Source: Jiella endophytica
GTDB taxonomy: Bacteria; Pseudomonadota; Alphaproteobacteria; Rhizobiales; Rhizobiaceae
Direction: 5' to 3'
NCBI RefSeq assembly: GCF_004519335.1
Contig: NZ_SOZD01000001.1
Location: forward strand, 248,001 to 312,000
DNA length: 64,000 nt
Below the pieces are notes generated by a model. It saw only the letters and a list, made by a program, of their open reading frames with translations, did not search any database and was not told the origin of the DNA. Shown one piece after another: positions 1-64,000 of the stretch. Every line of letters starts with the position of its first letter. Position 1 is the stretch's first letter. A program made the position numbers and the translations under genes.

Positions 1-64
1 CTGATCTGCCGCGACGTCTTGCCAGGGCCGTGGCCCTCGACCCCCATGACTGTCTGGAAACCGG

Positions 65-1720
65 ATGCCGACGCTCGAGAACGATGCTGCACCCTTGCGC
101 GAAGAGGCGCTCGCCTCCAATGCCTGGCCGTTCGAGGAGGCTCGCAAGCTCCTGAAGCGTTTCGAGGCGCCGGGCATGCCTGCCGAGGTGCTGTTCGAGA
201 CCGGCTACGGACCCTCCGGCCTGCCGCATATCGGCACCTTCGGCGAGGTGGCGCGAACCTCGATGGTGCGTCATGCCTTTCGCGTCCTGACCGACGACGC
301 GGTTCCGACACGGCTCCTCTGCTTTTCCGACGATATGGACGGCCTGCGCAAGGTACCGGACAACGTGCCGAACCGCGAGATGATGGCGACCCATCTCGGC
401 AAGCCGCTGTCGCGCATCCCGGATCCGTTCTCCAACGAGCACCCGTCCTTCGCCGCGGCGAACAATGCGCGGCTGAGGCACTTTCTCGACGGCTTCCGCT
501 TCGACTACGAGTTCGCCTCGGCGACCGACTACTACACCGCCGGCCGCTTCGACGCGACGCTCCTGAAGATGCTCGCCGCCTATGACGAGGTGATGGAGAT
601 CATCCTGCCGACGCTCGGGCCGGACCGGCGGGCAACCTATTCGCCCTTCCTGCCGATCCATCCGAAGACCGGCATCGTCCTGCAGGTTCCGATGGTCGAG
701 CGCGATCCGGCCGCCGGCACCATCGCCTATCTCGATCCAGAGACCGGCGAGCGGATCGAGACCAGCGTCACCGGCGGCAGGGTGAAGTGCCAGTGGAAGG
801 CCGACTGGGCGATGCGCTGGACGGCGCTCGGCGTCGACTACGAGATGGCCGGCAAGGACCTGATCGACAGCGTGACCCTTTCCTCGAAGATCTGCCGGGC
901 GCTGGGGGCAAAGCCGCCGGAGGGCTTCAACTACGAGCTCTTCCTCGACGAAAACGGCCAGAAGATCTCGAAGTCCAAGGGCAACGGCCTGACCATCGAC
1001 GACTGGCTGGCCTATGCCTCGCCGGAGAGCCTGTCGCTCTACATGTTCCAGAAGCCGAAGACGGCAAAGAAGCTCTATTTCGACGTCATTCCCAAGGCGG
1101 TAGACGACTATTACGCCTTCCTGTCGGCCTATCGGCGCCAGGAGATGCGCCAGCAGCTGCAGAACCCGGTCTGGCACATCCATGACGGCATGCCGCCGGA
1201 ACAGGGCATCGCTGTGCCCTTCGCCATGCTGCTCAACCTCGTCTCGGCGTCCAATGCGTCGAATAAGGAAACCCTCTGGGGCTTCATTAGCCGCTATGCG
1301 CCGGGCGTCACTGCGACGACCGATCCGGAGCTCGACCGGCTGGTCGGCTACGCGCTGCGCTACTACGATGATTTCGTCAAGCCCGCCAAGCGTTTCCGCG
1401 CGCCGGATGAGGTGGAACGCGAAGCGCTTGCCGCTCTCGACGCCAAGCTCGCCGAGCTTCCCGAAGATGCCGATGGCGAGGCGATCCAGAACGCCATGCT
1501 CGACGTCGCCCGGCCGATCGAGCGCTATCAGGATTTGAAGAAGAAGGGGCCGGAAGGCGGGCCGGGGGTCTCGGTCGAGTGGTTCCAGGCGCTCTACCAG
1601 ATCCTTCTCGGCCAGGAGAAGGGACCGCGCTTCGGCTCCTTCGTGGCGCTTTACGGGATCGGCGAGACCCGCGCACTGATCCGTCTTGCGCTGGAGGGAA
1701 AGCTCGCCGACGCCGCCTGA
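65..1720 (+). CDS. lysK: Lysine--tRNA ligase, class I (LysRS-I)
   Basis: Charges tRNA-Lys with lysine in the cytoplasm. The 551-residue protein is a class I synthetase: a HIGH-type motif (PHIGT, residues 54-58) follows a GPSG loop, and a KMSKS-type motif (KISKS, residues 300-304) lies mid-protein. This is the archaeal-type LysRS that replaces the class II enzyme in many alphaproteobacteria, and its length fits that family. The ATG at 65 is the first in-frame start, with a weak purine-rich GGAAACCGG just upstream. The next gene is convergent, so this looks like a single transcription unit in this window. Confidence 0.95.
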
Positions 1721-1760
1721 GGCGCCAGTTCGGGCGTGCCGCGGCGTCGCCTGCCGCGGC

Positions 1761-2483
1761 CTATCGCCAGAGGCCGCGCTTTGCTTCTTTTGCCGCCGCT
1801 TCGGCCTTCTCGTAGGGGCCGCCGGGCGCCGCCTTCGCCCAGCCATTCTCGACCACCCAGCGGCCGATATCCTCGTCCGCGACGGTGCAGGCGCTGGTCG
1901 CCTCGCCGCGTTTCAGGCCGAAATCCTGAGGCACGTCGCAGGCGATCGAGCGGCCACGCAGGAAGCGCCGAAGCTCGGTGCGCGCCATCACTCCGCAGGG
2001 AAAGTTGCCCTCGTCGGGGCCGCAGCGCTCCGCCAGCGGCAGTGCCTCGACCCCCGGCAGCGTGATGACGCCCTGGCGGTAGGCGATCCTGGCGCCGTCG
2101 AGCGCGACGGGCCGGGGCAGAAGGCGCGGCTTCGGCGTGTCGGGCCGGAGCTTTGCCTCAGACAGCGGCGGGCGGGGCGGCAGGCGCTCGAGCGGCGCGG
2201 ACGGCCCGCTTGAGCCCGGCAGGTCCTCGCCATCGATGCTTCGCACCGCCATCTGGTCTTCGGACGTCTCGCTCAGGGCAGCGTCTTCCGGCCGGGCGGT
2301 CGTCCGGGCCGGCTTTTCGCTTCCGGTGGCGGCGGTGGTGGTCACCGGCGGCTGCGGCGCCGGGTCGAAGACGGTGTGGCGGCCGTCCTTTGCCGGCGCC
2401 AGCCACAGCACCATCCAGAAGACGAGGACCAGCGCCACGGCGACCACGATGGTGCGCCGGACATCCTCGATCGCCAGTCTCAC
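1761..2483 (-). CDS. Membrane-anchored, degenerate thermonuclease (SNase)-like protein
   Basis: About 240 residues. It has a cytoplasmic stub, one membrane segment (roughly residues 10-30, VVAVALVLVFWMVLWLAP), a Pro/Ser/Thr-rich linker, and a C-terminal domain that aligns by eye with the staphylococcal nuclease fold: a GV-[ED]-A-L-P strand, a G-x-x-A-x-x-x-L helix, and the terminal E-x-x-A-[RK]-x-A-x-x-G-L-W signature. The usual catalytic Arg/Glu/Arg set is not recognisable, so nuclease activity is doubtful. I chose a GTG start at 2483 because it overlaps the stop of the upstream repressor gene as GTGA, which suggests translational coupling. Longer in-frame upstream sequence is only a shadow of the repressor. 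Confidence 0.7.
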   Translation of the reverse strand: MRLAIEDVRRTIVVAVALVLVFWMVLWLAPAKDGRHTVFDPAPQPPVTTTAATGSEKPARTTARPEDAALSETSEDQMAVRSIDGEDLPGSSGPSAPLERLPPRPPLSEAKLRPDTPKPRLLPRPVALDGARIAYRQGVITLPGVEALPLAERCGPDEGNFPCGVMARTELRRFLRGRSIACDVPQDFGLKRGEATSACTVADEDIGRWVVENGWAKAAPGGPYEKAEAAAKEAKRGLWR

Positions 2484-3133
2484 TGGCTTGCCCAGAGGAT
2501 CCGCGCCATCCACTCGACCTCGTCGACCGTGAACTGCCGGTCGGGATAGTCCGGATTGACCGAGGCGAGTTCGATCGTCCTGGCGGTCCGGCGCTGCAGG
2601 ATCTTCGCCATCACCTCGCCGTCGCGGGTGCGCACCACCACCCGGTCGCCGCGGCGCACCGAGGCGCCCGGCGCGACGATGATGACGTCGCCGTCGCGGT
2701 AGAGCGGCAGCATGGAATTGCCGGCGACCTCGAGGGCATAGGCCGTCTCGTTGGTCTGGGCGGGAAGCTGGATCTCGTCCCAGCCCTGGCCGACCGGATA
2801 GCCGGCATCGTCGAAGAAGCCGCCGGTGCCGGCCTGGGCGAAGCCGAGCAGCGGCACGGTGACGGCGGAGCGACGGGCGAGCACACCGGCGTCGAGCGCG
2901 CCCTTGCCGGCCATCAGCGTGGTGAAGTCCTCGATCGTCGCGCCCGTCGCCTGGATCACCTTGGCGATCGATTCCGTCGAGGGCCAGCGCGGCCGCCCGT
3001 CGCCGGCGCTGCGCTTCGACCGGTTGAAGGTTGTCGGGTCGAGGCCCGCCCGACGCGCCAGACCGGAGGCCGAGAGATTGTGGCGCGCGGCGAGCGCGTC
3101 GATCGCGGCCCAGATTCGGTCGTGCGAGAACAT
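2480..3133 (-). CDS. S24/LexA-like (cI-type) transcriptional repressor
   Basis: 217 residues. An N-terminal HTH (residues 1-75, with SASGLARRAGLDPTTF as the recognition region) is followed by an S24 peptidase domain. The Ser-Lys dyad is visible as S140 (GNSMLP) and K177 (MAKIL), and an Ala-Gly pair at 101-102 (FAQAGTGG) is a plausible self-cleavage site. It is therefore likely a RecA-responsive or similar self-processing repressor, although many chromosomal members of this type do not self-cleave. The ATG at 3133 is preferred; an in-frame TTG lies at 3160. The gene overlaps the downstream SNase-like gene by 4 bp. The intergenic DNA up to 3428 probably holds its promoter. Confidence 0.85.
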   Translation of the reverse strand: MFSHDRIWAAIDALAARHNLSASGLARRAGLDPTTFNRSKRSAGDGRPRWPSTESIAKVIQATGATIEDFTTLMAGKGALDAGVLARRSAVTVPLLGFAQAGTGGFFDDAGYPVGQGWDEIQLPAQTNETAYALEVAGNSMLPLYRDGDVIIVAPGASVRRGDRVVVRTRDGEVMAKILQRRTARTIELASVNPDYPDRQFTVDEVEWMARILWASQ

Positions 3134-3428
3134 GGCGGAGTTCCGTCGGCGGGCAGTCAAGGAAAATATACCTCACGCCTTTCTTAAAAGCGCGCGGGGC
3201 GATTGTCCATAGGGGATGGTCAAGATGCAAGGCAGCGCTGCGCTGCGACCATCCCGCACGGGAACGAAGACGCCACCTGTGACATTGTGGCAATCATGGG
3301 GCGCGATGCTGTCTGGCCGCGGGCCGGTCCTGCACGTTGGCCTGGAACGGTTTCGAAATGGCTTTTGAGCTTTTGTTGCGGCGCGTGGCGCGACCGGTCG
3401 CAGGGTTTGGCGGTGGAGACGAGACGAG

Positions 3429-4442
3429 GTGAGTGAGACGCGGTTCGCCGCCCAGACCAGCGAGGAGATGCGCCACCGGGCCGGCGAGCCAGGCCGTGGC
3501 CGGGACGCCTCCCATCCGACTTCAATCCCATGGAAGGGTTGGAAGGACATCGGGGCGAGGCTCTATGTGTCCTTCTTCGAAGACCGGGTGATGCTGATCG
3601 CGGCCGGCGCTACCTTCTATCTTCTCCTGGCGCTGTTTCCGGCCTTTGCCGTCTTCGTCTCCTTCTACGGCTTCGTCAGCGATCCCAAATCGATCAGCGA
3701 GCATATCGCCTTCATCGGCCAGTTCCTGCCGCAGGCGGGGACGCAGCTTCTGGAAGCGCAGCTCGACAATCTCACCTCGCAGAACTCGACGTCGCTTTCC
3801 CTCGGCTTCTTTACCGGCCTGTTGTTTGCCATGTGGAGCGCCAACAACGGCATCAAGACGCTGTTCGAGGCGATGAACGTCGCCTATGGCGAGAACGAGA
3901 AGCGCAGCTTCTTCCGTCTCAATCTCGTCGCCTTCGGCTTCACGCTGGGGGCGATCTTCATCGGTATCGTGCTGATCACCGCAGTCGGCGTCGTGCCGGC
4001 GCTGATGGCGATCTTCGGGCTGAAAGGCTTTTCCGAAAAGGTCATCGCGGCGCTGCGCTGGCCGGTGGTCTACGTGCTGATCGTCTCGGCCATCGCGGTC
4101 ATCTATCGCTACGGGCCGAGCCGGAAGCGGGCGCGCTGGCGCTGGGTCACCTTCGGCGCGGTGCTGACGGCGAGCGTCTGGCTCGTCGCCTCGATCGGCT
4201 TCTCCTGGTACCTGCAGAATTTCGCCAACTACAACGCCATGTATGGCTCGCTCGGCGCCGTCGTCGGCTTCATGATGTGGGTGTGGATATCCTCGCTGAT
4301 CTTCATCGTCGGCGCCGAGATCAACGCCGAGATGGAGCACCAGACCGCCGTCGACACCACCGACCCGCCGCCGAAACCCATCGGGCGGCGCGGCGCGCGG
4401 GTCGCCGACACGGTCGGGCGGAGGATTGGCCGGGGCGCTTGA
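3429..4442 (+). CDS. YihY/BrkB family inner-membrane protein
   Basis: 337 residues with about six hydrophobic segments, e.g. [20 protein letters not shown], then a run near residue 175 and paired helices to residue 295. The family motifs are present: the N-terminal A-A-x-x-x-[YF]-L-L-L-A-L-F-P segment and the central G-L-L-x-A-x-W-S-A-x-N-G. BrkB/YihY proteins were once called ribonuclease BN, but that assignment was withdrawn; the transport or envelope role is unresolved. Start is GTG at 3429, the first start upstream of the conserved region. It is followed closely by the serine dehydratase gene on the same strand. Confidence 0.88.
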
Positions 4443-4521
4443 CGCCGCCGCAGCTTCGGGTTCCCCTTGGCGAAGGTGCGGGCGGCAAGCCGGCGCGATG
4501 CGGAAGTGGGAGCGGTTCGCC

Positions 4522-5901
4522 ATGTCGATCAGCCTGTTCGATCTCTTCAAGATCGGCATCGGCCCGTCCTCTTCCCACACGGTCGGCCCGATGTGGGCGG
4601 CGCGCCGCTTTCTCGACCGGCTGGAATCGCGCGGGCTGAAGGACCGCGTGGCGGGCGCCGCCGCCGAACTCTACGGGTCGCTGGCGCTGACCGGCATCGG
4701 TCACGGCACCGACAAGGCCGTGATGCTGGGGCTGCAGGGCATGCGGCCGGACCAGCTCGATCCCGACGCGGCAGAACGCGACTATGCGACGATCCGCGAA
4801 AGCGGCGAATTGCGATTCGACGGCGGGCGGGCCATGCCGTTCCGCGACGGCGAGGAACTCGTCTTCCGCAAGCGCGAGCGCCTGCCGCACCATCCGAACG
4901 GCCTGCGCTTCATCGTCTTCGATGAGAGCGGGGCGGAGATCGACCGTGCCGACTACTATTCGGTCGGCGGCGGCTTCGTCCTGTCGGCCGAGGAGGCGAG
5001 CGATGAGACTCCCGTCCTAAGAAACGCCGTGGCGCCTTACGAATTTGCCGATGCCGCAGAGCTTCTCGTCCATTGTGACGGGGAGAGACTGTCGATCGCC
5101 GACCTCGTCCTCGCCAATGAGGAGACCTGGCGCAGCCGCGCCGAAGTCAGGGCCGGCATCCTGTCGATCCGCGACGCGATGGTCGCCTCGATCGAGCGCG
5201 GCTGCCGCATGGAGGGCTGCCTTCCCGGCGGGCTGAAGGTGAAGCGGCGGGCAAAGCTGCTCTATCAGGACCTGATCCACCGCCCCGAGCGGGCGCTGCG
5301 CGATCCGCTGACGACCCTCGATTGGGTCAATCTCTATGCGCTTGCCGTCAACGAGGAGAACGCCGCGGGCGGCCGCGTCGTCACCGCACCAACCAATGGC
5401 GCGGCCGGCGTCATCCCCGCCGTGCTCGCCTATTACGAGCGGTTCATCCCCGGCGCCGACGACGAAGGGTCGATCCGCTTCCTCGCGACGACCGCGGCGA
5501 TCGGCGCTCTCTACAAGCAGAACGCCTCGATCTCGGCGGCCGAGATGGGGTGCCAGGGGGAGGTGGGCGTCGCCTGTTCGATGGCAGCGGGAGGGCTCGC
5601 CGCCGTCCTCGGCGGAACGCCGCGGCAGGTCGAGAACGCCGCCGAGATCGCCATGGAGCACAATCTCGGCCTCACCTGCGATCCGATCGGCGGCCTCGTC
5701 CAGATCCCTTGCATCGAGCGCAACACCATGGGCGCGGTGAAGGCGATCAACGCCGCAAGACTGGCCCTCAAGGGCGACGGGACGCATTTCGTCTCGCTCG
5801 ACCAGGTGATCGAGACGATGCGCCAGACCGGCGAGGACATGAGCGAGAAATACAAGGAAACCGCGCTCGGCGGCCTCGCCGCCAATGTCACCCTGTGCTG
5901 A
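4522..5901 (+). CDS. sdaA: L-serine ammonia-lyase (L-serine dehydratase), single-chain, [4Fe-4S]
   Basis: Deaminates L-serine to pyruvate and ammonia in the cytoplasm. The 459-residue chain begins [20 protein letters not shown], the classic start of the type 2 single-chain enzyme, so the ATG at 4522 is preferred over upstream starts. Cys344, Cys386 and Cys397 match the three core cluster ligands. The protein ends in Cys459, matching the tail-in-mouth C-terminal cysteine ligand described for the Legionella enzyme. The catalytic region contains the APTNGAAG and [12 protein letters not shown] motifs. The gene lies 80 bp after the YihY gene and ends just before a palindromic repeat. Confidence 0.95.
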
Positions 5902-5937
5902 GGCATCCGCGCGACGGCGCCCAAACTGCGGGCTGCA

Positions 5938-6038
5938 GCATCGACCCGAAAATCGGAATCGATTTTCGGAAAGCACGATGCGGTGAATCGAACCGATAGC
6001 GCGTCCTTTGTGCGTCCTATTGGACGCACGGCGCGCTA
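5938..6038. repeat. Rhizobial-type composite palindromic repeat, copy 1
   Basis: About 101 bp between two convergent genes. It has two hairpins. The first is CCGAAAATCG/CGATTTTCGG (5946-5969, 10-bp perfect stem, 4-nt loop) enclosed by GCATCG/CGATGC. The second is GTGCGTCC/GGACGCAC (6010-6029, 8-bp stem, 4-nt loop) enclosed by AGCGCG/CGCGCT. An inverted near-identical copy lies at 21012-21112 and a decayed one at 28812-28873. The last three bases, read on the minus strand, are the TAG stop codon of the neighbouring LysR gene. It may act as a bidirectional terminator. Confidence 0.85.
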
Positions 6039-6758
6039 TTTCAGGGCTTCCCGGACGCTTGCGGCGAGCGCCCGTCCTGCCGCGGCCTGAGCCGGCATCG
6101 ACGTTCGCGCCAGAAGCACGATCTTCGAGGACGGAAGATCCGGCAACCCATGGGCGCTGTTCGCCGTGGCAAGGCCGCCGCCGACCAGCCGGCCGAGCGG
6201 CGCGATGCCGAGACCGGCGCGGACCGCGGCGACGAGAGCGAGGCAGCTTCCGCCGACAAAGGCGTCCCGCCACGCCAGGCCGGCGTGATCGAGGGCTCTT
6301 GAGGCAACGGCACGCACCCCGCAGGGCGGCGGCAGGCTGACGATCGGGACCGGACCGCTCGGCATCGTCCAGCCCTCCGGAACGCGCCAGGCGAGCGGGT
6401 CCTCGCCGAGGATCTCGCCATCGCCGGCATTCGCCTCGCGGCGGATGATCGCCAGATCGACCGTACCGCTTTCGTAGAGGCTCCTGACCTCGGCCGACTG
6501 CCCCAATCGCACGGTGATCGGGGTGCGGGCGGGGACAGCGCCTTGCAGGCGGCGCAACACGCCGTCGAAAGCGGTGCCGAGAGCATGGTCGCTGATGCCG
6601 AGCGCCAGCGTCGGCGGCTCGTGATCGTCCCATTTCAGCGCCTTGATCCGTTGGCTGACGACGGGCTGCACGGTCCCGGCGGCCTCGGCTGCACGGGTGA
6701 GATTGCCGTAGTCGGCGGCCATGACGAACAGGCGGACGGATTCGGGATCGAGCATCAT
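6036..6758 (-). CDS. LysR-family regulator with apparent internal deletion
   Basis: 240 residues, against about 300 for normal LysR proteins. Residues 1-40 are a standard LysR HTH (FVMAADYGNLTRAAEAAGTVQPVVSQRIKALKW). The chain then jumps directly to a LysR substrate-binding domain (PPTLALGISDHALGTAF onward). The wing, the LFxR motif and the long linker/dimerisation helix are missing, about 50-60 residues, with the frame kept. DNA binding or dimerisation may be impaired. It is divergent from the tautomerase gene, the usual arrangement for a LysR regulator and its target. The stop codon lies in a palindromic repeat. Confidence 0.8.
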   Translation of the reverse strand: MMLDPESVRLFVMAADYGNLTRAAEAAGTVQPVVSQRIKALKWDDHEPPTLALGISDHALGTAFDGVLRRLQGAVPARTPITVRLGQSAEVRSLYESGTVDLAIIRREANAGDGEILGEDPLAWRVPEGWTMPSGPVPIVSLPPPCGVRAVASRALDHAGLAWRDAFVGGSCLALVAAVRAGLGIAPLGRLVGGGLATANSAHGLPDLPSSKIVLLARTSMPAQAAAGRALAASVREALK

Positions 6759-6853
6759 ATGAAATCGCTATCGCAGATATCGATTATCATAGGATTGCAC
6801 GATGATTACGAAAATTCACATTCGGTGTCTCAGCCTCATGAAGGAGAACCGAA
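6755..6853. promoter_or_regulatory. Divergent promoter region, LysR gene / tautomerase gene
   Basis: AT-rich 95-bp intergenic stretch in otherwise GC-rich DNA. It contains an imperfect inverted repeat, TATGAAAT near 6758-6765 and ATTATCATA near 6783-6791, of the size expected for a LysR box. An AAGGAG ribosome binding site is seen just upstream of the ATG at 6854. The operator assignment is inference. Confidence 0.4.
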
Positions 6854-7258
6854 ATGCCGATGATCACCATTCGCTTCGTCACCCCGCGGCCGCGACCCGA
6901 GCTGAAGCCGGAGATTGCCGCGCTGGCGGCTAGGCTCAGCGCCGAGATCCTCGGCAAGGATCCCGGCGTGACCGCCGTTCTGGTCGAGGCGGCCGATCCC
7001 GACAGCTGGTTCATCGCCGGGCGAAGGCCGACGGAGGCGGGGCTTTCGGCCTTCTGGCTCGACATCAAGATCACCGCCGGAACGAACACCAAGGCGGAGA
7101 CGGCGGCCTTCGTCGATGCCGCTTATGCACGGATGGAGGAGTTGCTCGGGCCGCTGCACGAGGAATGCTACGTCCATGTCCATGCGGCCGACGGTGACGC
7201 CTATGGCTATGGCGGCCGGACGCAGAACGCCCGCTGGGCGGCCGCGCATCCCGGCTGA
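6854..7258 (+). CDS. Tautomerase-superfamily (4-oxalocrotonate tautomerase-like) protein
   Basis: 134 residues. It begins Met-Pro, which after Met removal exposes the N-terminal proline that is the catalytic base in the tautomerase superfamily. The chain is longer than 4-OT itself (about 62 residues) and resembles the larger 4-OT-like proteins of about 130 residues, including the W-F-I-A-G strand and a C-terminal extension with conserved His/Tyr. The substrate is unknown. It has a good AAGGAG ribosome site and is divergent from the shortened LysR gene, which probably regulates it. Confidence 0.8.
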   Translation: MPMITIRFVTPRPRPELKPEIAALAARLSAEILGKDPGVTAVLVEAADPDSWFIAGRRPTEAGLSAFWLDIKITAGTNTKAETAAFVDAAYARMEELLGPLHEECYVHVHAADGDAYGYGGRTQNARWAAAHPG

Positions 7259-7265
7259 CGGATCG

Positions 7266-8555
7266 CTACCCCTCGGATCCGCGGTCGATGAACTTCTCAT
7301 AGACGTAGCCCTTGGCGCCGCTCGCCGTCTCGATCTCGCACCAGCCCTTGCAGGACAGCACGGTCACGGCGTCGCCTTTGGCCAGGATGGCGACGATCTT
7401 GCCGTTATTGGTCGGCTCCGAGCGCATGTTGACCGACGCAGTGGCGCGGGCTTTCGAACCCGTCGGGGCGGCGCTGGCCTCCGCCATCGCGCCGGCATCG
7501 GCACGGCTGGCGTCGGGGGCCTCGCCTTCGGCTGGCTGGTCCGCCTCGGCCTGGTTCGGCGCGGGCGCAGCGGTTCCGGGAGTCGCAGTGTCGGCAATGA
7601 GGATCGAGGGCGAGACGGCGACGACGCCGCCGGCCTGGCTGGCCGCTTCAGCCGGAGCGGAGGGGCCGGCTTCCGCAGCCATACCAGAAGCAGGATCACC
7701 CGCGGTGACAACTGCGACGTCTCCCAGCGGAGCGGGAGATGGGATGCCTCCGGTCGTTACCGGATCGGGTTCGGCATTGCCCGCCATCGGCACGGGCTCC
7801 GAGGGCAGGCGAAGGGCGAGCGCCGCGGCGACGGGATCGATGGAGGCCGCGCCGTCGGTGTCCGGCGCAGCGGCGTTCTCACCTGCGGTGGCGGCGCTTG
7901 CCGAAGCTTCGGCCGGCGCGGTCTTTCGCAGCGCCGCGCTTTCCTTGAGCTCGCCATCGGGGGTGACGACGCCTGCAGCGGCCGCCTGCCGAGGCGTCTC
8001 CCGCCCCCTATCGCTTTCCGCTGCTATCGCCCGGCCCGACTTGGCCGGCGCCTCTTCGCGTTCCAGCGCCTCGAACATCGACGGCTTGGCGCCGGTATCC
8101 GCAACGGCTTTTTCGCCGGCCTTTTCCGCAAGATCGTCGACCCTGCGGGCCTTCACGTCCTGCGGCACGGCGGTCCGGGCTTCCGGTACATTGTTGGCCG
8201 CGAGCGGCAGGGGCGCCTCGCCGGGCAGCGGCGCGTAGGAGGAGAGCGCCAGCGGCACCAGAATGACGGCTGAAAGCGAAGCGGCGAGGCAGAAGGCGAT
8301 GATCGGCCGGTCGCGCAATCCGCGGATAGCCCGGGTGCCGGGCCCGATACCGGGCAGCGGCCTGCCCGGACGGGAAGAGCCGGGCCCACGCTGCAGCAGC
8401 CTCTGGCGCAGGCGGTTCATCAGCCGGCGATCCGCCTCGGCGGCGTCGTAGGCCTTGCGGCGATCGATCAGCCGGTTGCGGATGGCTTCCTCGCTCGGCC
8501 GGCCGACGCCGCGATCCCCGGTCACGGCGCCTGAATGACGATCCCCCGTCCTCAT
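7266..8555 (-). CDS. Membrane-anchored SH3-domain protein with long low-complexity linker
   Basis: 429 residues. A basic cytoplasmic N-terminus is followed by one membrane segment (about residues 84-107, IIAFCLAASLSAVILVPLAL). A long Ala/Pro/Gly/Glu-rich linker follows, then a C-terminal bacterial SH3 domain (about residues 365-425, with ASVNMRSEPTNNGKIVAIL and GYVYEKFI). This suggests an envelope protein reaching peptidoglycan. The ATG at 8555 is preferred because GAGGA lies a few bases upstream; the open frame extends further to 8735 without recognisable sequence. Function is not known. Confidence 0.75.
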   Translation of the reverse strand: MRTGDRHSGAVTGDRGVGRPSEEAIRNRLIDRRKAYDAAEADRRLMNRLRQRLLQRGPGSSRPGRPLPGIGPGTRAIRGLRDRPIIAFCLAASLSAVILVPLALSSYAPLPGEAPLPLAANNVPEARTAVPQDVKARRVDDLAEKAGEKAVADTGAKPSMFEALEREEAPAKSGRAIAAESDRGRETPRQAAAAGVVTPDGELKESAALRKTAPAEASASAATAGENAAAPDTDGAASIDPVAAALALRLPSEPVPMAGNAEPDPVTTGGIPSPAPLGDVAVVTAGDPASGMAAEAGPSAPAEAASQAGGVVAVSPSILIADTATPGTAAPAPNQAEADQPAEGEAPDASRADAGAMAEASAAPTGSKARATASVNMRSEPTNNGKIVAILAKGDAVTVLSCKGWCEIETASGAKGYVYEKFIDRGSEG

Positions 8556-8842
8556 TGCTTCCTCATCTCTCGCCGGAATCCCTGCGGTGGCGGCCGCACC
8601 GATCGGCACGCGCCGGCAATGCCGCACGCATCCCACCGATCGGCGCCCTGCCTGATCGCGCGCGCCCGTCCCCACGGTTCTGCGATCGGGCGAGCCGGCT
8701 TCTGCCCCTTCGTTAAAACTTGAGCTGTTAAACATGGCAAAGGTCTGGCGTCATCCCCGTTTCATGACAGGGCGACGTCAGACCTTCGATATGCGAGGGG
8801 CGGCGCGCCTCGTCCGCGCGCTGCCGATTTGCGGTTGCCGGG

Positions 8843-11050
8843 TCAGGCAGCCCTGGCGGAATCGCCGGCCGGGTCGAACCTCTGGTAGAAGGTTTCACCC
8901 TTTCCGGCCATGTCTCGCAGCAGCGGCGTCGGCGAAAATCGCTCGCCGAACCTTGCCTCGAGCTTTTCGCAGAGTGCCACGAAGGCCTTCACGCCCATGC
9001 CGTCGATATAGCTGATCGTCCCGCCGGTATAGGGCGCGAAACCGAAACCGAAGATCGAGCCGATGTCGGCCTCCCGCGGATCGACGACGACGCCTTCTTC
9101 CATGGTGCGCGCAGCTTCCAACGCCATGGTGACGAGGAAGCGCTGCTTGAGCTCTTCGAAGTCGGTGCTCGCCGGGTCCTTCTGCTCGAACATGTCCTTC
9201 AGGCCCGGCCAGAGCTTCTTCTTCGCCGGCTTTTCCGGATAGTCGTAGAAGCCCTTGCCGGACTTGCGGCCGAGCCGGCCGTCGGCCACCATCTTGGAGA
9301 CCAGCTCGTAGTGGCGGGGGTCGACGGCGGCCTCGCCCATGTCGCGCATGGTCGCCTTCATGATCTTCTGGGACAGGTCGATCGCCGTCTCGTCGTTGAG
9401 GGCGAGGGGGCCGACAGGCATGCCGGCGAACTTCGCGGCATTCTCGATCATTGCCGGCGGAATGCCCTCGACCAGCATGTCGTAGGCCTCGTTCATGTAG
9501 CGAAGCACGCAGCGATTGGCGAAGAAGCCGCGCGAGTCGTTGACGACGATCGGCGTCTTCTTGATCGCCCGCACGAAGTCCAGCGCCACCGCCAGGGCCT
9601 TGTCGCCGGTCTTCTCGCCGAGGATCACCTCGGTGAGCTGCATCCTGTCGACCGGCGAGAAGAAGTGGATGCCGATGAAGCGCTCAGGATCGGGGAAGGC
9701 TTCGGCGAGGCTGGTGATCGGGATGGTCGAGGTATTCGAGGCGTAGATCGCGTCCGCCGAAAGGACCTCGGCCACCTTCTTGGTGACCTCCGACTTGACG
9801 TCGCGATCCTCGAACACCGCCTCGATGACCAGTCCGGCATCGCCGAGCAGCGAATAGTCGGTCGTCGCGGTAATCCGCCCGAGCAGGGCCTCGCCCTTCG
9901 CCTGGCTCATCCGCCCCTTCGACACCGCCGCCTCGACCAGTTTCGCCGAATGCGCCTTGCCCTTGTCGGCGGCCGCCTGCTCCTGGTCGATCAGTACCAC
10001 CTCGAGCCCGCCCATGGCGGCGACATAGCCGATGCCGGCGCCCATGAAGCCGGAGCCGACGATGCCGACCTTCTTCAACTGCGTCGGCGGCACGTCCTGC
10101 GGGCGGCGTGCGCCCTTCGCCAGAGCCTGCGCCGAGACGAAGAGCGAGCGGATCATCATCCGCGCCTCGGTGGTGCGCAGCACCTCGGTGAAATAGCGCT
10201 GCTCGACCTTCAGCGCCGTGTCCATCGGCAGCAGCAGGCCCTCATAGACGCATTTCACGATCGCTTTTGCCGAAGGATAGTTGTCGTTCGTCTCCTTGCG
10301 GTAGAGCGAGGCGACGGCGGGCCAGACCTTGGCGCCGGCCGGCGAATAGACCGGGCCGGAGGGCAGCTTGAAGCGCTCCTCGTCCCAAGGCTTCACCGGC
10401 AAGACGCCCTTCTTCAGCATCTCCCTCGCGGCGGCAACGACATCGCCGTCGTCGACGACGGTGTCGACGAGGCCCATCTTCGCCGCGTCGTCGGCCGAAA
10501 GGGTCGAACCCTTCATCAGCATCTGCAGGGCGCCCTGCGTCTCCATCATCCGCGGCACGCGCTGTGTGCCACCGGCGCCGGGCAGGATGCCGACCTTCAC
10601 CTCGGGCAGGCCCATCTTCGCCGAGCGGGCGGCGACGCGGCCGTGGCTCGCCAGCGCCAGCTCGAAGCCACCGCCCATGCAGGTGCCGTTGATCGCCGCG
10701 ACGAAGGGCTTGCCGCAGGTCTCGAGCTTGCGCCAGAGCCACGACATCCGGCCGGCCCGCTCGAACAGCATGGCGATCGCCGCCTCGCGGTTCTTATCGA
10801 CCTCGGCATGGAACCGCTCGAACATCGCGCTGATGGTCTTCAGATCGGCGCCGCCGGTGAACGAGCCGGCCTTGCCGGAGGTGACGACGACGCCCTTGAT
10901 CGCCTCGTCGGCCACCACCTCGTCGATGATCCTGTCGATCTCGCTCATCGCTTCGTCGGTGAAGACATTCATCGAGCGCCCGGGCATGTCCCAGGTGACG
11001 AGGGCGATGCCGTCCGCGTCGGTTTCGACGGTGAAGTTCTCATAGCTCAT
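8843..11050 (-). CDS. fadJ: Bifunctional enoyl-CoA hydratase / 3-hydroxyacyl-CoA dehydrogenase (FadJ/FadB-type alpha subunit)
   Basis: Performs two steps of fatty acid beta-oxidation: hydration of trans-2-enoyl-CoA and NAD-dependent oxidation of 3-hydroxyacyl-CoA. The 735-residue protein has an N-terminal crotonase domain (oxyanion and catalytic segment GLPEVKVGILPGAGGTQR). A Rossmann domain follows (VGIVGSGFMGAGIGYVAAMGG) with the SNTSTIPITSLAE and GIHFFSPV active-site segments, then C-terminal 3HCDH domains. The partner thiolase lies nearby on the same strand, separated by an oppositely oriented EAL gene. Start is the ATG at 11050. Confidence 0.93.
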   Translation of the reverse strand: MSYENFTVETDADGIALVTWDMPGRSMNVFTDEAMSEIDRIIDEVVADEAIKGVVVTSGKAGSFTGGADLKTISAMFERFHAEVDKNREAAIAMLFERAGRMSWLWRKLETCGKPFVAAINGTCMGGGFELALASHGRVAARSAKMGLPEVKVGILPGAGGTQRVPRMMETQGALQMLMKGSTLSADDAAKMGLVDTVVDDGDVVAAAREMLKKGVLPVKPWDEERFKLPSGPVYSPAGAKVWPAVASLYRKETNDNYPSAKAIVKCVYEGLLLPMDTALKVEQRYFTEVLRTTEARMMIRSLFVSAQALAKGARRPQDVPPTQLKKVGIVGSGFMGAGIGYVAAMGGLEVVLIDQEQAAADKGKAHSAKLVEAAVSKGRMSQAKGEALLGRITATTDYSLLGDAGLVIEAVFEDRDVKSEVTKKVAEVLSADAIYASNTSTIPITSLAEAFPDPERFIGIHFFSPVDRMQLTEVILGEKTGDKALAVALDFVRAIKKTPIVVNDSRGFFANRCVLRYMNEAYDMLVEGIPPAMIENAAKFAGMPVGPLALNDETAIDLSQKIMKATMRDMGEAAVDPRHYELVSKMVADGRLGRKSGKGFYDYPEKPAKKKLWPGLKDMFEQKDPASTDFEELKQRFLVTMALEAARTMEEGVVVDPREADIGSIFGFGFAPYTGGTISYIDGMGVKAFVALCEKLEARFGERFSPTPLLRDMAGKGETFYQRFDPAGDSARAA

Positions 11051-11202
11051 GGCTGGCTCCCATCCCGGACTTCGCTTGTCCGGCTACCGATTTTCGTTTC
11101 GTATGAATGTCTTACTGCACGCGGCAGTGCATTCCGTTGAGACAGTTTCAATCTTTGCGGTGCATCGTCATCCTGGCGAACGGATGAACAGGAGACGACG
11201 AC

Positions 11203-11991
11203 ATGTCCGCGCCCGCATGTCCTGGCTGCCAGGCCTCCCGACCTCTCGACTTCACCTTCTCCATGGCCTTCCAGCCGATCGTCGACAGCCGTGCTGGCCG
11301 CGTATGGGGCTATGAGGCCCTCGTGCGGGGCGAAGCGGGCGAGGGCGCCTTCCAGGTTCTCAGCCGGGTCTCGGATGAGCAGAAATACCGCTTCGACCAG
11401 GCCTGCCGGGTGAAGGCGATCGAGCTCGCCGCCCAGTTGTTCCCCCGCCCGGACCTGCATCTGTCGATCAATTTCCTGCCGAACGCCGTCTACGAGCCCT
11501 CGGCCTGCCTGCGTGCCACCCTTGCCGCGGCCCGCAAGTACAGCTTTCCGCTCGAGTCGATCATGTTCGAATTCACCGAATCCGAACAGATGACCGATAT
11601 CGCCCATCTCCAGCGCATCATCGAAGAGTACCGGCGGATGGGCTTCATCACCGCGCTCGACGATTTCGGCGCCGGCTTTGCCGGGCTCGGTCTGCTCGCC
11701 GAGTTCCAGCCGGACCTCATCAAGATCGACATGAAGCTGGTGCGCGACGTCGACCGCTCGCATCCCCGCCAGGCGATCCTGTCGGCGATCCTCTACGTTG
11801 CCCGCGAACTCGGCATCACGGTGCTGGCCGAAGGCATCGAGACCGAGGCCGAGTTCGGCGCGCTGAAGGCGGCCGGCGTCAGCCTGTTCCAGGGCTACTA
11901 CTTCGCCAGGCCGGCCTTCGAGGCGCTGCCGCCGGTGACGGTCGGCTGCGACGTCGCGGCTCCCCGCGACACCGTGACAGCCATCGCCTGA
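11203..11991 (+). CDS. Stand-alone EAL-domain cyclic-di-GMP phosphodiesterase
   Basis: 262 residues, essentially one EAL domain. The signature Y-E-A-L is at residues 37-40. The other residues needed for metal binding and catalysis are all visible: SINFLPNA, EFTES, LDDFGAG, IKIDMKLVR and AEGIET. It is therefore likely an active phosphodiesterase that linearises c-di-GMP. The N-terminus has a CPGC pair (residues 6-9), a possible metal or redox site, and no membrane segment. It lies between two beta-oxidation genes on the opposite strand. Confidence 0.9.
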   Translation: MSAPACPGCQASRPLDFTFSMAFQPIVDSRAGRVWGYEALVRGEAGEGAFQVLSRVSDEQKYRFDQACRVKAIELAAQLFPRPDLHLSINFLPNAVYEPSACLRATLAAARKYSFPLESIMFEFTESEQMTDIAHLQRIIEEYRRMGFITALDDFGAGFAGLGLLAEFQPDLIKIDMKLVRDVDRSHPRQAILSAILYVARELGITVLAEGIETEAEFGALKAAGVSLFQGYYFARPAFEALPPVTVGCDVAAPRDTVTAIA

Positions 11992-12024
11992 AATCTCCAG
12001 TCTGATAGCCGGCATGGCGAGGCC

Positions 12025-13233
12025 TCAGACGCGCTCGATGATGGTCGCCGTGCCCATGCCGGCGCCGATGCAGAGGGTCACCAGCGCCGTCTGCTTGTCC
12101 TGACGCTCGAGTTCGTCGAGGACGGTGCCGAGGATCATCGCGCCGGTGGCGCCGAGCGGATGGCCCATGGCGATGGCGCCGCCATTGACGTTCAGGACCT
12201 CGTGGTCGATGTCGAAGGCCTGCATGTAGCGCAGGACAACCGCGGCGAAGGCCTCGTTGAGCTCGAAGAGGTCGATGTCCTTCAGCGACATGCCCGACCG
12301 CTCGAGCAGCTTGTTCGTCACGTCCACCGGGCCGGTCAGCATCAGTGCCGGATCGGAGCCGATATTCGCAAACGCCTTGATGCGCGCCCGCGGCTTGATC
12401 CCGAGGGTTTCGCCGCCGGCCTTCGAGCCGACGAGCACGCCCGCCGCACCGTCGACGATGCCGGAGGAGTTGCCGGCATGGTGGACATGCTCGACCGTCT
12501 CGATCTCCGGATGCGCCTGGATGCCGACGGCGTCATAGCCGCCCATTTCGCCGATCTGGGCGAAGGAAGCCTTCAGGCTGCCGAGCGACTGCATGTCCGT
12601 CGACGGACGCATGTGCTCGTCCTTGTCGAGGATCGTCATGTCGTTCTGGTCCTTTATCGCGATGACGGACTTCGCGAACCGTCCCTCGGACCAGGCCTTG
12701 CCGGCGCGCCTCTGGCTCTCGACCGCATAGGCGTCGACGTCGTCGCGGGAAAAGCCGTATTTGGTGGCGATCAGATCGGCCGAGACGCCCTGCGGCATGA
12801 AATAGGCCGGGATGCCCACCGACGGGTCCATCACCCAGGCGCCGCCCGACATCCCCATGCCGACGCGGGACATCGATTCGACGCCGCCGGCGATGACGAG
12901 ATCGTCGGCTCCCTGCGCCACCTTGGCCGCGGCAAGGTTCACCGCGTCGAGGCCCGAAGCGCAAAAGCGAGAGATCTGCATGCCGGGGGCGGCGAAGTCG
13001 TAGCCGGCCTCGAAGGCCGAGGCTTTCGGGATGACGCTGCCGGCCTCGCCGACCGGATCGACGCAGCCGAAGATGATGTCGTCGACCTTCGCCGTGTCGA
13101 TGCCGTTGCGGTCCCTCAGCGCCTCGAGCACCTTGGCGCCGAGACGGACCGCCGGCACCTCGTGCAGCGCGCCGTCCTTCTTGCCGCGACCCCGCGGGGT
13201 GCGGACGTGATCGTAGATGTAAGCCTCAGTCAC
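12025..13233 (-). CDS. Acetyl-CoA C-acyltransferase (thiolase)
   Basis: 402 residues. Thiolytic cleavage is the last step of each beta-oxidation round. The thiolase residues are visible: nucleophilic Cys in [13 protein letters not shown], His in [16 protein letters not shown], and Cys in [12 protein letters not shown] at 13233 is the start because a perfect AGGAGG lies 7 nt upstream. It probably works with the FadJ-like protein. A palindromic operator lies about 90 bp upstream and a MerR gene lies beyond it on the same strand. Confidence 0.93.
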
Positions 13234-13322
13234 GAGCGTGCCTCCTCTCCCTTTCGGCGATCCCGAAACCGCGACCGGAGACGTCGGCGGCGGGACCAAC
13301 CTTTGCCCGTTATATGAATTAC

Positions 13323-13340
13323 ATTGACGTAAACGTCAAT
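13323..13340. promoter_or_regulatory. LiuR-like MerR operator upstream of thiolase
   Basis: ATTGACGTAAACGTCAAT is an 18-bp inverted repeat with perfect 8-bp arms and a 2-bp centre. It matches the ACGT-spaced palindrome known for LiuR-type MerR regulators of branched-chain amino acid and fatty acid catabolism. It lies about 90 bp upstream of the thiolase start in a locally AT-rich patch, and the nearest regulator gene (13846-14322) is MerR family. The pairing is inference. Confidence 0.65.
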
Positions 13341-13845
13341 TTCTTCGTCTCCATGCTGTCGCCATGGACAGCCTTCGGCGGGCCGGGTGTTTTCCCGGGG
13401 CGACTGGCGCGGCGGTGCGGGCGCGTCCCGCCGGATAGGCCATGCTTTTCACGACGACATAGCGTGCGGAGGCGGATGGCAATGCGGGTGTGGCAATGCC
13501 GACGAGTGGCCGGTGGCCGTGGGCATCTGCGACCCGGGGGCCATCGGTGGAGGAGGCCGCGCAAGGAAACCGCGAAGATGGCGGCCGGCAAGGGGCGATG
13601 AGCCCGTCAGAGACTGCCCGTGCGCTATCTATCAGCCGGTCGCCGATCAGCCGGCCCCGCCGATATTTTCTCGCACACGTCTTCGTGTGGAGGGATCTTG
13701 GTGTGGGGAAGGGCGAAGCCAAGCTCGCAGGATATCGCCGCCGAGCCGGGAAGCCGGCGGCGATGATCGTCGAAGCGCGTCGCTCCGCAGATCGGTCTCA
13801 GAGGCGCCGGCCGCCGGCAAGCCAGCGGCGCGCATGGCGCAGGCG
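13341..13845. other. Intergenic region without a convincing gene
   Basis: About 500 bp between the thiolase operator and the MerR gene stop. Open frames exist on both strands but have no start with a ribosome site and no recognisable protein sequence. A decayed gene cannot be excluded. Confidence 0.5.
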
Positions 13846-14322
13846 CTACTGCGCGACCGGTTCGCTCAGCCGCGAGCGGACATAGTCGATGGTCTTGTCC
13901 ATGGCGACGATCGATTCCTCGATCTCGCGCTTCTGCTCGAGCAGGATATGCCGCTGTTCTTCGAAACGCTCAAGCGACACTTCGAGCTGCTTCTGCTTGC
14001 CGTTCGGCTGATGGTAGAGCTCGATGAGTTGCTTGGCCTCAGTGAGCGAAAACCCAAGCATCTTTGCAAGCAGGATCAGCCGGAGCCGCGTCCGGTCCCG
14101 GCGGCTGTAGAGGCGGGTAGTGCCCCGGCGTGCCGGCGACAGGAGCCCGCGATCCTCGTAGAACCGCAGGGTTCTGAGCGTCACGCCGAATTCCTGGGAG
14201 AGATCGCCGATCCGGAAAGTCTCCTTCTCGACATGGGGATCGCCGCTGAGCCCCAGGAGGAAGTCGATATCGACTTCGACGTCGTCATCTTGCAGCCGTG
14301 CGGCCGCCGATTGGTTTGCCAT
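13846..14322 (-). CDS. MerR-family transcriptional regulator of fatty acid / acyl-CoA catabolism (probable)
   Basis: 158 residues. After about 35 acidic residues comes a MerR winged helix (residues 36-105: FRIGDLSQEFGVTLRTLRFYEDRGLL, then the R-x-Y-S-x-x-D wing). A C-terminal coiled coil follows (about residues 115-152), with no Cys/His metal site. This matches the group of MerR proteins next to acyl-CoA dehydrogenase and thiolase genes in alphaproteobacteria, which sense acyl-CoA-type ligands rather than metals. It probably binds the palindrome at 13323-13340. It is divergent from the PodJ-like gene. Confidence 0.85.
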   Translation of the reverse strand: MANQSAAARLQDDDVEVDIDFLLGLSGDPHVEKETFRIGDLSQEFGVTLRTLRFYEDRGLLSPARRGTTRLYSRRDRTRLRLILLAKMLGFSLTEAKQLIELYHQPNGKQKQLEVSLERFEEQRHILLEQKREIEESIVAMDKTIDYVRSRLSEPVAQ

Positions 14323-14623
14323 TACAAAATTCCACTTTTGCCCCGAGACTCAGGTCAGCTTGCCGGAAGGCGAGCCCCGAGTCCCTACCTAGAGGAATAT
14401 CGATCCAATTGCGGCTCTTCAAAGACAAATTTGTAACAAGGGGTAAATCCGGCTCCAGCTTCAAGCCGGCTTCCCGTTCTAATCCCTAACGAGCCGTAAG
14501 TGGGACAGGCAGTGTCCTCACGGAGGAAAGATGGTGCGGGACGGAGCGGTTCCAAGTCGAATCGTCGCGCGATCCAGGGCGTGGGGCGGACCCACAGGCC
14601 GTGCGAACCGGGAAGAGCTTTAG
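14323..14623. other. Divergent intergenic region, MerR gene / PodJ-like gene
   Basis: 301 bp. It includes an AT-richer patch around 14416-14440 with a palindrome ACAAATTTGT, and a GGAAGAG ribosome site upstream of the ATG at 14624. No gene is seen. It presumably holds both promoters. Confidence 0.4.
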
Positions 14624-17600
14624 ATGGCCGATCTTAGAGGGATGGAAGCGGGCAGGCGGCGGTCGGCGGAGGAGTCGACATCGCTGGAATCGCTGAACCG
14701 GACTCTCGAACAGCTCGAAGCCAGGCTGTCGCGCCTGACCGCCAGCCATGCGCGCGCTGCCGCCGATCTCAGACATGCCGAGCGCACCGCGCCTCCTGAG
14801 GAAGTGCAGGCCGAGCCCGAACTCGTGCAGCGCCGCGTTGCGGCCGCAGGCGGGCGGGCCTCGCCGCGCGCCGAACTTTCCCATGCCGTTTCAGAAATCG
14901 TCATGCGCCAGCGGGCGCTCAACCGGCCGCAGCCGGCGCGGCCTGTCCAGGCCGAGGAGCGTGACGCAGAAGACCGCCGCCGCCCGGCCGCCGCGCCGAT
15001 GCGCGACAGCGCGCTGCCGCTCGCCGATGCCGAGGCGCTCGCCCGCAGCTCCGCGCGGCAGAACCCGCCGGCCGGCCCGAGCATCACCGAGCAGCTCGAA
15101 CGGCTGCGCGAGGAACTGCGCGCCGACATGGCGAAGAGCTTCCAGCCGCGCTTCGACGACATGCGCGAGGCGGTGGACGACCTCAGGCGGATGATCTCCG
15201 AGCATGCCAGCAGCGACAGGATCGACGCCGAGATCGCCCGGGTGAACGAGGGTCTGGCGCGCATGGCGACCAACGGCGCCGACGCCGCCGGTGTCGAGGG
15301 GCTGCGCTCCGAGCTCGATTCGATCCGCTCGCTGGTCAAGGAGCTTGCCCGCGAGGAGAGCCTCAAGGTCGCCGACCAGAAATGGGACGACATCCGCGCG
15401 ACGATCACCAGCCAGGAGGTCGCCAACACCTCCGAGCGTCGCGACATCAAGGACGAGCTGGAGCGGCTGCGCCAGTCGCTCGGCAGCCTCGCCAGCGAGG
15501 AGCATGTCAGGGCGGTCGAACGGCGCTGGGACGAATTCGAGAGCCGCTATCTCGACGGGGCCGCCAGGGAGGAGAGTCCCGATCTCGGCGAGATCCTGCG
15601 TTCGGAGATGGCGAGCCTTCGCGAAAAGCTCGAGACGCTGGCCTCGGAGCAGTCGGTCAAGGCCGTCGAGGAGCGCTGGGGCTCGCTCGAGGAGCGGTTT
15701 GCTTCGCGGGCGATCGAAGAGAATATGGAAGCCCTCGCTTCGCGGATGGAGCAGCTCGAACAGACGCTGACGAGGCTGCCGGACAGCCTTGCCCTCGAGC
15801 CGATCGAGGCGCGTCTGCGGGCGCTTTCGGACGGGCTCGAGGCCCTCGCCGGAAGCCGCGACGACGATGACGACGCGCATTTCCAGGCGCTCGACGAGCG
15901 CCTCGACGAGATCTCCCGGGCGATCGTCGCCGCCGCCAGCAAGGCGCCGCCCGTCGACATGTCGCCGGTCGAGCGTGTCGAGGCGCGGCTGCAGTCGCTG
16001 TCGAACCGCGTCGACAGTCTCGGCGAGGCCGATGTCGATGCGATGTCGACCCGCATCGCGGAGCTGGCCGACCGCATCGAGAGCCTCTCAAGCGGCCCGG
16101 CCATCGCGTCGCTGACCGAGCGGATCGAGGCCTTTTCCACCCAGCTCGACACGCTTGTCGGCATGCCCGGTGCCGTATCGCCGGACGTCAGCGCGATCGA
16201 GGAGAGGCTCGCCGCATTGAGCGAGCGCCTCGAGGCGATCGCCGCGCCGAGCCTCGACCCGGAGATCGTCGCGGCGCTGGAAGCCCAGATCGGTCGCCTG
16301 TCGGAACGCATCGCCGAGGTCGGCAGCGTCTCCGCTCTCAACGACCCCGAACTCGACGAGCGTCTGGCGACGATCGAATTTCGCATCGAGGAGAACCGCG
16401 AGTCGATCCTCGAATCGGCCGAGGCTGCCGCCGAGTCGGCCGTCCGCCGGATGATCGAGACCGGCGCCGGCGGCCAGAACGCTTATGTCGAGCAGCTTGC
16501 CGGCGACCTCAAGGCGCTGCAGGAAATGTCGCGGGCCAGCGGCGAGCAGAGCCAGAGCTTCTACGAGGCGATGCATGCGACGCTGCTGAAGCTCGTCGAC
16601 CGCATCGACCGGATCGACACCGAGCTGACGAGCACCGGCGCTCCTGGCGCGCCTGTTGCGGAGGCGCTCCCGGCTGCCGCCGCGGAAGAGGCGCCGCGCG
16701 GCCTGCGCGGGATGCTGAAGCGCCGCGGTTTGAAGCGCGTTGAAATGGCGGCGCCGGCGAGCGACGATCACTGGCAGGAGCCGGAGTTCGAAGATCACGG
16801 CGCCGACCAGGGCCTGGTCCATGCCGAGGCTCCCGAGGAAGATGCGACCGTCTTCGAAGACGACACCGCCGACCTTGCTTCCGAGGAGGCCAACCGGCCG
16901 CTCGCGGTCGGCTCCGGCCAGCCGGACATCGTCTCGCTGATCGAGCGGGTTCGCGCCCAGCAGGCCGGCCGCGCCGAGGAAGACCACGGCGGCAAGGCGG
17001 ACTTCATCGCCGCCGCCCGCCGGGCAGCGCTTGCCGCCGCCGCCGAAGCCGACGCGATGCGCAGCTCGCGCGATTCCGATGCGGACGAGGTCTCCGGCGA
17101 AGGTCTCGCCGGTACGCTGCAGCGGCGTCGCAAGCCGATCCTGCTCGCCGTCAGCGCCGTCCTTCTGGCGCTCCTCGCCTTGCCGCTCGGCCAGATGGCC
17201 TCGACGATGCTCTCAAAGCCCTCGCCGAGCGAGCCGACCATCACCGCCGAGGCGCCTGCCGAACAGACGGCGCCGGTCGATGCGAGCCCTGCAACTGGAG
17301 AAACCGAGCGGTCTTCGCCCGACATCGCCGACAGCACGGACGCGCCAATGCCGGCCGCCGGGAGCGGTGGCCCCGAGACATCGGGCGCGCCGGCTCCGTC
17401 GCAGCCGCCGCTGGCGGCAGCGCCGAACACGGCCGACGGCGCACCGAAGGTCGGCTTCTCCTTGAGCGACGGTCCGGCCGACAACGGCTTTTCGGCTTCC
17501 ACGCCTGGCCTGAACGCCGCGCCCGCGGCGACCCCAGCGGCCATGCCTGATGCCGGCGCCGATGCGCCCGCCGCACCCGCCGAAGCGCAGTCGATCGCCT

Positions 17601-18475
17601 CGGCCGATCTTCCGACCATTCCGGAGGGCCTCGCCTCGGCGCCGCTGACCAAGGCGGCGCAGGCGGGCGATCCGAAGGCGCTGTTCGAGATCGGCCTCAG
17701 GCTGATGGAGGGCCGCGTCGGCGAGCCCGATCCGACCCTCGCTGCGAAGTGGTTCCAGCTTTCCGCCGATCGCGGCTTCGCCCCGGCGGAGTACAGCCTC
17801 GGCACGCTCTACGAGAAGGGCAACGGCGTCGATCGCGATCTCGCCCGCGCCCGCGACGCCTATCTCGCCGCCGCCAATGGCGGCAATGTGCGGGCGATGC
17901 ACAATCTCGCCGTCCTCTACGCCACCGGCATCGACGGCAAGTCCGAGCCGGTGCAGGCGGCGAAGTGGTTCGAGAAGGCGGCGAGCTACGGCATGCCGGA
18001 CAGCGAGTACAATCTCGGCATCCTCTATGCCCGCGGCGCCGGTGTCGATCAGGATCTTGTCAAGTCCTTCAAGTGGTTCTCGATCGTCGCGGCGGCGGGC
18101 GACAAGGACGCCGCCGCCAAGCGCGACGAGATCAAGAAGGCGCTGACGCCGGCCCAGCTGAAGACCGCCGAGGCGGCGGTCGAGAGCTTCCAGCCGCAGC
18201 CCCGCGACGAGGCGGCGAACACCGTCGACATCCCGAAGGACTGGTCCGGCCCGTCGCAGACCACCGAGACCTCGTCCATCGACATGACCCGGGCGATCCG
18301 CAACATCCAGGCGATCCTGATCAAGCTCGGCTACGAGCCCGGCGCCCCGGACGGCGTCATCGGGACGAAGACGACCGATGCGATCAAGGCCTTCCAGAAG
18401 GACTCCGGCCTCGAGGCGACGGGCAAGGTCGACGAGACGCTGATCCGCAAGCTGCTCGAGCGCAAGGACGGCTGA
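14624..18475 (+). CDS. PodJ-like polar scaffold: coiled coil, one membrane segment, SEL1 repeats, peptidoglycan-binding domain
   Basis: 1283 residues. The first ~700 residues are largely heptad-rich coiled coil with repeated E-R-L-x-x-L units. An acidic linker follows, then one membrane segment (about residues 836-857, PILLAVSAVLLALLALPLG). A Pro/Ala-rich periplasmic stretch leads to SEL1 repeats (about 1005-1190, e.g. AAKWFQLSADRGFAPAEYSLGTLYEKGNGV). A peptidoglycan_binding_1 domain closes the protein (about 1220-1283, IQAILIKLGYEPGAPDGVIG). This order matches PodJ, which localises polar factors in Caulobacter and Agrobacterium. Identity is inferred from architecture. Confidence 0.85.
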   Translation: MADLRGMEAGRRRSAEESTSLESLNRTLEQLEARLSRLTASHARAAADLRHAERTAPPEEVQAEPELVQRRVAAAGGRASPRAELSHAVSEIVMRQRALNRPQPARPVQAEERDAEDRRRPAAAPMRDSALPLADAEALARSSARQNPPAGPSITEQLERLREELRADMAKSFQPRFDDMREAVDDLRRMISEHASSDRIDAEIARVNEGLARMATNGADAAGVEGLRSELDSIRSLVKELAREESLKVADQKWDDIRATITSQEVANTSERRDIKDELERLRQSLGSLASEEHVRAVERRWDEFESRYLDGAAREESPDLGEILRSEMASLREKLETLASEQSVKAVEERWGSLEERFASRAIEENMEALASRMEQLEQTLTRLPDSLALEPIEARLRALSDGLEALAGSRDDDDDAHFQALDERLDEISRAIVAAASKAPPVDMSPVERVEARLQSLSNRVDSLGEADVDAMSTRIAELADRIESLSSGPAIASLTERIEAFSTQLDTLVGMPGAVSPDVSAIEERLAALSERLEAIAAPSLDPEIVAALEAQIGRLSERIAEVGSVSALNDPELDERLATIEFRIEENRESILESAEAAAESAVRRMIETGAGGQNAYVEQLAGDLKALQEMSRASGEQSQSFYEAMHATLLKLVDRIDRIDTELTSTGAPGAPVAEALPAAAAEEAPRGLRGMLKRRGLKRVEMAAPASDDHWQEPEFEDHGADQGLVHAEAPEEDATVFEDDTADLASEEANRPLAVGSGQPDIVSLIERVRAQQAGRAEEDHGGKADFIAAARRAALAAAAEADAMRSSRDSDADEVSGEGLAGTLQRRRKPILLAVSAVLLALLALPLGQMASTMLSKPSPSEPTITAEAPAEQTAPVDASPATGETERSSPDIADSTDAPMPAAGSGGPETSGAPAPSQPPLAAAPNTADGAPKVGFSLSDGPADNGFSASTPGLNAAPAATPAAMPDAGADAPAAPAEAQSIASADLPTIPEGLASAPLTKAAQAGDPKALFEIGLRLMEGRVGEPDPTLAAKWFQLSADRGFAPAEYSLGTLYEKGNGVDRDLARARDAYLAAANGGNVRAMHNLAVLYATGIDGKSEPVQAAKWFEKAASYGMPDSEYNLGILYARGAGVDQDLVKSFKWFSIVAAAGDKDAAAKRDEIKKALTPAQLKTAEAAVESFQPQPRDEAANTVDIPKDWSGPSQTTETSSIDMTRAIRNIQAILIKLGYEPGAPDGVIGTKTTDAIKAFQKDSGLEATGKVDETLIRKLLERKDG

Positions 18476-18599
18476 CACGCCGGGCTTAAAGTCCCGCGGC
18501 GACGGCGTTTCGGGATTTGACAGCAGAGTGCCTTCGGGCGAGAACGACCTTGTCCGCCGTGCGGCGGGCATACTTCAGCTTCATCGGCCGCGACCTCCC

Positions 18600-19529
18600 G
18601 TGAATCTCTATCTGCCGATCGCGGAAATCTCGCTCAACGTCTTCGTCCTGGTGGGCATGGGCGCTGCGGTCGGATTCATCTCCGGCCTGTTCGGCGTCGG
18701 TGGCGGCTTCCTGATCACGCCGCTTTTGATCTTCTACAACATTCCTCCTGCGGTCGCGGTGGCGACCGGCGCCAACCAGGTCATCGCCGCCTCCTTTTCC
18801 GGGGCGCTCGCGCATTACCGCCGGGGCACCGTCGATCTGAGGCTGGGGACGGTGCTGCTGATCGGCGGCCTGTTCGGCTCGGCCGGCGGCGTCCTCCTGT
18901 TCACGCTGCTGAGACGGCTCGGCCAGCTCGATCTCGTCGTCTCGCTGCTCTACGTCGTCTTCCTCGGCGGCATCGGCGGGCTGATGCTGGTCGAAAGCGC
19001 CCAGTCGATGCTGCGGTCGAAGTCGCAGGGGACCGGCGAGGTGCGCCGCCCCGGCCAGCACAGCTGGGTCCACGGCCTGCCTCTGAAGATGCGCTTCCAC
19101 CGCTCCAAGCTCTATGTCTCGGTGCTGCCGGTGCTCGGCCTCGGGGCGCTGATCGGCGTGCTTGCCGGCATCATGGGCGTCGGCGGCGGCTTCATCGCGG
19201 TCCCGGCAATGATCTACCTGCTGCGCGTGCCGACCAGCGTCGTCATCGGCACTTCGCTGTTCCAGATCATCTTCACCGCCGCCGCGACGACCATCCTGCA
19301 GGCGGCGACCAACCGGACGGTCGACGTCGTCCTCGCCTTCCTGCTGATGCTCGGCGGCGTCATCGGCGCGCAGTTCGGCACCGAAGCCGGCCGCAAGCTG
19401 CGCGGCGACCAGCTGCGGGCATTGCTCGCCCTGCTCGTCCTCGCCGTCGGCCTGCGCCTCGGCTATCAGCTGGTCGTCCAGCCGCAGGAGCCTTTCACAA
19501 TCACCCTGCCGACGGGAGAGACGGGGTGA
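18600..19529 (+). CDS. TSUP (TauE/SafE) family sulfite/sulfonate exporter-like permease
   Basis: 309 residues with about eight hydrophobic segments and two copies of the family signature G-x-x-x-G-[LI]-x-G-[VI]-G-G-G-F (GFISGLFGVGGGFLITP and GVLAGIMGVGGGFIAVP). GTG at 18600 gives the start NLYLPIAEISLNVFVL, typical for this subgroup. Substrate is not certain; TSUP members move small anions such as sulfite and sulfoacetate. The stop overlaps the next start as GTGA, so the two are translationally coupled. Confidence 0.88.
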   Translation: MNLYLPIAEISLNVFVLVGMGAAVGFISGLFGVGGGFLITPLLIFYNIPPAVAVATGANQVIAASFSGALAHYRRGTVDLRLGTVLLIGGLFGSAGGVLLFTLLRRLGQLDLVVSLLYVVFLGGIGGLMLVESAQSMLRSKSQGTGEVRRPGQHSWVHGLPLKMRFHRSKLYVSVLPVLGLGALIGVLAGIMGVGGGFIAVPAMIYLLRVPTSVVIGTSLFQIIFTAAATTILQAATNRTVDVVLAFLLMLGGVIGAQFGTEAGRKLRGDQLRALLALLVLAVGLRLGYQLVVQPQEPFTITLPTGETG

Positions 19530-20461
19530 CCGGCGCCCGGCGGAAGCCACGCGGAACGCTGCGCAACCGGCGGCGAAGCGCTCTGGCGCTGGCCTGCCTT
19601 CTTTCCCTCGCGGGGCCGACGGCCGATGCCCAGGAAGGCAATGAGAGCTTCGAGATCGGTCTTTCCACCAGCACGATCTCGATCACCTCCGACTTCAACG
19701 GCGCCCGGCTGGTCGTCTTTGGCGCCCTCGACAATGCCGACGCCAGGCTCCTCCGGCAGCAGCGCTACGACATCGTCGTCGTGCTGATCGGGCCACGCCG
19801 GCCGGTGGTGGTGCGCGAGAAGGAGCGCACCTTCGGCATCTGGATCAACCGCGGCTCGGAAACCTTCGAATCGGTTCCGGGCTCCTATGCGCTCGCCGCG
19901 ACGCGGCCGCTCGCCGACATCGCCCGCAAGGAGCTCCGCGAGCGCCTGTCGCTCGGGATCAGCGACCTGCAGCTCGGCAGCGTGCCGCCGCCGGGGCCGT
20001 CAGGCCAGCCGGCCGTCGATCAGCCGCGGGACAAGGGCGCCCCCCAGGCCAATGTCAGCCTCGCCGAGCGCCGCGCCCTGGCCGCTGGCAAGCCAGTGGT
20101 CTCGATGCAGGGGGAGTCGAGCGTCGGCGCCTATGCCGAGGCGCTGAAGCGCATCCGCGAGGCCAAGGGGCTCTACAACCAGCGGGTCGGATCGGTGCAG
20201 TTCGTCAGCCCGACGCTGTTCCGCGCCGACCTGCAGCTGCCGGCCGACCTCCCGACTGGCACCCATACCGCCAGGGCCTATCTCTTTCGCAGCGGTGTCT
20301 TCATCCGCGAAACGTCCGAGCCGCTCTATGTCCGCAAATCCGGCTTCGAGAGCTATATCGACGACATCGCCACCCGCTACGGCATCCTTTACGGCGTGGG
20401 TGCCGTGCTCCTGGCGATCTTCACCGGCTGGTTCGGCCGCCTGGTCTTCAAGCGGGATTGA
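19526..20461 (+). CDS. TIGR02186 family membrane-anchored periplasmic protein
   Basis: 311 residues. It has a signal peptide (about residues 18-35, ALALACLLSLAGPTADA), a large extracytoplasmic domain and a C-terminal membrane helix (YGVGAVLLAIFTGWFGRLVF). This family regularly follows a TSUP permease gene in alphaproteobacteria, as here, which suggests an accessory role in the same export system. Biochemical function is unknown. The GTG start overlaps the permease stop by 4 bp. Confidence 0.85.
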   Translation: MTGARRKPRGTLRNRRRSALALACLLSLAGPTADAQEGNESFEIGLSTSTISITSDFNGARLVVFGALDNADARLLRQQRYDIVVVLIGPRRPVVVREKERTFGIWINRGSETFESVPGSYALAATRPLADIARKELRERLSLGISDLQLGSVPPPGPSGQPAVDQPRDKGAPQANVSLAERRALAAGKPVVSMQGESSVGAYAEALKRIREAKGLYNQRVGSVQFVSPTLFRADLQLPADLPTGTHTARAYLFRSGVFIRETSEPLYVRKSGFESYIDDIATRYGILYGVGAVLLAIFTGWFGRLVFKRD

Positions 20462-20502
20462 TCGCCCCTGTCCGCGGGCATCCGCGGCCTATGTTGCATC
20501 GA

Positions 20503-21015
20503 ATGAGCACGATCGAAGACGACACCCGGCGTGAGGTCACGGATGCCGGCAGGCCCGCAGCGAGGTCTGCTGCGCCCCACGACCATGCCCGGACAGCCTG
20601 GGGGCTGGCGCTCGCCGGCCTCGTCCCCTTCGTGGTGATGGCGGCGCTGTTTGCCTATGCCGGGCGCGACTTCATTGCCTTCCCGCAGCTGATCCTCGCC
20701 TTCACCGGCTATTCAGCGACGATTCTCGCCTTTCTCGGCGGGATCCGCTGGGGCTACTGCCTCGCCCCGGGGCACCAGGCGATCGGGACCCTTGCCGTTT
20801 CCGTGCTGCCTTCGCTCCTCGGCTGGGCGCTGCTTTTCGTGCCGAGCCCGTTCGTCTTTGCGGGATTTGCCGCCGGATTCGTGCTGACCGGGATCTGGGA
20901 CGCGATCGCCGCCCGCAATGGCGCGCTGCCGGCCTGGTTCGGGCGGCTGCGCCTAGTGCTCTCGGCTGCCGTCACGCTCTGCCAGATCGTCGCCTTCGTC
21001 TCGACCTGGGGTTAG
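20503..21015 (+). CDS. DUF3429 domain inner-membrane protein
   Basis: About 170 residues, mostly membrane helices (five likely). It contains the DUF3429 core F-x-G-x-x-x-x-x-L-A-F-L-G-G-I-R-W-G, seen here as ILAFLGGIRWGYCL. Function is unknown. In-frame starts exist at 20458 (TTG), 20491 and 20503 (ATG). The last is chosen because it gives a short polar N-terminus, but the ribosome site is weak for all. Its TAG stop coincides with the edge of palindromic repeat copy 2. Confidence 0.8.
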   Translation: MSTIEDDTRREVTDAGRPAARSAAPHDHARTAWGLALAGLVPFVVMAALFAYAGRDFIAFPQLILAFTGYSATILAFLGGIRWGYCLAPGHQAIGTLAVSVLPSLLGWALLFVPSPFVFAGFAAGFVLTGIWDAIAARNGALPAWFGRLRLVLSAAVTLCQIVAFVSTWG

Positions 21016-21112
21016 AGCGCCGTGCGTCCGAACGGACGCACAAAGGACGCTCTAAGTTATTGAATCTACGCATCGTGCTTTCCGAAAATCGATTCCGATT
21101 TTCGGGCGATGC
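21012..21112. repeat. Rhizobial-type composite palindromic repeat, copy 2
   Basis: Inverted near-copy of the element at 5938-6038. TTAGAGCG/CGCTCTAA (21012-21019 / 21048-21055) encloses the hairpin GTGCGTCC/GGACGCAC (21022-21041). A second hairpin CCGAAAATCG/CGATTTTCGG (21082-21105) is enclosed by GCATCG/CGATGC. It lies between convergent genes, and its outer TAG is the stop codon of the DUF3429 gene. Confidence 0.85.
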
Positions 21113-21139
21113 TGTAGCGGTCAGCCTGGCCGGCTGCCG

Positions 21140-21853
21140 TCAACCGGCGGCGAGGGCGCCGAAGCGCACCGGATAGATGCCGGAATGGCCGATCATGCAG
21201 GCCAGCGCACGGCTCGCATCGAACAGCCCGTGAAACGCCCGGTCGAGGACGTTCAGCCCGCCGGTGGTGACGCCGAATGAAGGCAGGATCATCCGGCTGC
21301 CGTCGGTGGCGAAACAGGCCCGGCGTGAGCCGCGGCCGGCGAGCCGCGCGACCGGATGGAGATGGCCCGAAACTTCGCCGCGGCGGACGCCGACGCTCGG
21401 TTCGTGGCGGAAGGTGAGGCCGCCGATGGTGATTTCGCCAAAAGTTTCGCCGCCGATGCCGACCGGCGGTTCCGGATCGTGATTGCCGGCAATCCAGATC
21501 CACTCGCGGCCGGCCATCAGCGCTGCGAGCCTGTCGCGCTCGCCGGCTGGCATCAGCGCGGCACCCTTCCTGTCGTGGAAGGAATCGCCGAGACAGACGA
21601 CGCGGGCCGGCCGATAGCGCTCGAGACAGAGGGTGAGCAGCGCCAGCGTCGCCGCGGTATCGTAGGGCGGCAGGAGCATGCCGCGACGGGCAAATGCCGC
21701 CCCTTTTTCGAGATGGAGGTCGGAGACGACGAGGCAGTCTTCGCCGGGAAGATAGAGGACGCCCGACGGATCGCAGGCGACCCTTTCGCCCGCCAGCGAA
21801 ATCTCCAACGCCTCGCATTCGCCTTGGGCTCGCCGCCGCGCCAAAGCGTTCAT
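21140..21853 (-). CDS. pdeM: Ligase-associated DNA damage response endonuclease PdeM
   Basis: 237 residues with a calcineurin-like metallophosphoesterase fold. Metal-site motifs are D45-L-H47 (VVSDLHLEKG), G-D90, G-N124-H-D126 and G-H164-L-H166. This is the PdeM family, which in bacteria travels with an Lhr-type DEXH helicase, an exonuclease and an ATP-dependent DNA ligase in a DNA repair module. The helicase is present here at 24032-26593, but a GH13 enzyme gene sits between them; the ligase and exonuclease genes are not in this window. The ATG at 21853 gives the normal family length. Confidence 0.88.
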   Translation of the reverse strand: MNALARRRAQGECEALEISLAGERVACDPSGVLYLPGEDCLVVSDLHLEKGAAFARRGMLLPPYDTAATLALLTLCLERYRPARVVCLGDSFHDRKGAALMPAGERDRLAALMAGREWIWIAGNHDPEPPVGIGGETFGEITIGGLTFRHEPSVGVRRGEVSGHLHPVARLAGRGSRRACFATDGSRMILPSFGVTTGGLNVLDRAFHGLFDASRALACMIGHSGIYPVRFGALAAG

Positions 21854-22016
21854 CGCCTGACTTCCCTCTGCCGGCGACCCTGCTCGTCCCGAGGGACGCC
21901 CCGTTGCGGGCCGCACTGATTCGCGTTTCGTTCTATCTGGCAGAGGCGTTGGCGGCTTGGCAAGGCGCCGGTTCTTCGGCTTCCTGCGGCGGGACGACGC
22001 GCTCATCGAGCTAGCG

Positions 22017-23651
22017 TCACTCCACTTCGACCGGGGGGTCGAGGTGCAGCCACTGATAGCCATAGGCGCCGAGCTTCAGCGTCAGCCCGTCGCCGGAGCG
22101 GTCGATGTCGATCCCCGCCTGCAGGACTGGGCGGACCTCGCCGCCGTCGATCAGATTGGTGATCTCCACGGTCTGCGGCGCATCGGAGAGGTTGTGCAGC
22201 GTCATCAGGCGGTTGCCGCGCCAGGAATAGGCAAGGCCGATCACCGCCGGCTTGCCGCAATCCAGAACCTCGGCACCGCTCCAGCCGATTTCCGGGCAGC
22301 TGCGCCGCGCCCGGATCAGCCGCTGCACCGTCGAGAACAGCGATGTCGGGTCGATCCGCTGCGCCTCGGCATTGACATGAGCGTAGCCGAACGGCCCCTC
22401 GCTCACCGGCACCCTGACGCAGTCCTCGGGATTGACGGTGGAAAAGCCGCCGCTCTTTCGCGCCGTCCACTGCATCGGCGTCCGCACTGCATCGCGTTCG
22501 GGAAGGTCGAGATTGTCGCCCATGCCGAGTTCGTCGCCATACCAGATCACCGGCGTGCCGGGCAGCGAGAGCATCAGCGAGAAGGCCATGGCGATGCGCC
22601 GTTCGTCGCCGCCGAGCATCGCGGCCAGACGGCGACGGATGCCGCGGTCGTAGATCTGCATCGACTTTTCCGGCCCGAAGGCGGCGAACACTTCCTTGCG
22701 CTCGTCATCCTCGAGCCGGCCGAGGTCGATCTCGTCGTGATTGCGCAGGAAGGTCGCCCATTGCGCCGTCTCGGGGATGTTCGGCAGCGCCTTGAGGAAT
22801 TCGCCGACCGGCGTTCCGTCGCGGCGGGCCAGGGCCAGGAACAGCTTCTGGTTCAGCGGGAAATTGAAGACGAGATTCAGCCGGTCGTCATTGCCGAAAT
22901 AGTCGTCCGCCTGATCCATCGGAATGTTCGCCTCGGCGAGCAGGATCGCCTCGGCCCTGCGCCAGGAGAGGAACCGCCGGATCTGGGCGAGATAGCCGTA
23001 GGGGGTCTCGCCGTCGCCAGAGCCCTGCAGATCCTCCAGCATGAAGGGCACCGCATCGACCCGGAAGCCAGACACGCCGAGCGCCAGCCAGAAGCCGATG
23101 ATCCGCTCGATCTCCTCGCGCACCGCCGGATTGGCGATGTTGAGATCGGCCTGATGCTTGTAGAAGCGGTGGAAATAATAGGCCTGGCGCTTGCGGTCGA
23201 AGGTCCAGGTGGATTCCTGCACGCCCGGGAAGATTACGCCCTTGTCGGCATCGGCCGGCTTCTCCTTCGACCAGACATACCAGTCGGCATATTTCGGGTG
23301 GCCCTCGCGGCTCATCTGGAACCAGGGATGGTCGATCGAGGTGTGGTTGACCACGAGGTCGACCATGATCTTCAGGCCGCGATCCTTGGCGGCCTGGGAG
23401 AATTCGACGAAATGCCCCAGATTGCCGAGCCGCGGATCGACCGAATAGTAGTCGGTGATGTCGTAGCCGTTGTCGCGGTCCGGCGAGGGGTAGAAGGGCA
23501 GGAGCCAGATCGTGTCGCAGCCGAGCGCCTCGATATGGTCGAGCCGGTCGGCAAGGCCCTGGAAGTCGCCGACGCCGTCGCCGTCGGAATCCATGAAGGC
23601 GTCGACGTCGAGACAGTAGATGACGGCGTTCTTGTACCAGAGATTGTACAT
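22017..23651 (-). CDS. GH13 alpha-amylase family enzyme (trehalose synthase / alpha-glucosidase-like)
   Basis: 544 residues, cytoplasmic (no signal peptide). The GH13 catalytic triad is present: nucleophile D199 (GFRVDAVPF), acid/base E240 (ILLAEANI) and D306 (LRNHDEIDL), with VNHTS at 102-106. The N-terminus WYKNAVIYCLDVDAFMDSDGDGVGDF resembles trehalose synthase/maltose glucosyltransferase-type proteins (GH13_16-like), but it is shorter than most and has no maltokinase fusion. Exact substrate is uncertain. It separates the repair genes pdeM and the helicase. Confidence 0.85.
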   Translation of the reverse strand: MYNLWYKNAVIYCLDVDAFMDSDGDGVGDFQGLADRLDHIEALGCDTIWLLPFYPSPDRDNGYDITDYYSVDPRLGNLGHFVEFSQAAKDRGLKIMVDLVVNHTSIDHPWFQMSREGHPKYADWYVWSKEKPADADKGVIFPGVQESTWTFDRKRQAYYFHRFYKHQADLNIANPAVREEIERIIGFWLALGVSGFRVDAVPFMLEDLQGSGDGETPYGYLAQIRRFLSWRRAEAILLAEANIPMDQADDYFGNDDRLNLVFNFPLNQKLFLALARRDGTPVGEFLKALPNIPETAQWATFLRNHDEIDLGRLEDDERKEVFAAFGPEKSMQIYDRGIRRRLAAMLGGDERRIAMAFSLMLSLPGTPVIWYGDELGMGDNLDLPERDAVRTPMQWTARKSGGFSTVNPEDCVRVPVSEGPFGYAHVNAEAQRIDPTSLFSTVQRLIRARRSCPEIGWSGAEVLDCGKPAVIGLAYSWRGNRLMTLHNLSDAPQTVEITNLIDGGEVRPVLQAGIDIDRSGDGLTLKLGAYGYQWLHLDPPVEVE

Positions 23652-23784
23652 GGGGCTTAGCTCCTTGACGGGTCGCTTCGGAGCTAGCGCGCCCGGCGCT
23701 CAGTTCGAGCCAGGCGACGCGACGGTGATGGGTGGGGATCGGTGACGCCGGGTCTGTCGTTTGAGTTCCGGTAGCCGGCGCGAA

Positions 23785-23843
23785 GTCCCTCGCCCTTCGA
23801 GGCTCGCCTCGCTTCGCTCGCCTCGCGCCTCAGGATGAGGGAC
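23785..23843. repeat. GC-rich intergenic repeat, left member of inverted pair
   Basis: A GTCCCTC/GAGGGAC-bounded element with the core CCTTCGAGGCTCGC...GCGCCTCAGGATGAGG. It is the reverse complement, with a small internal expansion, of the element at 23933-23981. Such elements are dispersed in many Hyphomicrobiales genomes. Confidence 0.75.
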
Positions 23844-23932
23844 TTTTCACCCGCCGTGCGCTTTCATTGACTTCGGCGACTTCGGCCGCGGCAAGACCTC
23901 CATCGGCAGACACCGGCTGCGACACCCCAGTC

Positions 23933-23981
23933 GCCCCTCATCCTGAGGCGCGAGCGCAGCGAGCCTCGAAGGGCGAGGGGC
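23933..23981. repeat. GC-rich intergenic repeat, right member of inverted pair
   Basis: A GCCCCTC/GAGGGGC-bounded element (CCTCATCCTGAGGCGCGAGC...CCTCGAAGGGCGAGG) in inverted orientation to 23785-23843, about 90 bp apart. Together the pair could fold into a long hairpin in the 380-bp gap (23652-24031) between the GH13 and helicase genes. No gene is seen in that gap. Confidence 0.75.
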
Positions 23982-24031
23982 GCTCCCGCATCGCGTCGAT
24001 CCCACCGGCAGATCGGGCGGGGCCGATGGCA

Positions 24032-26593
24032 CTACGCCTCCCGGTCTGGCTCCCCCATCGCGAGCGCGATCATCGCCTCCTGCGAAGCCTCGCGCAGATC
24101 CGCATCGCGGGCCTCGCCGACGACGCTCTCGCGGCCGATCTCCAACATGACGGGAACGGCGAGCGGCGAGATCTGCGGAAGGTCCTGATGGACGATGTGG
24201 TGCTTGATGCGGGCGAGGAGATCGGAGACGCGGGCAACGTCGAGGAGGCCCGTCGCAGCATCCGCCCAAGTCGCCTGCATGAGGATATGGTCCGGCTCGT
24301 GGGCTCTGAGAACGTCATAGACGAGGTCGGTCGAGACGGTGACCTGCCGGCCGGTCTTCTCCTGGCCGGGATGGCGCTTCTCGATCAGCCCGGAGATCAC
24401 CGCGCATTGCCGGAAGGTGCGCTTCAGGAGCCAGCTGTCGGCCATCCAGCTTTCAAGGTCGTCCCCCAGCATGTCCTCATCGAAGAGCGCGTCGAGGGAG
24501 AGGGAACCCTCGGCGATCATTGCGCCCATGTCCCGCCGGCCCCAGATCGAAATGGCATAGTCCGTCGCGACGAAGCCGAGGGGCATCGCTCGCGCGCGCT
24601 CCAGCCGGCGGGTGAGCAGCATGCCGAGGGTCTGGTGGGCGAGGCGGCCCTCGAACGGGTAGAGCACCATGTGGAAGAGCCTGCCGTTCGGAAAGGTCTC
24701 GACCAGGAGATCGTCTGGCCCGGGGATCACCGATTTCAGCTTCTGGATCGACAGCCAGTCCCGCACCTGGTCCGGCAGAGCATGCCAGCGGGCGGGATCG
24801 GCGAGCATCGCCCGGACCTCCTTGGCGAGATAGGTGGTCAGCGGGAACTTCGAGCCGCCGTAATAGGGCACCTTCGGCTCCTCGCTGGCGGCCTTGGTTA
24901 CGAGGCAGCTGGTCTCGAAGATGCCCTCGAACCTCAGGACCTCGCCGGCGAAGAGGAAGGTGTCGCCCGGTGCCAGCGTCTCCAGAAACGCCTCCTCGAT
25001 CTTGCCGAGCGCCCGGCCGCCCCGGGCGATCGCCGAGGCGGTGCGCCGGCGCACCAGCCGGATCTCCAGCATCGGCGCCTCGATGATCGTCCCGGCATTC
25101 ATCCGGTACTGTTGCGCGAAACGCGGATGGGTGAGCCGCCAGGTGCCGTCCTCGGTCAGCTTGATCTTGGCGTAGCGCTCATAGACCTTCAGGGCGTAGC
25201 CGCCGGTGGCGACGAATTCGACGATCCGCTCGAATGTCTCGCGGGAAAGGTCGGCATAGGGGGCGGCGGAGGTGACCTCGTCATAAAGCTCGTCGGCGCG
25301 GAAGGGCGCCGCCACCGCCATCCCGAGCACATGCTGGGCGAGGACATCCAGCGCTCCGTCGCGCAAGGGCGGCGTATCCTGCGCGCCAAGATAGTTGGCG
25401 TCGAGCGCCGCCCGGCACTCCATCACCTCGAAGCGGTTGGCGGGCACAAGGATCGCCTTCGACGGCTCGTCCATCCGGTGGTTCGACCGGCCGATCCTCT
25501 GGGCGAGGCGCGAGGCGCCTTTCGGTGCGCCGACATGGATGACGAGGTCGACGTCACCCCAGTCGATGCCGAGATCGAGGGTCGAGGTGGCGACGACGGC
25601 GCGAAGCGCATTCTTCGCCATCGCCGCCTCGACCTTGCGGCGCTGACCGACATCGAGCGAGCCGTGATGGAGCGCGATCGGCAGCGTCTCCTCGTTGATC
25701 CGCCACAGCTCCTGAAACAAGAGCTCGGCCTGACTGCGGGTGTTGACGAAGAGCAGCGTCGTCTTGTGCGCCTTGATCGCCTGATAGACTTCGGCGAGTG
25801 CATACCTTGCCGTATGACCCTGCCAGGGAACGCGTTCTTCCGATTCGAGGATCGCAATCTCCGGCCTGGCCCCGCCTTCGACGGTGATGAGATCTGCCTC
25901 AGGAGACGCATCGGGCGACTGCGCCACCAGCCAGCGGCAAAGCTCGGCCGGCTCGGAGACCGTCGCCGACAGGCCGATCGTCTGGAGTTCAGGGCGCAAT
26001 TTGCGCAGCCGGGCAAGGCCGAGAGCGAGGAGATGCCCTCGCTTCGACGTCACCAGCGAATGCAACTCGTCGAAAACGACGTATCTGAGGTCGGAAAAGA
26101 AGCTGTCCGCGTCCTTCGCCGCGATCAGCAGCGCCAGCTGTTCCGGCGTGGTCAGAAGAATGTCCGGCGGCTTCAGCTTCTGGCGCTGGCGGCGGACCTG
26201 ACTGGTATCCCCGGTGCGGGTTTCGAGCGTCACCGACAGCCCGATCTCGGCGACCGGCCGTTTGAGATTGCGCTGGATGTCGGTGGCGAGCGCCTTCAGC
26301 GGCGAGACATAGAGCGTATGCACCCCGCGTGGCCGGGTGCCGGGCTTCGGCCGGACGCGGCGGTGGAGATCGACCAGTGCCGGCAGGAAGCCGGCGAGTG
26401 TCTTGCCCGCGCCAGTCGGCGCGATCAGCAGGACTGACGCCCTTGCCTCGGCCTTTGCGAGCAGTTCCAGCTGATGCGGCCGTGGCGCCCAGCCATGCCC
26501 GGCGAACCATTTTGCAAACGGTTCGGGCAGGTGGATCGACGCGCTGTCTGGCTCGGACGGGCCGGGCGCAAAGGGGGAGGGGCGGGCGGTCAC
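24032..26593 (-). CDS. Ligase-associated DNA damage response DEXH-box helicase (Lhr family)
   Basis: 853 residues. Walker A is at 58-65 (APTGAGKT). Next come the Lhr-type segment TLYVSPLKALA, a DELH box (VVFDELHSLV), GLSATV (motif III), the second RecA-like domain with VVATSTLDLGIDWGDVD and QRIGRSNHR, then the long Lhr winged-helix/C-terminal domains. The length and sequence match the short Lhr subgroup that partners PdeM, an exonuclease and an ATP-dependent ligase in DNA repair. GTG at 26593 is chosen; the open frame continues upstream without conserved sequence. Confidence 0.9.
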   Translation of the reverse strand: MTARPSPFAPGPSEPDSASIHLPEPFAKWFAGHGWAPRPHQLELLAKAEARASVLLIAPTGAGKTLAGFLPALVDLHRRVRPKPGTRPRGVHTLYVSPLKALATDIQRNLKRPVAEIGLSVTLETRTGDTSQVRRQRQKLKPPDILLTTPEQLALLIAAKDADSFFSDLRYVVFDELHSLVTSKRGHLLALGLARLRKLRPELQTIGLSATVSEPAELCRWLVAQSPDASPEADLITVEGGARPEIAILESEERVPWQGHTARYALAEVYQAIKAHKTTLLFVNTRSQAELLFQELWRINEETLPIALHHGSLDVGQRRKVEAAMAKNALRAVVATSTLDLGIDWGDVDLVIHVGAPKGASRLAQRIGRSNHRMDEPSKAILVPANRFEVMECRAALDANYLGAQDTPPLRDGALDVLAQHVLGMAVAAPFRADELYDEVTSAAPYADLSRETFERIVEFVATGGYALKVYERYAKIKLTEDGTWRLTHPRFAQQYRMNAGTIIEAPMLEIRLVRRRTASAIARGGRALGKIEEAFLETLAPGDTFLFAGEVLRFEGIFETSCLVTKAASEEPKVPYYGGSKFPLTTYLAKEVRAMLADPARWHALPDQVRDWLSIQKLKSVIPGPDDLLVETFPNGRLFHMVLYPFEGRLAHQTLGMLLTRRLERARAMPLGFVATDYAISIWGRRDMGAMIAEGSLSLDALFDEDMLGDDLESWMADSWLLKRTFRQCAVISGLIEKRHPGQEKTGRQVTVSTDLVYDVLRAHEPDHILMQATWADAATGLLDVARVSDLLARIKHHIVHQDLPQISPLAVPVMLEIGRESVVGEARDADLREASQEAMIALAMGEPDREA

Positions 26594-27005
26594 GGACGGA
26601 GAAAATAGGCACGGCGAACGGTTCCCGCCAGACGTATCGCTTTTGTCGCCCGAGACCTCAGGGGCCCGGCTCGTTGGCCGCACCTTCGCTGACGCCGAAA
26701 CGATTCGACCTCTGCGCTCGTCGACCACGAAGACAATGCCGTCTTTGGTCCGCTCGGTGGACCCGACGGCCAGGCCTCTGCAGATGTCGATGCGCCGGCA
26801 AAGGCGGTCCCCTGCCTCCTACCGCGCTGAAAAGGGCGACACCGCCGCCGGAGCCGCCCGCCAAAAAAACCCTCGCCAAGGGTTCACATCCGGCGGCGAG
26901 GCCGTTATATGACGGCGCGTCGGGCGGATCGCCCGGCCAGCCTGACGCCAGCAAGCTCCGTTATCGGATCGGCGGCAGGCACAACGCCCCTCAGGCGGGC
27001 GGCGT
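26594..27005. other. Intergenic region upstream of tRNA-Gln
   Basis: 412 bp with no convincing gene. A sigma70-like candidate, TTCACA (26883-26888), 17-bp spacer, TATATG (26906-26911), points toward the tRNA about 95 bp downstream. The helicase promoter presumably lies at the other end. Confidence 0.35.
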
Positions 27006-27079
27006 TGGGGAATAGGTTAACGGTAGACCCACGGACTCTGACTCCGTTAGTCCTGGTTCGAATCCAGGTTCCCCAGCCA
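27006..27079 (+). tRNA. tRNA-Gln (anticodon CTG)
   Basis: Cloverleaf assembled by eye. The acceptor stem is TGGGGAA/TTCCCCA, with discriminator G and an encoded CCA (27077-27079). The D arm contains GGTTAACGGTAGACC. The anticodon stem is ACGGA/TCCGT around loop CTCTGAC, with anticodon CTG at 27038-27040, reading CAG. The T arm is CTGGTTCGAATCCAG. All stems pair. Confidence 0.95.
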
Positions 27080-27351
27080 ATACGTCCTAGCCCATTGATT
27101 TCAGTGCCGATTCCTTCTCTGCTCGGTTGCCTTTGGCTCCCGGTTCACAGCACGCGCGCTCGCAGACGGTCAATGAACCGTCCTGCCAAACGGGCTTCGA
27201 CGCGGTCGCCCGACATTCGGATGGCTGGGGCCGAGGCGGTCTGAGCCGCCTTGACGTCGCCTCATGTCATGGCGAAAACCGCAGATCGACGCCAATGCCC
27301 TACGGGTATTGGTGCTCTCCAGACATGATCCTCGGGACAAGGCGGTCGACT

Positions 27352-28641
27352 ATGGGAATTGTCGCGAAGGCGACGGAAGTCGTGGGTGGCGCTGTCGCGC
27401 TTGTCAGGCGCTACGGTTCTCCGTCGCATCAGGCCGTCGGGCAGACACCGCAAATCCCGGAGGCTCGGAAACAGGGCATCATGACCTTGAAACTTCCCGC
27501 CGCAGAGGGCTGGAAGGACGGGCGCCTTCCCATCTGCGCGCCGGGGCTGAAGGTCAATGCCTTTGCGTCGAACCTCGATCATCCCCGCTGGATCGAGGTT
27601 CTGCCGAACGGCGACGTCCTCGTGGCGGAATCGAAGGAGCAGCCGGAGACGCCGCGCACTCTCATGGACCACGCCCAGCAGGCGACGATGCGCCGCGTCA
27701 AGGCGGTCGGAAAGAGCGCCAATCGTGTCACCCTCTGGCGGGACGCGGACGGGGACGGTGTCGCCGAGCGCCGCGAGGTCTTCGTTCAAAACCAGAACCA
27801 GCCCTTCGGCATGGCGCTGATCAGTGACAAGTTCTACCTCGGCAACACGGACGGCATAAGGTGTTTCGACTACCGGCCAGGCGATACGAGCCTGATGGGC
27901 GACGGTGAAAAGCTCGTCGACTTCAAGCCGCACGGCCACTGGACCCGCAGCCTGATTGTCTCGCCGGATCGGGCGAAGATCTACGCTGGCGTCGGCTCGT
28001 TGTCCAACATCGGCGACAAGGGCATGGCGGAGGAAGAGGGTCGCGCGGCGATCTGGGAACTCGACGTTGCCACCGGAACGGCGCGGATTTTCGCCTCGGG
28101 GCTGCGAAACCCGGTCGGCATGGCCTTCGAGCCGGTCACGGGAAAGCTGTGGACCGTCGTCAACGAGCGCGACGGGCTCGGGGACGAAACCCCGCCCGAC
28201 TACCTCACCTCCGTCGAAGAGGGTGGGTTTTACGGCTGGCCCTATTGCTACTGGGGCAGGACGGTGGACGATCGCGTCCCGCAGGACCCGGACCTTGTCG
28301 CCCGCGCCATCCAGCCGGATTATGCTCTCGGCGGCCACACGGCATCGCTCGGCCTCTGCTGGATGCCGGACGGCACCTTGCCGGGGTTCGGCGAGGGCAT
28401 GGTGATCGGCCAGCACGGATCGTGGAATCGCTCGACGCTTTCGGGCTACAAGCTGATCTTCGTCCCTTTCGAGAACGGCGCGCCGAGCGGACCGGCTCGC
28501 GATATCCTGTCCGGCTTCCTGTCCAAGGACGAAAAGCTTGCCTATGGGCGTCCCGTCGGCGTGGCGATCGGCCCGGACGGCAGATCGCTGCTGATGGCGG
28601 ACGACGTCGGAGACGTCATCTGGCGCGTGACCGCCGCGTGA
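27352..28641 (+). CDS. PQQ-dependent sugar dehydrogenase-like (L-sorbosone dehydrogenase family) beta-propeller protein
   Basis: About 429 residues. The sequence from VGQTPQIPEARKQG through APGLKVNAFASNLDHPRWIEVLPNGDVLVAE, with later NPVGMAFEP, WTVVNERDGLGDE and GGFYGWPYCYWG segments, is typical of the sorbosone dehydrogenase/GSDH-like family, usually a periplasmic oxidoreductase. The N-terminus before residue 30 is a weak membrane anchor at best; related proteins have a clear signal anchor, so export is uncertain or the 5' end has decayed. The ATG at 27352 is chosen over an internal ATG at 27481 because conserved sequence starts upstream of the latter. Upstream 27080-27351 holds nothing recognisable. 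Confidence 0.75.
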   Translation: MGIVAKATEVVGGAVALVRRYGSPSHQAVGQTPQIPEARKQGIMTLKLPAAEGWKDGRLPICAPGLKVNAFASNLDHPRWIEVLPNGDVLVAESKEQPETPRTLMDHAQQATMRRVKAVGKSANRVTLWRDADGDGVAERREVFVQNQNQPFGMALISDKFYLGNTDGIRCFDYRPGDTSLMGDGEKLVDFKPHGHWTRSLIVSPDRAKIYAGVGSLSNIGDKGMAEEEGRAAIWELDVATGTARIFASGLRNPVGMAFEPVTGKLWTVVNERDGLGDETPPDYLTSVEEGGFYGWPYCYWGRTVDDRVPQDPDLVARAIQPDYALGGHTASLGLCWMPDGTLPGFGEGMVIGQHGSWNRSTLSGYKLIFVPFENGAPSGPARDILSGFLSKDEKLAYGRPVGVAIGPDGRSLLMADDVGDVIWRVTAA

Positions 28642-28811
28642 CCGCCGCGTGACGCAGCCGGCCGCGCCGGCGCGGTGATCGCAGAGGCTGACGTCAAGCC
28701 GCGGAGCTGGAACGGCGCATGAAGGCGATCTCGATCATGCGGGAGTCTTGACGGTGAGCCGCCAAGCTAATGATCGAATGATCGCCCCGGTTGGCGCCGG
28801 CGAAACAGTCG

Positions 28812-28870
28812 GGACGATGCGGCGATTCGGTAGCTCAGATCGCCGCGCCTCCAAATGGACGCAGGGCGCG

Positions 28871-28873
<3 letters not shown>
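28812..28873. repeat. Decayed copy 3 of the composite palindromic repeat
   Basis: It aligns by eye to the right half of copy 1: ACGATGCGGCGATTCGGTAGC here, against ACGATGCGGTGAATCG...ATAGC, then AAATGGACGCAGGGCGCGCTA against TATTGGACGCACGGCGCGCTA. The hairpin is no longer perfect. As in the other two copies, its terminal CTA (minus-strand TAG) is the stop codon of the adjacent gene. Confidence 0.6.
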
Positions 28874-29632
<759 letters not shown>

Positions 29633-29647
29633 TCAAGTGGTTGATTG

Positions 29648-30826
29648 TCAGGCGTCGGCGTCGATGACGGCCAGCGCCGCCTCGATGCCCCTGCCGACTG
29701 CGAGATCCTTGCCGAGCGCCTTGATGGCGCCCCCGAGGGCAGTCAGCGCCGCGACCGCATGGATCGGCTGGGCGGTCGGCCCCATATGGCCGATGCGCGT
29801 CAGCTTCCCGAGCGTCTCGCCGCGCCCTGCCGAAAACACCACGCCGTAGCGGGCGCGCGCGGCCTGCCGGATCGCGGCCTCGTCGATCCCGTCGGGCGTG
29901 CGAACGGCTGTCGTCGTCGGCGAGGCGATCGCGTCGCTTGCGGCCCAGAGGGAAAGGCCCATGGCGGTGACGCCGGCTCGCATGGCTCTCGCCGTCAGTG
30001 CGTGGCGGGCCCAGACGGCCTCCGGTCCTTCGCCGAGATAGAGGTCGAGTGCGACGTCGAGCCCGTTGATCTCGGCGACCGACGGCGTGAACGGAAAGGG
30101 CTCGTCGCGCGACCAGGCATGTTCCCAGTCGACAATGCTCAGCATCGAGGCGCGCGGCGCCTCGTCATTGGCTTTCATCTTCGCCCAAGCACGGTCGCTG
30201 ACGCCCATCAGAGTGAGACCGGGCGGCGCGCCCAGGCATTTGTTGGGGCCGGTGACATACATGTCGGCGCTGCAGTCCTCCGGATGGGTCTTCATGCCGC
30301 CGAAGGAGGACACCGCGTCGACGATCAGATAGGCGCCATGGGCCGAGACCAGGCTACCGATGGCGTCGATGGGATTGATGGTGCCCGACGGCGTGTCGTG
30401 ATGGCAGACACAGACGATCGTGATCTCGGGATGCGCCTTCAGCATCCCGGCGACCGCCTGCGGGTCGATCGCCTCGTTGTAGGGCACTTCGATTTCGATG
30501 AGATGGGGCGAATAGCGCTTCGCCCAATAGCCGAACCCCTTGCCGTAGACGCCGGAGACGAGATTGAGGACGACGTCGCCCGGCGTAATCAGCGAAGCGG
30601 CCGCCGCCTCGAGGCCGAGCACCGGCTCGCCATGCAGGATCACCGGCCGGGTCGACAGACGCATCGCCTTCTGCGCCTTGCCGACAACCGTTTCGTAGAG
30701 GAGCTGGAAGGTCGGATCGTAGTCGTAGAGCACGGTTCGGCCGAGGCCGCGCAGCACGTCCGGATAGGCGTCGACCGGACCAGCGGTCAGCGTCAGGACC
30801 GGATTGGCGTGATCGGAATAACGCAT
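29648..30826 (-). CDS. ppat: Pyridoxamine--pyruvate transaminase
   Basis: Converts pyridoxamine plus pyruvate to pyridoxal plus L-alanine. 392 residues, a fold-type I (class V-like) aminotransferase. The active-site lysine is K196 in VTGPNKCLGAPPG, and the Asp that holds the pyridine ring is D170 in LIVDAVSS. Unlike ordinary transaminases, this family uses the lysine to hold the substrate pyridoxal rather than a PLP cofactor. Sequence from TLTAGPVDAYPDVLRGLGRT onward is very close to M. loti PPAT. It sits between the dehydrogenase and lactonase genes with short gaps, consistent with one operon. Confidence 0.95.
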   Translation of the reverse strand: MRYSDHANPVLTLTAGPVDAYPDVLRGLGRTVLYDYDPTFQLLYETVVGKAQKAMRLSTRPVILHGEPVLGLEAAAASLITPGDVVLNLVSGVYGKGFGYWAKRYSPHLIEIEVPYNEAIDPQAVAGMLKAHPEITIVCVCHHDTPSGTINPIDAIGSLVSAHGAYLIVDAVSSFGGMKTHPEDCSADMYVTGPNKCLGAPPGLTLMGVSDRAWAKMKANDEAPRASMLSIVDWEHAWSRDEPFPFTPSVAEINGLDVALDLYLGEGPEAVWARHALTARAMRAGVTAMGLSLWAASDAIASPTTTAVRTPDGIDEAAIRQAARARYGVVFSAGRGETLGKLTRIGHMGPTAQPIHAVAALTALGGAIKALGKDLAVGRGIEAALAVIDADA

Positions 30827-30850
30827 CGTCTTCTCCCCTGATGCCTGCCG

Positions 30851-31657
<807 letters not shown>

Positions 31658-31705
31658 TCATGCCTCCTTGTTTCGCGGCGTCCTGCCACGCGGTTGTCGT
31701 CGTCG

Positions 31706-32641
31706 TCAGCGCGCCCCGCGCTCATAGGGGATGCCCAGTGCCGCCGGCAGGCTGGCCTGGCGGCCGAACAGCACCAGCATGATCATCACCGCCAGGAACG
31801 GGAGCATCTGGATGACGTCGGTCGGGATGTTGATGCCGGCCACCTGCATGGCCGTCGTCAGCGACAGGCACGCGCCGAACAGGAGGGCGCCGAACAGGAC
31901 CCAGACCGGACGCCCTCGTGCCAGCATTGCCAGCACGATGCCGAGGAAGCCGGCGCCGTTGGTGATGAAGGGGATGAACAGGCCGGCCCCGACATTGGCG
32001 AGATAGGCGCCGCCGAGCCCGGCAAGAGCGCCGGTGGTCAAGACGGCGATGGTTCGGGTGCGGATCACGTCGATGCCGGCGACATCCAGCGCGGCCGGCT
32101 TGTCGCCGGCGGCCTGCAGGTTGAGGCCGAGCTGCGTGCGCCGGTAGAGATAGCTCATGACGACGACGAGCAGCACCGCCAGATAGACGAGCAGGTGATG
32201 GCGAAAGAAGGCCGGGCCGATGACGGGAATGTCCGCCAGAAGCGGAATGACGGTCGGATCGGCCGCCGGCAGGCGAGGGTAGCTTCGGGAGAACTGGAAG
32301 TGGTGCAGCAGCGCCGTCAGGCCCTCGAGGCCGAGTGTCAGGGCGATGCCGATGACGATCTGGTTCAGGCCGAGGCGCACGCATAGAAGCGCCATCAGAG
32401 CCGCCACCGCAGCGCCGCCGGCCGCACCGGTCAGGAAGCCGAGCCACAGCGATTCCGAATAGAAGGCGCCGACGAAGCCGAGATAGGCGCCGGCCAGCAT
32501 CATCCCTTCGATGCCGATGTTGAGGACGCCGGCCTTTTCCGACATCTGTTCGCCGAGGCCGGCGAGCAGCAGCGGCACGGCCGCGGTGACGGCACCGAAG
32601 AGCAGCGCGCTGAGAAAGACCTCGCTGAAGAGCCCGTTCAT
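31706..32641 (-). CDS. ABC transporter permease (BMP/nucleoside-type, second permease)
   Basis: 311 residues, about eight hydrophobic segments. It belongs to the BPD_transp_2 family (RbsC/NupQ-like), with NIGIEGMMLAGAY near the N-terminus and the G-L-N-L-x-A-x-G-x-x-x-x-A-A signature as LGLNLQAAGDKPAALDVAGI. It starts 3 bp after the preceding permease stop. With the other permease, the duplicated ATPase and the BMP-type binding protein it forms a complete importer of the PnrA/nucleoside class, here embedded in the B6 catabolic operon. Substrate is inferred to be a B6 vitamer or related compound. Confidence 0.9.
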   Translation of the reverse strand: MNGLFSEVFLSALLFGAVTAAVPLLLAGLGEQMSEKAGVLNIGIEGMMLAGAYLGFVGAFYSESLWLGFLTGAAGGAAVAALMALLCVRLGLNQIVIGIALTLGLEGLTALLHHFQFSRSYPRLPAADPTVIPLLADIPVIGPAFFRHHLLVYLAVLLVVVMSYLYRRTQLGLNLQAAGDKPAALDVAGIDVIRTRTIAVLTTGALAGLGGAYLANVGAGLFIPFITNGAGFLGIVLAMLARGRPVWVLFGALLFGACLSLTTAMQVAGINIPTDVIQMLPFLAVMIMLVLFGRQASLPAALGIPYERGAR

Positions 32642-32644
32642 CGC

Positions 32645-33742
32645 TCAGGCCTTTCTCGACTGGTTGTAGCGATGGTCGACATATTCGGCGATCGCGAGCA
32701 CGATCAGCACGATGGCGATGAGCACCAGCGTGAAGTGATTGGGCACGCCCATGCGCCTCGCCGCGCTCTCGCCGCCGATCGACAGCACCGACAGCAGAAA
32801 CACGAAGCCGATGGCGGCGAAGCCGTTCATGCGGGCAAGGAAGACGGCCGGGATGACCGCCAGGCCATAGGCGGGGTTCCAGTCGGCGCGGACATTGCCC
32901 TGGACGCCGACGACATCGACGGCGCCCGCAAGGCCCACGAGGCCCGCGGAGATCGCGAAGACGGCGATCGTCAGGCCAGGCACGCTCAGCCCCGCATGAA
33001 CGGCCGCGCGGGGATTGGCCCCGACGATCCGGAGTTTCAGCCCGAACGCGGTTCGGGTCATCACCAGATGGACGATGACGATGGCAGCGATGCCGAGCAA
33101 AAGGCCGCTGGTAACGGTGGTGTCGAAAAGGCGCGGCAGGCGTTCCTCGACCGGCAGCGTCCGGGTCTGCGGCACGGTGGTGCCGGGGTCGCGGAAGATC
33201 AGCTTGACCAGGACATTGGCGAGCGAGGTGCCGAGGAAGGTCATCATCAGCGTGGTGACGATCTCGTTCACCCCGTGATAGGCCCGCAGCAGCGCCGGCA
33301 CGAGCGACCAGGCGGCCGCGACGACGGTAGCGATGACGAATGCGCAGATCCAGGCCAGCCAGACCGGCATGATCTCGACCAGGACGGGCGCGCTCGCGGC
33401 AGACGTGACCGCGCCGAGCAGGAACTGGCCGTCGCCGCCGAGATTCCACATGCCGGCGCGAAAGGCGACGATCAGGCCGGCCGCAAGGAACAGAAGCGGC
33501 GCCATCCGCGTCAGCGTCTGCTGGATGCCCAGCATCGAGAGGAGGCCTCTTTCCAGGACGTAGCCGTAATAGGCGAGGGGATCGACGCCGACGGCCAGCA
33601 GGATGCAGCCTGCAATGACGAGGGCGACGACGATCGGCCCGAGCGTCATTAGAAGCCGGTGCAGGACGTCGCGGCGATTGGCCGCTGCGCTGGTGGCGTC
33701 GAGCGCGGTGGCGCTTGCCGTGCTTGCGCCGTCGATGCTCAT
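32645..33742 (-). CDS. ABC transporter permease (BMP/nucleoside-type, first permease)
   Basis: 365 residues, multiple membrane helices. BPD_transp_2 family with the FRAGMWNLGGDGQFLLGAV and FGLKLRIVGANPRAAVHAG signatures. The ATG at 33742 overlaps the stop of the ATPase gene (ATGA, 33739-33742), a sign of translational coupling; the longer open frame upstream is a shadow. It is paired with the permease at 31706-32641, as usual for nucleoside-type importers, which use two different permeases. Confidence 0.9.
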   Translation of the reverse strand: MSIDGASTASATALDATSAAANRRDVLHRLLMTLGPIVVALVIAGCILLAVGVDPLAYYGYVLERGLLSMLGIQQTLTRMAPLLFLAAGLIVAFRAGMWNLGGDGQFLLGAVTSAASAPVLVEIMPVWLAWICAFVIATVVAAAWSLVPALLRAYHGVNEIVTTLMMTFLGTSLANVLVKLIFRDPGTTVPQTRTLPVEERLPRLFDTTVTSGLLLGIAAIVIVHLVMTRTAFGLKLRIVGANPRAAVHAGLSVPGLTIAVFAISAGLVGLAGAVDVVGVQGNVRADWNPAYGLAVIPAVFLARMNGFAAIGFVFLLSVLSIGGESAARRMGVPNHFTLVLIAIVLIVLAIAEYVDHRYNQSRKA

Positions 33743-35307
33743 GCCGCCAGTCCAATCATCAGGCGCCCCACCTTGGTGCGGGCGTCGTCGACATTGTCGA
33801 CCGTGCCGACGAGGGCGCCGTCGGCGATCACCGCGATGCGGTCGCACATGGAGAGCAGTTCCTCGAGGTCGGTCGAGATGAGGAGCACGGCAAGGCCGCG
33901 TGCGGCGGTGTCGCGAATGCGCTGGCGCGAGGCCAGCGTGTTGGCGAGGTCGAGCCCGTAGGTCGGCTTGTTGAAGATCACCACCTTCGCGCCCTCGGCG
34001 AGTTCCCGCGCCAGGAGAACCTTCTGGATATTGCCGCCCGACAGCCGGGCAATCGGTGTCCGCAGACTCGGCGTCCTGACGTCGTATTCGCGCACGAGGT
34101 CGGCCGCGCGCTTGTCGATCTCGCCACGCCGCTCGAGCCCGCCGCGCCAGAGGGGCGCTTGGCCGACCTGCTTGAGAAAGAAGTTGATGGAGACCGGGAA
34201 GGTGCCGACGGTCCCTTCGCCCAGCCGGTCGTCGGTCAGGTAACGCAGTCCGCGCCTGCGGCGCTCCCCGACGCTCAGCGCTGCGACGTCGGTGCCTTCG
34301 AGCCGGATCGAGCCGCCGGCAGCCACGCGCTGGCCGGCCAGCGCCTCCGCGAGCTGTTTCTGGCCGTTGCCGTCGATGCCGGCGATCCCCAGAATTTCGC
34401 CCGGTCGGATATCGAAGGAGATCGACGAGAGACCGGGCTCGTTGTCGGTCGCTGCGACGGTCAGATCCGTCACCTGAAGCGATGGTGCGATCCCTGTCCG
34501 CGTGGCGCCGACCGGGCGCTCCTTAGTGTCGCTCTCGTCATTTTGCCTGCCGAACATCAACGCGACGATCTCGGCGATGATCTCCTCTTCGCCGAGGGAG
34601 CGAAACCGTTCGGGAGGGATCTCGCCGACCTTGCGGCCAAGTTTCAGCACCGAGATGCGATCGCCGAACGCCACCGCTTCCTTCAGCTTGTGGGTGATGA
34701 AGACGATCGCCAGCCCCTTTTCGACGAGGCGGCGCATCAGCGCTCCCAACTCGTCGATGCCCTTCGGCGTCAGCATCGAGGTGGATTCGTCGAGGATCAG
34801 AAGGCGGCTGTTGCGCAACAGCGCACGCAGGATCTCGACCTGCTGCTGCTCGCCGAGCGAGAGTTCGGCGACCCGCGCCTGCAGCTTGACGCTGATGCCG
34901 AGGCTGCGGGTGATCTCGGCAACGTGCGCCTCCAGTTCGCCGGTTCTCGGACGCTGCCACCAGGGGCCGCCGAGAGCCAGGTTTTCCGCCACCGTCAGCG
35001 TCGGCACCAGCATCATGTGCTGGAACACCGTGCCGATGCCGAGGGCCAGTGCGTGGCGCGGCGAAGTGATCGGCACCGGTCTGCCGTCGACCAGTATGCG
35101 CCCTTCGTCCGGTTGCTGGAGGCCGGAGAGCATGCCGATCAGCGTGGATTTTCCAGCGCCGTTCTCGCCCAGGAGCACATGCACCTCGCCCGGCCGGATC
35201 GACAGGTCGATGGCGTCATTGGCGACGATGCCCGGAAATCGCTTGGTCACGCCTTCCAGCGCGACGATGTCCCGCGCCTCGGCGGACGGTGATGCACGAC
35301 TGCTCAT
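33739..35307 (-). CDS. ABC transporter ATP-binding protein, duplicated ATPase (BMP/nucleoside-type)
   Basis: 522 residues with two fused ABC domains. The first has Walker A GENGAGKSTL and signature LSLGEQQQVEI with Walker B LLILDEST. The second has a degenerate Walker A (GIDGNGQKQLAEAL) and signature LSGGNIQKVLLARE, followed by FNKPTYGLD in place of a normal Walker B. One degenerate site is typical for RbsA/MglA/NupO-type ATPases. It energises the two permeases downstream. Confidence 0.93.
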   Translation of the reverse strand: MSSRASPSAEARDIVALEGVTKRFPGIVANDAIDLSIRPGEVHVLLGENGAGKSTLIGMLSGLQQPDEGRILVDGRPVPITSPRHALALGIGTVFQHMMLVPTLTVAENLALGGPWWQRPRTGELEAHVAEITRSLGISVKLQARVAELSLGEQQQVEILRALLRNSRLLILDESTSMLTPKGIDELGALMRRLVEKGLAIVFITHKLKEAVAFGDRISVLKLGRKVGEIPPERFRSLGEEEIIAEIVALMFGRQNDESDTKERPVGATRTGIAPSLQVTDLTVAATDNEPGLSSISFDIRPGEILGIAGIDGNGQKQLAEALAGQRVAAGGSIRLEGTDVAALSVGERRRRGLRYLTDDRLGEGTVGTFPVSINFFLKQVGQAPLWRGGLERRGEIDKRAADLVREYDVRTPSLRTPIARLSGGNIQKVLLARELAEGAKVVIFNKPTYGLDLANTLASRQRIRDTAARGLAVLLISTDLEELLSMCDRIAVIADGALVGTVDNVDDARTKVGRLMIGLAA

Positions 35308-35335
35308 GAAAGCCGATCCCTGAGAAGCGGGGATG

Positions 35336-35364
35336 CCCAGAGGGGTGTCTCTTGCCCCTCTGGG
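35336..35364 (-). terminator. Intercistronic hairpin after the BMP-type binding-protein gene
   Basis: CCCAGAGGGG and CCCCTCTGGG (10-bp perfect stem, 9-nt loop) lie between the binding-protein stop (35382) and the ATPase start (35307), read on the minus strand. No long U-run follows. The position fits a stabiliser or partial terminator that raises binding-protein mRNA over the membrane components. Confidence 0.65.
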
Positions 35365-35381
35365 GGTTTGCCGCGCCCGCC

Positions 35382-36407
35382 TTACTGGGCGACGCTCGTC
35401 ATCAGCGCCCTGACGGCGGTAGCGTCGTAGACCGGCTCGACCTTGATCTTGCCGGACACGATATCCTCCCGCAGGGCCTCAATTTGCGACCAGACATCGT
35501 CGGGGATCGCCGGCGTCTTCAAAAGCTCGACGGAGTTGTCCTTGAGGCCGATGGCGTAGTGCTTGGTGCCGAAGGTGTCGTTCTTGATGTCGGCGATCAT
35601 CGCCGCGTAGACCGGCTCGATGTTCCAAACCACCGACGACAGCAGGAAGCCCTTGTCGATCGGTGACTTGTCGCCGATCACGTCGATGAAATAGACCTTG
35701 CCGCCATCGGCCGCCTTGGTGGTCTCGACCGCCTGCAGCATGCCGAAACTCGACCCGTTGCCCTGGCCGAAGATGATGTCGGCGCCCGACGCGATGACGC
35801 TCTCGGTGACGCGCTTGCCGCCGGCCGCGTCGCTGTAGGCGGCCGGGCCGATCACCGCATAGATGATCTTGACGTCCGGGTTCTCGGCCTTCACGCCCTG
35901 CGCGAACGCCCCCGACTGCGAGTTCCACGAGGGCGGCTCGCCCGACACGACGACGCCGACCGTCTTGGAGCGCGACATCTTGGCAGCGAGGCGACCGGCG
36001 AGATAGGCGCCTTCGTGGCCACTCAGCGTGTAGTCGGCCACCAGACCCTTTTCCAGGCCGTTCGGCGTGTCGACGATGGCCACGGGGACGTTCATTTCCT
36101 TGGCGATTTCGGGCGCCGCGGTGTTGTAGCCGCTGGCATGGGCAATCAGCAGGCTGGCGCCGTCGGAGGCCAGCTCCCGCAGGGTCGGGCGAACGTCGCC
36201 GTAACCAAGGCCCTGGGCCACCACGACCTCGACGCCGGCAGCCTCGCCAGCCGCCTTGGCGGCATCGATCCCCTGCTGGTTCCAGCCGTAATCGGTGCCT
36301 TCTTCCGGCGTCAGGATCGCGATCGACTTCACCTCTCCGGCAAGAGCACTGCCAAGCAGAAGACTGCTGATGACAAATGCACTGCCGATGCTTTTTATTA
36401 TCTTCAT
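35382..36407 (-). CDS. BMP-family ABC transporter substrate-binding protein (candidate B6 vitamer binder)
   Basis: 341 residues with a signal peptide (residues 1-23, MKIIKSIGSAFVISSLLLGS then ALA), so periplasmic. It has the BMP/PnrA fold: a D-Y-G-W-N-Q-Q-G segment early, then the S-K-T-V-G-V-V-V-S-G-E strand and D-V-I-G-D-K near the C-terminal half. The family binds purine nucleosides in known cases. It is the first gene of a minus-strand operon that ends in ppat and pldh, so a pyridine-type ligand is plausible. ATG at 36407 follows GAGGG by 9 nt. Confidence 0.88.
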   Translation of the reverse strand: MKIIKSIGSAFVISSLLLGSALAGEVKSIAILTPEEGTDYGWNQQGIDAAKAAGEAAGVEVVVAQGLGYGDVRPTLRELASDGASLLIAHASGYNTAAPEIAKEMNVPVAIVDTPNGLEKGLVADYTLSGHEGAYLAGRLAAKMSRSKTVGVVVSGEPPSWNSQSGAFAQGVKAENPDVKIIYAVIGPAAYSDAAGGKRVTESVIASGADIIFGQGNGSSFGMLQAVETTKAADGGKVYFIDVIGDKSPIDKGFLLSSVVWNIEPVYAAMIADIKNDTFGTKHYAIGLKDNSVELLKTPAIPDDVWSQIEALREDIVSGKIKVEPVYDATAVRALMTSVAQ

Positions 36408-36507
36408 TGCACTACCCTCTCTGGTTGATTCTCGGATCAATATTATTTTGTTGTTATTGCGCGGAGGCGATTTAATATGCCTGAGCCAATGACTGGAGCT
36501 CAGACGA

Positions 36508-36933
36508 ATGAAGATTGGTCATATTCTCCCGGCGATGCTGGCGTGTGCATCCCTCGCCAATGCGGTCGAGCTGCACCCTGTCGACGTGCGCAGAGGCACC
36601 GAGGGGCTCGACAAAGTGCCGTTGACGATTGCCAACGCGGCCGAGGCTGCGGTTTCCTGCAACGCCGATTTCGCCCATTGGTACTCGGCAAGGCTCGCGA
36701 CGGTTGAGCCGGGCGAGAGCGCGCGCCTCGAGCTCTGGTTCGATCCGAAGACGGGCACCTTCACTGTGCTCAACGACAAGCGCGAGAACCTGCCCGTCGA
36801 GCGGCTGTGGTGCGGTCTGTCGGGGCGCGCGTATGAAACCCGCGCGCAGATCGCGCTCGGCCGCGAAGCCGCGGCCAGCGGCTCGCGCGCCGTGTCCTGC
36901 CGGATGGGGCAGGACAGGCTTGCCTGCCGGTAG
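36508..36933 (+). CDS. Small secreted protein of unknown function
   Basis: 141 residues. An N-terminal signal peptide (residues 1-19, MKIGHILPAMLACASLANA) is followed by a domain of about 120 residues with four or more cysteines (SCNADFAHWYS, RLWCGLSG, AVSCRMGQDRLACR) that could form disulfides. I do not recognise a family. It is divergent from the BMP-type transporter operon and convergent with the NMT1-type transporter, the only plus-strand gene inside the B6 catabolic block. Confidence 0.65.
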   Translation: MKIGHILPAMLACASLANAVELHPVDVRRGTEGLDKVPLTIANAAEAAVSCNADFAHWYSARLATVEPGESARLELWFDPKTGTFTVLNDKRENLPVERLWCGLSGRAYETRAQIALGREAAASGSRAVSCRMGQDRLACR

Positions 36934-36969
36934 GGGGCCAACGCTTCGCCTTCCGACACGGCGCGCCCC

Positions 36970-37980
36970 TTATTGCTTTGCCAGGAACTTGTCGGTGAAG
37001 ACATCGTCCGCCGACGGGGTCGTCTTGAGAACGCCCTGGTCGGTGAGCGTCTTCAGCGTCGCCTCCCACTGGGTCTTCGTCATCCAGCCGAGGCCGTGCT
37101 CCTTGGTGTCTTCGCTGGTGAAGGTCGAGGCGATGTCGGCCTTGATCTGCGCCAGGAGGACGTCCTTCTTGTCGGCATAGCCGGGGACGTCCTTGGCGGT
37201 GATCTCGGCAGCTTCCTCGGGATGCGCGACGACGTAGTCGAAGGCTTCCCGATAGGCCTCCGTGAAGCGGGCGACGAGGTCGGGCTTCTCGTTGACCATC
37301 TCCTGTGAGGTGAAGAGGCCCGAGCCATAGGCCTTCCAGCCGTAGTCCGAGCCCATCATGATCGACAGCGAGCCGGGACCGCCTGCCTTGGCCTCGAGTT
37401 CGGGCACCTCGGCGTCGACATATCCGGGGACGGTCTGGACCCGGCCGAGCAGCAGGTAGCTCTCATAGGGCGGCGAGACGCTGTTCAGCGTCATGTCCTT
37501 TTCGGTCAGGCCGTTTGCCGCCAGAAAGCCCCGGAAGAAGATGTAGGTCGAACCGGCCGGATGGATGCCGACGCTCAGCCCCTTGAGGTCGTCCGGCTTG
37601 CTCAGCTTCACCGTCTTGGCCAGCGAGATCATCGCCAGCGGCGAGTGCTGGTTGACGGCGGCAATCGCCACCACCGGCACCTCCTGCGAGCGCGCGACGG
37701 CCAGCGTCGGGAGATCGCCGAAGCCGAAATCGGCATTGCCGTTGCCCACGAGCCGCATGGCATCGGGCGAGCCGGAGCCCTTGCGGATCTCGGCGACTTC
37801 GATGCCGTGCTTTTCGAAGAAGCCCTTTTCCTTGCCGACGAAGAACATGGCGTGGTTGCCGCGCACGACCCAGTCGAGCTGCACGTTGACCTTGTCCGCT
37901 GCCAGCGCGGCGCCGGAGAAGCCAAGCGTGCCGACGAGCGCGGCGGCGGCGGTCGCCATGAGGAGGGAGCGTCTTAACAT
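36970..37980 (-). CDS. NMT1/THI5-like ABC transporter substrate-binding protein
   Basis: 336 residues with a signal peptide (MLRRSLLMATAAAALVGTLG to AALA, about 28 residues). The mature start VNVQLDWVVRGNHAMFFVGKEKGFFEKHGIEV is the NMT1/THI5 signature. That family binds thiamine pyrimidine precursors, formylaminopyrimidines, riboflavin (RibY) or similar heterocycles. It is the last gene of an ATPase-permease-binding protein operon inside the B6 block. A pyridine ligand (pyridoxine, 4-pyridoxate) is the natural hypothesis. ATG at 37980 is the start; longer upstream frame is shadow. Confidence 0.88.
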   Translation of the reverse strand: MLRRSLLMATAAAALVGTLGFSGAALAADKVNVQLDWVVRGNHAMFFVGKEKGFFEKHGIEVAEIRKGSGSPDAMRLVGNGNADFGFGDLPTLAVARSQEVPVVAIAAVNQHSPLAMISLAKTVKLSKPDDLKGLSVGIHPAGSTYIFFRGFLAANGLTEKDMTLNSVSPPYESYLLLGRVQTVPGYVDAEVPELEAKAGGPGSLSIMMGSDYGWKAYGSGLFTSQEMVNEKPDLVARFTEAYREAFDYVVAHPEEAAEITAKDVPGYADKKDVLLAQIKADIASTFTSEDTKEHGLGWMTKTQWEATLKTLTDQGVLKTTPSADDVFTDKFLAKQ

Positions 37981-38015
37981 CTCTTTTGTCCTTGTGGTTG
38001 GGTTCGTTGGAAGGC

Positions 38016-38831
38016 TCAGGCCCGGCTGAATTTCGGCGCCCAGGGCACCACGACGCGCTCGAGGATTTCGGCGGCGTAGTAGAAGACGATGCCGAGGACG
38101 GAGACGAGCAGGAGCGCCGCGAAGACCTGCGCCGTATCGAGCTGGGTCGATGCGAACTGGATGACGTAGCCAAGCCCGTCCTGGGCACCGGCGAACTCGC
38201 CGACGATCGCGCCGATGACACTCAGCGTGGCGGCGATCTTGGTCCCCGCCATCAATTGCGGGAGCGAGTGGGGGACACGGATCCGGAAGAGGATCTGGCT
38301 CTGGCTGGCGCCGACCGAATTCATCAGGGACAAAAGGGAGCGATCGACCGACTGCATTCCGGCCAGCATCGACAGCGTCACCGGGAAGAAGGCGATGACC
38401 AGGATCAGGCCGATCTTCGGGGCAAGGCCGTAGCCGAACCAGAGGATGAAGATCGGCGCCAGCGCCACCTTCGGCACGTTCTGGAACAGGACCACTAGCG
38501 GGTAGAGCGCACGCCCCAGCCAGTCGAAGCGCACGATGACCAGCGCGATGGCGATCCCGACCGCGACCGAGACGATGAAGCCGAAGAGGATTTCGCCTGC
38601 CGTCACCAGCGTCGCCTGCATCAGCGACGGCCACTGGTCGATCAGCGACCGGGCGATCGCGGTGGGGGCGGGAACGATGAAGGCGGAAATGTCGAAGATC
38701 CGCACGGCCGCTTCCCACGCGACGACCGTCGCGACGAGAAGGATGATCGCCGGGAGCCAGCGGTCGTTCGCGGCGACCAGGATCGGCGTCAGCCGCGATT
38801 CAGCGGCGGTGTTGAGGGACTGATCGCTCAC
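38016..38831 (-). CDS. ABC transporter permease (SsuC/ThiX-like)
   Basis: 271 residues, about six membrane helices. BPD_transp_1 family with the EAA-type loop (SLMNSVGASQSQILFRIRVPHSLPQLMAG). This permease type serves NMT1/THI5, taurine and alkanesulfonate importers. Its ATG overlaps the stop of the ATPase gene by 4 bp, and 35 bp separate it from the binding-protein gene. Confidence 0.92.
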   Translation of the reverse strand: MSDQSLNTAAESRLTPILVAANDRWLPAIILLVATVVAWEAAVRIFDISAFIVPAPTAIARSLIDQWPSLMQATLVTAGEILFGFIVSVAVGIAIALVIVRFDWLGRALYPLVVLFQNVPKVALAPIFILWFGYGLAPKIGLILVIAFFPVTLSMLAGMQSVDRSLLSLMNSVGASQSQILFRIRVPHSLPQLMAGTKIAATLSVIGAIVGEFAGAQDGLGYVIQFASTQLDTAQVFAALLLVSVLGIVFYYAAEILERVVVPWAPKFSRA

Positions 38832-39676
38832 GACGACGCTCCTGGCTGATGGCTCTCGCGCAGCATCGTTCGCAGCTGGACCACCAGCCTGACGAACTCC
38901 GGCTCCTCGGTGAGCGAGAGGTCGCGCGGATAGGGCAGATCGATGTCGAGGCTCTCGGTGATCCGCCCCGGCTTGATCCCGAGGACATGGACGTGGCGGG
39001 ACAGATGGATCGCCTCGTCGATGGAGTGGGTGACGAGCACGATCGTCTTGCCGGTGCGCTGCCAGATATCCAGCAGCGACTGGCCCATGGAATCTCTCGT
39101 GATGGCGTCGAGCGCACCGAACGGCTCGTCCATCAGGAGCACCGCCGGATCGAGCGCCAGGGCCCGGGCGATCGCAACGCGCTGGCGCATGCCGCCGGAG
39201 AGTTCATGCGGCTGCTTGTGGGCGCTGTCCCCCAGGCCGACCAGTTCCAGCATCTCCTGCCCGCGCGCCCGCAACTCGGCGCGCGAGAGCGACCTGTCGG
39301 CGATGGAGAGCAGCATCGAGGCGTTGTCGACCGCGTTCTTCCAGGGAAGTAGGTTGGCCTCCTGAAAGACCAGCCCGATCATGCGCTTGCGGGCGGCCTC
39401 GACGGGAGGGAGACCGGCGATCGAAACGCTTCCTTCCGTCGGCTGCAGGAGCCCGGCCATAAGCTTCAGGAGCGTGCTCTTGCCGCAGCCGGATGGCCCG
39501 ATCAGGGAGACGAAGGAGCCCTTCGGCACGGAAAGGTCGATGTTCTGCAGGATCAATTGTCTCGACAGGACGAGCGATACGCCCTTCGCGGAGATCAGAG
39601 CGTCGTCATGCCGGACCGTTGTCGGCCGCGTTTCGGCCGCTCGAATGGTGTCTATACGCATGGCTGACTGCCTCAT
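38828..39676 (-). CDS. ABC transporter ATP-binding protein (SsuB/ThiZ-like)
   Basis: 282 residues, one ABC domain. Walker A is GPSGCGKSTLL, the signature LSGGMRQRVAIARAL, Walker B VLLMDEPFGALD, with a switch His in LVTHSIDEA. It is the energising subunit for the SsuC-like permease and NMT1-like binding protein. Starts at 39676 and 39661 are both in frame and both have purine-rich upstream sequence. The gene lies about 115 bp after the FHMPC dehydrogenase gene on the same strand, so it may be read from the same transcript. Confidence 0.92.
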   Translation of the reverse strand: MRQSAMRIDTIRAAETRPTTVRHDDALISAKGVSLVLSRQLILQNIDLSVPKGSFVSLIGPSGCGKSTLLKLMAGLLQPTEGSVSIAGLPPVEAARKRMIGLVFQEANLLPWKNAVDNASMLLSIADRSLSRAELRARGQEMLELVGLGDSAHKQPHELSGGMRQRVAIARALALDPAVLLMDEPFGALDAITRDSMGQSLLDIWQRTGKTIVLVTHSIDEAIHLSRHVHVLGIKPGRITESLDIDLPYPRDLSLTEEPEFVRLVVQLRTMLRESHQPGASS

Positions 39677-39790
39677 TCATGTATTCCTGCGATGGCCGAG
39701 CCGCAGCGTCCTCATTGGCGCGCCGGGCTAGCAAGTTGTCGCGAAATCGCTTCCGATGGGGACCGGGTTTCGGGCTTCGTCGGCCATCGG

Positions 39791-40720
39791 CTAATCCTTG
39801 CCCTCGAGGATGCGCCGCACGGCGACGAGCTTCTTCGCCCGTTCGCCCTGCAGCGCCTTCGTCTTTTCCGGTTTATAGGAAAATATTCCCTCGCCCGACT
39901 TGATGCCGAATTTCGACGCGTCGGTCTTTTCCAGAACCATTTGCGCGACATCGGCGCGATTGGAGAGATCGGCGTTGAGGAAGGACGAAACGGATTTGTA
40001 GATGTCGAGGCCGGCCATATCGAGCAGCGCCATCGGCCCCACGACGGCGATCTTGTAGCCGATGCCCCAGGACACGCAGGTGTCGAGATCCTCCGGCTCG
40101 ATGACGCCGCGCTCCACGAGGTCGACCGCCTCGCGGAGGAGGGCGTAGAGCACCCGGTTCTCGACGAAGCCCGGCACGTCCTTCTTGACGACCACCGGCA
40201 ACAGGCCGATCGAACGGATCAGCTCGCGGATCGTCGCGACGGTCTCGGGGGCGGTCTCGGCGCCGCCGATCACCTCGATCATCGGGATGATGTGCGGCGG
40301 GTTCGACCAATGCATGCCGACCATGCGCCGGGGATGCGAGATATGCGCCTGCAGCTTGGTGATCGGAATGCCCGACGTATCGGATGCGACGATCGTCTCC
40401 GGCGCGATCAGCCCGTCGATGGTGCGGTAGACTTCGGCCTTGATCGCGATGTCCTCGGGGACGTTCTCGATGACGAGATCGGCACCGGCGACCGCATCGG
40501 CGATGTCGTCGGTGAAGCACACCGAACCCGAGCCGTCCTGCGGCGCGGCGATGGCGAGATCGTCGAGCACGCTCTCGGCAATGCCGAGCATGGTCCGGGC
40601 CCGCTCGATCGCCGCGGGGGCGACGTCGTAGGCGACGACATCGAGGCCGCCGCGGGCGAGCCGGGCGGCCATGCCCGGTCCCATCGTGCCGAGGCCGATG
40701 ATGGCGATATGCCGGATCAT
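39791..40720 (-). CDS. 5-Formyl-3-hydroxy-2-methylpyridine-4-carboxylate (FHMPC) dehydrogenase
   Basis: NAD-dependent oxidation of the 5-aldehyde to 3-hydroxy-2-methylpyridine-4,5-dicarboxylate. 309 residues. The Rossmann motif G-L-G-T-M-G (9-14) and the overall fold are those of 3-hydroxyacyl-CoA dehydrogenases ([19 protein letters not shown]). It is an aldehyde dehydrogenase without the usual catalytic cysteine, a known peculiarity of the M. loti enzyme, which it closely resembles. ATG at 40720 overlaps the stop of the 4-pyridoxate dehydrogenase gene (ATGA), so the longer frame upstream is not used. Confidence 0.93.
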
Positions 40721-42345
40721 GCCGCGAGCTCCCTTTCCTTCGACGCAGCGATCATGTCGGCTGCCTTCTCGGCAATCATGATCACTGCCGCGTTGATGTT
40801 GCCGCAGACGAGGTCCGGCATGACCGACGCGTCCACCACGCGCAGGCCGTCGACGCCGCGCAGCCGCAACTGCGGATCGACGACGGAGTCGGCGTCGGCT
40901 CCCATCCGGCAGGTTCCGGCCGGATGATGCACGGTGATGGAGGTCCGGCGGATGTGCTCGTCGATCTCCTCGTCGCTCTCGCAGTTTGAGCCGGGAAAGA
41001 ACTCCGCTTCGATGAAGGGCTGCATGGACGGCTGCGCCGCGAGATCCCTCGCCACCCGGAAGCCGGCGCGCAGCGATTGCCAGTCCTTCGGCGAGGCGAG
41101 GAAGTTCTGATGGATCAGCGGTGCGGCCAGGGGATCGGCAGACGCGAGCTTCACCGTCCCGCGGCTTTCCGGCTGCGTCGCGACGACCCGCGTCGCAAAA
41201 CCGTCCGGGAACGGCTCCTTGAAGGGAGCGAAATAGGGCCATGCGGCGAGCGGCGCGGCAGTGAAAAGCAACTGCACGTCGGGCAGCGGCCGCTCCGGAC
41301 CGCTCTTCAGGAAGGCGACGACGCCGCCCGGCACGTCGCCCGAGAAGCCGCGGCCGGTGAGATAGGTCCTGGCGAAGTCGAGGCCGATCCGGTCCGCCCG
41401 CATCATTTTGCGGAATGGCCCGGGTGTCCGGCGCCGGTACATGAGAATGACCGAGACGTGGTCCTGCAGGTTCTTGCCGACCGCCGGACGGTCGACCTTC
41501 GTCTCGATGCCCTGGGCCGCCAGTTCCTCACGAGCGCCAATACCGGACAGCATCAGGAGTTGCGGCGTGTTGATGACGCCGCCGGCGAGCAGCACTTCCT
41601 TTCGGGCCGAGACCGTCTGCTCGGCGCCGGCATGACGGAGGACGACGCCGGTGGCGCGCCTGCCCTCGAGCATCACCTTCGTCGCGATGGCGTCCGTCAG
41701 GACGGTGAGGTTCGCCCGCTTCAGGGCCGGGCGCAGATAGGCCGAGGCGGTCGAAGCGCGCCGCCCGTTCGCAATGGTCATCTGGAGACGGCCGAACCCT
41801 TCCTGGTGCTCGGCATTGTAGTCGTCGGTCTGCGGATAGCCGGCCGCGACGCTGGCCTCGGCGAAGGCGTCGATCAGCGTGTCCTTGTAGCGGCAGAACT
41901 GGGTGCTGAGCGGCCCCGAACCGCCGCGCCATCGGCTCTCGCCGCCTTCCCAGGTCTCCTGCTTGCGGAAGTAGGGCAGGACCTTGTCGTAGGACCAGTC
42001 GGTCAGGCCGGAGGCCGCCCACCGCTCGTAGTCGCCGCGATTGCCGCGCACATAGGCCATGGCGTTGGTGGACGAGGATCCGCCGATGACCTTGCCGCGC
42101 GCGCACTCCACCTTGCGTCCGCCGACATTGTCCTCCGCTTCGCAGAAATACATCCAGTCGTGGCGGCGCTCGGTCAGGATCTTTCCCCATCCGAGCGGGA
42201 TGTGGATCATCGGATCGCGATCCCAGCCGCCGGCCTCGATGAGCAGCACCGATGATCGCGGATCCGCACTCAGCCGGTTGGCCAGCACGCAGCCGGCCGA
42301 TCCGGCACCAACGATGACATAATCGTAGCTTTGCGCATGCGGCAT
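40717..42345 (-). CDS. 4-Pyridoxate dehydrogenase (GMC oxidoreductase)
   Basis: Oxidises the 5-hydroxymethyl group of 4-pyridoxate to the aldehyde (FHMPC). 542 residues, FAD-binding GMC family: [17 protein letters not shown] near the N-terminus, [18 protein letters not shown] (GMC signature 1), a GALxSP-like segment ([17 protein letters not shown]), and the active-site pair H473-H474 in [12 protein letters not shown]. Choice of this pathway step over pyridoxine oxidase rests on adjacency to the FHMPC dehydrogenase and HMPDC decarboxylase genes, and on the other GMC gene at 47462 matching pyridoxine 4-oxidase better. ATG at 42345 is preferred over an upstream extension. Confidence 0.88.
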
Positions 42346-42445
42346 GGTGCGTTTCGCTGCCTTCGTCCGGTGCCCTTGTGCCAGGGAGATTTTCAAACTG
42401 AGCATGGATGTCCCGGCACTCGCCGGGCAGTCGAGGCGATCGACG

Positions 42446-43168
42446 CTAGAGCAGGCCAGCCTCTCTCAGACGTTGCGACCAGTGGTTCCAGCCACGGTCG
42501 ATCTGCGCGCCGACGAGCTTTCCAGCCGTCTTCACTTCGCCGGGCGTCAGGTAGTTGACCTTGCCGACCTGCAGGCCCGCAGTGAGCGCCTTCGCCTCCT
42601 GCTCGAGATAGTAGGCGCGGAAGACGACCTCGCGCACCGAGTTGCCGACATTGACGACGCCGTGGCGCGCCATCAGCACCACGGTGCTGTCGCCGAGGCT
42701 CGTCGCGATGTCGGCGCAGACGTCGGTGCTGCCACCGAAGAGATCCGTCGCGTCGCCATGCTTGTCGCGGATCTCGTAGACCGGCACGGTTTCACCCATG
42801 AAGGCGCCCATGTGGGTGACCGGTCGCAGCGGCGTGTCGACGAAGCAGTAGGGCAGGACGGCGGGCGAATGGGTGTGCAGCACGCACTGCACATCCGGCC
42901 TCGCCTTGTAGATCTCGCTATGAATGTACCGCTCGAGGTAGGACGGGCGGTTGTCCGTCGTCTCGCCGTCGAGGGTCAGACGCTGGATGTCGTCGACGGT
43001 GACCAGCGCCGGCGCGAGTTTCTGCGGCAGGAAGAACCCGTCCGGATTTTCCGGATCGCGGGCGCTGATATGCCCGAACACATCCATGACGCCTTCATGC
43101 AGAAGGATCTTCGTTGCCGTAACGAGTTCCTCGAAGATCATGCTGCGAACGGATTGGCTTTCCGACAT
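42446..43168 (-). CDS. 3-Hydroxy-2-methylpyridine-4,5-dicarboxylate 4-decarboxylase
   Basis: Removes the 4-carboxyl group to yield 2-methyl-3-hydroxypyridine-5-carboxylate. 240 residues, class II aldolase/adducin fold. Metal ligands are visible as H98 and H100 (VLHTHSPAV) and H169 ([11 protein letters not shown]), with a nearby acid E79. General tools would call it a class II aldolase; context and resemblance to the M. loti protein give the specific function. ATG at 43168 is the start; the PEBP-family gene lies 14 bp upstream. Confidence 0.92.
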
Positions 43169-43182
43169 TTGAACTACTCCCG

Positions 43183-43692
43183 TTACCCGGCGCCTGCGAT
43201 CGGTCGGCTGTCGCCGTCGACCGCGCTGGCGTGGCAAACGTTTTCGTAAAGACCGACGATGCGGTTCTGCTCGATGATGTTGCCGGCGTATTTCTGCAGG
43301 AACTCTTCGCGCGTCGGGGTGCCCTCGACCGCGGTGTCGAGCGCATAGACCCAGAAGTAGTAGTGATGCTTGCCATGGCCGGCCGGCGGCTGCGGTCCAT
43401 AATACTGCTTGTCGCCGGCGCCGTTCGGCCCCACCCGGAACTTCTCCTGGGCATCCGAGAGGTCGGTCGTCGCCGGATCGATGCCGTAGACCGTCCAGTG
43501 GGTGAAACCGTTCGCCAGCGGCGCATCCGGATCGTGACAGATCACCGCAAGCTCTGTGGCTTCTTTCGGCACGCCGCTGACCGTCAATTGCGGCAGGACG
43601 TTGCCCTTGTCGCCGGCATGCTCGTCGCGCAGGTCGCCGAGCGGCTGGAAGTCGGCCGACGTGATCTTGAGGTCTTTGATGTTCAGGGGCAT
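43183..43692 (-). CDS. YbhB/YbcL (PEBP, Raf-kinase-inhibitor-like) family protein
   Basis: 169 residues. The phosphatidylethanolamine-binding protein motifs are clear: D-P-D-A-P ([23 protein letters not shown]), G-P-x-P-P-x-G ([23 protein letters not shown]). No signal peptide, so likely cytoplasmic. It has no assigned step in the known B6 pathway, yet it is packed 14 bp from the decarboxylase gene in the same operon. It may bind a pathway intermediate, or it may be a passenger. Confidence 0.88.
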
Positions 43693-43723
43693 TTCGCTCG
43701 TCCCTTGATGAATTGCGATCGGC

Positions 43724-44314
43724 CTAGACGGCGGCTTTGAGGTCGGCGACGGTCTTGCCGCCTACGCGCTGGTGGACGCGCGAGCCGGAAGCGACTGCGA
43801 CGCAGATCAGGAGCTCGTCGGGGCGGGGGCCATCCGGCACGGCGAAGGTCACCGCGTCATAGTGCGAGCGGATGTAAAGCTCGTCCTTGTGGGCGAGCGG
43901 GATGTCGATGGCCGTGCCGGCGACCGCGACCTTGCTGGCCGACGAGATCCAGGCCCTGCCGCCGCCCACCTCTTCGCGAAGCGGATCCCCGAACACCGTG
44001 GTGATGCAGGCGACGACATGTTCCTGCTCGCCAGCCGTGCCGGCGATGCCGCCCTTGCCGTAGCTTTCGACCAGCCTGCCGCCGAGCAGCGCCGCGGCCC
44101 GCTCGCCAAGCGCATGGCCGATGACCGGGCTCGGATCCGTCAGTTCCGACAGGTCGGCGACGAATTTGCCGGCGAAGGGATTGCGGATGATGACGCCGAC
44201 CGCGGCCTTGATCAGGCTTGCGCCGGGATTGCCGCCGTCGTGACGGATTTCATGGATGGTGGAATACCAGCCGCGCACGTCATAGTGTTTCTCAACTTCC
44301 ACCGAATGGTCCAT
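43724..44314 (-). CDS. Amino acid synthesis family (PF06684) protein of unknown function
   Basis: 196 residues, soluble. The family features are present: an early His/Tyr-rich segment (YDVRGWYSTIHEIRHDGG), NPFAGKFVADLSEL, AAALLGGRLVESYGKGGIAGTAGEQEH and a C-terminal VAVASGSR. The family name is historical; its reaction is not established. It lies between the PEBP gene and the ring-opening oxygenase gene. A role on an amide or imine intermediate downstream of ring opening is conceivable but is inference. Confidence 0.85.
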   Translation of the reverse strand: MDHSVEVEKHYDVRGWYSTIHEIRHDGGNPGASLIKAAVGVIIRNPFAGKFVADLSELTDPSPVIGHALGERAAALLGGRLVESYGKGGIAGTAGEQEHVVACITTVFGDPLREEVGGGRAWISSASKVAVAGTAIDIPLAHKDELYIRSHYDAVTFAVPDGPRPDELLICVAVASGSRVHQRVGGKTVADLKAAV

Positions 44315-44377
44315 TCCTGTCTCCCAAGACGCGCGCCGTCTCGGCGTGCGAAGATGTTTGGCGTCGGCGACTGCTGG

Positions 44378-45517
44378 CTATTGCGGCCACGAATAGACGC
44401 GGCGCAGCGGATCGTAGCGGGCAGCCTCGAGGGCCGCCGGCGTGAACATGTTTCCCTTCGAGAGCGAACGGTTGGCGGCATAGTCGCCGGACAGGGCCTG
44501 GCAGCGATCGGTGATCGGCCGGATGCGCTTTTCCCAATCGACGATCGCGTCCTCGACCGACGAGGCGGTCTCTAGTTCCTGCGCCAGGCTGAAGGCATTG
44601 ACCATGGCGCAGCCCGCGCCCTGTGCGAGGGCCGGGCACATGGCGTGCGCTGCGTCGCCCACCAGGGCGACCTTGCCGCGCGTCCAGCTGTCCAGCCGCG
44701 TCGTCGCGTATCTGTCGTAGCGGGCGCTCTTCAGCTTGGCCGCTTCGACCAGGCAAGGTTCCAGAAACGGGAACATCTCGACCCACACTTCGAGATCGAG
44801 CGGCACCCGCGAGCCGCGCGGATCGGCGGCAGGCGCCATCAGGCCGAGATAGAGCTCGTCGTCGTTGCAGGGCGAGTAGAGGATCCGCTGCACCCGCGGC
44901 CAGAAGTTCCACATGTCGATGGTGTTGTCCCATTCGCCATGCCCGAGTTCCTGCTTCTTCCGCGGGACGATGAGCCTGATGATGCCGTCGGTGGAATCCC
45001 ACCGATCCTGCTCGAAGCCGATGGAATCGCGCACCTTGGAGCCGACTCCGTCCGCGCCGACGATCAGGTCGGCCTCGATCGTCTCCCCCGTCTGAAGGGT
45101 CAGCCGGCCCTCCGGGTCGGCGGAAACCGCCTCGGAATTGACGCGGATCTCGATGCCGAGCGCGCGGACGCGATTGGCCAGCGCGGTGTGCAGATGGCTG
45201 CGCGTCATGACGCGCCAGGGAAGGCCGTTGAAGGTTTCCTTGGAGACCGACTTGTTGTGCATCCAGGTCTCGTAGGTCGGCGGCGTGTGCGAGCCTTCGA
45301 GAACCTCTTCCAGCGCACCCAGCCCTTCGAGAACGCGCAAGCCGTTGTACCAGAGGTAGATTCCCGCGCCGAATGCCCTGAGTTCCGGCCCCTTTTCGTG
45401 CAGCGTCACATCCCAGCCGCTCTGCTTGAGCGCGATTGCCGCCGTCAGGCCAGCAAAGCCGCCGCCGGCAACCTCTGCGCGACGGGTTTTGCCTGATGTC
45501 ATGTTCACGTTGGGCAT
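44378..45517 (-). CDS. 2-Methyl-3-hydroxypyridine-5-carboxylate (MHPC) oxygenase
   Basis: Flavin monooxygenase that adds O2 and opens the pyridine ring to (E)-2-(acetamidomethylene)succinate using NAD(P)H. 379 residues. FAD motif G-G-G-F-A-G (18-23), the D-G motif as VGADGVGSKVRDSIG, and the G-D-A-A-H-A-M motif near residue 290. It is nearly identical in its motif regions to the structurally characterised M. loti MHPCO (also 379 residues), including the C-terminal YDPLRRVYSWPQ. This is the key ring-cleavage step. Confidence 0.95.
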   Translation of the reverse strand: MPNVNMTSGKTRRAEVAGGGFAGLTAAIALKQSGWDVTLHEKGPELRAFGAGIYLWYNGLRVLEGLGALEEVLEGSHTPPTYETWMHNKSVSKETFNGLPWRVMTRSHLHTALANRVRALGIEIRVNSEAVSADPEGRLTLQTGETIEADLIVGADGVGSKVRDSIGFEQDRWDSTDGIIRLIVPRKKQELGHGEWDNTIDMWNFWPRVQRILYSPCNDDELYLGLMAPAADPRGSRVPLDLEVWVEMFPFLEPCLVEAAKLKSARYDRYATTRLDSWTRGKVALVGDAAHAMCPALAQGAGCAMVNAFSLAQELETASSVEDAIVDWEKRIRPITDRCQALSGDYAANRSLSKGNMFTPAALEAARYDPLRRVYSWPQ

Positions 45518-45644
45518 TGTGTCGTCCGATATTCTACTCGAGATGAAACTGCGGGTTGCCGGGTCGGCCCGGGTGACCTGCCATGGCTTCCAGCTGACGC
45601 CGTCGATCGCGGTCTCGTGCGAGAAGCCATCCTCTCCTTGTCCT

Positions 45645-46481
45645 TCACGCGTCGATGAAGTTCTGGATGGCTCTGAAGGTGATGTCCGGGGCGGTCTCGT
45701 TGACGTAATGGTCGGCGCCGGGCACGACGACCACGGGCAGGTCGGGCCGCAGGCGGCTGGTTTTCGCGAGCGCTGCGGCGGACACCAGCTTGCTGTCCTC
45801 GCCGCGGATGATCAGCACCGGCTTCTTCACGTCCCGGAAGGCAGGCACGAGATCGGCCCGAAGCCCGGTGCTGGTCTCGGCCATGGCAGCGGGCGAGGCG
45901 AGGGGGCGCAACCCACCATCGACGCGCTGGTAGCCGCTTTCGGCCCTGATCCTGATGGCATCGGCCGGAATGTTGGGATAGCGGCGGGAAAGATAGGTCT
46001 CGACGGCCGTCAGATCCTCGAAGACCTGGTCCCCCGCATTGACGCGCGAATCCAGGGCGTCGAACACTTCGGTCTCGATATAGGGGGTGAAGTCGATGGC
46101 AATCACCGAGCGGACCCGGTCGGGATGGGCGGCCGCCGCGGTGACCGAATTCCGCGAGCCGAGCGAGTGGCCGACGAGGATGGCCGGCCCCTTGTCCAGT
46201 TTGCGGACGAGCGCGGCGATGTCCTCGACAAAGTCGTCGGCCTCATAGCCGCTCGCCGGCTTGTCGCTGTGGCCGTGCCCTCTCTGGTCGACGGCCACGA
46301 CCGTGAAGCGATCGGAAAACCGGGCCATCATCGGGGTGAAGACGGCCCCGTTGGCGGTGATGCCGTGGAAGAACAGGATCAGCGGGCCGCTGCCGCCTTC
46401 GCGCACGTTCAGCACGATCCGGCCGATGTCGATGCGCCGCGAGCCGAAACGGTCGAAGGACCTGTCTGCCGCCATTCTCAT
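45645..46481 (-). CDS. (E)-2-(acetamidomethylene)succinate hydrolase
   Basis: Last pathway enzyme: hydrolyses the ring-opened product to succinic semialdehyde, acetate, ammonia and CO2. 278 residues, alpha/beta-hydrolase. The triad S106 (LVGHSLGSRN), D130 (AIDFTPY) and H258 (PGADHYVNE) falls at the same positions as in the M. loti enzyme. GAGG lies 6 nt upstream of the ATG at 46481. It is the first gene of the minus-strand catabolic operon and is divergent from the GntR regulator. Confidence 0.95.
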   Translation of the reverse strand: MRMAADRSFDRFGSRRIDIGRIVLNVREGGSGPLILFFHGITANGAVFTPMMARFSDRFTVVAVDQRGHGHSDKPASGYEADDFVEDIAALVRKLDKGPAILVGHSLGSRNSVTAAAAHPDRVRSVIAIDFTPYIETEVFDALDSRVNAGDQVFEDLTAVETYLSRRYPNIPADAIRIRAESGYQRVDGGLRPLASPAAMAETSTGLRADLVPAFRDVKKPVLIIRGEDSKLVSAAALAKTSRLRPDLPVVVVPGADHYVNETAPDITFRAIQNFIDA

Positions 46482-46544
46482 CAGCCTCGCCCGTTGCTGT
46501 CGTGTGAGGCAAGAGGATCATACAAGCCGGGACGCGTCAACCCG

Positions 46545-46602
46545 ATTGTCTGACATTCTTTCAATCTTTAAATTTGACAACGCGGTCGATGATGCTGTCA
46601 AA
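46545..46602. promoter_or_regulatory. Candidate GntR/FCD operator(s) in the divergent B6 promoter
   Basis: ATTGTCTGACAT (46545-46556) has the palindrome TGTC-T-GACA, the shape of operators bound by FCD-type GntR regulators. A second symmetrical pair, TTTGACA (46573-46579) and TGTCAAA (46596-46602), lies 16 bp apart just downstream. Both are in the AT-rich stretch between the hydrolase start (46481) and the gntR start (46660). Confidence 0.6.
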
Positions 46603-46659
46603 ATCCAGTGCGGTCGCGTATGCTGCGGCCTGCAACCACACCTCACGAGAACGGAATCG

Positions 46660-47331
46660 ATGCGGCCGGAAATGAATCTGCGGATTTCTCCGCGAACGGT
46701 GCAGCAAGAGACGGTCGGCAAGTTGCGGCTCGCGATCTTCTCCGGCGTTTTCCAGCCGGGAAGCCGCCTGGTCGAAAGCCAGTTATGTGCCCAGCTTGGC
46801 ATCAGCCGGCCCTCGTTACGGGAAGCCTTGCGCAGCCTGGAAGCCGAGCGCCTGATCGAGATCGTGCCCAATCGCGGCCCGTCGATACCGGCGCTTTCCT
46901 GGGAAGAGGCGACTGCCATCTACGAAGTCCGAGAACTGCTCGAGGTCGAGGCAGCGGGGCGCTGCGCCGCGAGAATCTTGCCGGAACAGGTGCAGGCGCT
47001 CGAGAAGTCCCTGGTTGCGTTCGAAGCGGCCGCCGCCAGCAACGACAGCGCCGCACAGGTGATGACGGCCGCCGACTTCTATTCGATCATCCTCGCCAAT
47101 TGCGGAAATGCGATCCTCGAGGAGGTCCATCGCGGCCTGCTCGCCAGGATCAGCTTCTTCCGGGGCCGGTCGATGTCGCTGAAGGGCAGGGCAGCCAGCA
47201 GCCTCGCGGAGATGAAGGATATCTACGAAGCCATCGCCGCGGGGGACGTGAAAGCCGCCCGCAAGGCGTCGAAGCGGCACCTTCTCAAGGCGAAGGCCGC
47301 GGCGAAGATTTCCATCGAAAGCGTGACCTGA
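46660..47331 (+). CDS. GntR-family (FCD) transcriptional regulator, probable B6-catabolism regulator
   Basis: 223 residues. N-terminal winged HTH (about residues 12-75: LRLAIFSGVFQPGSRLVESQLCAQLGISRPSLREALRSLEAERLI) and an all-helical FCD ligand-binding domain (about 85-210: EVRELLEVEAAGRCA, then helices with metal-site-type D/H residues). It is divergent from the long minus-strand catabolic operon and 130 bp upstream of pyridoxine 4-oxidase on its own strand. It is likely a repressor relieved by a B6 intermediate; the ligand is unknown. ATG at 46660 is chosen; the frame is open far upstream but overlaps the hydrolase gene. Confidence 0.88.
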   Translation: MRPEMNLRISPRTVQQETVGKLRLAIFSGVFQPGSRLVESQLCAQLGISRPSLREALRSLEAERLIEIVPNRGPSIPALSWEEATAIYEVRELLEVEAAGRCAARILPEQVQALEKSLVAFEAAAASNDSAAQVMTAADFYSIILANCGNAILEEVHRGLLARISFFRGRSMSLKGRAASSLAEMKDIYEAIAAGDVKAARKASKRHLLKAKAAAKISIESVT

Positions 47332-47461
47332 GCTTTTGGGCGCGGCGCCGGGGCGCCGACGGCCGGACAGTCTTCCTGACATCCGACACCGCGTGTCCAG
47401 CACGGGTCGTCGCGCGTGTCGGTGACCGCGATCGAAAACGCCAGTGACGAAGGGGGCGACG

Positions 47462-49018
47462 ATGACCGGGGCCAATGTCGAAAGCGATCGTCGCTGCGAT
47501 ATCGCCATCGTCGGCGGCGGATCGGCCGGTGCACTGCTCGCGGCACGGCTGAGCGAGGTCCCGGGCAGCCGGGTCGTTTTGATCGAAGCGGGAGAGGAAC
47601 CGTCGGACCCCGACATCTGGAATCCCGCCGCATGGCCGGCACTGCAGGGGCGCAGTTACGACTGGGACTATACGACCGAACCGCAGGCCGGAACGGCCGG
47701 CCGGGCGCACCACTGGGCGAGGGGCCGGTTGGTCGGCGGGTCCAGCTGCCTGCACGCAATGGGCTACATGCGCGGACATCCCGCCGACTTCGAGGCCTGG
47801 GTCGATGCGACAGGCGATTCCCGTTGGGGCTGGGAGGGGCTGCTGCCGGCCTTCCAGGCCATCGAGGACCATCCGTTCGGTGGCGACGGCATCCATGGCA
47901 AGGCAGGCCCTTTGCCGGTCCATATGCCGACGGACGAGGTCAGCCCGGTTGCCCGCGCCTTCATCGAGGCGGGTGCAGCTCTCGGCCTTCCCCGCCTCGA
48001 AGGGCACAATGGCGGCGAGATGATCGGCGTCACGCCGAACGCGCTCAACATCCGTCACGGCCGCCGGGTCACGGCCGGGGACGCCTTCCTGACGGAGGCC
48101 GTCCGGGCACGCGCGAACCTCACCATCCTGACCGGCGCGCGGGTGCAGCGGCTGGCGCTGGACGGCAATCGGGTCAGCTGTCTCGAGGTCGCAGGACGGG
48201 AGGGGGCCTTCGCCATCCACGCCGATCGGGTGGTCCTTTGCGCCGGGGCGCTGGAAAGTCCGGCGCTGTTGATGCGCTCAGGGATCGGCCCGCTCGATGT
48301 TCTGACCGATGCGGGCGTCGCATGCCGCATCGACATGCCCGATGTCGGCCGGAACCTCCAGGACCATCTGCTGGGCGCGGCCAACCTTTACGCTGCCAGA
48401 AGGCCGGTTCCGCCATCGCGCCTTCAGCACTCCGAATCGATGGCCTATATGCGCGCCTCCGGTTTCGCCGATATGGGCCAACCGGAGATCGTCGTCGGCT
48501 GCGGGGTGGCGCCGATCGTGTCCGAATGCTTCGAGGCGCCTGCCGCCGGGACCGCCTATTCGCTGTTGTTCGGCGTCACCCATCCTTCGAGCCGCGGGAG
48601 TCTCAGGATCAGCGGGCCGGAACTCGGCGACCGTCTCGTCATCGATCCGGCCTATCTGCAGAGCGAGCGCGATCGCGCGCTGTTTCGCCAGGCTCTGGAA
48701 GCGGCCCGCACGATCGGCCATCGGGAGGAACTCGCCGATTGGCGGCAAGGCGAGATCCTTCCCGGAAAGCTGGGCGACACGGCCGCGAGGGACGACTTCA
48801 TCGCAAGGGCGGTCATCACCCACCATCATCCCTGCGGGACCTGCAGGATGGGACATGATGACGAAGCGGTCGTCGATCCGGACCTGCGGCTCAAGACACT
48901 GGACAATCTCTTCATCGCCGACGCCTCGGTCATGCCGAGCCTCACCTCCGGGCCGATCCATGCGGCGGTTCTCGCGATCGCCGAGTCGCTCGCCCGTCGC
49001 TGGGAAAGCGCGGCCTGA
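47462..49018 (+). CDS. Pyridoxine 4-oxidase (GMC oxidoreductase)
   Basis: First step of pyridoxine degradation: pyridoxine plus O2 to pyridoxal plus H2O2. 518 residues, FAD GMC fold: IAIVGGGSAGALLAARLSE, GRLVGGSSCLHAMGYMRGH, CAGALESPALLMRSGIGP, and active-site histidines 454-456 in THHHPCGTCRMG. It matches the crystallised M. loti pyridoxine 4-oxidase closely along its length. The ATG at 47462 is preceded by AGGGGG at 6 nt. It follows the GntR gene on the plus strand, opposite to the rest of the pathway. The 263 bp after it hold nothing recognised. Confidence 0.93.
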   Translation: MTGANVESDRRCDIAIVGGGSAGALLAARLSEVPGSRVVLIEAGEEPSDPDIWNPAAWPALQGRSYDWDYTTEPQAGTAGRAHHWARGRLVGGSSCLHAMGYMRGHPADFEAWVDATGDSRWGWEGLLPAFQAIEDHPFGGDGIHGKAGPLPVHMPTDEVSPVARAFIEAGAALGLPRLEGHNGGEMIGVTPNALNIRHGRRVTAGDAFLTEAVRARANLTILTGARVQRLALDGNRVSCLEVAGREGAFAIHADRVVLCAGALESPALLMRSGIGPLDVLTDAGVACRIDMPDVGRNLQDHLLGAANLYAARRPVPPSRLQHSESMAYMRASGFADMGQPEIVVGCGVAPIVSECFEAPAAGTAYSLLFGVTHPSSRGSLRISGPELGDRLVIDPAYLQSERDRALFRQALEAARTIGHREELADWRQGEILPGKLGDTAARDDFIARAVITHHHPCGTCRMGHDDEAVVDPDLRLKTLDNLFIADASVMPSLTSGPIHAAVLAIAESLARRWESAA

Positions 49019-49281
49019 ACTGACGCGGTGGCGAGACGATGGATGGGGCCATGAAAGCCCCTGGCGATCGAGACCGCGGCGACCGCGATTGAGTCATTGA
49101 GAGAGCCGTCGGTGCGCCAGGCGCAGCGGTCCGGCGGGCGATCCAATTGTGCGCCGGCTGCCAACATCGGACTGCCAACGGTCCGGCAAAGCAGAACCGT
49201 CACCGTCGGCTCCTTCAAATGAATGATCCGCAAGGGCGACCGCGCCTCTAGTCTCGGGACCTCCTAAGGGGTGCCGAACGG

Positions 49282-50577
49282 ATGAGCGAACCTGCGAACA
49301 AGGCCTGGCGCATGCTCAGCGCGGCGGACCGGGCGCGTCTTCGCGACAGGGGGCAACGCCTGCCGCCATTGGTCTTCGGCATCACCCTGGCCATCCCGCT
49401 CGTCGGCTTTCTCATCCTCCTTGCCACCGGCAACCTTCTCCTTGCCCTTCCCTTCCTGCTGGTCGGCGTTCTCGGATCCTTTGCACCCTTCGTCGCGGCG
49501 ATCGGAGCTGCCTTGCTGTTCCATCGCAAATTCCTGGCATCGCGCGGTGTCGATCTCTCCGCCATTGTTCCGAAAACCGATGCGCCGCGGGAAGACTCCG
49601 GGCATCCTGACGACCCCGGCATGGCGGCCATCCTCGCCGAGATCGAAATGGAGCGCGTGGTCCTTGCCCGCGGCTTTGAACGCGGCGAAAGATGGGTCAA
49701 ACGCATCGCCGTCGTCGCGGCGCCCTCCCTCTTTGCCTTCGCGCTCTGGTCCGTCGGAGCGCAGATGGTCGTTCCCGCCATCATCATCTGCGCCGGGCTC
49801 TACGGCATCGCCTATTTCGCCGCGACGAGCCGCTATCAGACGCGGTTCACGACGCTGTTCAAACAGCGCGCGCTTCCGCAGCTGCTGGCCCGCCACGGGC
49901 TCGCCGCAATCGGATCCGACACGCCGATCCCTCTCGATCGGCCGGTCTTCTTCGGCCTCATCGCTCCCGAGACCCGCACCAGGCGCGACGATGCCTTCCG
50001 ATGCGACCATCGCGGCGCCGTGGTCACCATCGCCGAATTCGTCCCGGCCCATGACGAGCGGAAGAAGGATGGCAACTGGCGGCCGCGAAAGTTGCGGATC
50101 CCCACAAATGGCTTGCTTCTTCAGATCGCCTATCCCGGCAGGGTGCTGGCGACGACCTTGATCGGACGTCAGCTGCCGCGCCCGGAGGCTCTCGCGCCCG
50201 TTCGGCTGGAAGACCCGGAGTTCGAGGAGATCTTCGAGGTCTGGGGAAGCGATCAGATCGGTTCGCGCACGCTGCTGACCCCGGCGGTGATGCGCCGCCT
50301 GCTGCAGATGGCCGATAGCACCGATCTGCTGCCGCCGTCCGTGCTCGTCGAAGGTGGCACGATGACCGTCCTTTTCGAGAAGACCACCGCCCGCGACATG
50401 TTCGAGCCCGGCAAGGTGACGGATCCCGAACTGATGCACCACCTGCGGAAGATCGCCGACGATCTCGATGCCGTCATGGGGCTGGCGGACGATCTTCTGG
50501 ACATGGTGGAACGGACACCCGGCGTGCGGCTGGGACCGATGCTTTGCACGCCGACCTCCCTGGAGAGCCGAGAATGA
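49282..50577 (+). CDS. DUF3137 family membrane protein
   Basis: 431 residues. Two membrane hairpins near the N-terminus (about 30-75 and 150-180), then a large cytoplasmic DUF3137-type domain. Members often accompany LemA proteins, as here: the stop codon overlaps the LemA start (ATGA). Function is unknown, possibly envelope stress or signalling with LemA. The gene opens a four-gene plus-strand operon to 52829. Confidence 0.8.
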   Translation: MSEPANKAWRMLSAADRARLRDRGQRLPPLVFGITLAIPLVGFLILLATGNLLLALPFLLVGVLGSFAPFVAAIGAALLFHRKFLASRGVDLSAIVPKTDAPREDSGHPDDPGMAAILAEIEMERVVLARGFERGERWVKRIAVVAAPSLFAFALWSVGAQMVVPAIIICAGLYGIAYFAATSRYQTRFTTLFKQRALPQLLARHGLAAIGSDTPIPLDRPVFFGLIAPETRTRRDDAFRCDHRGAVVTIAEFVPAHDERKKDGNWRPRKLRIPTNGLLLQIAYPGRVLATTLIGRQLPRPEALAPVRLEDPEFEEIFEVWGSDQIGSRTLLTPAVMRRLLQMADSTDLLPPSVLVEGGTMTVLFEKTTARDMFEPGKVTDPELMHHLRKIADDLDAVMGLADDLLDMVERTPGVRLGPMLCTPTSLESRE

Positions 50578-51146
50578 CCGTCTTCGTGATCGTCCTCGCC
50601 GTCGCGGCGGTCGGCGCGCTTTATGGCTGGTACGTCGCGATCGTTGCGGCGCGCAACAGGGTCGGCGAGGCGCTGGGCGGTATCGACGCCCAGCTGCAGC
50701 AGCGCCACGATCTCATCCCCAATGTCCTGGCGATCGCCCGCCGCTTCCTCCAGCACGAGGCGTCGCTGCTCGAGGAGATCACGGCGCTGCGCGCCAAGGC
50801 GCAGCCGCAGATCGGTCAGCGGGATTTTCAGGCCATTGCCGACAAGTTCGAGACCGAGGCCGCGCTTGCGGCAGACATGACGCGTCTGTTTGCCCTTGCG
50901 GAGAACTATCCTCAGCTCACCTCCAGCGGCCCGATGATCGAGGCGCAGCGGACCTATCGCGAGGTGGAGGCCAGCATCGCCGCCGCGCGGCGCTTCTACA
51001 ACAACGCCGTCAACAGTCTCAAAACCCGGGTCGAGACGTTTCCCGGCCCCGTCGTCTCGGGTCTCGCCGGCGTCGCCGTGCTGCCGCCGTTCTACCAGGC
51101 GGCGGACGAGGCGCGGAGCCCGGTGATGGCCGCGGACCATCTCTGA
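50574..51146 (+). CDS. LemA family protein
   Basis: 190 residues. An N-terminal membrane helix (residues 2-20, TVFVIVLAVAAVGALYGWYV) is followed by the LemA signature R-N-R-V-x-E-A-x-x-x-I-D-x-Q-L-x-x-R-x-D-L-I-P-N and the later V-E-x-x-I-x-x-x-R-x-x-Y-N (EVEASIAAARRFYNNAVN). Anchored with a helical domain outside or inside the membrane; role not established. Start overlaps the DUF3137 stop. Confidence 0.92.
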   Translation: MTVFVIVLAVAAVGALYGWYVAIVAARNRVGEALGGIDAQLQQRHDLIPNVLAIARRFLQHEASLLEEITALRAKAQPQIGQRDFQAIADKFETEAALAADMTRLFALAENYPQLTSSGPMIEAQRTYREVEASIAAARRFYNNAVNSLKTRVETFPGPVVSGLAGVAVLPPFYQAADEARSPVMAADHL

Positions 51147-51186
51147 AGTGCCGGGTCCTTGCTGTTCTGAAAGACGAGGCATCGCC

Positions 51187-52161
51187 ATGCCGTCCATCCG
51201 GCTCATCATTGCGGCATTGCTGCTTGCCACCGGCCTGGTGCATCTCGAGCCTGCCATGGCCGGGACGTCCGTCGAGGCGGCGGCGCGCGCCTATGTGGCG
51301 GCCGACGGGTATCAGCCGGTGGCGCTCGGCCCGGTCGACCGGTTCTTCGTCGAAATCGCCGGCGAGGACCCCGAACACATGAATCTCGCCGAGAGGGACA
51401 TTTCCCCCGTCGAAAAAGCCGTGCTCCTCATCGACGAGCGGGAAGCGCCACTGACACGGCTTCGCTACGCCCTCAGAGTCCGCCGGCAATCCTTCGGTGC
51501 CGTCACGGCGACCTTCATCGATGTCCAGCGCTTCAATTTGGGTCCTCGCCTCAGGGCCGAGACGATCGCCGCCTATGGGGAAGAGAAGACGGCCGGGCCG
51601 GAAATCTTCGGCGTCGGGCCAGATGTCGGCTGGCGCATCGTCTCGGTCCCCTCGGCCAAGTCGCCGGCGGTGCTGCTTGCCGCCGGCCGCCGCGTGATGA
51701 CGGCGCAAGCCGCCGAGACGGCGGACTGCTTCGGCCGTCCCTGCCTGTCGACGGAACCGCTCGACGGCTATGCCGCCTGGACACCCTGGCGGGACTTGGC
51801 ACCTCTGGCTTTCGTCACGGCCTATCCCGGCGTCGTCCAGCCTCGAGCGGACGAAGAGGAAACGGCACCGGCGCTCTTTGCGCTCGAACTGGCGAGTGCC
51901 GCAGGCCTTGCCACGCTGACGACGCCGCCCGGGATAGAATGGCGCCTGCCGCCGCCGCAACCGGCTGCCTCGACGTCTCCGACCCTCGTCTTCGTCATCG
52001 ACCGCAATCTCGGCCAGGAGACGATGCTCGACGGTGCCATCGGGCTGGCGCCCCGATCGAAGGACGAACCGATCCGCTGGACGCGCATGGCCGCAAGCCT
52101 GAAAACACGGCAGGTGAGCGCCGGAAGCGGGCCGCTCAAGGACTTGGAGAACCGGCCATGA
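51187..52161 (+). CDS. Secreted protein of unknown function in LemA operon
   Basis: 324 residues with a signal peptide (MPSIRLIIAALLLATGLVHL to PAMAG, cleavage near residue 25). The rest is a soluble domain with one close cysteine pair (DCFGRPCLST). I do not recognise a family. GAGG upstream of the ATG at 51187 supports the start. Its stop overlaps the next gene start as ATGA, so it is coupled to it. Confidence 0.7.
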   Translation: MPSIRLIIAALLLATGLVHLEPAMAGTSVEAAARAYVAADGYQPVALGPVDRFFVEIAGEDPEHMNLAERDISPVEKAVLLIDEREAPLTRLRYALRVRRQSFGAVTATFIDVQRFNLGPRLRAETIAAYGEEKTAGPEIFGVGPDVGWRIVSVPSAKSPAVLLAAGRRVMTAQAAETADCFGRPCLSTEPLDGYAAWTPWRDLAPLAFVTAYPGVVQPRADEEETAPALFALELASAAGLATLTTPPGIEWRLPPPQPAASTSPTLVFVIDRNLGQETMLDGAIGLAPRSKDEPIRWTRMAASLKTRQVSAGSGPLKDLENRP

Positions 52162-52829
52162 GGGGCAGGGCGATGATGTCTGCTTTGACGGTGGGCCTGG
52201 CGGTGACGGGGGCGCTGGCGGCGAGGGCGGAGGGCGATCCGCATCTGACGGTCGCGACCTATTCCGGCGATTTCGTCCTGCATGCGTTCGGCGCGTTGAA
52301 GGACGGCACACCCTGCCCGCCATCCACGAACAGTCTCGCCTTTGCTTTCGATCACGAGGGGACGGTCATCTACGCCCACTTCGTCACCCTGTCCCCGTCG
52401 GCCGACCCGGTCTTCGCCAAGGCATTTGCGAAGGGCAGCTTCTGTGCGATCGAATTTTCCGGTCAGGTGACGATCCGCACCCATCACGGCAGCCAGGCGA
52501 CCATCCTGCCGGACAGCGTCGGCGAGGTGCAGGGCTCAGTCGCCTTGCAGCGCTCAGATCGCGCCGACCATTCCGGCAGGCTGACCATCGAATACCATCC
52601 GATCATGTGTTTCCGCGCACCCTGCCCACCGGGCGTCTACGGCATCGCCGACGCTGCCGGAAGGCGGATTGCGCGGGTCGGCGCCATCGCGGTCACGGAT
52701 GCGGCCGGCCGTCACTGGAGGCTCGCCGGCCGCTACCCGGACTTCCGCATTATCGAGGGCCGCCTCTGGATCGGGCCGGACGGCAAGACGGCGCGTCTTG
52801 CGATCGATCGCGTCCTTCAGGCGAGATAA
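52158..52829 (+). CDS. Secreted protein of unknown function, last gene of LemA operon
   Basis: 223 residues. A signal peptide (about residues 1-24, ending ALAARA) precedes a beta-rich domain containing cysteines in TPCPPSTN, SFCAIEF and MCFRAPCPPGVYG. No family recognised. The start ATG overlaps the upstream stop by 4 bp. Probably a periplasmic or secreted partner of the LemA/DUF3137 proteins. Confidence 0.7.
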   Translation: MRGRAMMSALTVGLAVTGALAARAEGDPHLTVATYSGDFVLHAFGALKDGTPCPPSTNSLAFAFDHEGTVIYAHFVTLSPSADPVFAKAFAKGSFCAIEFSGQVTIRTHHGSQATILPDSVGEVQGSVALQRSDRADHSGRLTIEYHPIMCFRAPCPPGVYGIADAAGRRIARVGAIAVTDAAGRHWRLAGRYPDFRIIEGRLWIGPDGKTARLAIDRVLQAR

Positions 52830-52879
52830 CCGGCCAGCCGCGACGATATTCGGCCCCGGCCGGCGCGACGAGCCGATGG

Positions 52880-53305
52880 TCAATCCTGACGATGCATCAC
52901 GAAGTCCATCGTGCTCAGCGTCTTGTCGTCGATCCGGACATAGGTCGCGACCGAGCTGGACGAGCTGGACATGCCGTCGGACTCGTAGGTGCTGGTCATC
53001 GACACCGCGCATCCGTCCGGCTGGTCCTTGTCCGGCTCGGCGGTCCACTCGCCGGTGACAGCCTGCTCGCTCCAATCCTTGCCGGGCGAGCGGAATCGGT
53101 TGACCGTCTCGAAGCTGCCGTCAGCCTTGAAGGTGTAGGTATTGTCGAGTTCGTAGGGACTTCCGCCCGGACCTTCGCCCGTCCCGACCCATTTGCCCGT
53201 CATGAAGGCGGTGCAGTCGAGTTCGGCGGCGATCGATGCAGAAGCGGTCGCGAGGAGAGCGGTCAAAGTCACGCCGGCGATGGTGAGGGGACGTGTCCTA
53301 TCCAT
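52880..53305 (-). CDS. Small secreted protein of unknown function
   Basis: 141 residues, signal peptide ending near SASIAA (about residue 27), then a lipocalin-like pattern (TGKWVGTGEGPGG...YTFKADGSFETVNRF) seen in many small proteins of unknown role. Two cysteines. The ATG at 53305 overlaps the stop of the upstream SH3-like gene by 8 bp (ATGGATAG), so the two are coupled. Confidence 0.7.
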   Translation of the reverse strand: MDRTRPLTIAGVTLTALLATASASIAAELDCTAFMTGKWVGTGEGPGGSPYELDNTYTFKADGSFETVNRFRSPGKDWSEQAVTGEWTAEPDKDQPDGCAVSMTSTYESDGMSSSSSSVATYVRIDDKTLSTMDFVMHRQD

Positions 53306-53603
53306 GGATCTCACCCATGAAGATCATGTATTCCTCGGTCATGTAGCCGTCCGGCCCGCCATCCTGCTGGGTGATCTGGCACCACTTGCGGGAACATTTG
53401 TGGATGACGACGAGCTCGCCGCGCTTGATCGTGTCGATCTGCTTGAGAATTGGGCTCGGACCGATCCGCAGCTTGACGTCCGCGACCGGCTTGCCGAGTT
53501 GCGGGTAGTGGCGGACGCTTGAGCCGGTGGCCCGGGCCTGCCCGCTCCCCAGTTCCAGCAGGGCCAGACAGGCCAAGAGTGCCGGGATGCGCGATTTGAT
53601 CAT
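53298..53603 (-). CDS. Small secreted SH3-like protein
   Basis: 101 residues. Signal peptide MIKSRIPALLACLALLELGSG to ARA, then a short SH3-type stretch (KLRIGPSPILKQIDTIKRGELVVIHKCSRKWCQITQ), consistent with peptidoglycan or protein binding in the periplasm. GGAG lies 7 nt upstream of the ATG at 53603; an alternative ATG at 53615 is in frame. Coupled to the downstream secreted protein gene. Confidence 0.75.
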   Translation of the reverse strand: MIKSRIPALLACLALLELGSGQARATGSSVRHYPQLGKPVADVKLRIGPSPILKQIDTIKRGELVVIHKCSRKWCQITQQDGGPDGYMTEEYMIFMGEIHG

Positions 53604-53748
53604 CGAAAACTCCATCGATATCGGGTGGCGACAGGCGCGAACCTCTCGCAGCCGCGACGAAGCCGCGTCATCCAATCGAAGGAGAATTCGCTCGGCCGGT
53701 CGTTTTTCCGCGGCCCGTCATGCAATCGCATGACGCCTCGCCGACGCG

Positions 53749-54867
53749 TCAGAAGCCCGGGATGGTCGTGCCCTTCAACAGCGCGACGAGCTCGGCCTGA
53801 CGGGTCGTCCCGGTCTTGCTCATGATGTGGGACAGGTGGGTTCTGACCGTCGTCACGGCGACGCCGCGCTCCGCCGCGATCCGGCCGAGGCTCTTTCCCC
53901 GGGCGATGTCGGTCGCCACCGCCGCCTCCGCGGCGGACAGGTCGAAGAGGCCGCGCAGAACCGCTTCGCCCGCGATGTTGGCGTCGGCGCTGAAGCCGCT
54001 GACGACCAGCATGGCGAGGCCGTGGGCGTGGAGATCGCGCGCATCTCTCGCCAGCGGCAGGACATGGAGGACGAGGCCGGTCTGCTCTTCCCCGGGAAGA
54101 GCGATCGACTGGACGGCGCGGTGCCCGTCTGCCGCCCGCTCCAGCGCATTTCGCAAGAGCGCGTCCGATCCCGGGGCCGCCAGGCGGACACGGCCCATCG
54201 CCCCCATCTGGAGGGCTGGGGCGAGCGCTTCGAACGCCGCGTTGCACGACAGCGCCGTCCCACTGCCGCCGACGATGGCCGTCGGAATTCCCAGCGTCTG
54301 GAACGCCTCGACGGTCGCGCGGGCGCGGTCCATCTGGGCGTGGATGGCGAGCAGTCCCGCGCGGGCGAGATGCGGCCTCAGGGCGTCGAACCAGGCAATG
54401 TCGAGGCGGCTGAAATCGTGGCCGGCGTCGCCACGCTCGAAGGTGAAGAGCACGGTCTCGCCGCTCGGCATCACGATGCCGCTGCCGATCTGCTGGCGAA
54501 AATCCGCCTGGCGCCGGATCGCTTCGAATTCCGGCTCCAGCGCCCGGTCCTCGTCGGTCGTGAAGTCGCTGACCTCGAGAAATCCGGCATGATTGCGCCG
54601 CATCATGCGGTTCAGCCTGGTATTTTCGTACCACTGGGGCGTTTCGGCGAAGCGGCCGAGCGTTTCGGTGATGTTGTCGGTGGCCGCGAACATCGGCGGC
54701 AGCCGCCTGTCGATGATCAGCATGGCGCCGGAACGGCACGTGGCGAGGTCGGCGATCTGCCCCAGCACGCTGTGCCATTTCGAGGGCACCAGGGCCGCTT
54801 CGTAGATGCACTCGACGATATCGTCCAATCCAGCTGTCTCCCTGCTGACCGGCACGACCGCGATCAC
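53749..54867 (-). CDS. LuxR-type (HTH) transcriptional regulator
   Basis: 372 residues. The C-terminal 60 residues are a LuxR-type HTH (LSAAEAAVATDIARGKSLGRIAAERGVAVTTVRTHLSHIMSKTGTTRQAELVALL). The N-terminal 300 residues contain PAS-like segments but no standard sensor I can name. The frame starts with GTG at 54867. It lies between the small secreted-protein pair and the crystallin-like secreted protein, either of which may be a target. Confidence 0.85.
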   Translation of the reverse strand: MIAVVPVSRETAGLDDIVECIYEAALVPSKWHSVLGQIADLATCRSGAMLIIDRRLPPMFAATDNITETLGRFAETPQWYENTRLNRMMRRNHAGFLEVSDFTTDEDRALEPEFEAIRRQADFRQQIGSGIVMPSGETVLFTFERGDAGHDFSRLDIAWFDALRPHLARAGLLAIHAQMDRARATVEAFQTLGIPTAIVGGSGTALSCNAAFEALAPALQMGAMGRVRLAAPGSDALLRNALERAADGHRAVQSIALPGEEQTGLVLHVLPLARDARDLHAHGLAMLVVSGFSADANIAGEAVLRGLFDLSAAEAAVATDIARGKSLGRIAAERGVAVTTVRTHLSHIMSKTGTTRQAELVALLKGTTIPGF

Positions 54868-54982
54868 AATGCTTTCGAAGATCGATCGTTGTCAATTGCG
54901 TCTGAAATGGCTCGCCTCCTCCATTCGAAGGATGTGGGCAGCGGCGTCTCGCGGCAGTCTCGGCGCTCATTCATAAGCAAGG

Positions 54983-55471
54983 ATGACGGTGATGACACTT
55001 CGACGAACTGCCCTTCTGTTGCTGGCCGCCTCGGCGATCGGTTCGGCGCCGGCGCATTCGCAACCACGGATCGGACCGGGCAATATCAGGATCGATCCCG
55101 ACATCTTGAAGGGCACGCATTCGAGACCGCTCGCCGTCCTGCGCAACAAGGGATGCACCTTCTACGAAAACGCCAATGGCGGCGGGGCCAGCTGGAAGAA
55201 GCAGGTCGAGTGGCTGGCGGCGAGCTACCCCAGCCAGGACTCCTACTCTCAATATGTGACGACCGTCGGCGACTGGTGGGACAACCGCATCTCCTCGCTG
55301 CGATGCGACGACAGCAGCCAGGTCCATTGCTCCGTCGCGGTCTATCGCAACACCAACAGAGGGGGCGGCGACGCGATCTTCTGGGGCAGCCAGGGCTTGA
55401 TCAACCTCGCCGACTACGGCTGGGACGACACGATCTCGAGCTTCCAGGTCTTCTGCAACCGGATGAAATGA
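54983..55471 (+). CDS. Secreted beta/gamma-crystallin-like protein (peptidase inhibitor I36-like)
   Basis: 162 residues. A signal peptide ends near APAHSQ (about residue 26). The domain contains two crystallin-type strands: CTFYENANGGGASW and CSVAVYRNTNRGGGDAIFWG, each followed by D-x-x-S-S-[LF] turns (DNRISSLRC, DDTISSFQVFC). Such proteins bind calcium or inhibit proteases; function here is unknown. An in-frame ATG at 54992 has a better upstream AAGGA, so the true start may be there. Confidence 0.7.
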   Translation: MTVMTLRRTALLLLAASAIGSAPAHSQPRIGPGNIRIDPDILKGTHSRPLAVLRNKGCTFYENANGGGASWKKQVEWLAASYPSQDSYSQYVTTVGDWWDNRISSLRCDDSSQVHCSVAVYRNTNRGGGDAIFWGSQGLINLADYGWDDTISSFQVFCNRMK

Positions 55472-55690
55472 CGGCCAGAGACGCCTTGGAGGGTTTTGCC
55501 CTGCAGCGGCAGCGGCAGAGGCCTCCTGTGTATCCGCCCGTGCCTGAAGGCGTCGTCGGCGAACGGCGGCAGGCACGCCGTGACGGGCCGTCTTTTTAGC
55601 AATTGGCCGACGCTCCGACCTGATCGACAGCGCTCGATCAGTGGAAGTCATACCAACTCCTGCGACATCTGCGAGCGTGTTCGCGGTGTC

Positions 55691-56785
55691 TCACCCGTGG
55701 AAGGAAACCTCGGCGAGCTGTCGGCGCGGCGCTGAGTGCTTGTCTTCGGCGAAGACGCGCACGAGCCCGCGGCCGGCGGCCTTCGCCGCATAGAGCGCGG
55801 CATCGGCCTCGCCATAGAGCGCGTCTCCCGTGCTGCGGCCCGCGAAGGCAATGCCGACCGAGGCGCCGAGATCGATCCGGTGACCGGCGACCCGCATCGG
55901 CCGCCGCAGCATCCGCACCACCGCCTGGCCGAGACGCTCGATCACCGCGCGGGGCGTCTGCGGCCCGAACAGCGCCGCAAACTCGTCGCCGCCGATTCGC
56001 GCAACGCAGTGGCTCCGCGGCCCAAGGCAAGCGAGCCGCCTGCCGACCTCCTGCAGGCAGAGGTCGCCGACGAGATGGCCGAACAGGTCGTTCACCGGCT
56101 TGAAGCGGTCGAGATCGATCAGCATCACGGCGCCGACCGGCGAGGTCTCGCCGGTTTCCGAAGGCGAAGCGGTCATCTGGGCCTGGAAGCGGCCGCGGCT
56201 GGCAAGGCCGGTCAACGAATCGCAATCCGCCATCCGGCGCAGCGCCAAAGTGGCGTTTTTCTCCGCGGTGATGTCCTGCTTCATCCCGAAGATCCGGACC
56301 GGCCTGCCGTCGACGCATTCGACCGACGCGGTGATGCGGATCCAGCGCCGGCGTCCGAGCGCCGTGTCGATCTCGGCGTCGAGGACGAAGCCCGTCCCGG
56401 CGTCGATCGCCTTTGATCGAATCCGTTCAAGCTCGATCCGTGTCGCTTCGGGATAAAGATCGAGAATGATCTCGCGATCGAGGCTGGTGCCGCGCGGCAG
56501 CTCGAAGAGATCGTAGACGGCGTCGGTCCATTTGAGGCTGCAGCCGGGCAGTTCGCATTCCCACATGCCGATCTGCGCCGCATTGGAGGCGCGATCGAAG
56601 ATTTTCTGGGTGTGGGAGAGTTCCGACCGCAATTCGTCGATCAGCACCGCCTGGGCGGCAACTCTCGCTTCGAGGTCTGCAAGGGAGGCGCCCGGCAACC
56701 TGCCGGAAGCCGCGCCCGGCGCGCTTGACCGCGCGGTCTCGACCGGCGGCCTCGTCGGCAACGGCGCATCGCTGACCTGGGGCAT
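55691..56785 (-). CDS. PAS-GGDEF diguanylate cyclase
   Basis: 364 residues, cytoplasmic. A short coiled coil (about 36-62), one PAS domain with PAC (about 65-178, MWECELPGCSLKWTDAVYDLFELPRG) and a GGDEF domain (about 185-350) with an intact G-G-D-E-F at 265-269. The residues before GGDEF do not form an RxxD inhibitory site, so product inhibition is probably absent. Makes c-di-GMP. Divergent from the siderophore receptor gene. Confidence 0.9.
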   Translation of the reverse strand: MPQVSDAPLPTRPPVETARSSAPGAASGRLPGASLADLEARVAAQAVLIDELRSELSHTQKIFDRASNAAQIGMWECELPGCSLKWTDAVYDLFELPRGTSLDREIILDLYPEATRIELERIRSKAIDAGTGFVLDAEIDTALGRRRWIRITASVECVDGRPVRIFGMKQDITAEKNATLALRRMADCDSLTGLASRGRFQAQMTASPSETGETSPVGAVMLIDLDRFKPVNDLFGHLVGDLCLQEVGRRLACLGPRSHCVARIGGDEFAALFGPQTPRAVIERLGQAVVRMLRRPMRVAGHRIDLGASVGIAFAGRSTGDALYGEADAALYAAKAAGRGLVRVFAEDKHSAPRRQLAEVSFHG

Positions 56786-57174
56786 TGCGGACTTTCGATG
56801 TTAAACGCAACTGATCGGAATTTAGACGACGAGACTTGACGCGATGTAAATCGCCGAAAGGCCGATGACCCTGCGTCCATTCGTCGCCGCGACTGTCGCC
56901 GGGGCCATGGGGCCGCCTGCTGCCTGGCCTCGTAATTTCGAACATTTCCAAAAGCTGTTGCAATTTCGTCGCAGCCAGATTGCGGCCGAAACGAGGCCTC
57001 GCATATTTGTTGACTCCGATTGTCATGATAAATAGCACTGGTCGGGCGAAGCCGCCGCGACATCGCTCCAACTCATTGGAATGTCTTTAAAAACGGCTTT
57101 TACCAGATCGGTCGGGGAGGAGAGTCCGTCGTCGCGGGCCGCCGTTCGGTCGCCGCCAGAAAAGGGCCGTCATC
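56786..57174. other. Intergenic region between PAS-GGDEF gene and siderophore receptor
   Basis: 389 bp with no gene seen. AT-rich patches near 56800-56830, 56930-56965 and 57001-57040. The last holds an iron-responsive box (57011-57025). A ribosome site, AAAAGGG, precedes the receptor ATG. Confidence 0.5.
57011..57025. promoter_or_regulatory. Iron-responsive operator (RirA-type IRO box)
   Basis: TGACTCCGATTGTCA has the exact form TGA-N9-TCA, the IRO box recognised by the Rrf2 regulator RirA in rhizobia. It lies 150 bp upstream of the TonB-dependent receptor and its iron ABC transporter operon. Single-box match, so moderate confidence. Confidence 0.6.
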
Positions 57175-59415
57175 ATGCGCGTATCCGCTCCGACCCTCCG
57201 TCTCTTCCTGCGCCGGACGAGCGCGCTTGCCACCATCGCCGCGGTGACCGCGTCGCTGTCGCCGGCAAGAGCGCAAGAGGAGGGCGAGATGATCTCCCTC
57301 GATACGGTGACGATCACCGGCAGCCGCTCGCCGGAGCGCATTTCCGAGATCCCCAACACCATCACGGTGGTCGACGAGGCGACGGTCACCGAGGGAGCCC
57401 GCGCCGGCCTCAGCCTCAAGGACATCCTCGGCCAGGAAGTGCCCGCCTTCGATCCCGGCAGCCGCGGCACCCGCACCAATTACGGCCAGAACCTTCGCGG
57501 CCGCAGCGCCCTGGTGCTGATCGACGGCGTCTCGCTGAACTCTGCCCGCGCGATCAGCCGCCAGCTCGATTCCATCGATCCCTTCAACATCGCCCGCATC
57601 GAGGTCCTCTCCGGGGCGACCTCGCTCTATGGCGGCAACGCCTCCGGCGGCATCATCAACATCATCACCAAGAAGGGCAGGGACGCCAGGCCCGGCCTCC
57701 ACGGCGAGGTCCTGGCGGGGGCGGGAAGCGGCTTCAACACCAATCAGGACCGCGACCTCAACGGCGCCGCCGCCATCACCTACAATGACGAGACCTGGGA
57801 CATGCGGATCTCGGCCGCCGGCGCCGATACCGAGGCCTTCTTCGACGGCAGCGGCGACATGCTGGTTCCCGACATCACCCAGACCTCGACCCAGTGGAAT
57901 ACCTCGATCGATCTCTTTGCCAATCTCGGCCTGCAGATCGACGCCAACCAGCGGCTGGAACTGACCACGCAATATTACGACAGCCGCCAGGATTCGCCTT
58001 ACGGGCTGTTCTTCGGGGTCAACTATTCCGGCCTGCGCGGGCGTCCCGAGGACATCGAGATCCGCGACGGCTACGAGTCCGACGTCGATCCCGCCACGCT
58101 GCGCAAGATGGTGACGGCGAACTACTCCAACGAGGATTTCCTCGGCCAGCAACTGATCCTGCAGGGCTTCTGGCGCTCCGAGAAGCTCGACTTCAATCCC
58201 TTCCCGGATTCCAGCGGGCGGTTCTTCTCGGCATCCAGCCAGGAGACCGACTTCTACGGCTACAAGGCGGCGGTGGTCACCGAGCCGTTCGAGCGGCTGA
58301 AGGTCACCTTCGGCACCGACGGAGACATCGACGATTTCTCCGCCAGCCAGACGATCTTCGACCCGACCTTGTCTGCGGCGACGGGCGCGATGCAGCTCGA
58401 GGACTTCGCCACCATCGGCCGCTATCCCGGGATCAAGGTCTCGACCCTGTCGGGCTTCGTCCAGGCAAGCTACGACGCCACCGACTGGCTGACGATCTCC
58501 GGCGGCTATCGCCACCAGTACGCCAAGACCGAGATCGACGATTTCGTCGGCGTCACCCAGCAGGCGGCAGTCGCTCTCGGCCTCGCCCTCGGCGCGGACA
58601 CGATCCCGGGCGGCACGGTCGACTATTCGGCCGATCTCTTCAACATCGGCGCCACCATTGATGTCGGTGCCGGCAGCCAGGTCTATGGCAATTTCAGCCA
58701 GGGCTTTGAGCTTCCCGACCCGGCGAAATACTACGGCCAGGGCAATTACGGCTTCGCCGCCGGCCGCTACGTGCTGCTGTCCTCGGTCAATGTCGAGGAT
58801 TCGGCTCTCGGTGCCATCAAGACCGATTCCTACGAGATCGGCTATCGCTATGGCGACGAGACGATCAACGCACAGATCGCCGGCTACTATTCGCTGTCCG
58901 ACAAGACCATCGTCTACGACCGGACCTCGCTGCTGATCTCGCTGCAGGACGAGGAACGCCGGGTCTACGGCGTCGAGGGCAAGATAGACGCCAAGCTGCC
59001 CTATGGCTTCGATGCCGGCGTGATCGGCCACTATGTCCGCACCGAGGTCGATAACGACGGCGACTGGCAGGCCGCCTCCGTCACCGATGCCAGCACGCCG
59101 ACGCTCGGCGGTCACATCGGCTGGTCGAACGAGGTGTTCAAGGTCGCCCTCAAGGGTCAGCACATCTTCGACTACGAGGACGACGACGGTCTCGAACTCG
59201 AGGGCTACACGCTGTTCGACCTGATCGGTGGCTACAAGTTCGTGGATGCCGACGTGACCGTCAATTTCGGCGTGCTCAACCTCTTCGACAAGGACTACAC
59301 GACGATCTGGGGACAGCGCGCCAAGATCTTCTACGGCGCCTATGCCAGCGAGGAGGTGTTCGACTACAAGGGCCGCGGTCGGACCTTCACCGTGTCGATG
59401 GCGAAGGAGTTCTGA
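57175..59415 (+). CDS. TonB-dependent ferric-siderophore outer-membrane receptor
   Basis: 746 residues. A signal peptide (about residues 1-34), TonB-box-like SLDTVTITG, a plug domain (NLRGRSALVLIDGVSLNSAR, RIEVLSGATSLYGGNASGGIINIITKKG) and a 22-strand barrel ending in aromatic Phe (TVSMAKEF). The plug motif is close to IutA/RhtA/PvuA-type receptors for citrate-based siderophores such as aerobactin, rhizobactin 1021 or vibrioferrin. It heads an iron uptake operon; no siderophore synthesis genes are in the window, so it may use foreign siderophores. Confidence 0.92.
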   Translation: MRVSAPTLRLFLRRTSALATIAAVTASLSPARAQEEGEMISLDTVTITGSRSPERISEIPNTITVVDEATVTEGARAGLSLKDILGQEVPAFDPGSRGTRTNYGQNLRGRSALVLIDGVSLNSARAISRQLDSIDPFNIARIEVLSGATSLYGGNASGGIINIITKKGRDARPGLHGEVLAGAGSGFNTNQDRDLNGAAAITYNDETWDMRISAAGADTEAFFDGSGDMLVPDITQTSTQWNTSIDLFANLGLQIDANQRLELTTQYYDSRQDSPYGLFFGVNYSGLRGRPEDIEIRDGYESDVDPATLRKMVTANYSNEDFLGQQLILQGFWRSEKLDFNPFPDSSGRFFSASSQETDFYGYKAAVVTEPFERLKVTFGTDGDIDDFSASQTIFDPTLSAATGAMQLEDFATIGRYPGIKVSTLSGFVQASYDATDWLTISGGYRHQYAKTEIDDFVGVTQQAAVALGLALGADTIPGGTVDYSADLFNIGATIDVGAGSQVYGNFSQGFELPDPAKYYGQGNYGFAAGRYVLLSSVNVEDSALGAIKTDSYEIGYRYGDETINAQIAGYYSLSDKTIVYDRTSLLISLQDEERRVYGVEGKIDAKLPYGFDAGVIGHYVRTEVDNDGDWQAASVTDASTPTLGGHIGWSNEVFKVALKGQHIFDYEDDDGLELEGYTLFDLIGGYKFVDADVTVNFGVLNLFDKDYTTIWGQRAKIFYGAYASEEVFDYKGRGRTFTVSMAKEF

Positions 59416-59421
59416 TCGGCG

Positions 59422-60252
59422 ATGGCGATAGCCTCCATCTCCGGCGACACGACGCCCGCGGGTTCTCCAGCCGCGGGCGTCGCGCTGTTCGACCTGAAGC
59501 GTGCGGGATATGGCGTCGGCGGCTCCCGCATCCTCGCGCCGATCGACCTGCAGATTCCCGCCGGCGGCTTCGTCGCGCTGATCGGCCACAACGGCTCCGG
59601 CAAGTCGACGCTCCTGTCGCTGCTCGCCCGCCAGATCGAGCCGAGCGAGGGCGAGATCGCCTTTGCTGGCGAGGCGCTGGCGAGATTGAGCCAGCGGGAC
59701 TTCGCCAGGAAGGTCGGCTGGCTGCCCCAGGATCCGCCGCTGGCGGCTAACCTGACGGTCGCCGAGCTCGCGCGGTTCGGCCGCTATCCCTGGCGCGGCG
59801 CCTTCATGCGCCATGGCGCCGAGGACAGGCGCGCCGTCGAGGGCGCGCTCGGGCGGGTCGGGCTCTCCCACATGCGCGAGCGGGCGGTCGCAAGCCTCTC
59901 CGGCGGCGAGCGCCAGCGGGCCTGGCTCGCCATGCTGCTCGCCCAGGAGCCGTCCTGCCTGTTGCTCGACGAGCCGACCGCAGCGCTGGATCTGAAGCAC
60001 CAGCTGGAGGTCCTGCAGCTGCTTCGGCAGCTGCGCGACGAAAACGAACTCACCATCGTCATGGCGATCCACGACATCGGCATGGCGCTGCGCTTCGCCG
60101 ACCATCTCGTCGCACTGAAGGCCGGGCGGCCGGTCTTCGAGGGTCCACCGCAGGCGCTGGTCCGACCCGACGTTCTCTCGGCCATCTACGACCTGCCGAT
60201 CGGCACGGTGCAGCCGAAGGATGGCGGCCCGACCGTCGTCTATCCGCTTTGA
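59422..60252 (+). CDS. Iron-siderophore ABC transporter ATP-binding protein (FhuC-type)
   Basis: 276 residues. Walker A GHNGSGKSTLLSLL, Q-loop WLPQDPPL, signature LSGGERQRAWLAMLL, Walker B CLLLDEPTAALD. FecE/FhuC family. It starts 6 bp after the receptor stop. It energises the fused FhuB-type permease. Confidence 0.93.
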   Translation: MAIASISGDTTPAGSPAAGVALFDLKRAGYGVGGSRILAPIDLQIPAGGFVALIGHNGSGKSTLLSLLARQIEPSEGEIAFAGEALARLSQRDFARKVGWLPQDPPLAANLTVAELARFGRYPWRGAFMRHGAEDRRAVEGALGRVGLSHMRERAVASLSGGERQRAWLAMLLAQEPSCLLLDEPTAALDLKHQLEVLQLLRQLRDENELTIVMAIHDIGMALRFADHLVALKAGRPVFEGPPQALVRPDVLSAIYDLPIGTVQPKDGGPTVVYPL

Positions 60253-60286
60253 ACCGCCCTTTCACAAATGAATGGAGGTGACATCG

Positions 60287-61186
60287 ATGCGTCGCTTCAC
60301 CCAACGCCTTCTCTTTCCGGCTCTTTCGGCGATCGCCCTTGCTATCGCGCCGACACTTGCCCTTGCCGAAGAGCCTGCCAGCCCGCCAGAGCGCATCGTC
60401 GCAATGGAATGGGCCGAACTCGAAACCCTTCTGGCGCTCGGCGTCACCCCCGTCGGTGCTGCCGGCGCCAGCGGCTATCGCGACTGGGTCGGGGAGCCGG
60501 CGTTGCCGGAGAGCGTCGCCGAGATCGGCACGCGGCAGGAGCCCAATCTGGAGGAACTCGCCAGGCTGAAGCCCGATCTCGTCCTCTCCCACGCTCATCT
60601 GCGGCCATTGAAGGGAAACCTCAATGCGATCGCCCCAGTCGAGGAGGTGACCTTCAACGGCACCGGCAGCGACACCTGGGAGGCGGTGCTCGCCGGCACC
60701 CGCAGGATCGGCGAGCTGACCGGCAAGACGCAGGGCGCCGACGCGCTGATTTCCTCGGCCGACGCTGCCTTTGAAAAGGACGCTTCCCGGCTTGCCGACG
60801 CCGGCCTTCAGGGTCGGCACGTCTATTTCGTCCGAATCATCGGGGCGAATGCGCTGCGCGTTCACGGCAGCAACGCCATCGCCGACACGGTTCTCTCGCG
60901 GCTCGGGCTGACGAACGCCTGGAAAGGCGACGTCAACGAATGGGGCTTTGCGATGGTCGAGCCGAGCGCGCTCGCCGAAGACCCGGAGGCGACGATCCTT
61001 GTTGCCGGGCCGGTCAGCGACGCGGAGATGGCCGCCGTCTTCGACACGCCGCTCGGCAAGGCGCTGCCTGCGTCGCGGGCAGGGGCCGTGCGCCGGCTGC
61101 CGGTGACCTGGACCTTCGGCGGCGTGCCCTCGGCGATCCACATGGCCGCTGCGATCACCGACGCTCTGACGGGGACAGGCAACTGA
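60287..61186 (+). CDS. Iron-siderophore ABC transporter periplasmic binding protein (FhuD-type)
   Basis: 299 residues, signal peptide ending near LALA (about residue 25). Mature start PPERIVAMEWAELETLLALGVTPVG and the PDLVLSHAHLRPLKGNL segment mark the FhuD/FepB family. GGAGGTG 7 nt before the ATG at 60287 decides the start over the ATG at 60272. The stop codon (TGA at 61184-61186) overlaps the likely FhuB start. Confidence 0.92.
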   Translation: MRRFTQRLLFPALSAIALAIAPTLALAEEPASPPERIVAMEWAELETLLALGVTPVGAAGASGYRDWVGEPALPESVAEIGTRQEPNLEELARLKPDLVLSHAHLRPLKGNLNAIAPVEEVTFNGTGSDTWEAVLAGTRRIGELTGKTQGADALISSADAAFEKDASRLADAGLQGRHVYFVRIIGANALRVHGSNAIADTVLSRLGLTNAWKGDVNEWGFAMVEPSALAEDPEATILVAGPVSDAEMAAVFDTPLGKALPASRAGAVRRLPVTWTFGGVPSAIHMAAAITDALTGTGN

Positions 61187-63201
61187 TCGCCGCCGAACGA
61201 GATCCCACGCCGGGCGCCAGGATCGCGTTTGTCGCGCTCGTCCTCGCTGCTGCGGGCGCTGCGGCGTCGGCGGCCGGCTGGGATCCGCGCGTCACCTTCT
61301 CCATCGTCCGTCTCGGCCTGTTCGATCCGCCGGACGACGTCTTTGCGGCGGTGATGTTCCACTATGCGACGCTGCCGCGGATCGTCGTCGCGCTGGCCGC
61401 CGGCGCTTCGCTCGGCCTTGCCGGGGCGGTGATGCAGTCGGTGCTGCGCAATCCGCTCGCCTCGCCGATCACCCTCGGCGTCTCGGCCGGCGCACAGTTC
61501 GCGCTGGCGCTGGCGGCGCTGGCAGGTCCTGCCGCCAGCTTCCTGCCGGGGGAGATCTGGAGCCTCTTCGGAGCCCTCGCCGCAGCCGGCCTCGTCTATG
61601 TCCTCGGCCGGCGCCAGCGCTTCGAGCCGGCGCGGCTGGCGCTGACCGGCATGGCGATCAGCCTCTTTCTGGCCTCGGCCGCCGCAGCGCTGGTGCTGTT
61701 CAACGAACAGCGGCTGGCCTTCCTGTTTCTTTGGGGGGCGGGCCATCTCGCCCAGTCCGACTGGACGAGCGCGATCCTCGTCTCGGCCGCCTTCGCCGCC
61801 AGTTTCACCATTCTCCTCGGCGCCGGGCGGGTGATCGGTCTCCTCGCCGCCGGTGACGCGGTGGCCGGCAGCGTCGGGCTGAAGACCGACACCGCGCGGC
61901 TGCTGATCCTCCTCGTTGCCGTCGCCTTGACCGCCGCCGTCGTCAGCCGCGTCGGCATCATCGGCTTCGTCGGGCTTGCCGTGCCGGCGATCGTCCGGCT
62001 CTGCCGGCCGCGCTCCGTGACGCATTTTCTTGCCGCCTCGGCCGGCCTCGGGGCGCTGGCGCTGTTTGCCGCAGACGCTCTGGCGCAGCTCCTCTCGGAG
62101 CTCGGCGGCACGCTGGTGCCGGCAGGGGCGGTGACGGCGCTGTTCGGCGCACCGGTGCTGTTTCTCCTGTTGTCGCGCACCCGCCTAACCGGCCGCCCGA
62201 ACCCACCGCTGCGGATGACCGCCGGCCGCTTTCGCGATCCCGGTCGGCGGCTGACCGCGTTTCTCTTCGCCATCCTCGTCGTCGCGGTTCTGGTGGCTCT
62301 CCTGGTCGGGCGCACCGGCACCGGCTGGGAGATCCTCGATCCCTTCGGCGACGAGGCGGTGTTCCTCACCCGGCTGCCGCGGGTCCTCGGCGCGCTGCTC
62401 GCCGGCGCGGCGGTGGCACTGTCGGGCCTCCTCGTCCAGAAGATCGTCGGCAACGATCTCGCCAGCCCGGAGCTTCTCGGCATCAGCGGCGGTGCGGCTG
62501 CGGGCATCGTCTTCGCAGCCCTTGTCCTCGGTGTCCTGTCCCGGGCGACACTCGTCGTCTTCGGCATGGCGGGGGCGATCGGCACGACGCTGATCGTCCT
62601 GTGGTTCGCCCGGCGCCATCGCGACCAGATCGCCGCCGTCCTCCTTGCCGGAATCGCGCTCGGCATCTTTCTCGATTCGATCGTCCGCATCGCCCTCGTC
62701 AATGCCGGCATGCAGGCGGCGGCGCTGCTGACCTGGATGTCCGGCTCCACCGTCCTCGTCTCGCTGCCCGAGAGCCTCGGCCTCGGCCTTCTTCTTGTCA
62801 TCGCCTTCGGCCTCGTCGTCGTCTGCCGCCGCGCCATCGCGCTGCTCGATCTCGGTGCCGCGGTGCCGCGGGCGCTCGGCCTAAAGGTGCGTGCCACCCA
62901 GATGGCGACACTGGTGCTCGCCGCGCTTCTCGCCAGCGCCGCCACCATGGTCATCGGGCCGCTCTCCTTCGTCGGGCTGATCGCGCCGCATCTGGCGCGG
63001 CTCCTGAGGGCGCGGCGCTTCGCCGAGCGGGTGATCGCGACGCTCCTCATCGGCGCCATCGTCATGACCCTGTCGGACTGGATCGGCCGGGTCGCGATGG
63101 TCCCCTGGCAGGTGCCGGGCGGCCTCGTCGCCGGGCTCGCCGGCAGTCTCGGTTTCATTCTTCTCGCCGGCCGCGAGAGGGCCGGCGCGGCCGGCGCCTG
63201 A
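61183..63201 (+). CDS. Iron-siderophore ABC transporter fused permease (FhuB-type), non-AUG start
   Basis: About 672 residues: two tandem FecCD-type permease halves, each with the signature G-x-x-[ML]-Q-x-x-x-x-N-x-L-A-S-P (AGAVMQSVLRNPLASPITLGVSAG and SGLLVQKIVGNDLASPELLGISGG), about 18-20 membrane helices. No ATG, GTG or TTG exists in frame between the middle of fhuD and residue ~58. A CTG at 61183 that overlaps the fhuD stop (CTGA) is the best start and keeps the first helix. Coupled translation is likely. Confidence 0.88.
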   Translation: MIAAERDPTPGARIAFVALVLAAAGAAASAAGWDPRVTFSIVRLGLFDPPDDVFAAVMFHYATLPRIVVALAAGASLGLAGAVMQSVLRNPLASPITLGVSAGAQFALALAALAGPAASFLPGEIWSLFGALAAAGLVYVLGRRQRFEPARLALTGMAISLFLASAAAALVLFNEQRLAFLFLWGAGHLAQSDWTSAILVSAAFAASFTILLGAGRVIGLLAAGDAVAGSVGLKTDTARLLILLVAVALTAAVVSRVGIIGFVGLAVPAIVRLCRPRSVTHFLAASAGLGALALFAADALAQLLSELGGTLVPAGAVTALFGAPVLFLLLSRTRLTGRPNPPLRMTAGRFRDPGRRLTAFLFAILVVAVLVALLVGRTGTGWEILDPFGDEAVFLTRLPRVLGALLAGAAVALSGLLVQKIVGNDLASPELLGISGGAAAGIVFAALVLGVLSRATLVVFGMAGAIGTTLIVLWFARRHRDQIAAVLLAGIALGIFLDSIVRIALVNAGMQAAALLTWMSGSTVLVSLPESLGLGLLLVIAFGLVVVCRRAIALLDLGAAVPRALGLKVRATQMATLVLAALLASAATMVIGPLSFVGLIAPHLARLLRARRFAERVIATLLIGAIVMTLSDWIGRVAMVPWQVPGGLVAGLAGSLGFILLAGRERAGAAGA

Positions 63202-63217
63202 CCCGCCACGGCGGGTC
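63200..63217 (+). terminator. Short hairpin after the FhuB-type gene
   Basis: GACCCGCC/GGCGGGTC begins within the stop codon of the permease gene. It has a small loop and no U-run, so it is more likely an mRNA stabiliser or weak terminator than a full stop. Confidence 0.45.
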
Positions 63218-63258
63218 GGGCCAAGCCGAAACAACGCAGATCGTAGCAAGGACGACAG

Positions 63259-64000
63259 ATGATGACGTTTCCCGCCAATGCGGTCGGTGCCGCGGCCGGA
63301 CCGTTCCCCGCAACGCTGATCGACGATCTCGCCGCCGAGATCTCCGAGCACGGTTTCGAGGTCGCGCGCGAGGGGGCGGGCCTTGCGGTCACCCTCGGGA
63401 TCGGCCGGGTCGAGGCGGTGCCCGATGGCGGCCGCTTCGAGGTCAGGATCGGCTCGCAGCAGACCTCGCAGGTGCAGGAGATCCGCGAGGCCTTCCTGCA
63501 TCTCCTCGACCATGCGGCTCCCGGTCTTGCCGATCGGATGGCCTGGCAGGGCGACCTGCCGCAAGGCACGCGGCCGCCGAACTTCCGCACCGCCTCGGTG
63601 GTGTCGGTCGAAACGGTGACGCCGAACTTCCTGAGGATGACGCTTGCCGCCGACAATGTCGCCGACTTTGCCGGCGACCAGATGCATTTCCGCCTCGCCA
63701 TTCCGCCGCGGGACCGCAAGCCGGTCTGGCCGCATCTCGACGTCGCCGGCCGGACGATCTGGCCGAAGGGCGAGGATGCGCTGCACCGCCCGGCCTACAC
63801 CTTCGTGGAGGTGGACCCGAAAAGCGGCTGCTTCTCCTTCGACCTCTACATCCATCAAGGGGGCGTTGCGACCGAATGGGCGAGGACGGCGCGCCCCGGC
63901 GACGTCGTTGGGATGATGGGGCCGGGGGGCGGCACGCCGCCGCCGGGCGACTTCCTCCTGATGGCGGGGGACGAGACGGCGCTGCCGGCGATCCGCCGGA
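63259..64000 (+). CDS. Siderophore-interacting protein (FAD ferric reductase), DUF2218-SIP fusion, 3' end cut by window
   Basis: At least 247 residues; the frame is open to the window end. The N-terminal ~95 residues are a DUF2218 domain (TLIDDLAAEISEHGFEVAREGAG), followed by the SIP FAD-binding domain (FRTASVVSVETVTPNFLRMTL, RPAYTFVEVD, FDLYIHQGGVATEWARTARPGD). These cytoplasmic reductases release iron from imported ferric siderophores. This fits its place as last gene of the receptor-FhuCDB operon. Two consecutive ATGs open the frame. Confidence 0.92.
   Translation, partial: MMTFPANAVGAAAGPFPATLIDDLAAEISEHGFEVAREGAGLAVTLGIGRVEAVPDGGRFEVRIGSQQTSQVQEIREAFLHLLDHAAPGLADRMAWQGDLPQGTRPPNFRTASVVSVETVTPNFLRMTLAADNVADFAGDQMHFRLAIPPRDRKPVWPHLDVAGRTIWPKGEDALHRPAYTFVEVDPKSGCFSFDLYIHQGGVATEWARTARPGDVVGMMGPGGGTPPPGDFLLMAGDETALPAIRR

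Follow-up and report, generated by a model that had tools for sequence, protein, structure and literature searches.

What does a BMP-type ABC importer carry when its genes run directly into those of pyridoxal-processing enzymes? Few parts of bacterial vitamin metabolism are as little known as B6 uptake; Denise et al. 2023 count only three characterised prokaryotic B6 transporters, with substrates verified for two (PMC9997740). We analysed a window of 64,000 nucleotides from Jiella endophytica, in which a first-pass annotation had described a complete importer at 31706-36407, with a binding protein, a duplicated ATPase and two permeases. This description held: all subunits are encoded on the minus strand, the ATPase is a single chain with two ABC stretches, and the binding protein starts at the proposed ATG at 36407. 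All four subunits exceeded the cut-offs of the NCBIfam 'putative B6 ABC transporter' families NF047927-NF047930 (Table 1), from which we saw no difference, the function of these families being itself putative. The idea of a B6 importer is thus not new, since curators already label these families as 'putative' B6 transporters. The importer of the window appears to be a new member of this predicted family and a probable carrier of free vitamers.

Table 1. Features of the importer operon and the surrounding cluster (window positions).
Feature	Position	Strand	Evidence
Pyridoxal 4-dehydrogenase, SDR type	28871..29617	-	NF047923 420.2 bits (cut-off 325)
Pyridoxamine-pyruvate aminotransferase (PPAT)	29648..30826	-	NF046070 653.7 bits (cut-off 600)
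4-Pyridoxolactonase	30851..31657	-	NF047925 490.4 bits (cut-off 325)
Permease, NCBIfam 'permease subunit 1'	31706..32641	-	PF02653; NF047928 570.7 bits (cut-off 465)
Permease, NCBIfam 'permease subunit 2'	32645..33742	-	PF02653; NF047929 563.6 bits (cut-off 400)
ATPase, two ABC domains in one 522-aa chain	33739..35307	-	PF00005, two stretches; NF047930 837 bits (cut-off 670)
BMP-type periplasmic binding protein, 341 aa	35382..36407	-	PF02608 1.3e-33; NF047927 506.6 bits (cut-off 400)
Small conserved protein, no known family	36508..36933	+	divergent from binding protein
NMT1-type binding protein, proposed 4-pyridoxate receptor	36970..37980	-	PF09084 1.7e-41
Second-importer permease	38016..38831	-	PF00528
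Second-importer ATPase	38828..39661	-	nearest NCBIfam models nitrate/taurine types, below cut-off
FHMPC dehydrogenase, lower pathway	39791..40720	-	NF042925 556.4 bits (cut-off 500)
GMC oxidoreductase	40717..42405	-	choline-dehydrogenase-like GMC family
Class II aldolase-like protein	42446..43237	-	PDB 2z7b, 'Mlr6791 protein', E 2.8e-138
2-Methyl-3-hydroxypyridine-5-carboxylate oxygenase (MHPCO), ring opening	44378..45517	-	PDB 3alj, E 3.6e-236
Alpha-(N-acetylaminomethylene)succinate hydrolase	45645..46481	-	PDB 3kxp, E 4.4e-139
GntR-family regulator, start estimated	46663..47331	+	TIGR03338 120.3 bits, below cut-off
Pyridoxine 4-oxidase, start estimated	47462..49018	+	PDB 4ha6, E 2.8e-280

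The lactonase, PPAT and pyridoxal dehydrogenase genes announced downstream on the same strand were also found there, each over its NCBIfam cut-off. Junctions of 4 bp and 3 bp had been reported among the transport genes. They correspond to a 4-bp overlap between the ATPase stop and the start of the permease at 32645-33742 (ATG at 33742; the open reading frame list has an upstream GTG at 33847) and to a 3-bp gap between the two permeases, but 74 bp separate the binding protein from the ATPase, the largest gap in the seven-gene run 36407-28871. The remaining gaps measure 48 bp (permease to lactonase), 24 bp (lactonase to PPAT) and 30 bp (PPAT to pyridoxal dehydrogenase). Strand and spacing suggest that importer and enzymes form one operon. 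Terminator-like sites were at the shuffle mean.

This operon lies inside a whole vitamin B6 degradation cluster of the Mesorhizobium type, spanning 28.9-49.0 kb of the window. The Mesorhizobium loti cluster represents pathway I, and the upper and lower enzymes of that pathway are present here: pyridoxine oxidase, PPAT, dehydrogenase, lactonase, FHMPC dehydrogenase, decarboxylase, MHPCO and AAMS hydrolase are common to both. We take the class II aldolase-like protein to be the decarboxylase, and the GMC oxidoreductase is presumably the 4-pyridoxate dehydrogenase, an assignment made by position. No enzyme differences from the M. loti cluster were found; it is the two importers that have no assigned function. 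Since the operon is embedded in a catabolic cluster, the importer of J. endophytica most likely feeds B6 degradation rather than cofactor salvage.

Of 191 relatives found at this locus, the best 80 were kept, and in 71 of these the sequence extends 7.5 kb or more beyond the binding protein on its downstream side. All seven genes were present in 71/71 of these loci, in the same order in 70 and permuted in one (L079). The compared relatives are close (74-91% identity) and the 71 loci do not amount to 71 independent events; their agreement nonetheless indicates that the seven-gene arrangement is not due to chance. One comparison covered the loci other than L001 and L002 and listed matches of >40% coverage only.

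Wider sampling was obtained from 318 genomes of the class and 297 of the order, 614 in total with one (G000) in both samples. The binding protein occurred in 24/614 genomes, namely 8/318 in the class sample (seven over the cut-off; the eighth, truncated at a contig end, scored 331.6 bits) and 17/297 in the order sample. PPAT exceeded its cut-off in 23 of these 24 genomes versus 5 of the 590 others (Fisher p 7e-36, relatedness ignored). Importer and PPAT occurred together in 13 families and lay within 10 kb of each other in 20/23 genomes. The other enzymes were less constant: lactonase was found in 14/24 importer genomes, pyridoxal dehydrogenase in 13/24, FHMPC dehydrogenase in 15/24 (12 over the cut-off; G163, G289 and G540 at 467-486 bits) and MHPCO at >700 bits in 5/24, some absences of catabolic enzymes resting on 64 scored candidates per genome, a number that was capped for some genomes. 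Matches to PPAT at 364.9 bits in G035 and eight weaker ones, and to FHMPC dehydrogenase at 237.6 bits in G022, were below the cut-offs and were treated as paralogues. Of the five genomes with PPAT and no importer (G366, G435, G450, G464 and G512), neighbourhoods were viewed in G450, G366 and G464. In G450, PPAT adjoins another kind of BMP importer and a lactonase fragment of 119 aa, as if the cluster had decayed. An SBP_bac_5 importer is the neighbour of PPAT in G366 and G464, where PPAT is 58-59% identical.

We next turned to the binding protein itself. Its structure model (pLDDT 89.8) has PnrA, Lbp, AtzT, BmpD and RfuA as nearest solved folds (Foldseek against PnrA, 1.7e-20). With its Bmp domain and two-lobed fold it belongs with the BMP/PnrA-type receptors; Bmp is its sole Pfam match, and the PF13531 domain of P5PA-type PLP importers is absent. 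The first-pass annotation had stated that this class normally carries nucleosides. This is true of the receptors PnrA, BmpD and Lbp, but not as an exclusive rule, for the nearest folds also include AtzT and RfuA with bound riboflavin. RfuA, the Treponema riboflavin receptor (4iil), has the same fold and thus provides a precedent for vitamin import, although it is only 18% identical to our protein and its vitamin differs. In a HMMER alignment to Lbp and PnrA, pocket positions 42, 191, 244 and 261 align with Phe, Phe, Asp and Lys of the nucleoside receptors, whereas Trp42, Tyr191, Ile244 and Trp261 are found in 41/41 aligned binding proteins, being four among many invariant columns. The stacking aromatics (BmpA Phe27, Phe176) are thus conservatively exchanged, while Ile and Trp stand where nucleoside receptors have the ribose-contacting Asp and Lys (BmpA Asp225, Lys242). 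D113 is the likely counterpart of Asp98, so that a third ribose contact seems retained. Loss of both Asp and Lys is not special, as both are absent from three of four other BMP proteins, and AtzT is without the Lys. The pocket residues lend weaker support to a B6 cargo than do co-occurrence and the comparison of downstream routes.

These data bear unequally on the possible cargoes. An ordinary nucleoside or nucleobase importer, placed in the operon by accident, would account for the fold and domain shared with PnrA, BmpD and Lbp, but not for the linkage to PPAT across 13 families. The two replaced ribose contacts also argue against a nucleoside; a nucleobase would still be compatible with them, and AtzT-like proteins partly lack them too. 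On linkage and pocket together, and bearing in mind that Asp and Lys are lost in other BMP proteins as well, this cargo was set aside as very unlikely. Just as improbable is a later intermediate such as 4-pyridoxate or 4-pyridoxolactone. In the window and in 71/71 close loci the importer does share its cluster with the lactonase and the lower pathway, but 9/24 importer genomes are without lactonase, FHMPC dehydrogenase (>460 bits) and pyridoxal dehydrogenase alike, and in one genome (G361) the lower module is separate from the BMP importer and has an NMT1-type importer attached to it.

On a third reading the main cargo is not free vitamers; the importer would carry a conjugated B6 vitamer, such as an amide, or a broader range of small N-heterocycles. 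This appears unlikely, although less so than the preceding two. Amidase genes adjoin the importer in two genomes where PPAT is present and all four of the catabolic enzymes tested are absent (G037, G263), and lie near it in six loci with an HpaB-type monooxygenase/amidase set. A related protein, AtzT, carries the name atrazine periplasmic binding protein, and G159, the importer genome without PPAT, pairs the importer with another cluster, heterocycle-related by its look, of adjoining molybdenum-hydroxylase, lactonase-like and amidohydrolase genes. Against this stand the presence of PPAT in 23/24 importer genomes and that of pyridoxine oxidase, an enzyme whose substrate is the free vitamer, near the importer in 6/6 HpaB loci.

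Free vitamers thus remain the best-supported reading, and the earlier prediction of pyridoxine, pyridoxal or pyridoxamine as cargo is upheld by class-wide co-occurrence and downstream routes, with weaker help from the pocket. The importer is kept while downstream chemistry varies, which points to the vitamers with which the pathway begins. In the six genomes with the HpaB/amidase set, importer, PPAT and pyridoxine oxidase are kept, whereas no match to lactonase, pyridoxal dehydrogenase or MHPCO was found and FHMPC dehydrogenase was represented only by a 212-bit paralogue (G580); the common factor is therefore the vitamer, not a later product. We consider it likely that the operon 36407-28871 is an entry module for B6 degradation whose BMP-type importer brings in free B6 vitamers. 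Because PPAT is the most constant partner among those tested, pyridoxamine is the vitamer tied most tightly to the importer, and it is somewhat probable that it is among the cargo. The genome comparison singles out pyridoxamine as the first candidate vitamer, with 4-pyridoxate as the candidate for the sister importer.

Gene content, family, conservation, co-occurrence and aligned pocket residues lead us to infer the following scheme. In the periplasm, the binding protein would capture B6 vitamers in their free (unphosphorylated) form, the pyridine ring probably being stacked between Trp42 and Tyr191, and the two permeases with the two-domain ATPase would import them. PPAT and the nearby pyridoxine oxidase would convert pyridoxamine and pyridoxine to pyridoxal, from which dehydrogenase and lactonase would produce 4-pyridoxate for the lower pathway. 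HmpT and PdxU, of the ECF type, work without a periplasmic binding protein, unlike this importer. They take up a free B6 vitamer, pyridoxamine in the case of HmpT (PMC9997740, PMC4860826). P5PAB of Actinobacillus is also an ABC importer, with the B6 vitamer PLP as its cargo (PMC8427247) and PF13531 as its binding protein family (PMC9997740), a family other than that of the window protein.

The first-pass annotation had listed 4-pyridoxate beside the B6 vitamers as a ligand to test; 4-pyridoxate fits the neighbouring importer at 36970-39661 better. Across 74 loci this second importer was of the NMT1-type ABC or the TRAP type, never both, and it accompanies mostly the 4-pyridoxate module and may carry 4-pyridoxate. 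The start of its binding protein was placed at 37980 by alignment; ThiY (3ix1) and THI5 are among its closest relatives of solved structure. Its own structure model was poor (mean pLDDT 57.4).

Downstream routes were compared at 40-60% identity per gene and 35% coverage. The 4-pyridoxate route of relatives uses two mutually exclusive ring-opening sets; in the alternative one, decarboxylase, MHPCO and hydrolase give way to a gentisate-dioxygenase-like cupin (2237-3403 of locus L049) accompanied by GST, RidA and LVIVD proteins. The HpaB/amidase set occurs in genomes without 4-pyridoxate enzymes; in locus L128 its HpaB and amidase proteins are encoded at 11224-12840 and 13167-14912. The clusters could be modular, a reading to which we give about even weight, with a constant vitamer importer and PPAT, an exchangeable 4-pyridoxate importer and exchangeable ring-opening sets, HpaB/amidase opening pyridoxal or a close product and bypassing 4-pyridoxate. 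No published description of the cupin/GST/RidA/LVIVD or HpaB/amidase set was found among the literature matches listed, and these exchangeable sets are a more novel by-product than the importer. If they act on B6, there are at least two undescribed breakdown routes.

In the window, we found no promoter-like site upstream of the binding protein, no operator in common with the lower-pathway promoters and no 10-mer (at most one mismatch) common to this region and two other intergenic regions; tRNA was the only Rfam match. A block in the region before the binding protein gene appears to be conserved in Mesorhizobium-type loci. The divergent protein at 36508..36933 gave zero matches in Pfam and NCBIfam, and has a counterpart on the opposite strand in all 74 of the 80 loci with enough upstream flank.

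The seven genes read on the minus strand from 36407 to 28871 encode, in order, the BMP-type binding protein, the ATPase, two permeases, 4-pyridoxolactonase, pyridoxamine-pyruvate aminotransferase (PPAT) and pyridoxal 4-dehydrogenase, with successive spacings of 74, -4, 3, 48, 24 and 30 bp. Pfam and NCBIfam matches confirmed all seven identities. Together with the order and spacing of the reading frames, these matches bear out the first-pass annotation, which had described a complete importer followed on one strand by the lactonase, PPAT and pyridoxal dehydrogenase. As the four transport proteins all match putative B6 transporter families of NCBIfam, the idea of B6 import is already a prediction in a curated public library, and the novelty of the importer is modest.

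These seven genes form one end of a B6 degradation cluster (table), in which we take the GMC oxidoreductase, from its position, to be 4-pyridoxate dehydrogenase. The YbhB-like and PF06684 proteins accompany the classical lower pathway. The small protein divergent from the binding protein belongs to no known family and, by eye, has a signal-peptide-like start. A simple scan upstream of the operon revealed no promoter-like site, terminator-like sites were as numerous as the shuffle mean, and no word was common to the intergenic regions tested.

Features of the B6 cluster and of related loci (L, locus; bit scores with cut-off in brackets)
Feature	Position	Strand or location	Match
Binding protein		-	NF047927, 506.6 (400), 'putative B6 ABC transporter'
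ATPase		-	NF047930, 837 (670), 'putative B6 ABC transporter'
Permease		-	NF047929, 563.6 (400), 'putative B6 ABC transporter'
Permease		-	NF047928, 570.7 (465), 'putative B6 ABC transporter'
Small divergent protein	36508-36933	+	
NMT1-type ABC importer	36970-39661	same strand, upstream of operon	
FHMPC dehydrogenase		same strand, upstream	NF042925, 556.4
GMC oxidoreductase		same strand, upstream	putative 4-pyridoxate dehydrogenase, by position
Decarboxylase		same strand, upstream	Mlr6791, PDB 2z7b
MHPCO (oxygenase)		same strand, upstream	PDB 3alj
Acetamidomethylene-succinate (AAMS) hydrolase		same strand, upstream	PDB 3kxp
GntR regulator		+, beyond hydrolase	below cut-off
Pyridoxine 4-oxidase		+, beyond hydrolase	PDB 4ha6
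YbhB/Raf-kinase-inhibitor-like protein	43183-43692		
'Amino acid synthesis' family protein	43724-44314		PF06684
TRAP form of second importer	L049:6624-9474		
Cupin set	L014:2245-5035		
Cupin set	L049:2237-5688		
MocR-type regulator	L128:90-1466		
Lactonase fragment	L124:10977-11336		

The closest relatives were mostly Mesorhizobium, with identities up to 91%, which makes the host Mesorhizobium-related. Among the loci of the best 80 of 191 relatives, at least 7.5 kb of downstream sequence was available in 71 and at least 9.5 kb upstream in 74. All seven operon genes were present in 71 of 71, in identical order in 70, while the FHMPC dehydrogenase, the GMC gene and the small divergent protein were found in 74 of 74.

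We then followed these genes across wider samples. In the class sample (318 genomes) the binding protein occurred in eight genomes, seven of them over cut-off (one copy, in genome G289, ends at a contig edge), PPAT over cut-off in seven, the lactonase in five, and the FHMPC dehydrogenase above 480 bits in five, three over its cut-off of 500; the four genome sets are nested. In the order sample (297 genomes) PPAT exceeded its cut-off in 22 genomes, among them all 17 that have the binding protein. A single genome, G000, is common to both samples, leaving 24 importer genomes among 614. PPAT was present in 23 of these 24, versus 5 of the 590 genomes without the importer (p = 7e-36, relatedness ignored), and the pair spans 13 families. 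The two lie less than 10 kb apart in 20 of 23 genomes; the distance is 25 kb in G163 and 249 kb in G361, and in G289 they are on separate contigs. Lactonase was found in 14 of the importer genomes, FHMPC dehydrogenase in 15 (over cut-off in 12), pyridoxal dehydrogenase in 13 and MHPCO in 5. PPAT is the importer's most constant partner among the enzymes tested.

The downstream chemistry varies. Fifteen of the 24 importer genomes have the 4-pyridoxate route, marked by FHMPC dehydrogenase, and five of these carry MHPCO. A gentisate-dioxygenase-like cupin lies near FHMPC dehydrogenase in nine of the other ten (G071, G163, G165, G289, G332, G495, G523, G540 and G445); in the tenth, G434, where the contig stops partway through the cluster, nothing of this set but the accompanying GST is visible. 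The cupin is a candidate dioxygenase, scoring 210.5 bits for gentisate 1,2-dioxygenase, under the cut-off of 442.1. MHPCO was present in 35 of the 74 close loci and the cupin with LVIVD and GST in 38, never both; locus L070 has neither in view. Together with LVIVD, RidA and GST proteins, the cupin stands where decarboxylase, MHPCO and AAMS hydrolase otherwise lie (the two loci in the table and 36 more of the 74), possibly an undescribed ring-opening route.

Six further importer genomes (G402, G400, G580, G374, G327 and G469; loci L127-L130, L133 and L134) combine the importer, PPAT, pyridoxine oxidase and the small divergent protein with amidases and a monooxygenase of the HpaB type, which scores 217.7 bits against HpaB-1, under the cut-off of 480.2. 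A search of these six found no lactonase, MHPCO or pyridoxal dehydrogenase (the last resting on 64 scored candidates each in G374, G400 and G402), and for FHMPC dehydrogenase only a 212-bit paralogue in G580. This may be a second undescribed route. In L128, the stretch that holds pyridoxine oxidase and PPAT also encodes a regulator of the MocR type, with a GntR and an aminotransferase domain; it matches EhuR and PdxR of NCBIfam, both under cut-off, and is a candidate B6 sensor. In G037 and G263 the importer and PPAT are accompanied by an adjoining amidase and an SsuA-type ABC importer. G159 lacks PPAT, and its importer is surrounded by molybdenum-hydroxylase, CoxE-like, amidohydrolase, SMP-30/isochorismatase and TRAP genes. 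That PPAT stays with the importer in 23 of 24 genomes while the downstream chemistry changes argues for a vitamer from the head of the pathway as cargo, supporting the B6 reading proposed at first pass. What may surprise a specialist is that the lower sets are exchangeable; no paper on them was among the matches listed, which is weak evidence of absence as few subscription journals are covered.

The second importer also varies: 48 of the 74 close loci have the NMT1-type ABC form and 23 a TRAP system, no locus has both, and three (L053, L057, L081) have neither. Both kinds pair with both ring-opening sets (MHPCO with NMT1 27, cupin with NMT1 21, cupin with TRAP 14, MHPCO with TRAP 8); L070 has TRAP. 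BLAST with both binding-protein queries over the 19-20 kb read revealed neither kind in the six HpaB loci. Genome G361 has its classical lower module and an NMT1-type importer together on contig C7 (L145, G361:C7:100000-119900) and the BMP importer on C4; neither lactonase nor pyridoxal dehydrogenase was found in this genome (64 of 98 candidates scored for the latter). On the simplest reading, which is a likely one, the second importer takes up 4-pyridoxate; carboxylates are a common cargo of TRAP systems. Against a strict rule count G071, G163 and G165, which have the 4-pyridoxate route yet neither second importer in the stretches read, and G037 and G263, where an SsuA-type importer adjoins the BMP one yet the route is absent. 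Among solved structures, those closest to the NMT1-type binding protein include ThiY and THI5, the latter a consumer of PLP. G361 offers a natural case for the question of 4-pyridoxate uptake.

The BMP binding-protein model (pLDDT 89.8) matches the folds of PnrA, Lbp, AtzT, BmpD and riboflavin-bound RfuA. BmpA stacks the base on Phe27 and Phe176 and contacts the ribose through Asp98, Asp225 and Lys242 (PMC13325309). In alignments to Lbp and pneumococcal PnrA, rather than to BmpA itself, W42, Y191, I244 and W261 face Phe, Phe, Asp and Lys, which motif and spacing suggest are the BmpA residues; D113 seems to retain the place of Asp98. All 41 family members compared carry these four residues unchanged, but the family has many other invariant columns. 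Both the Asp and the Lys are replaced here; AtzT, too, lacks the Lys, though it keeps the Asp. The predicted pocket speaks against a nucleoside, yet it does not single out B6, since the Asp/Lys pair is also absent from three of four other BMP proteins (L122, L123 and L124; both kept in L121).

The single-contig genome G450, which has no B6 importer, carries a lactonase fragment of 119 aa close to a PPAT of 85% identity, apparently the remains of a decayed cluster.
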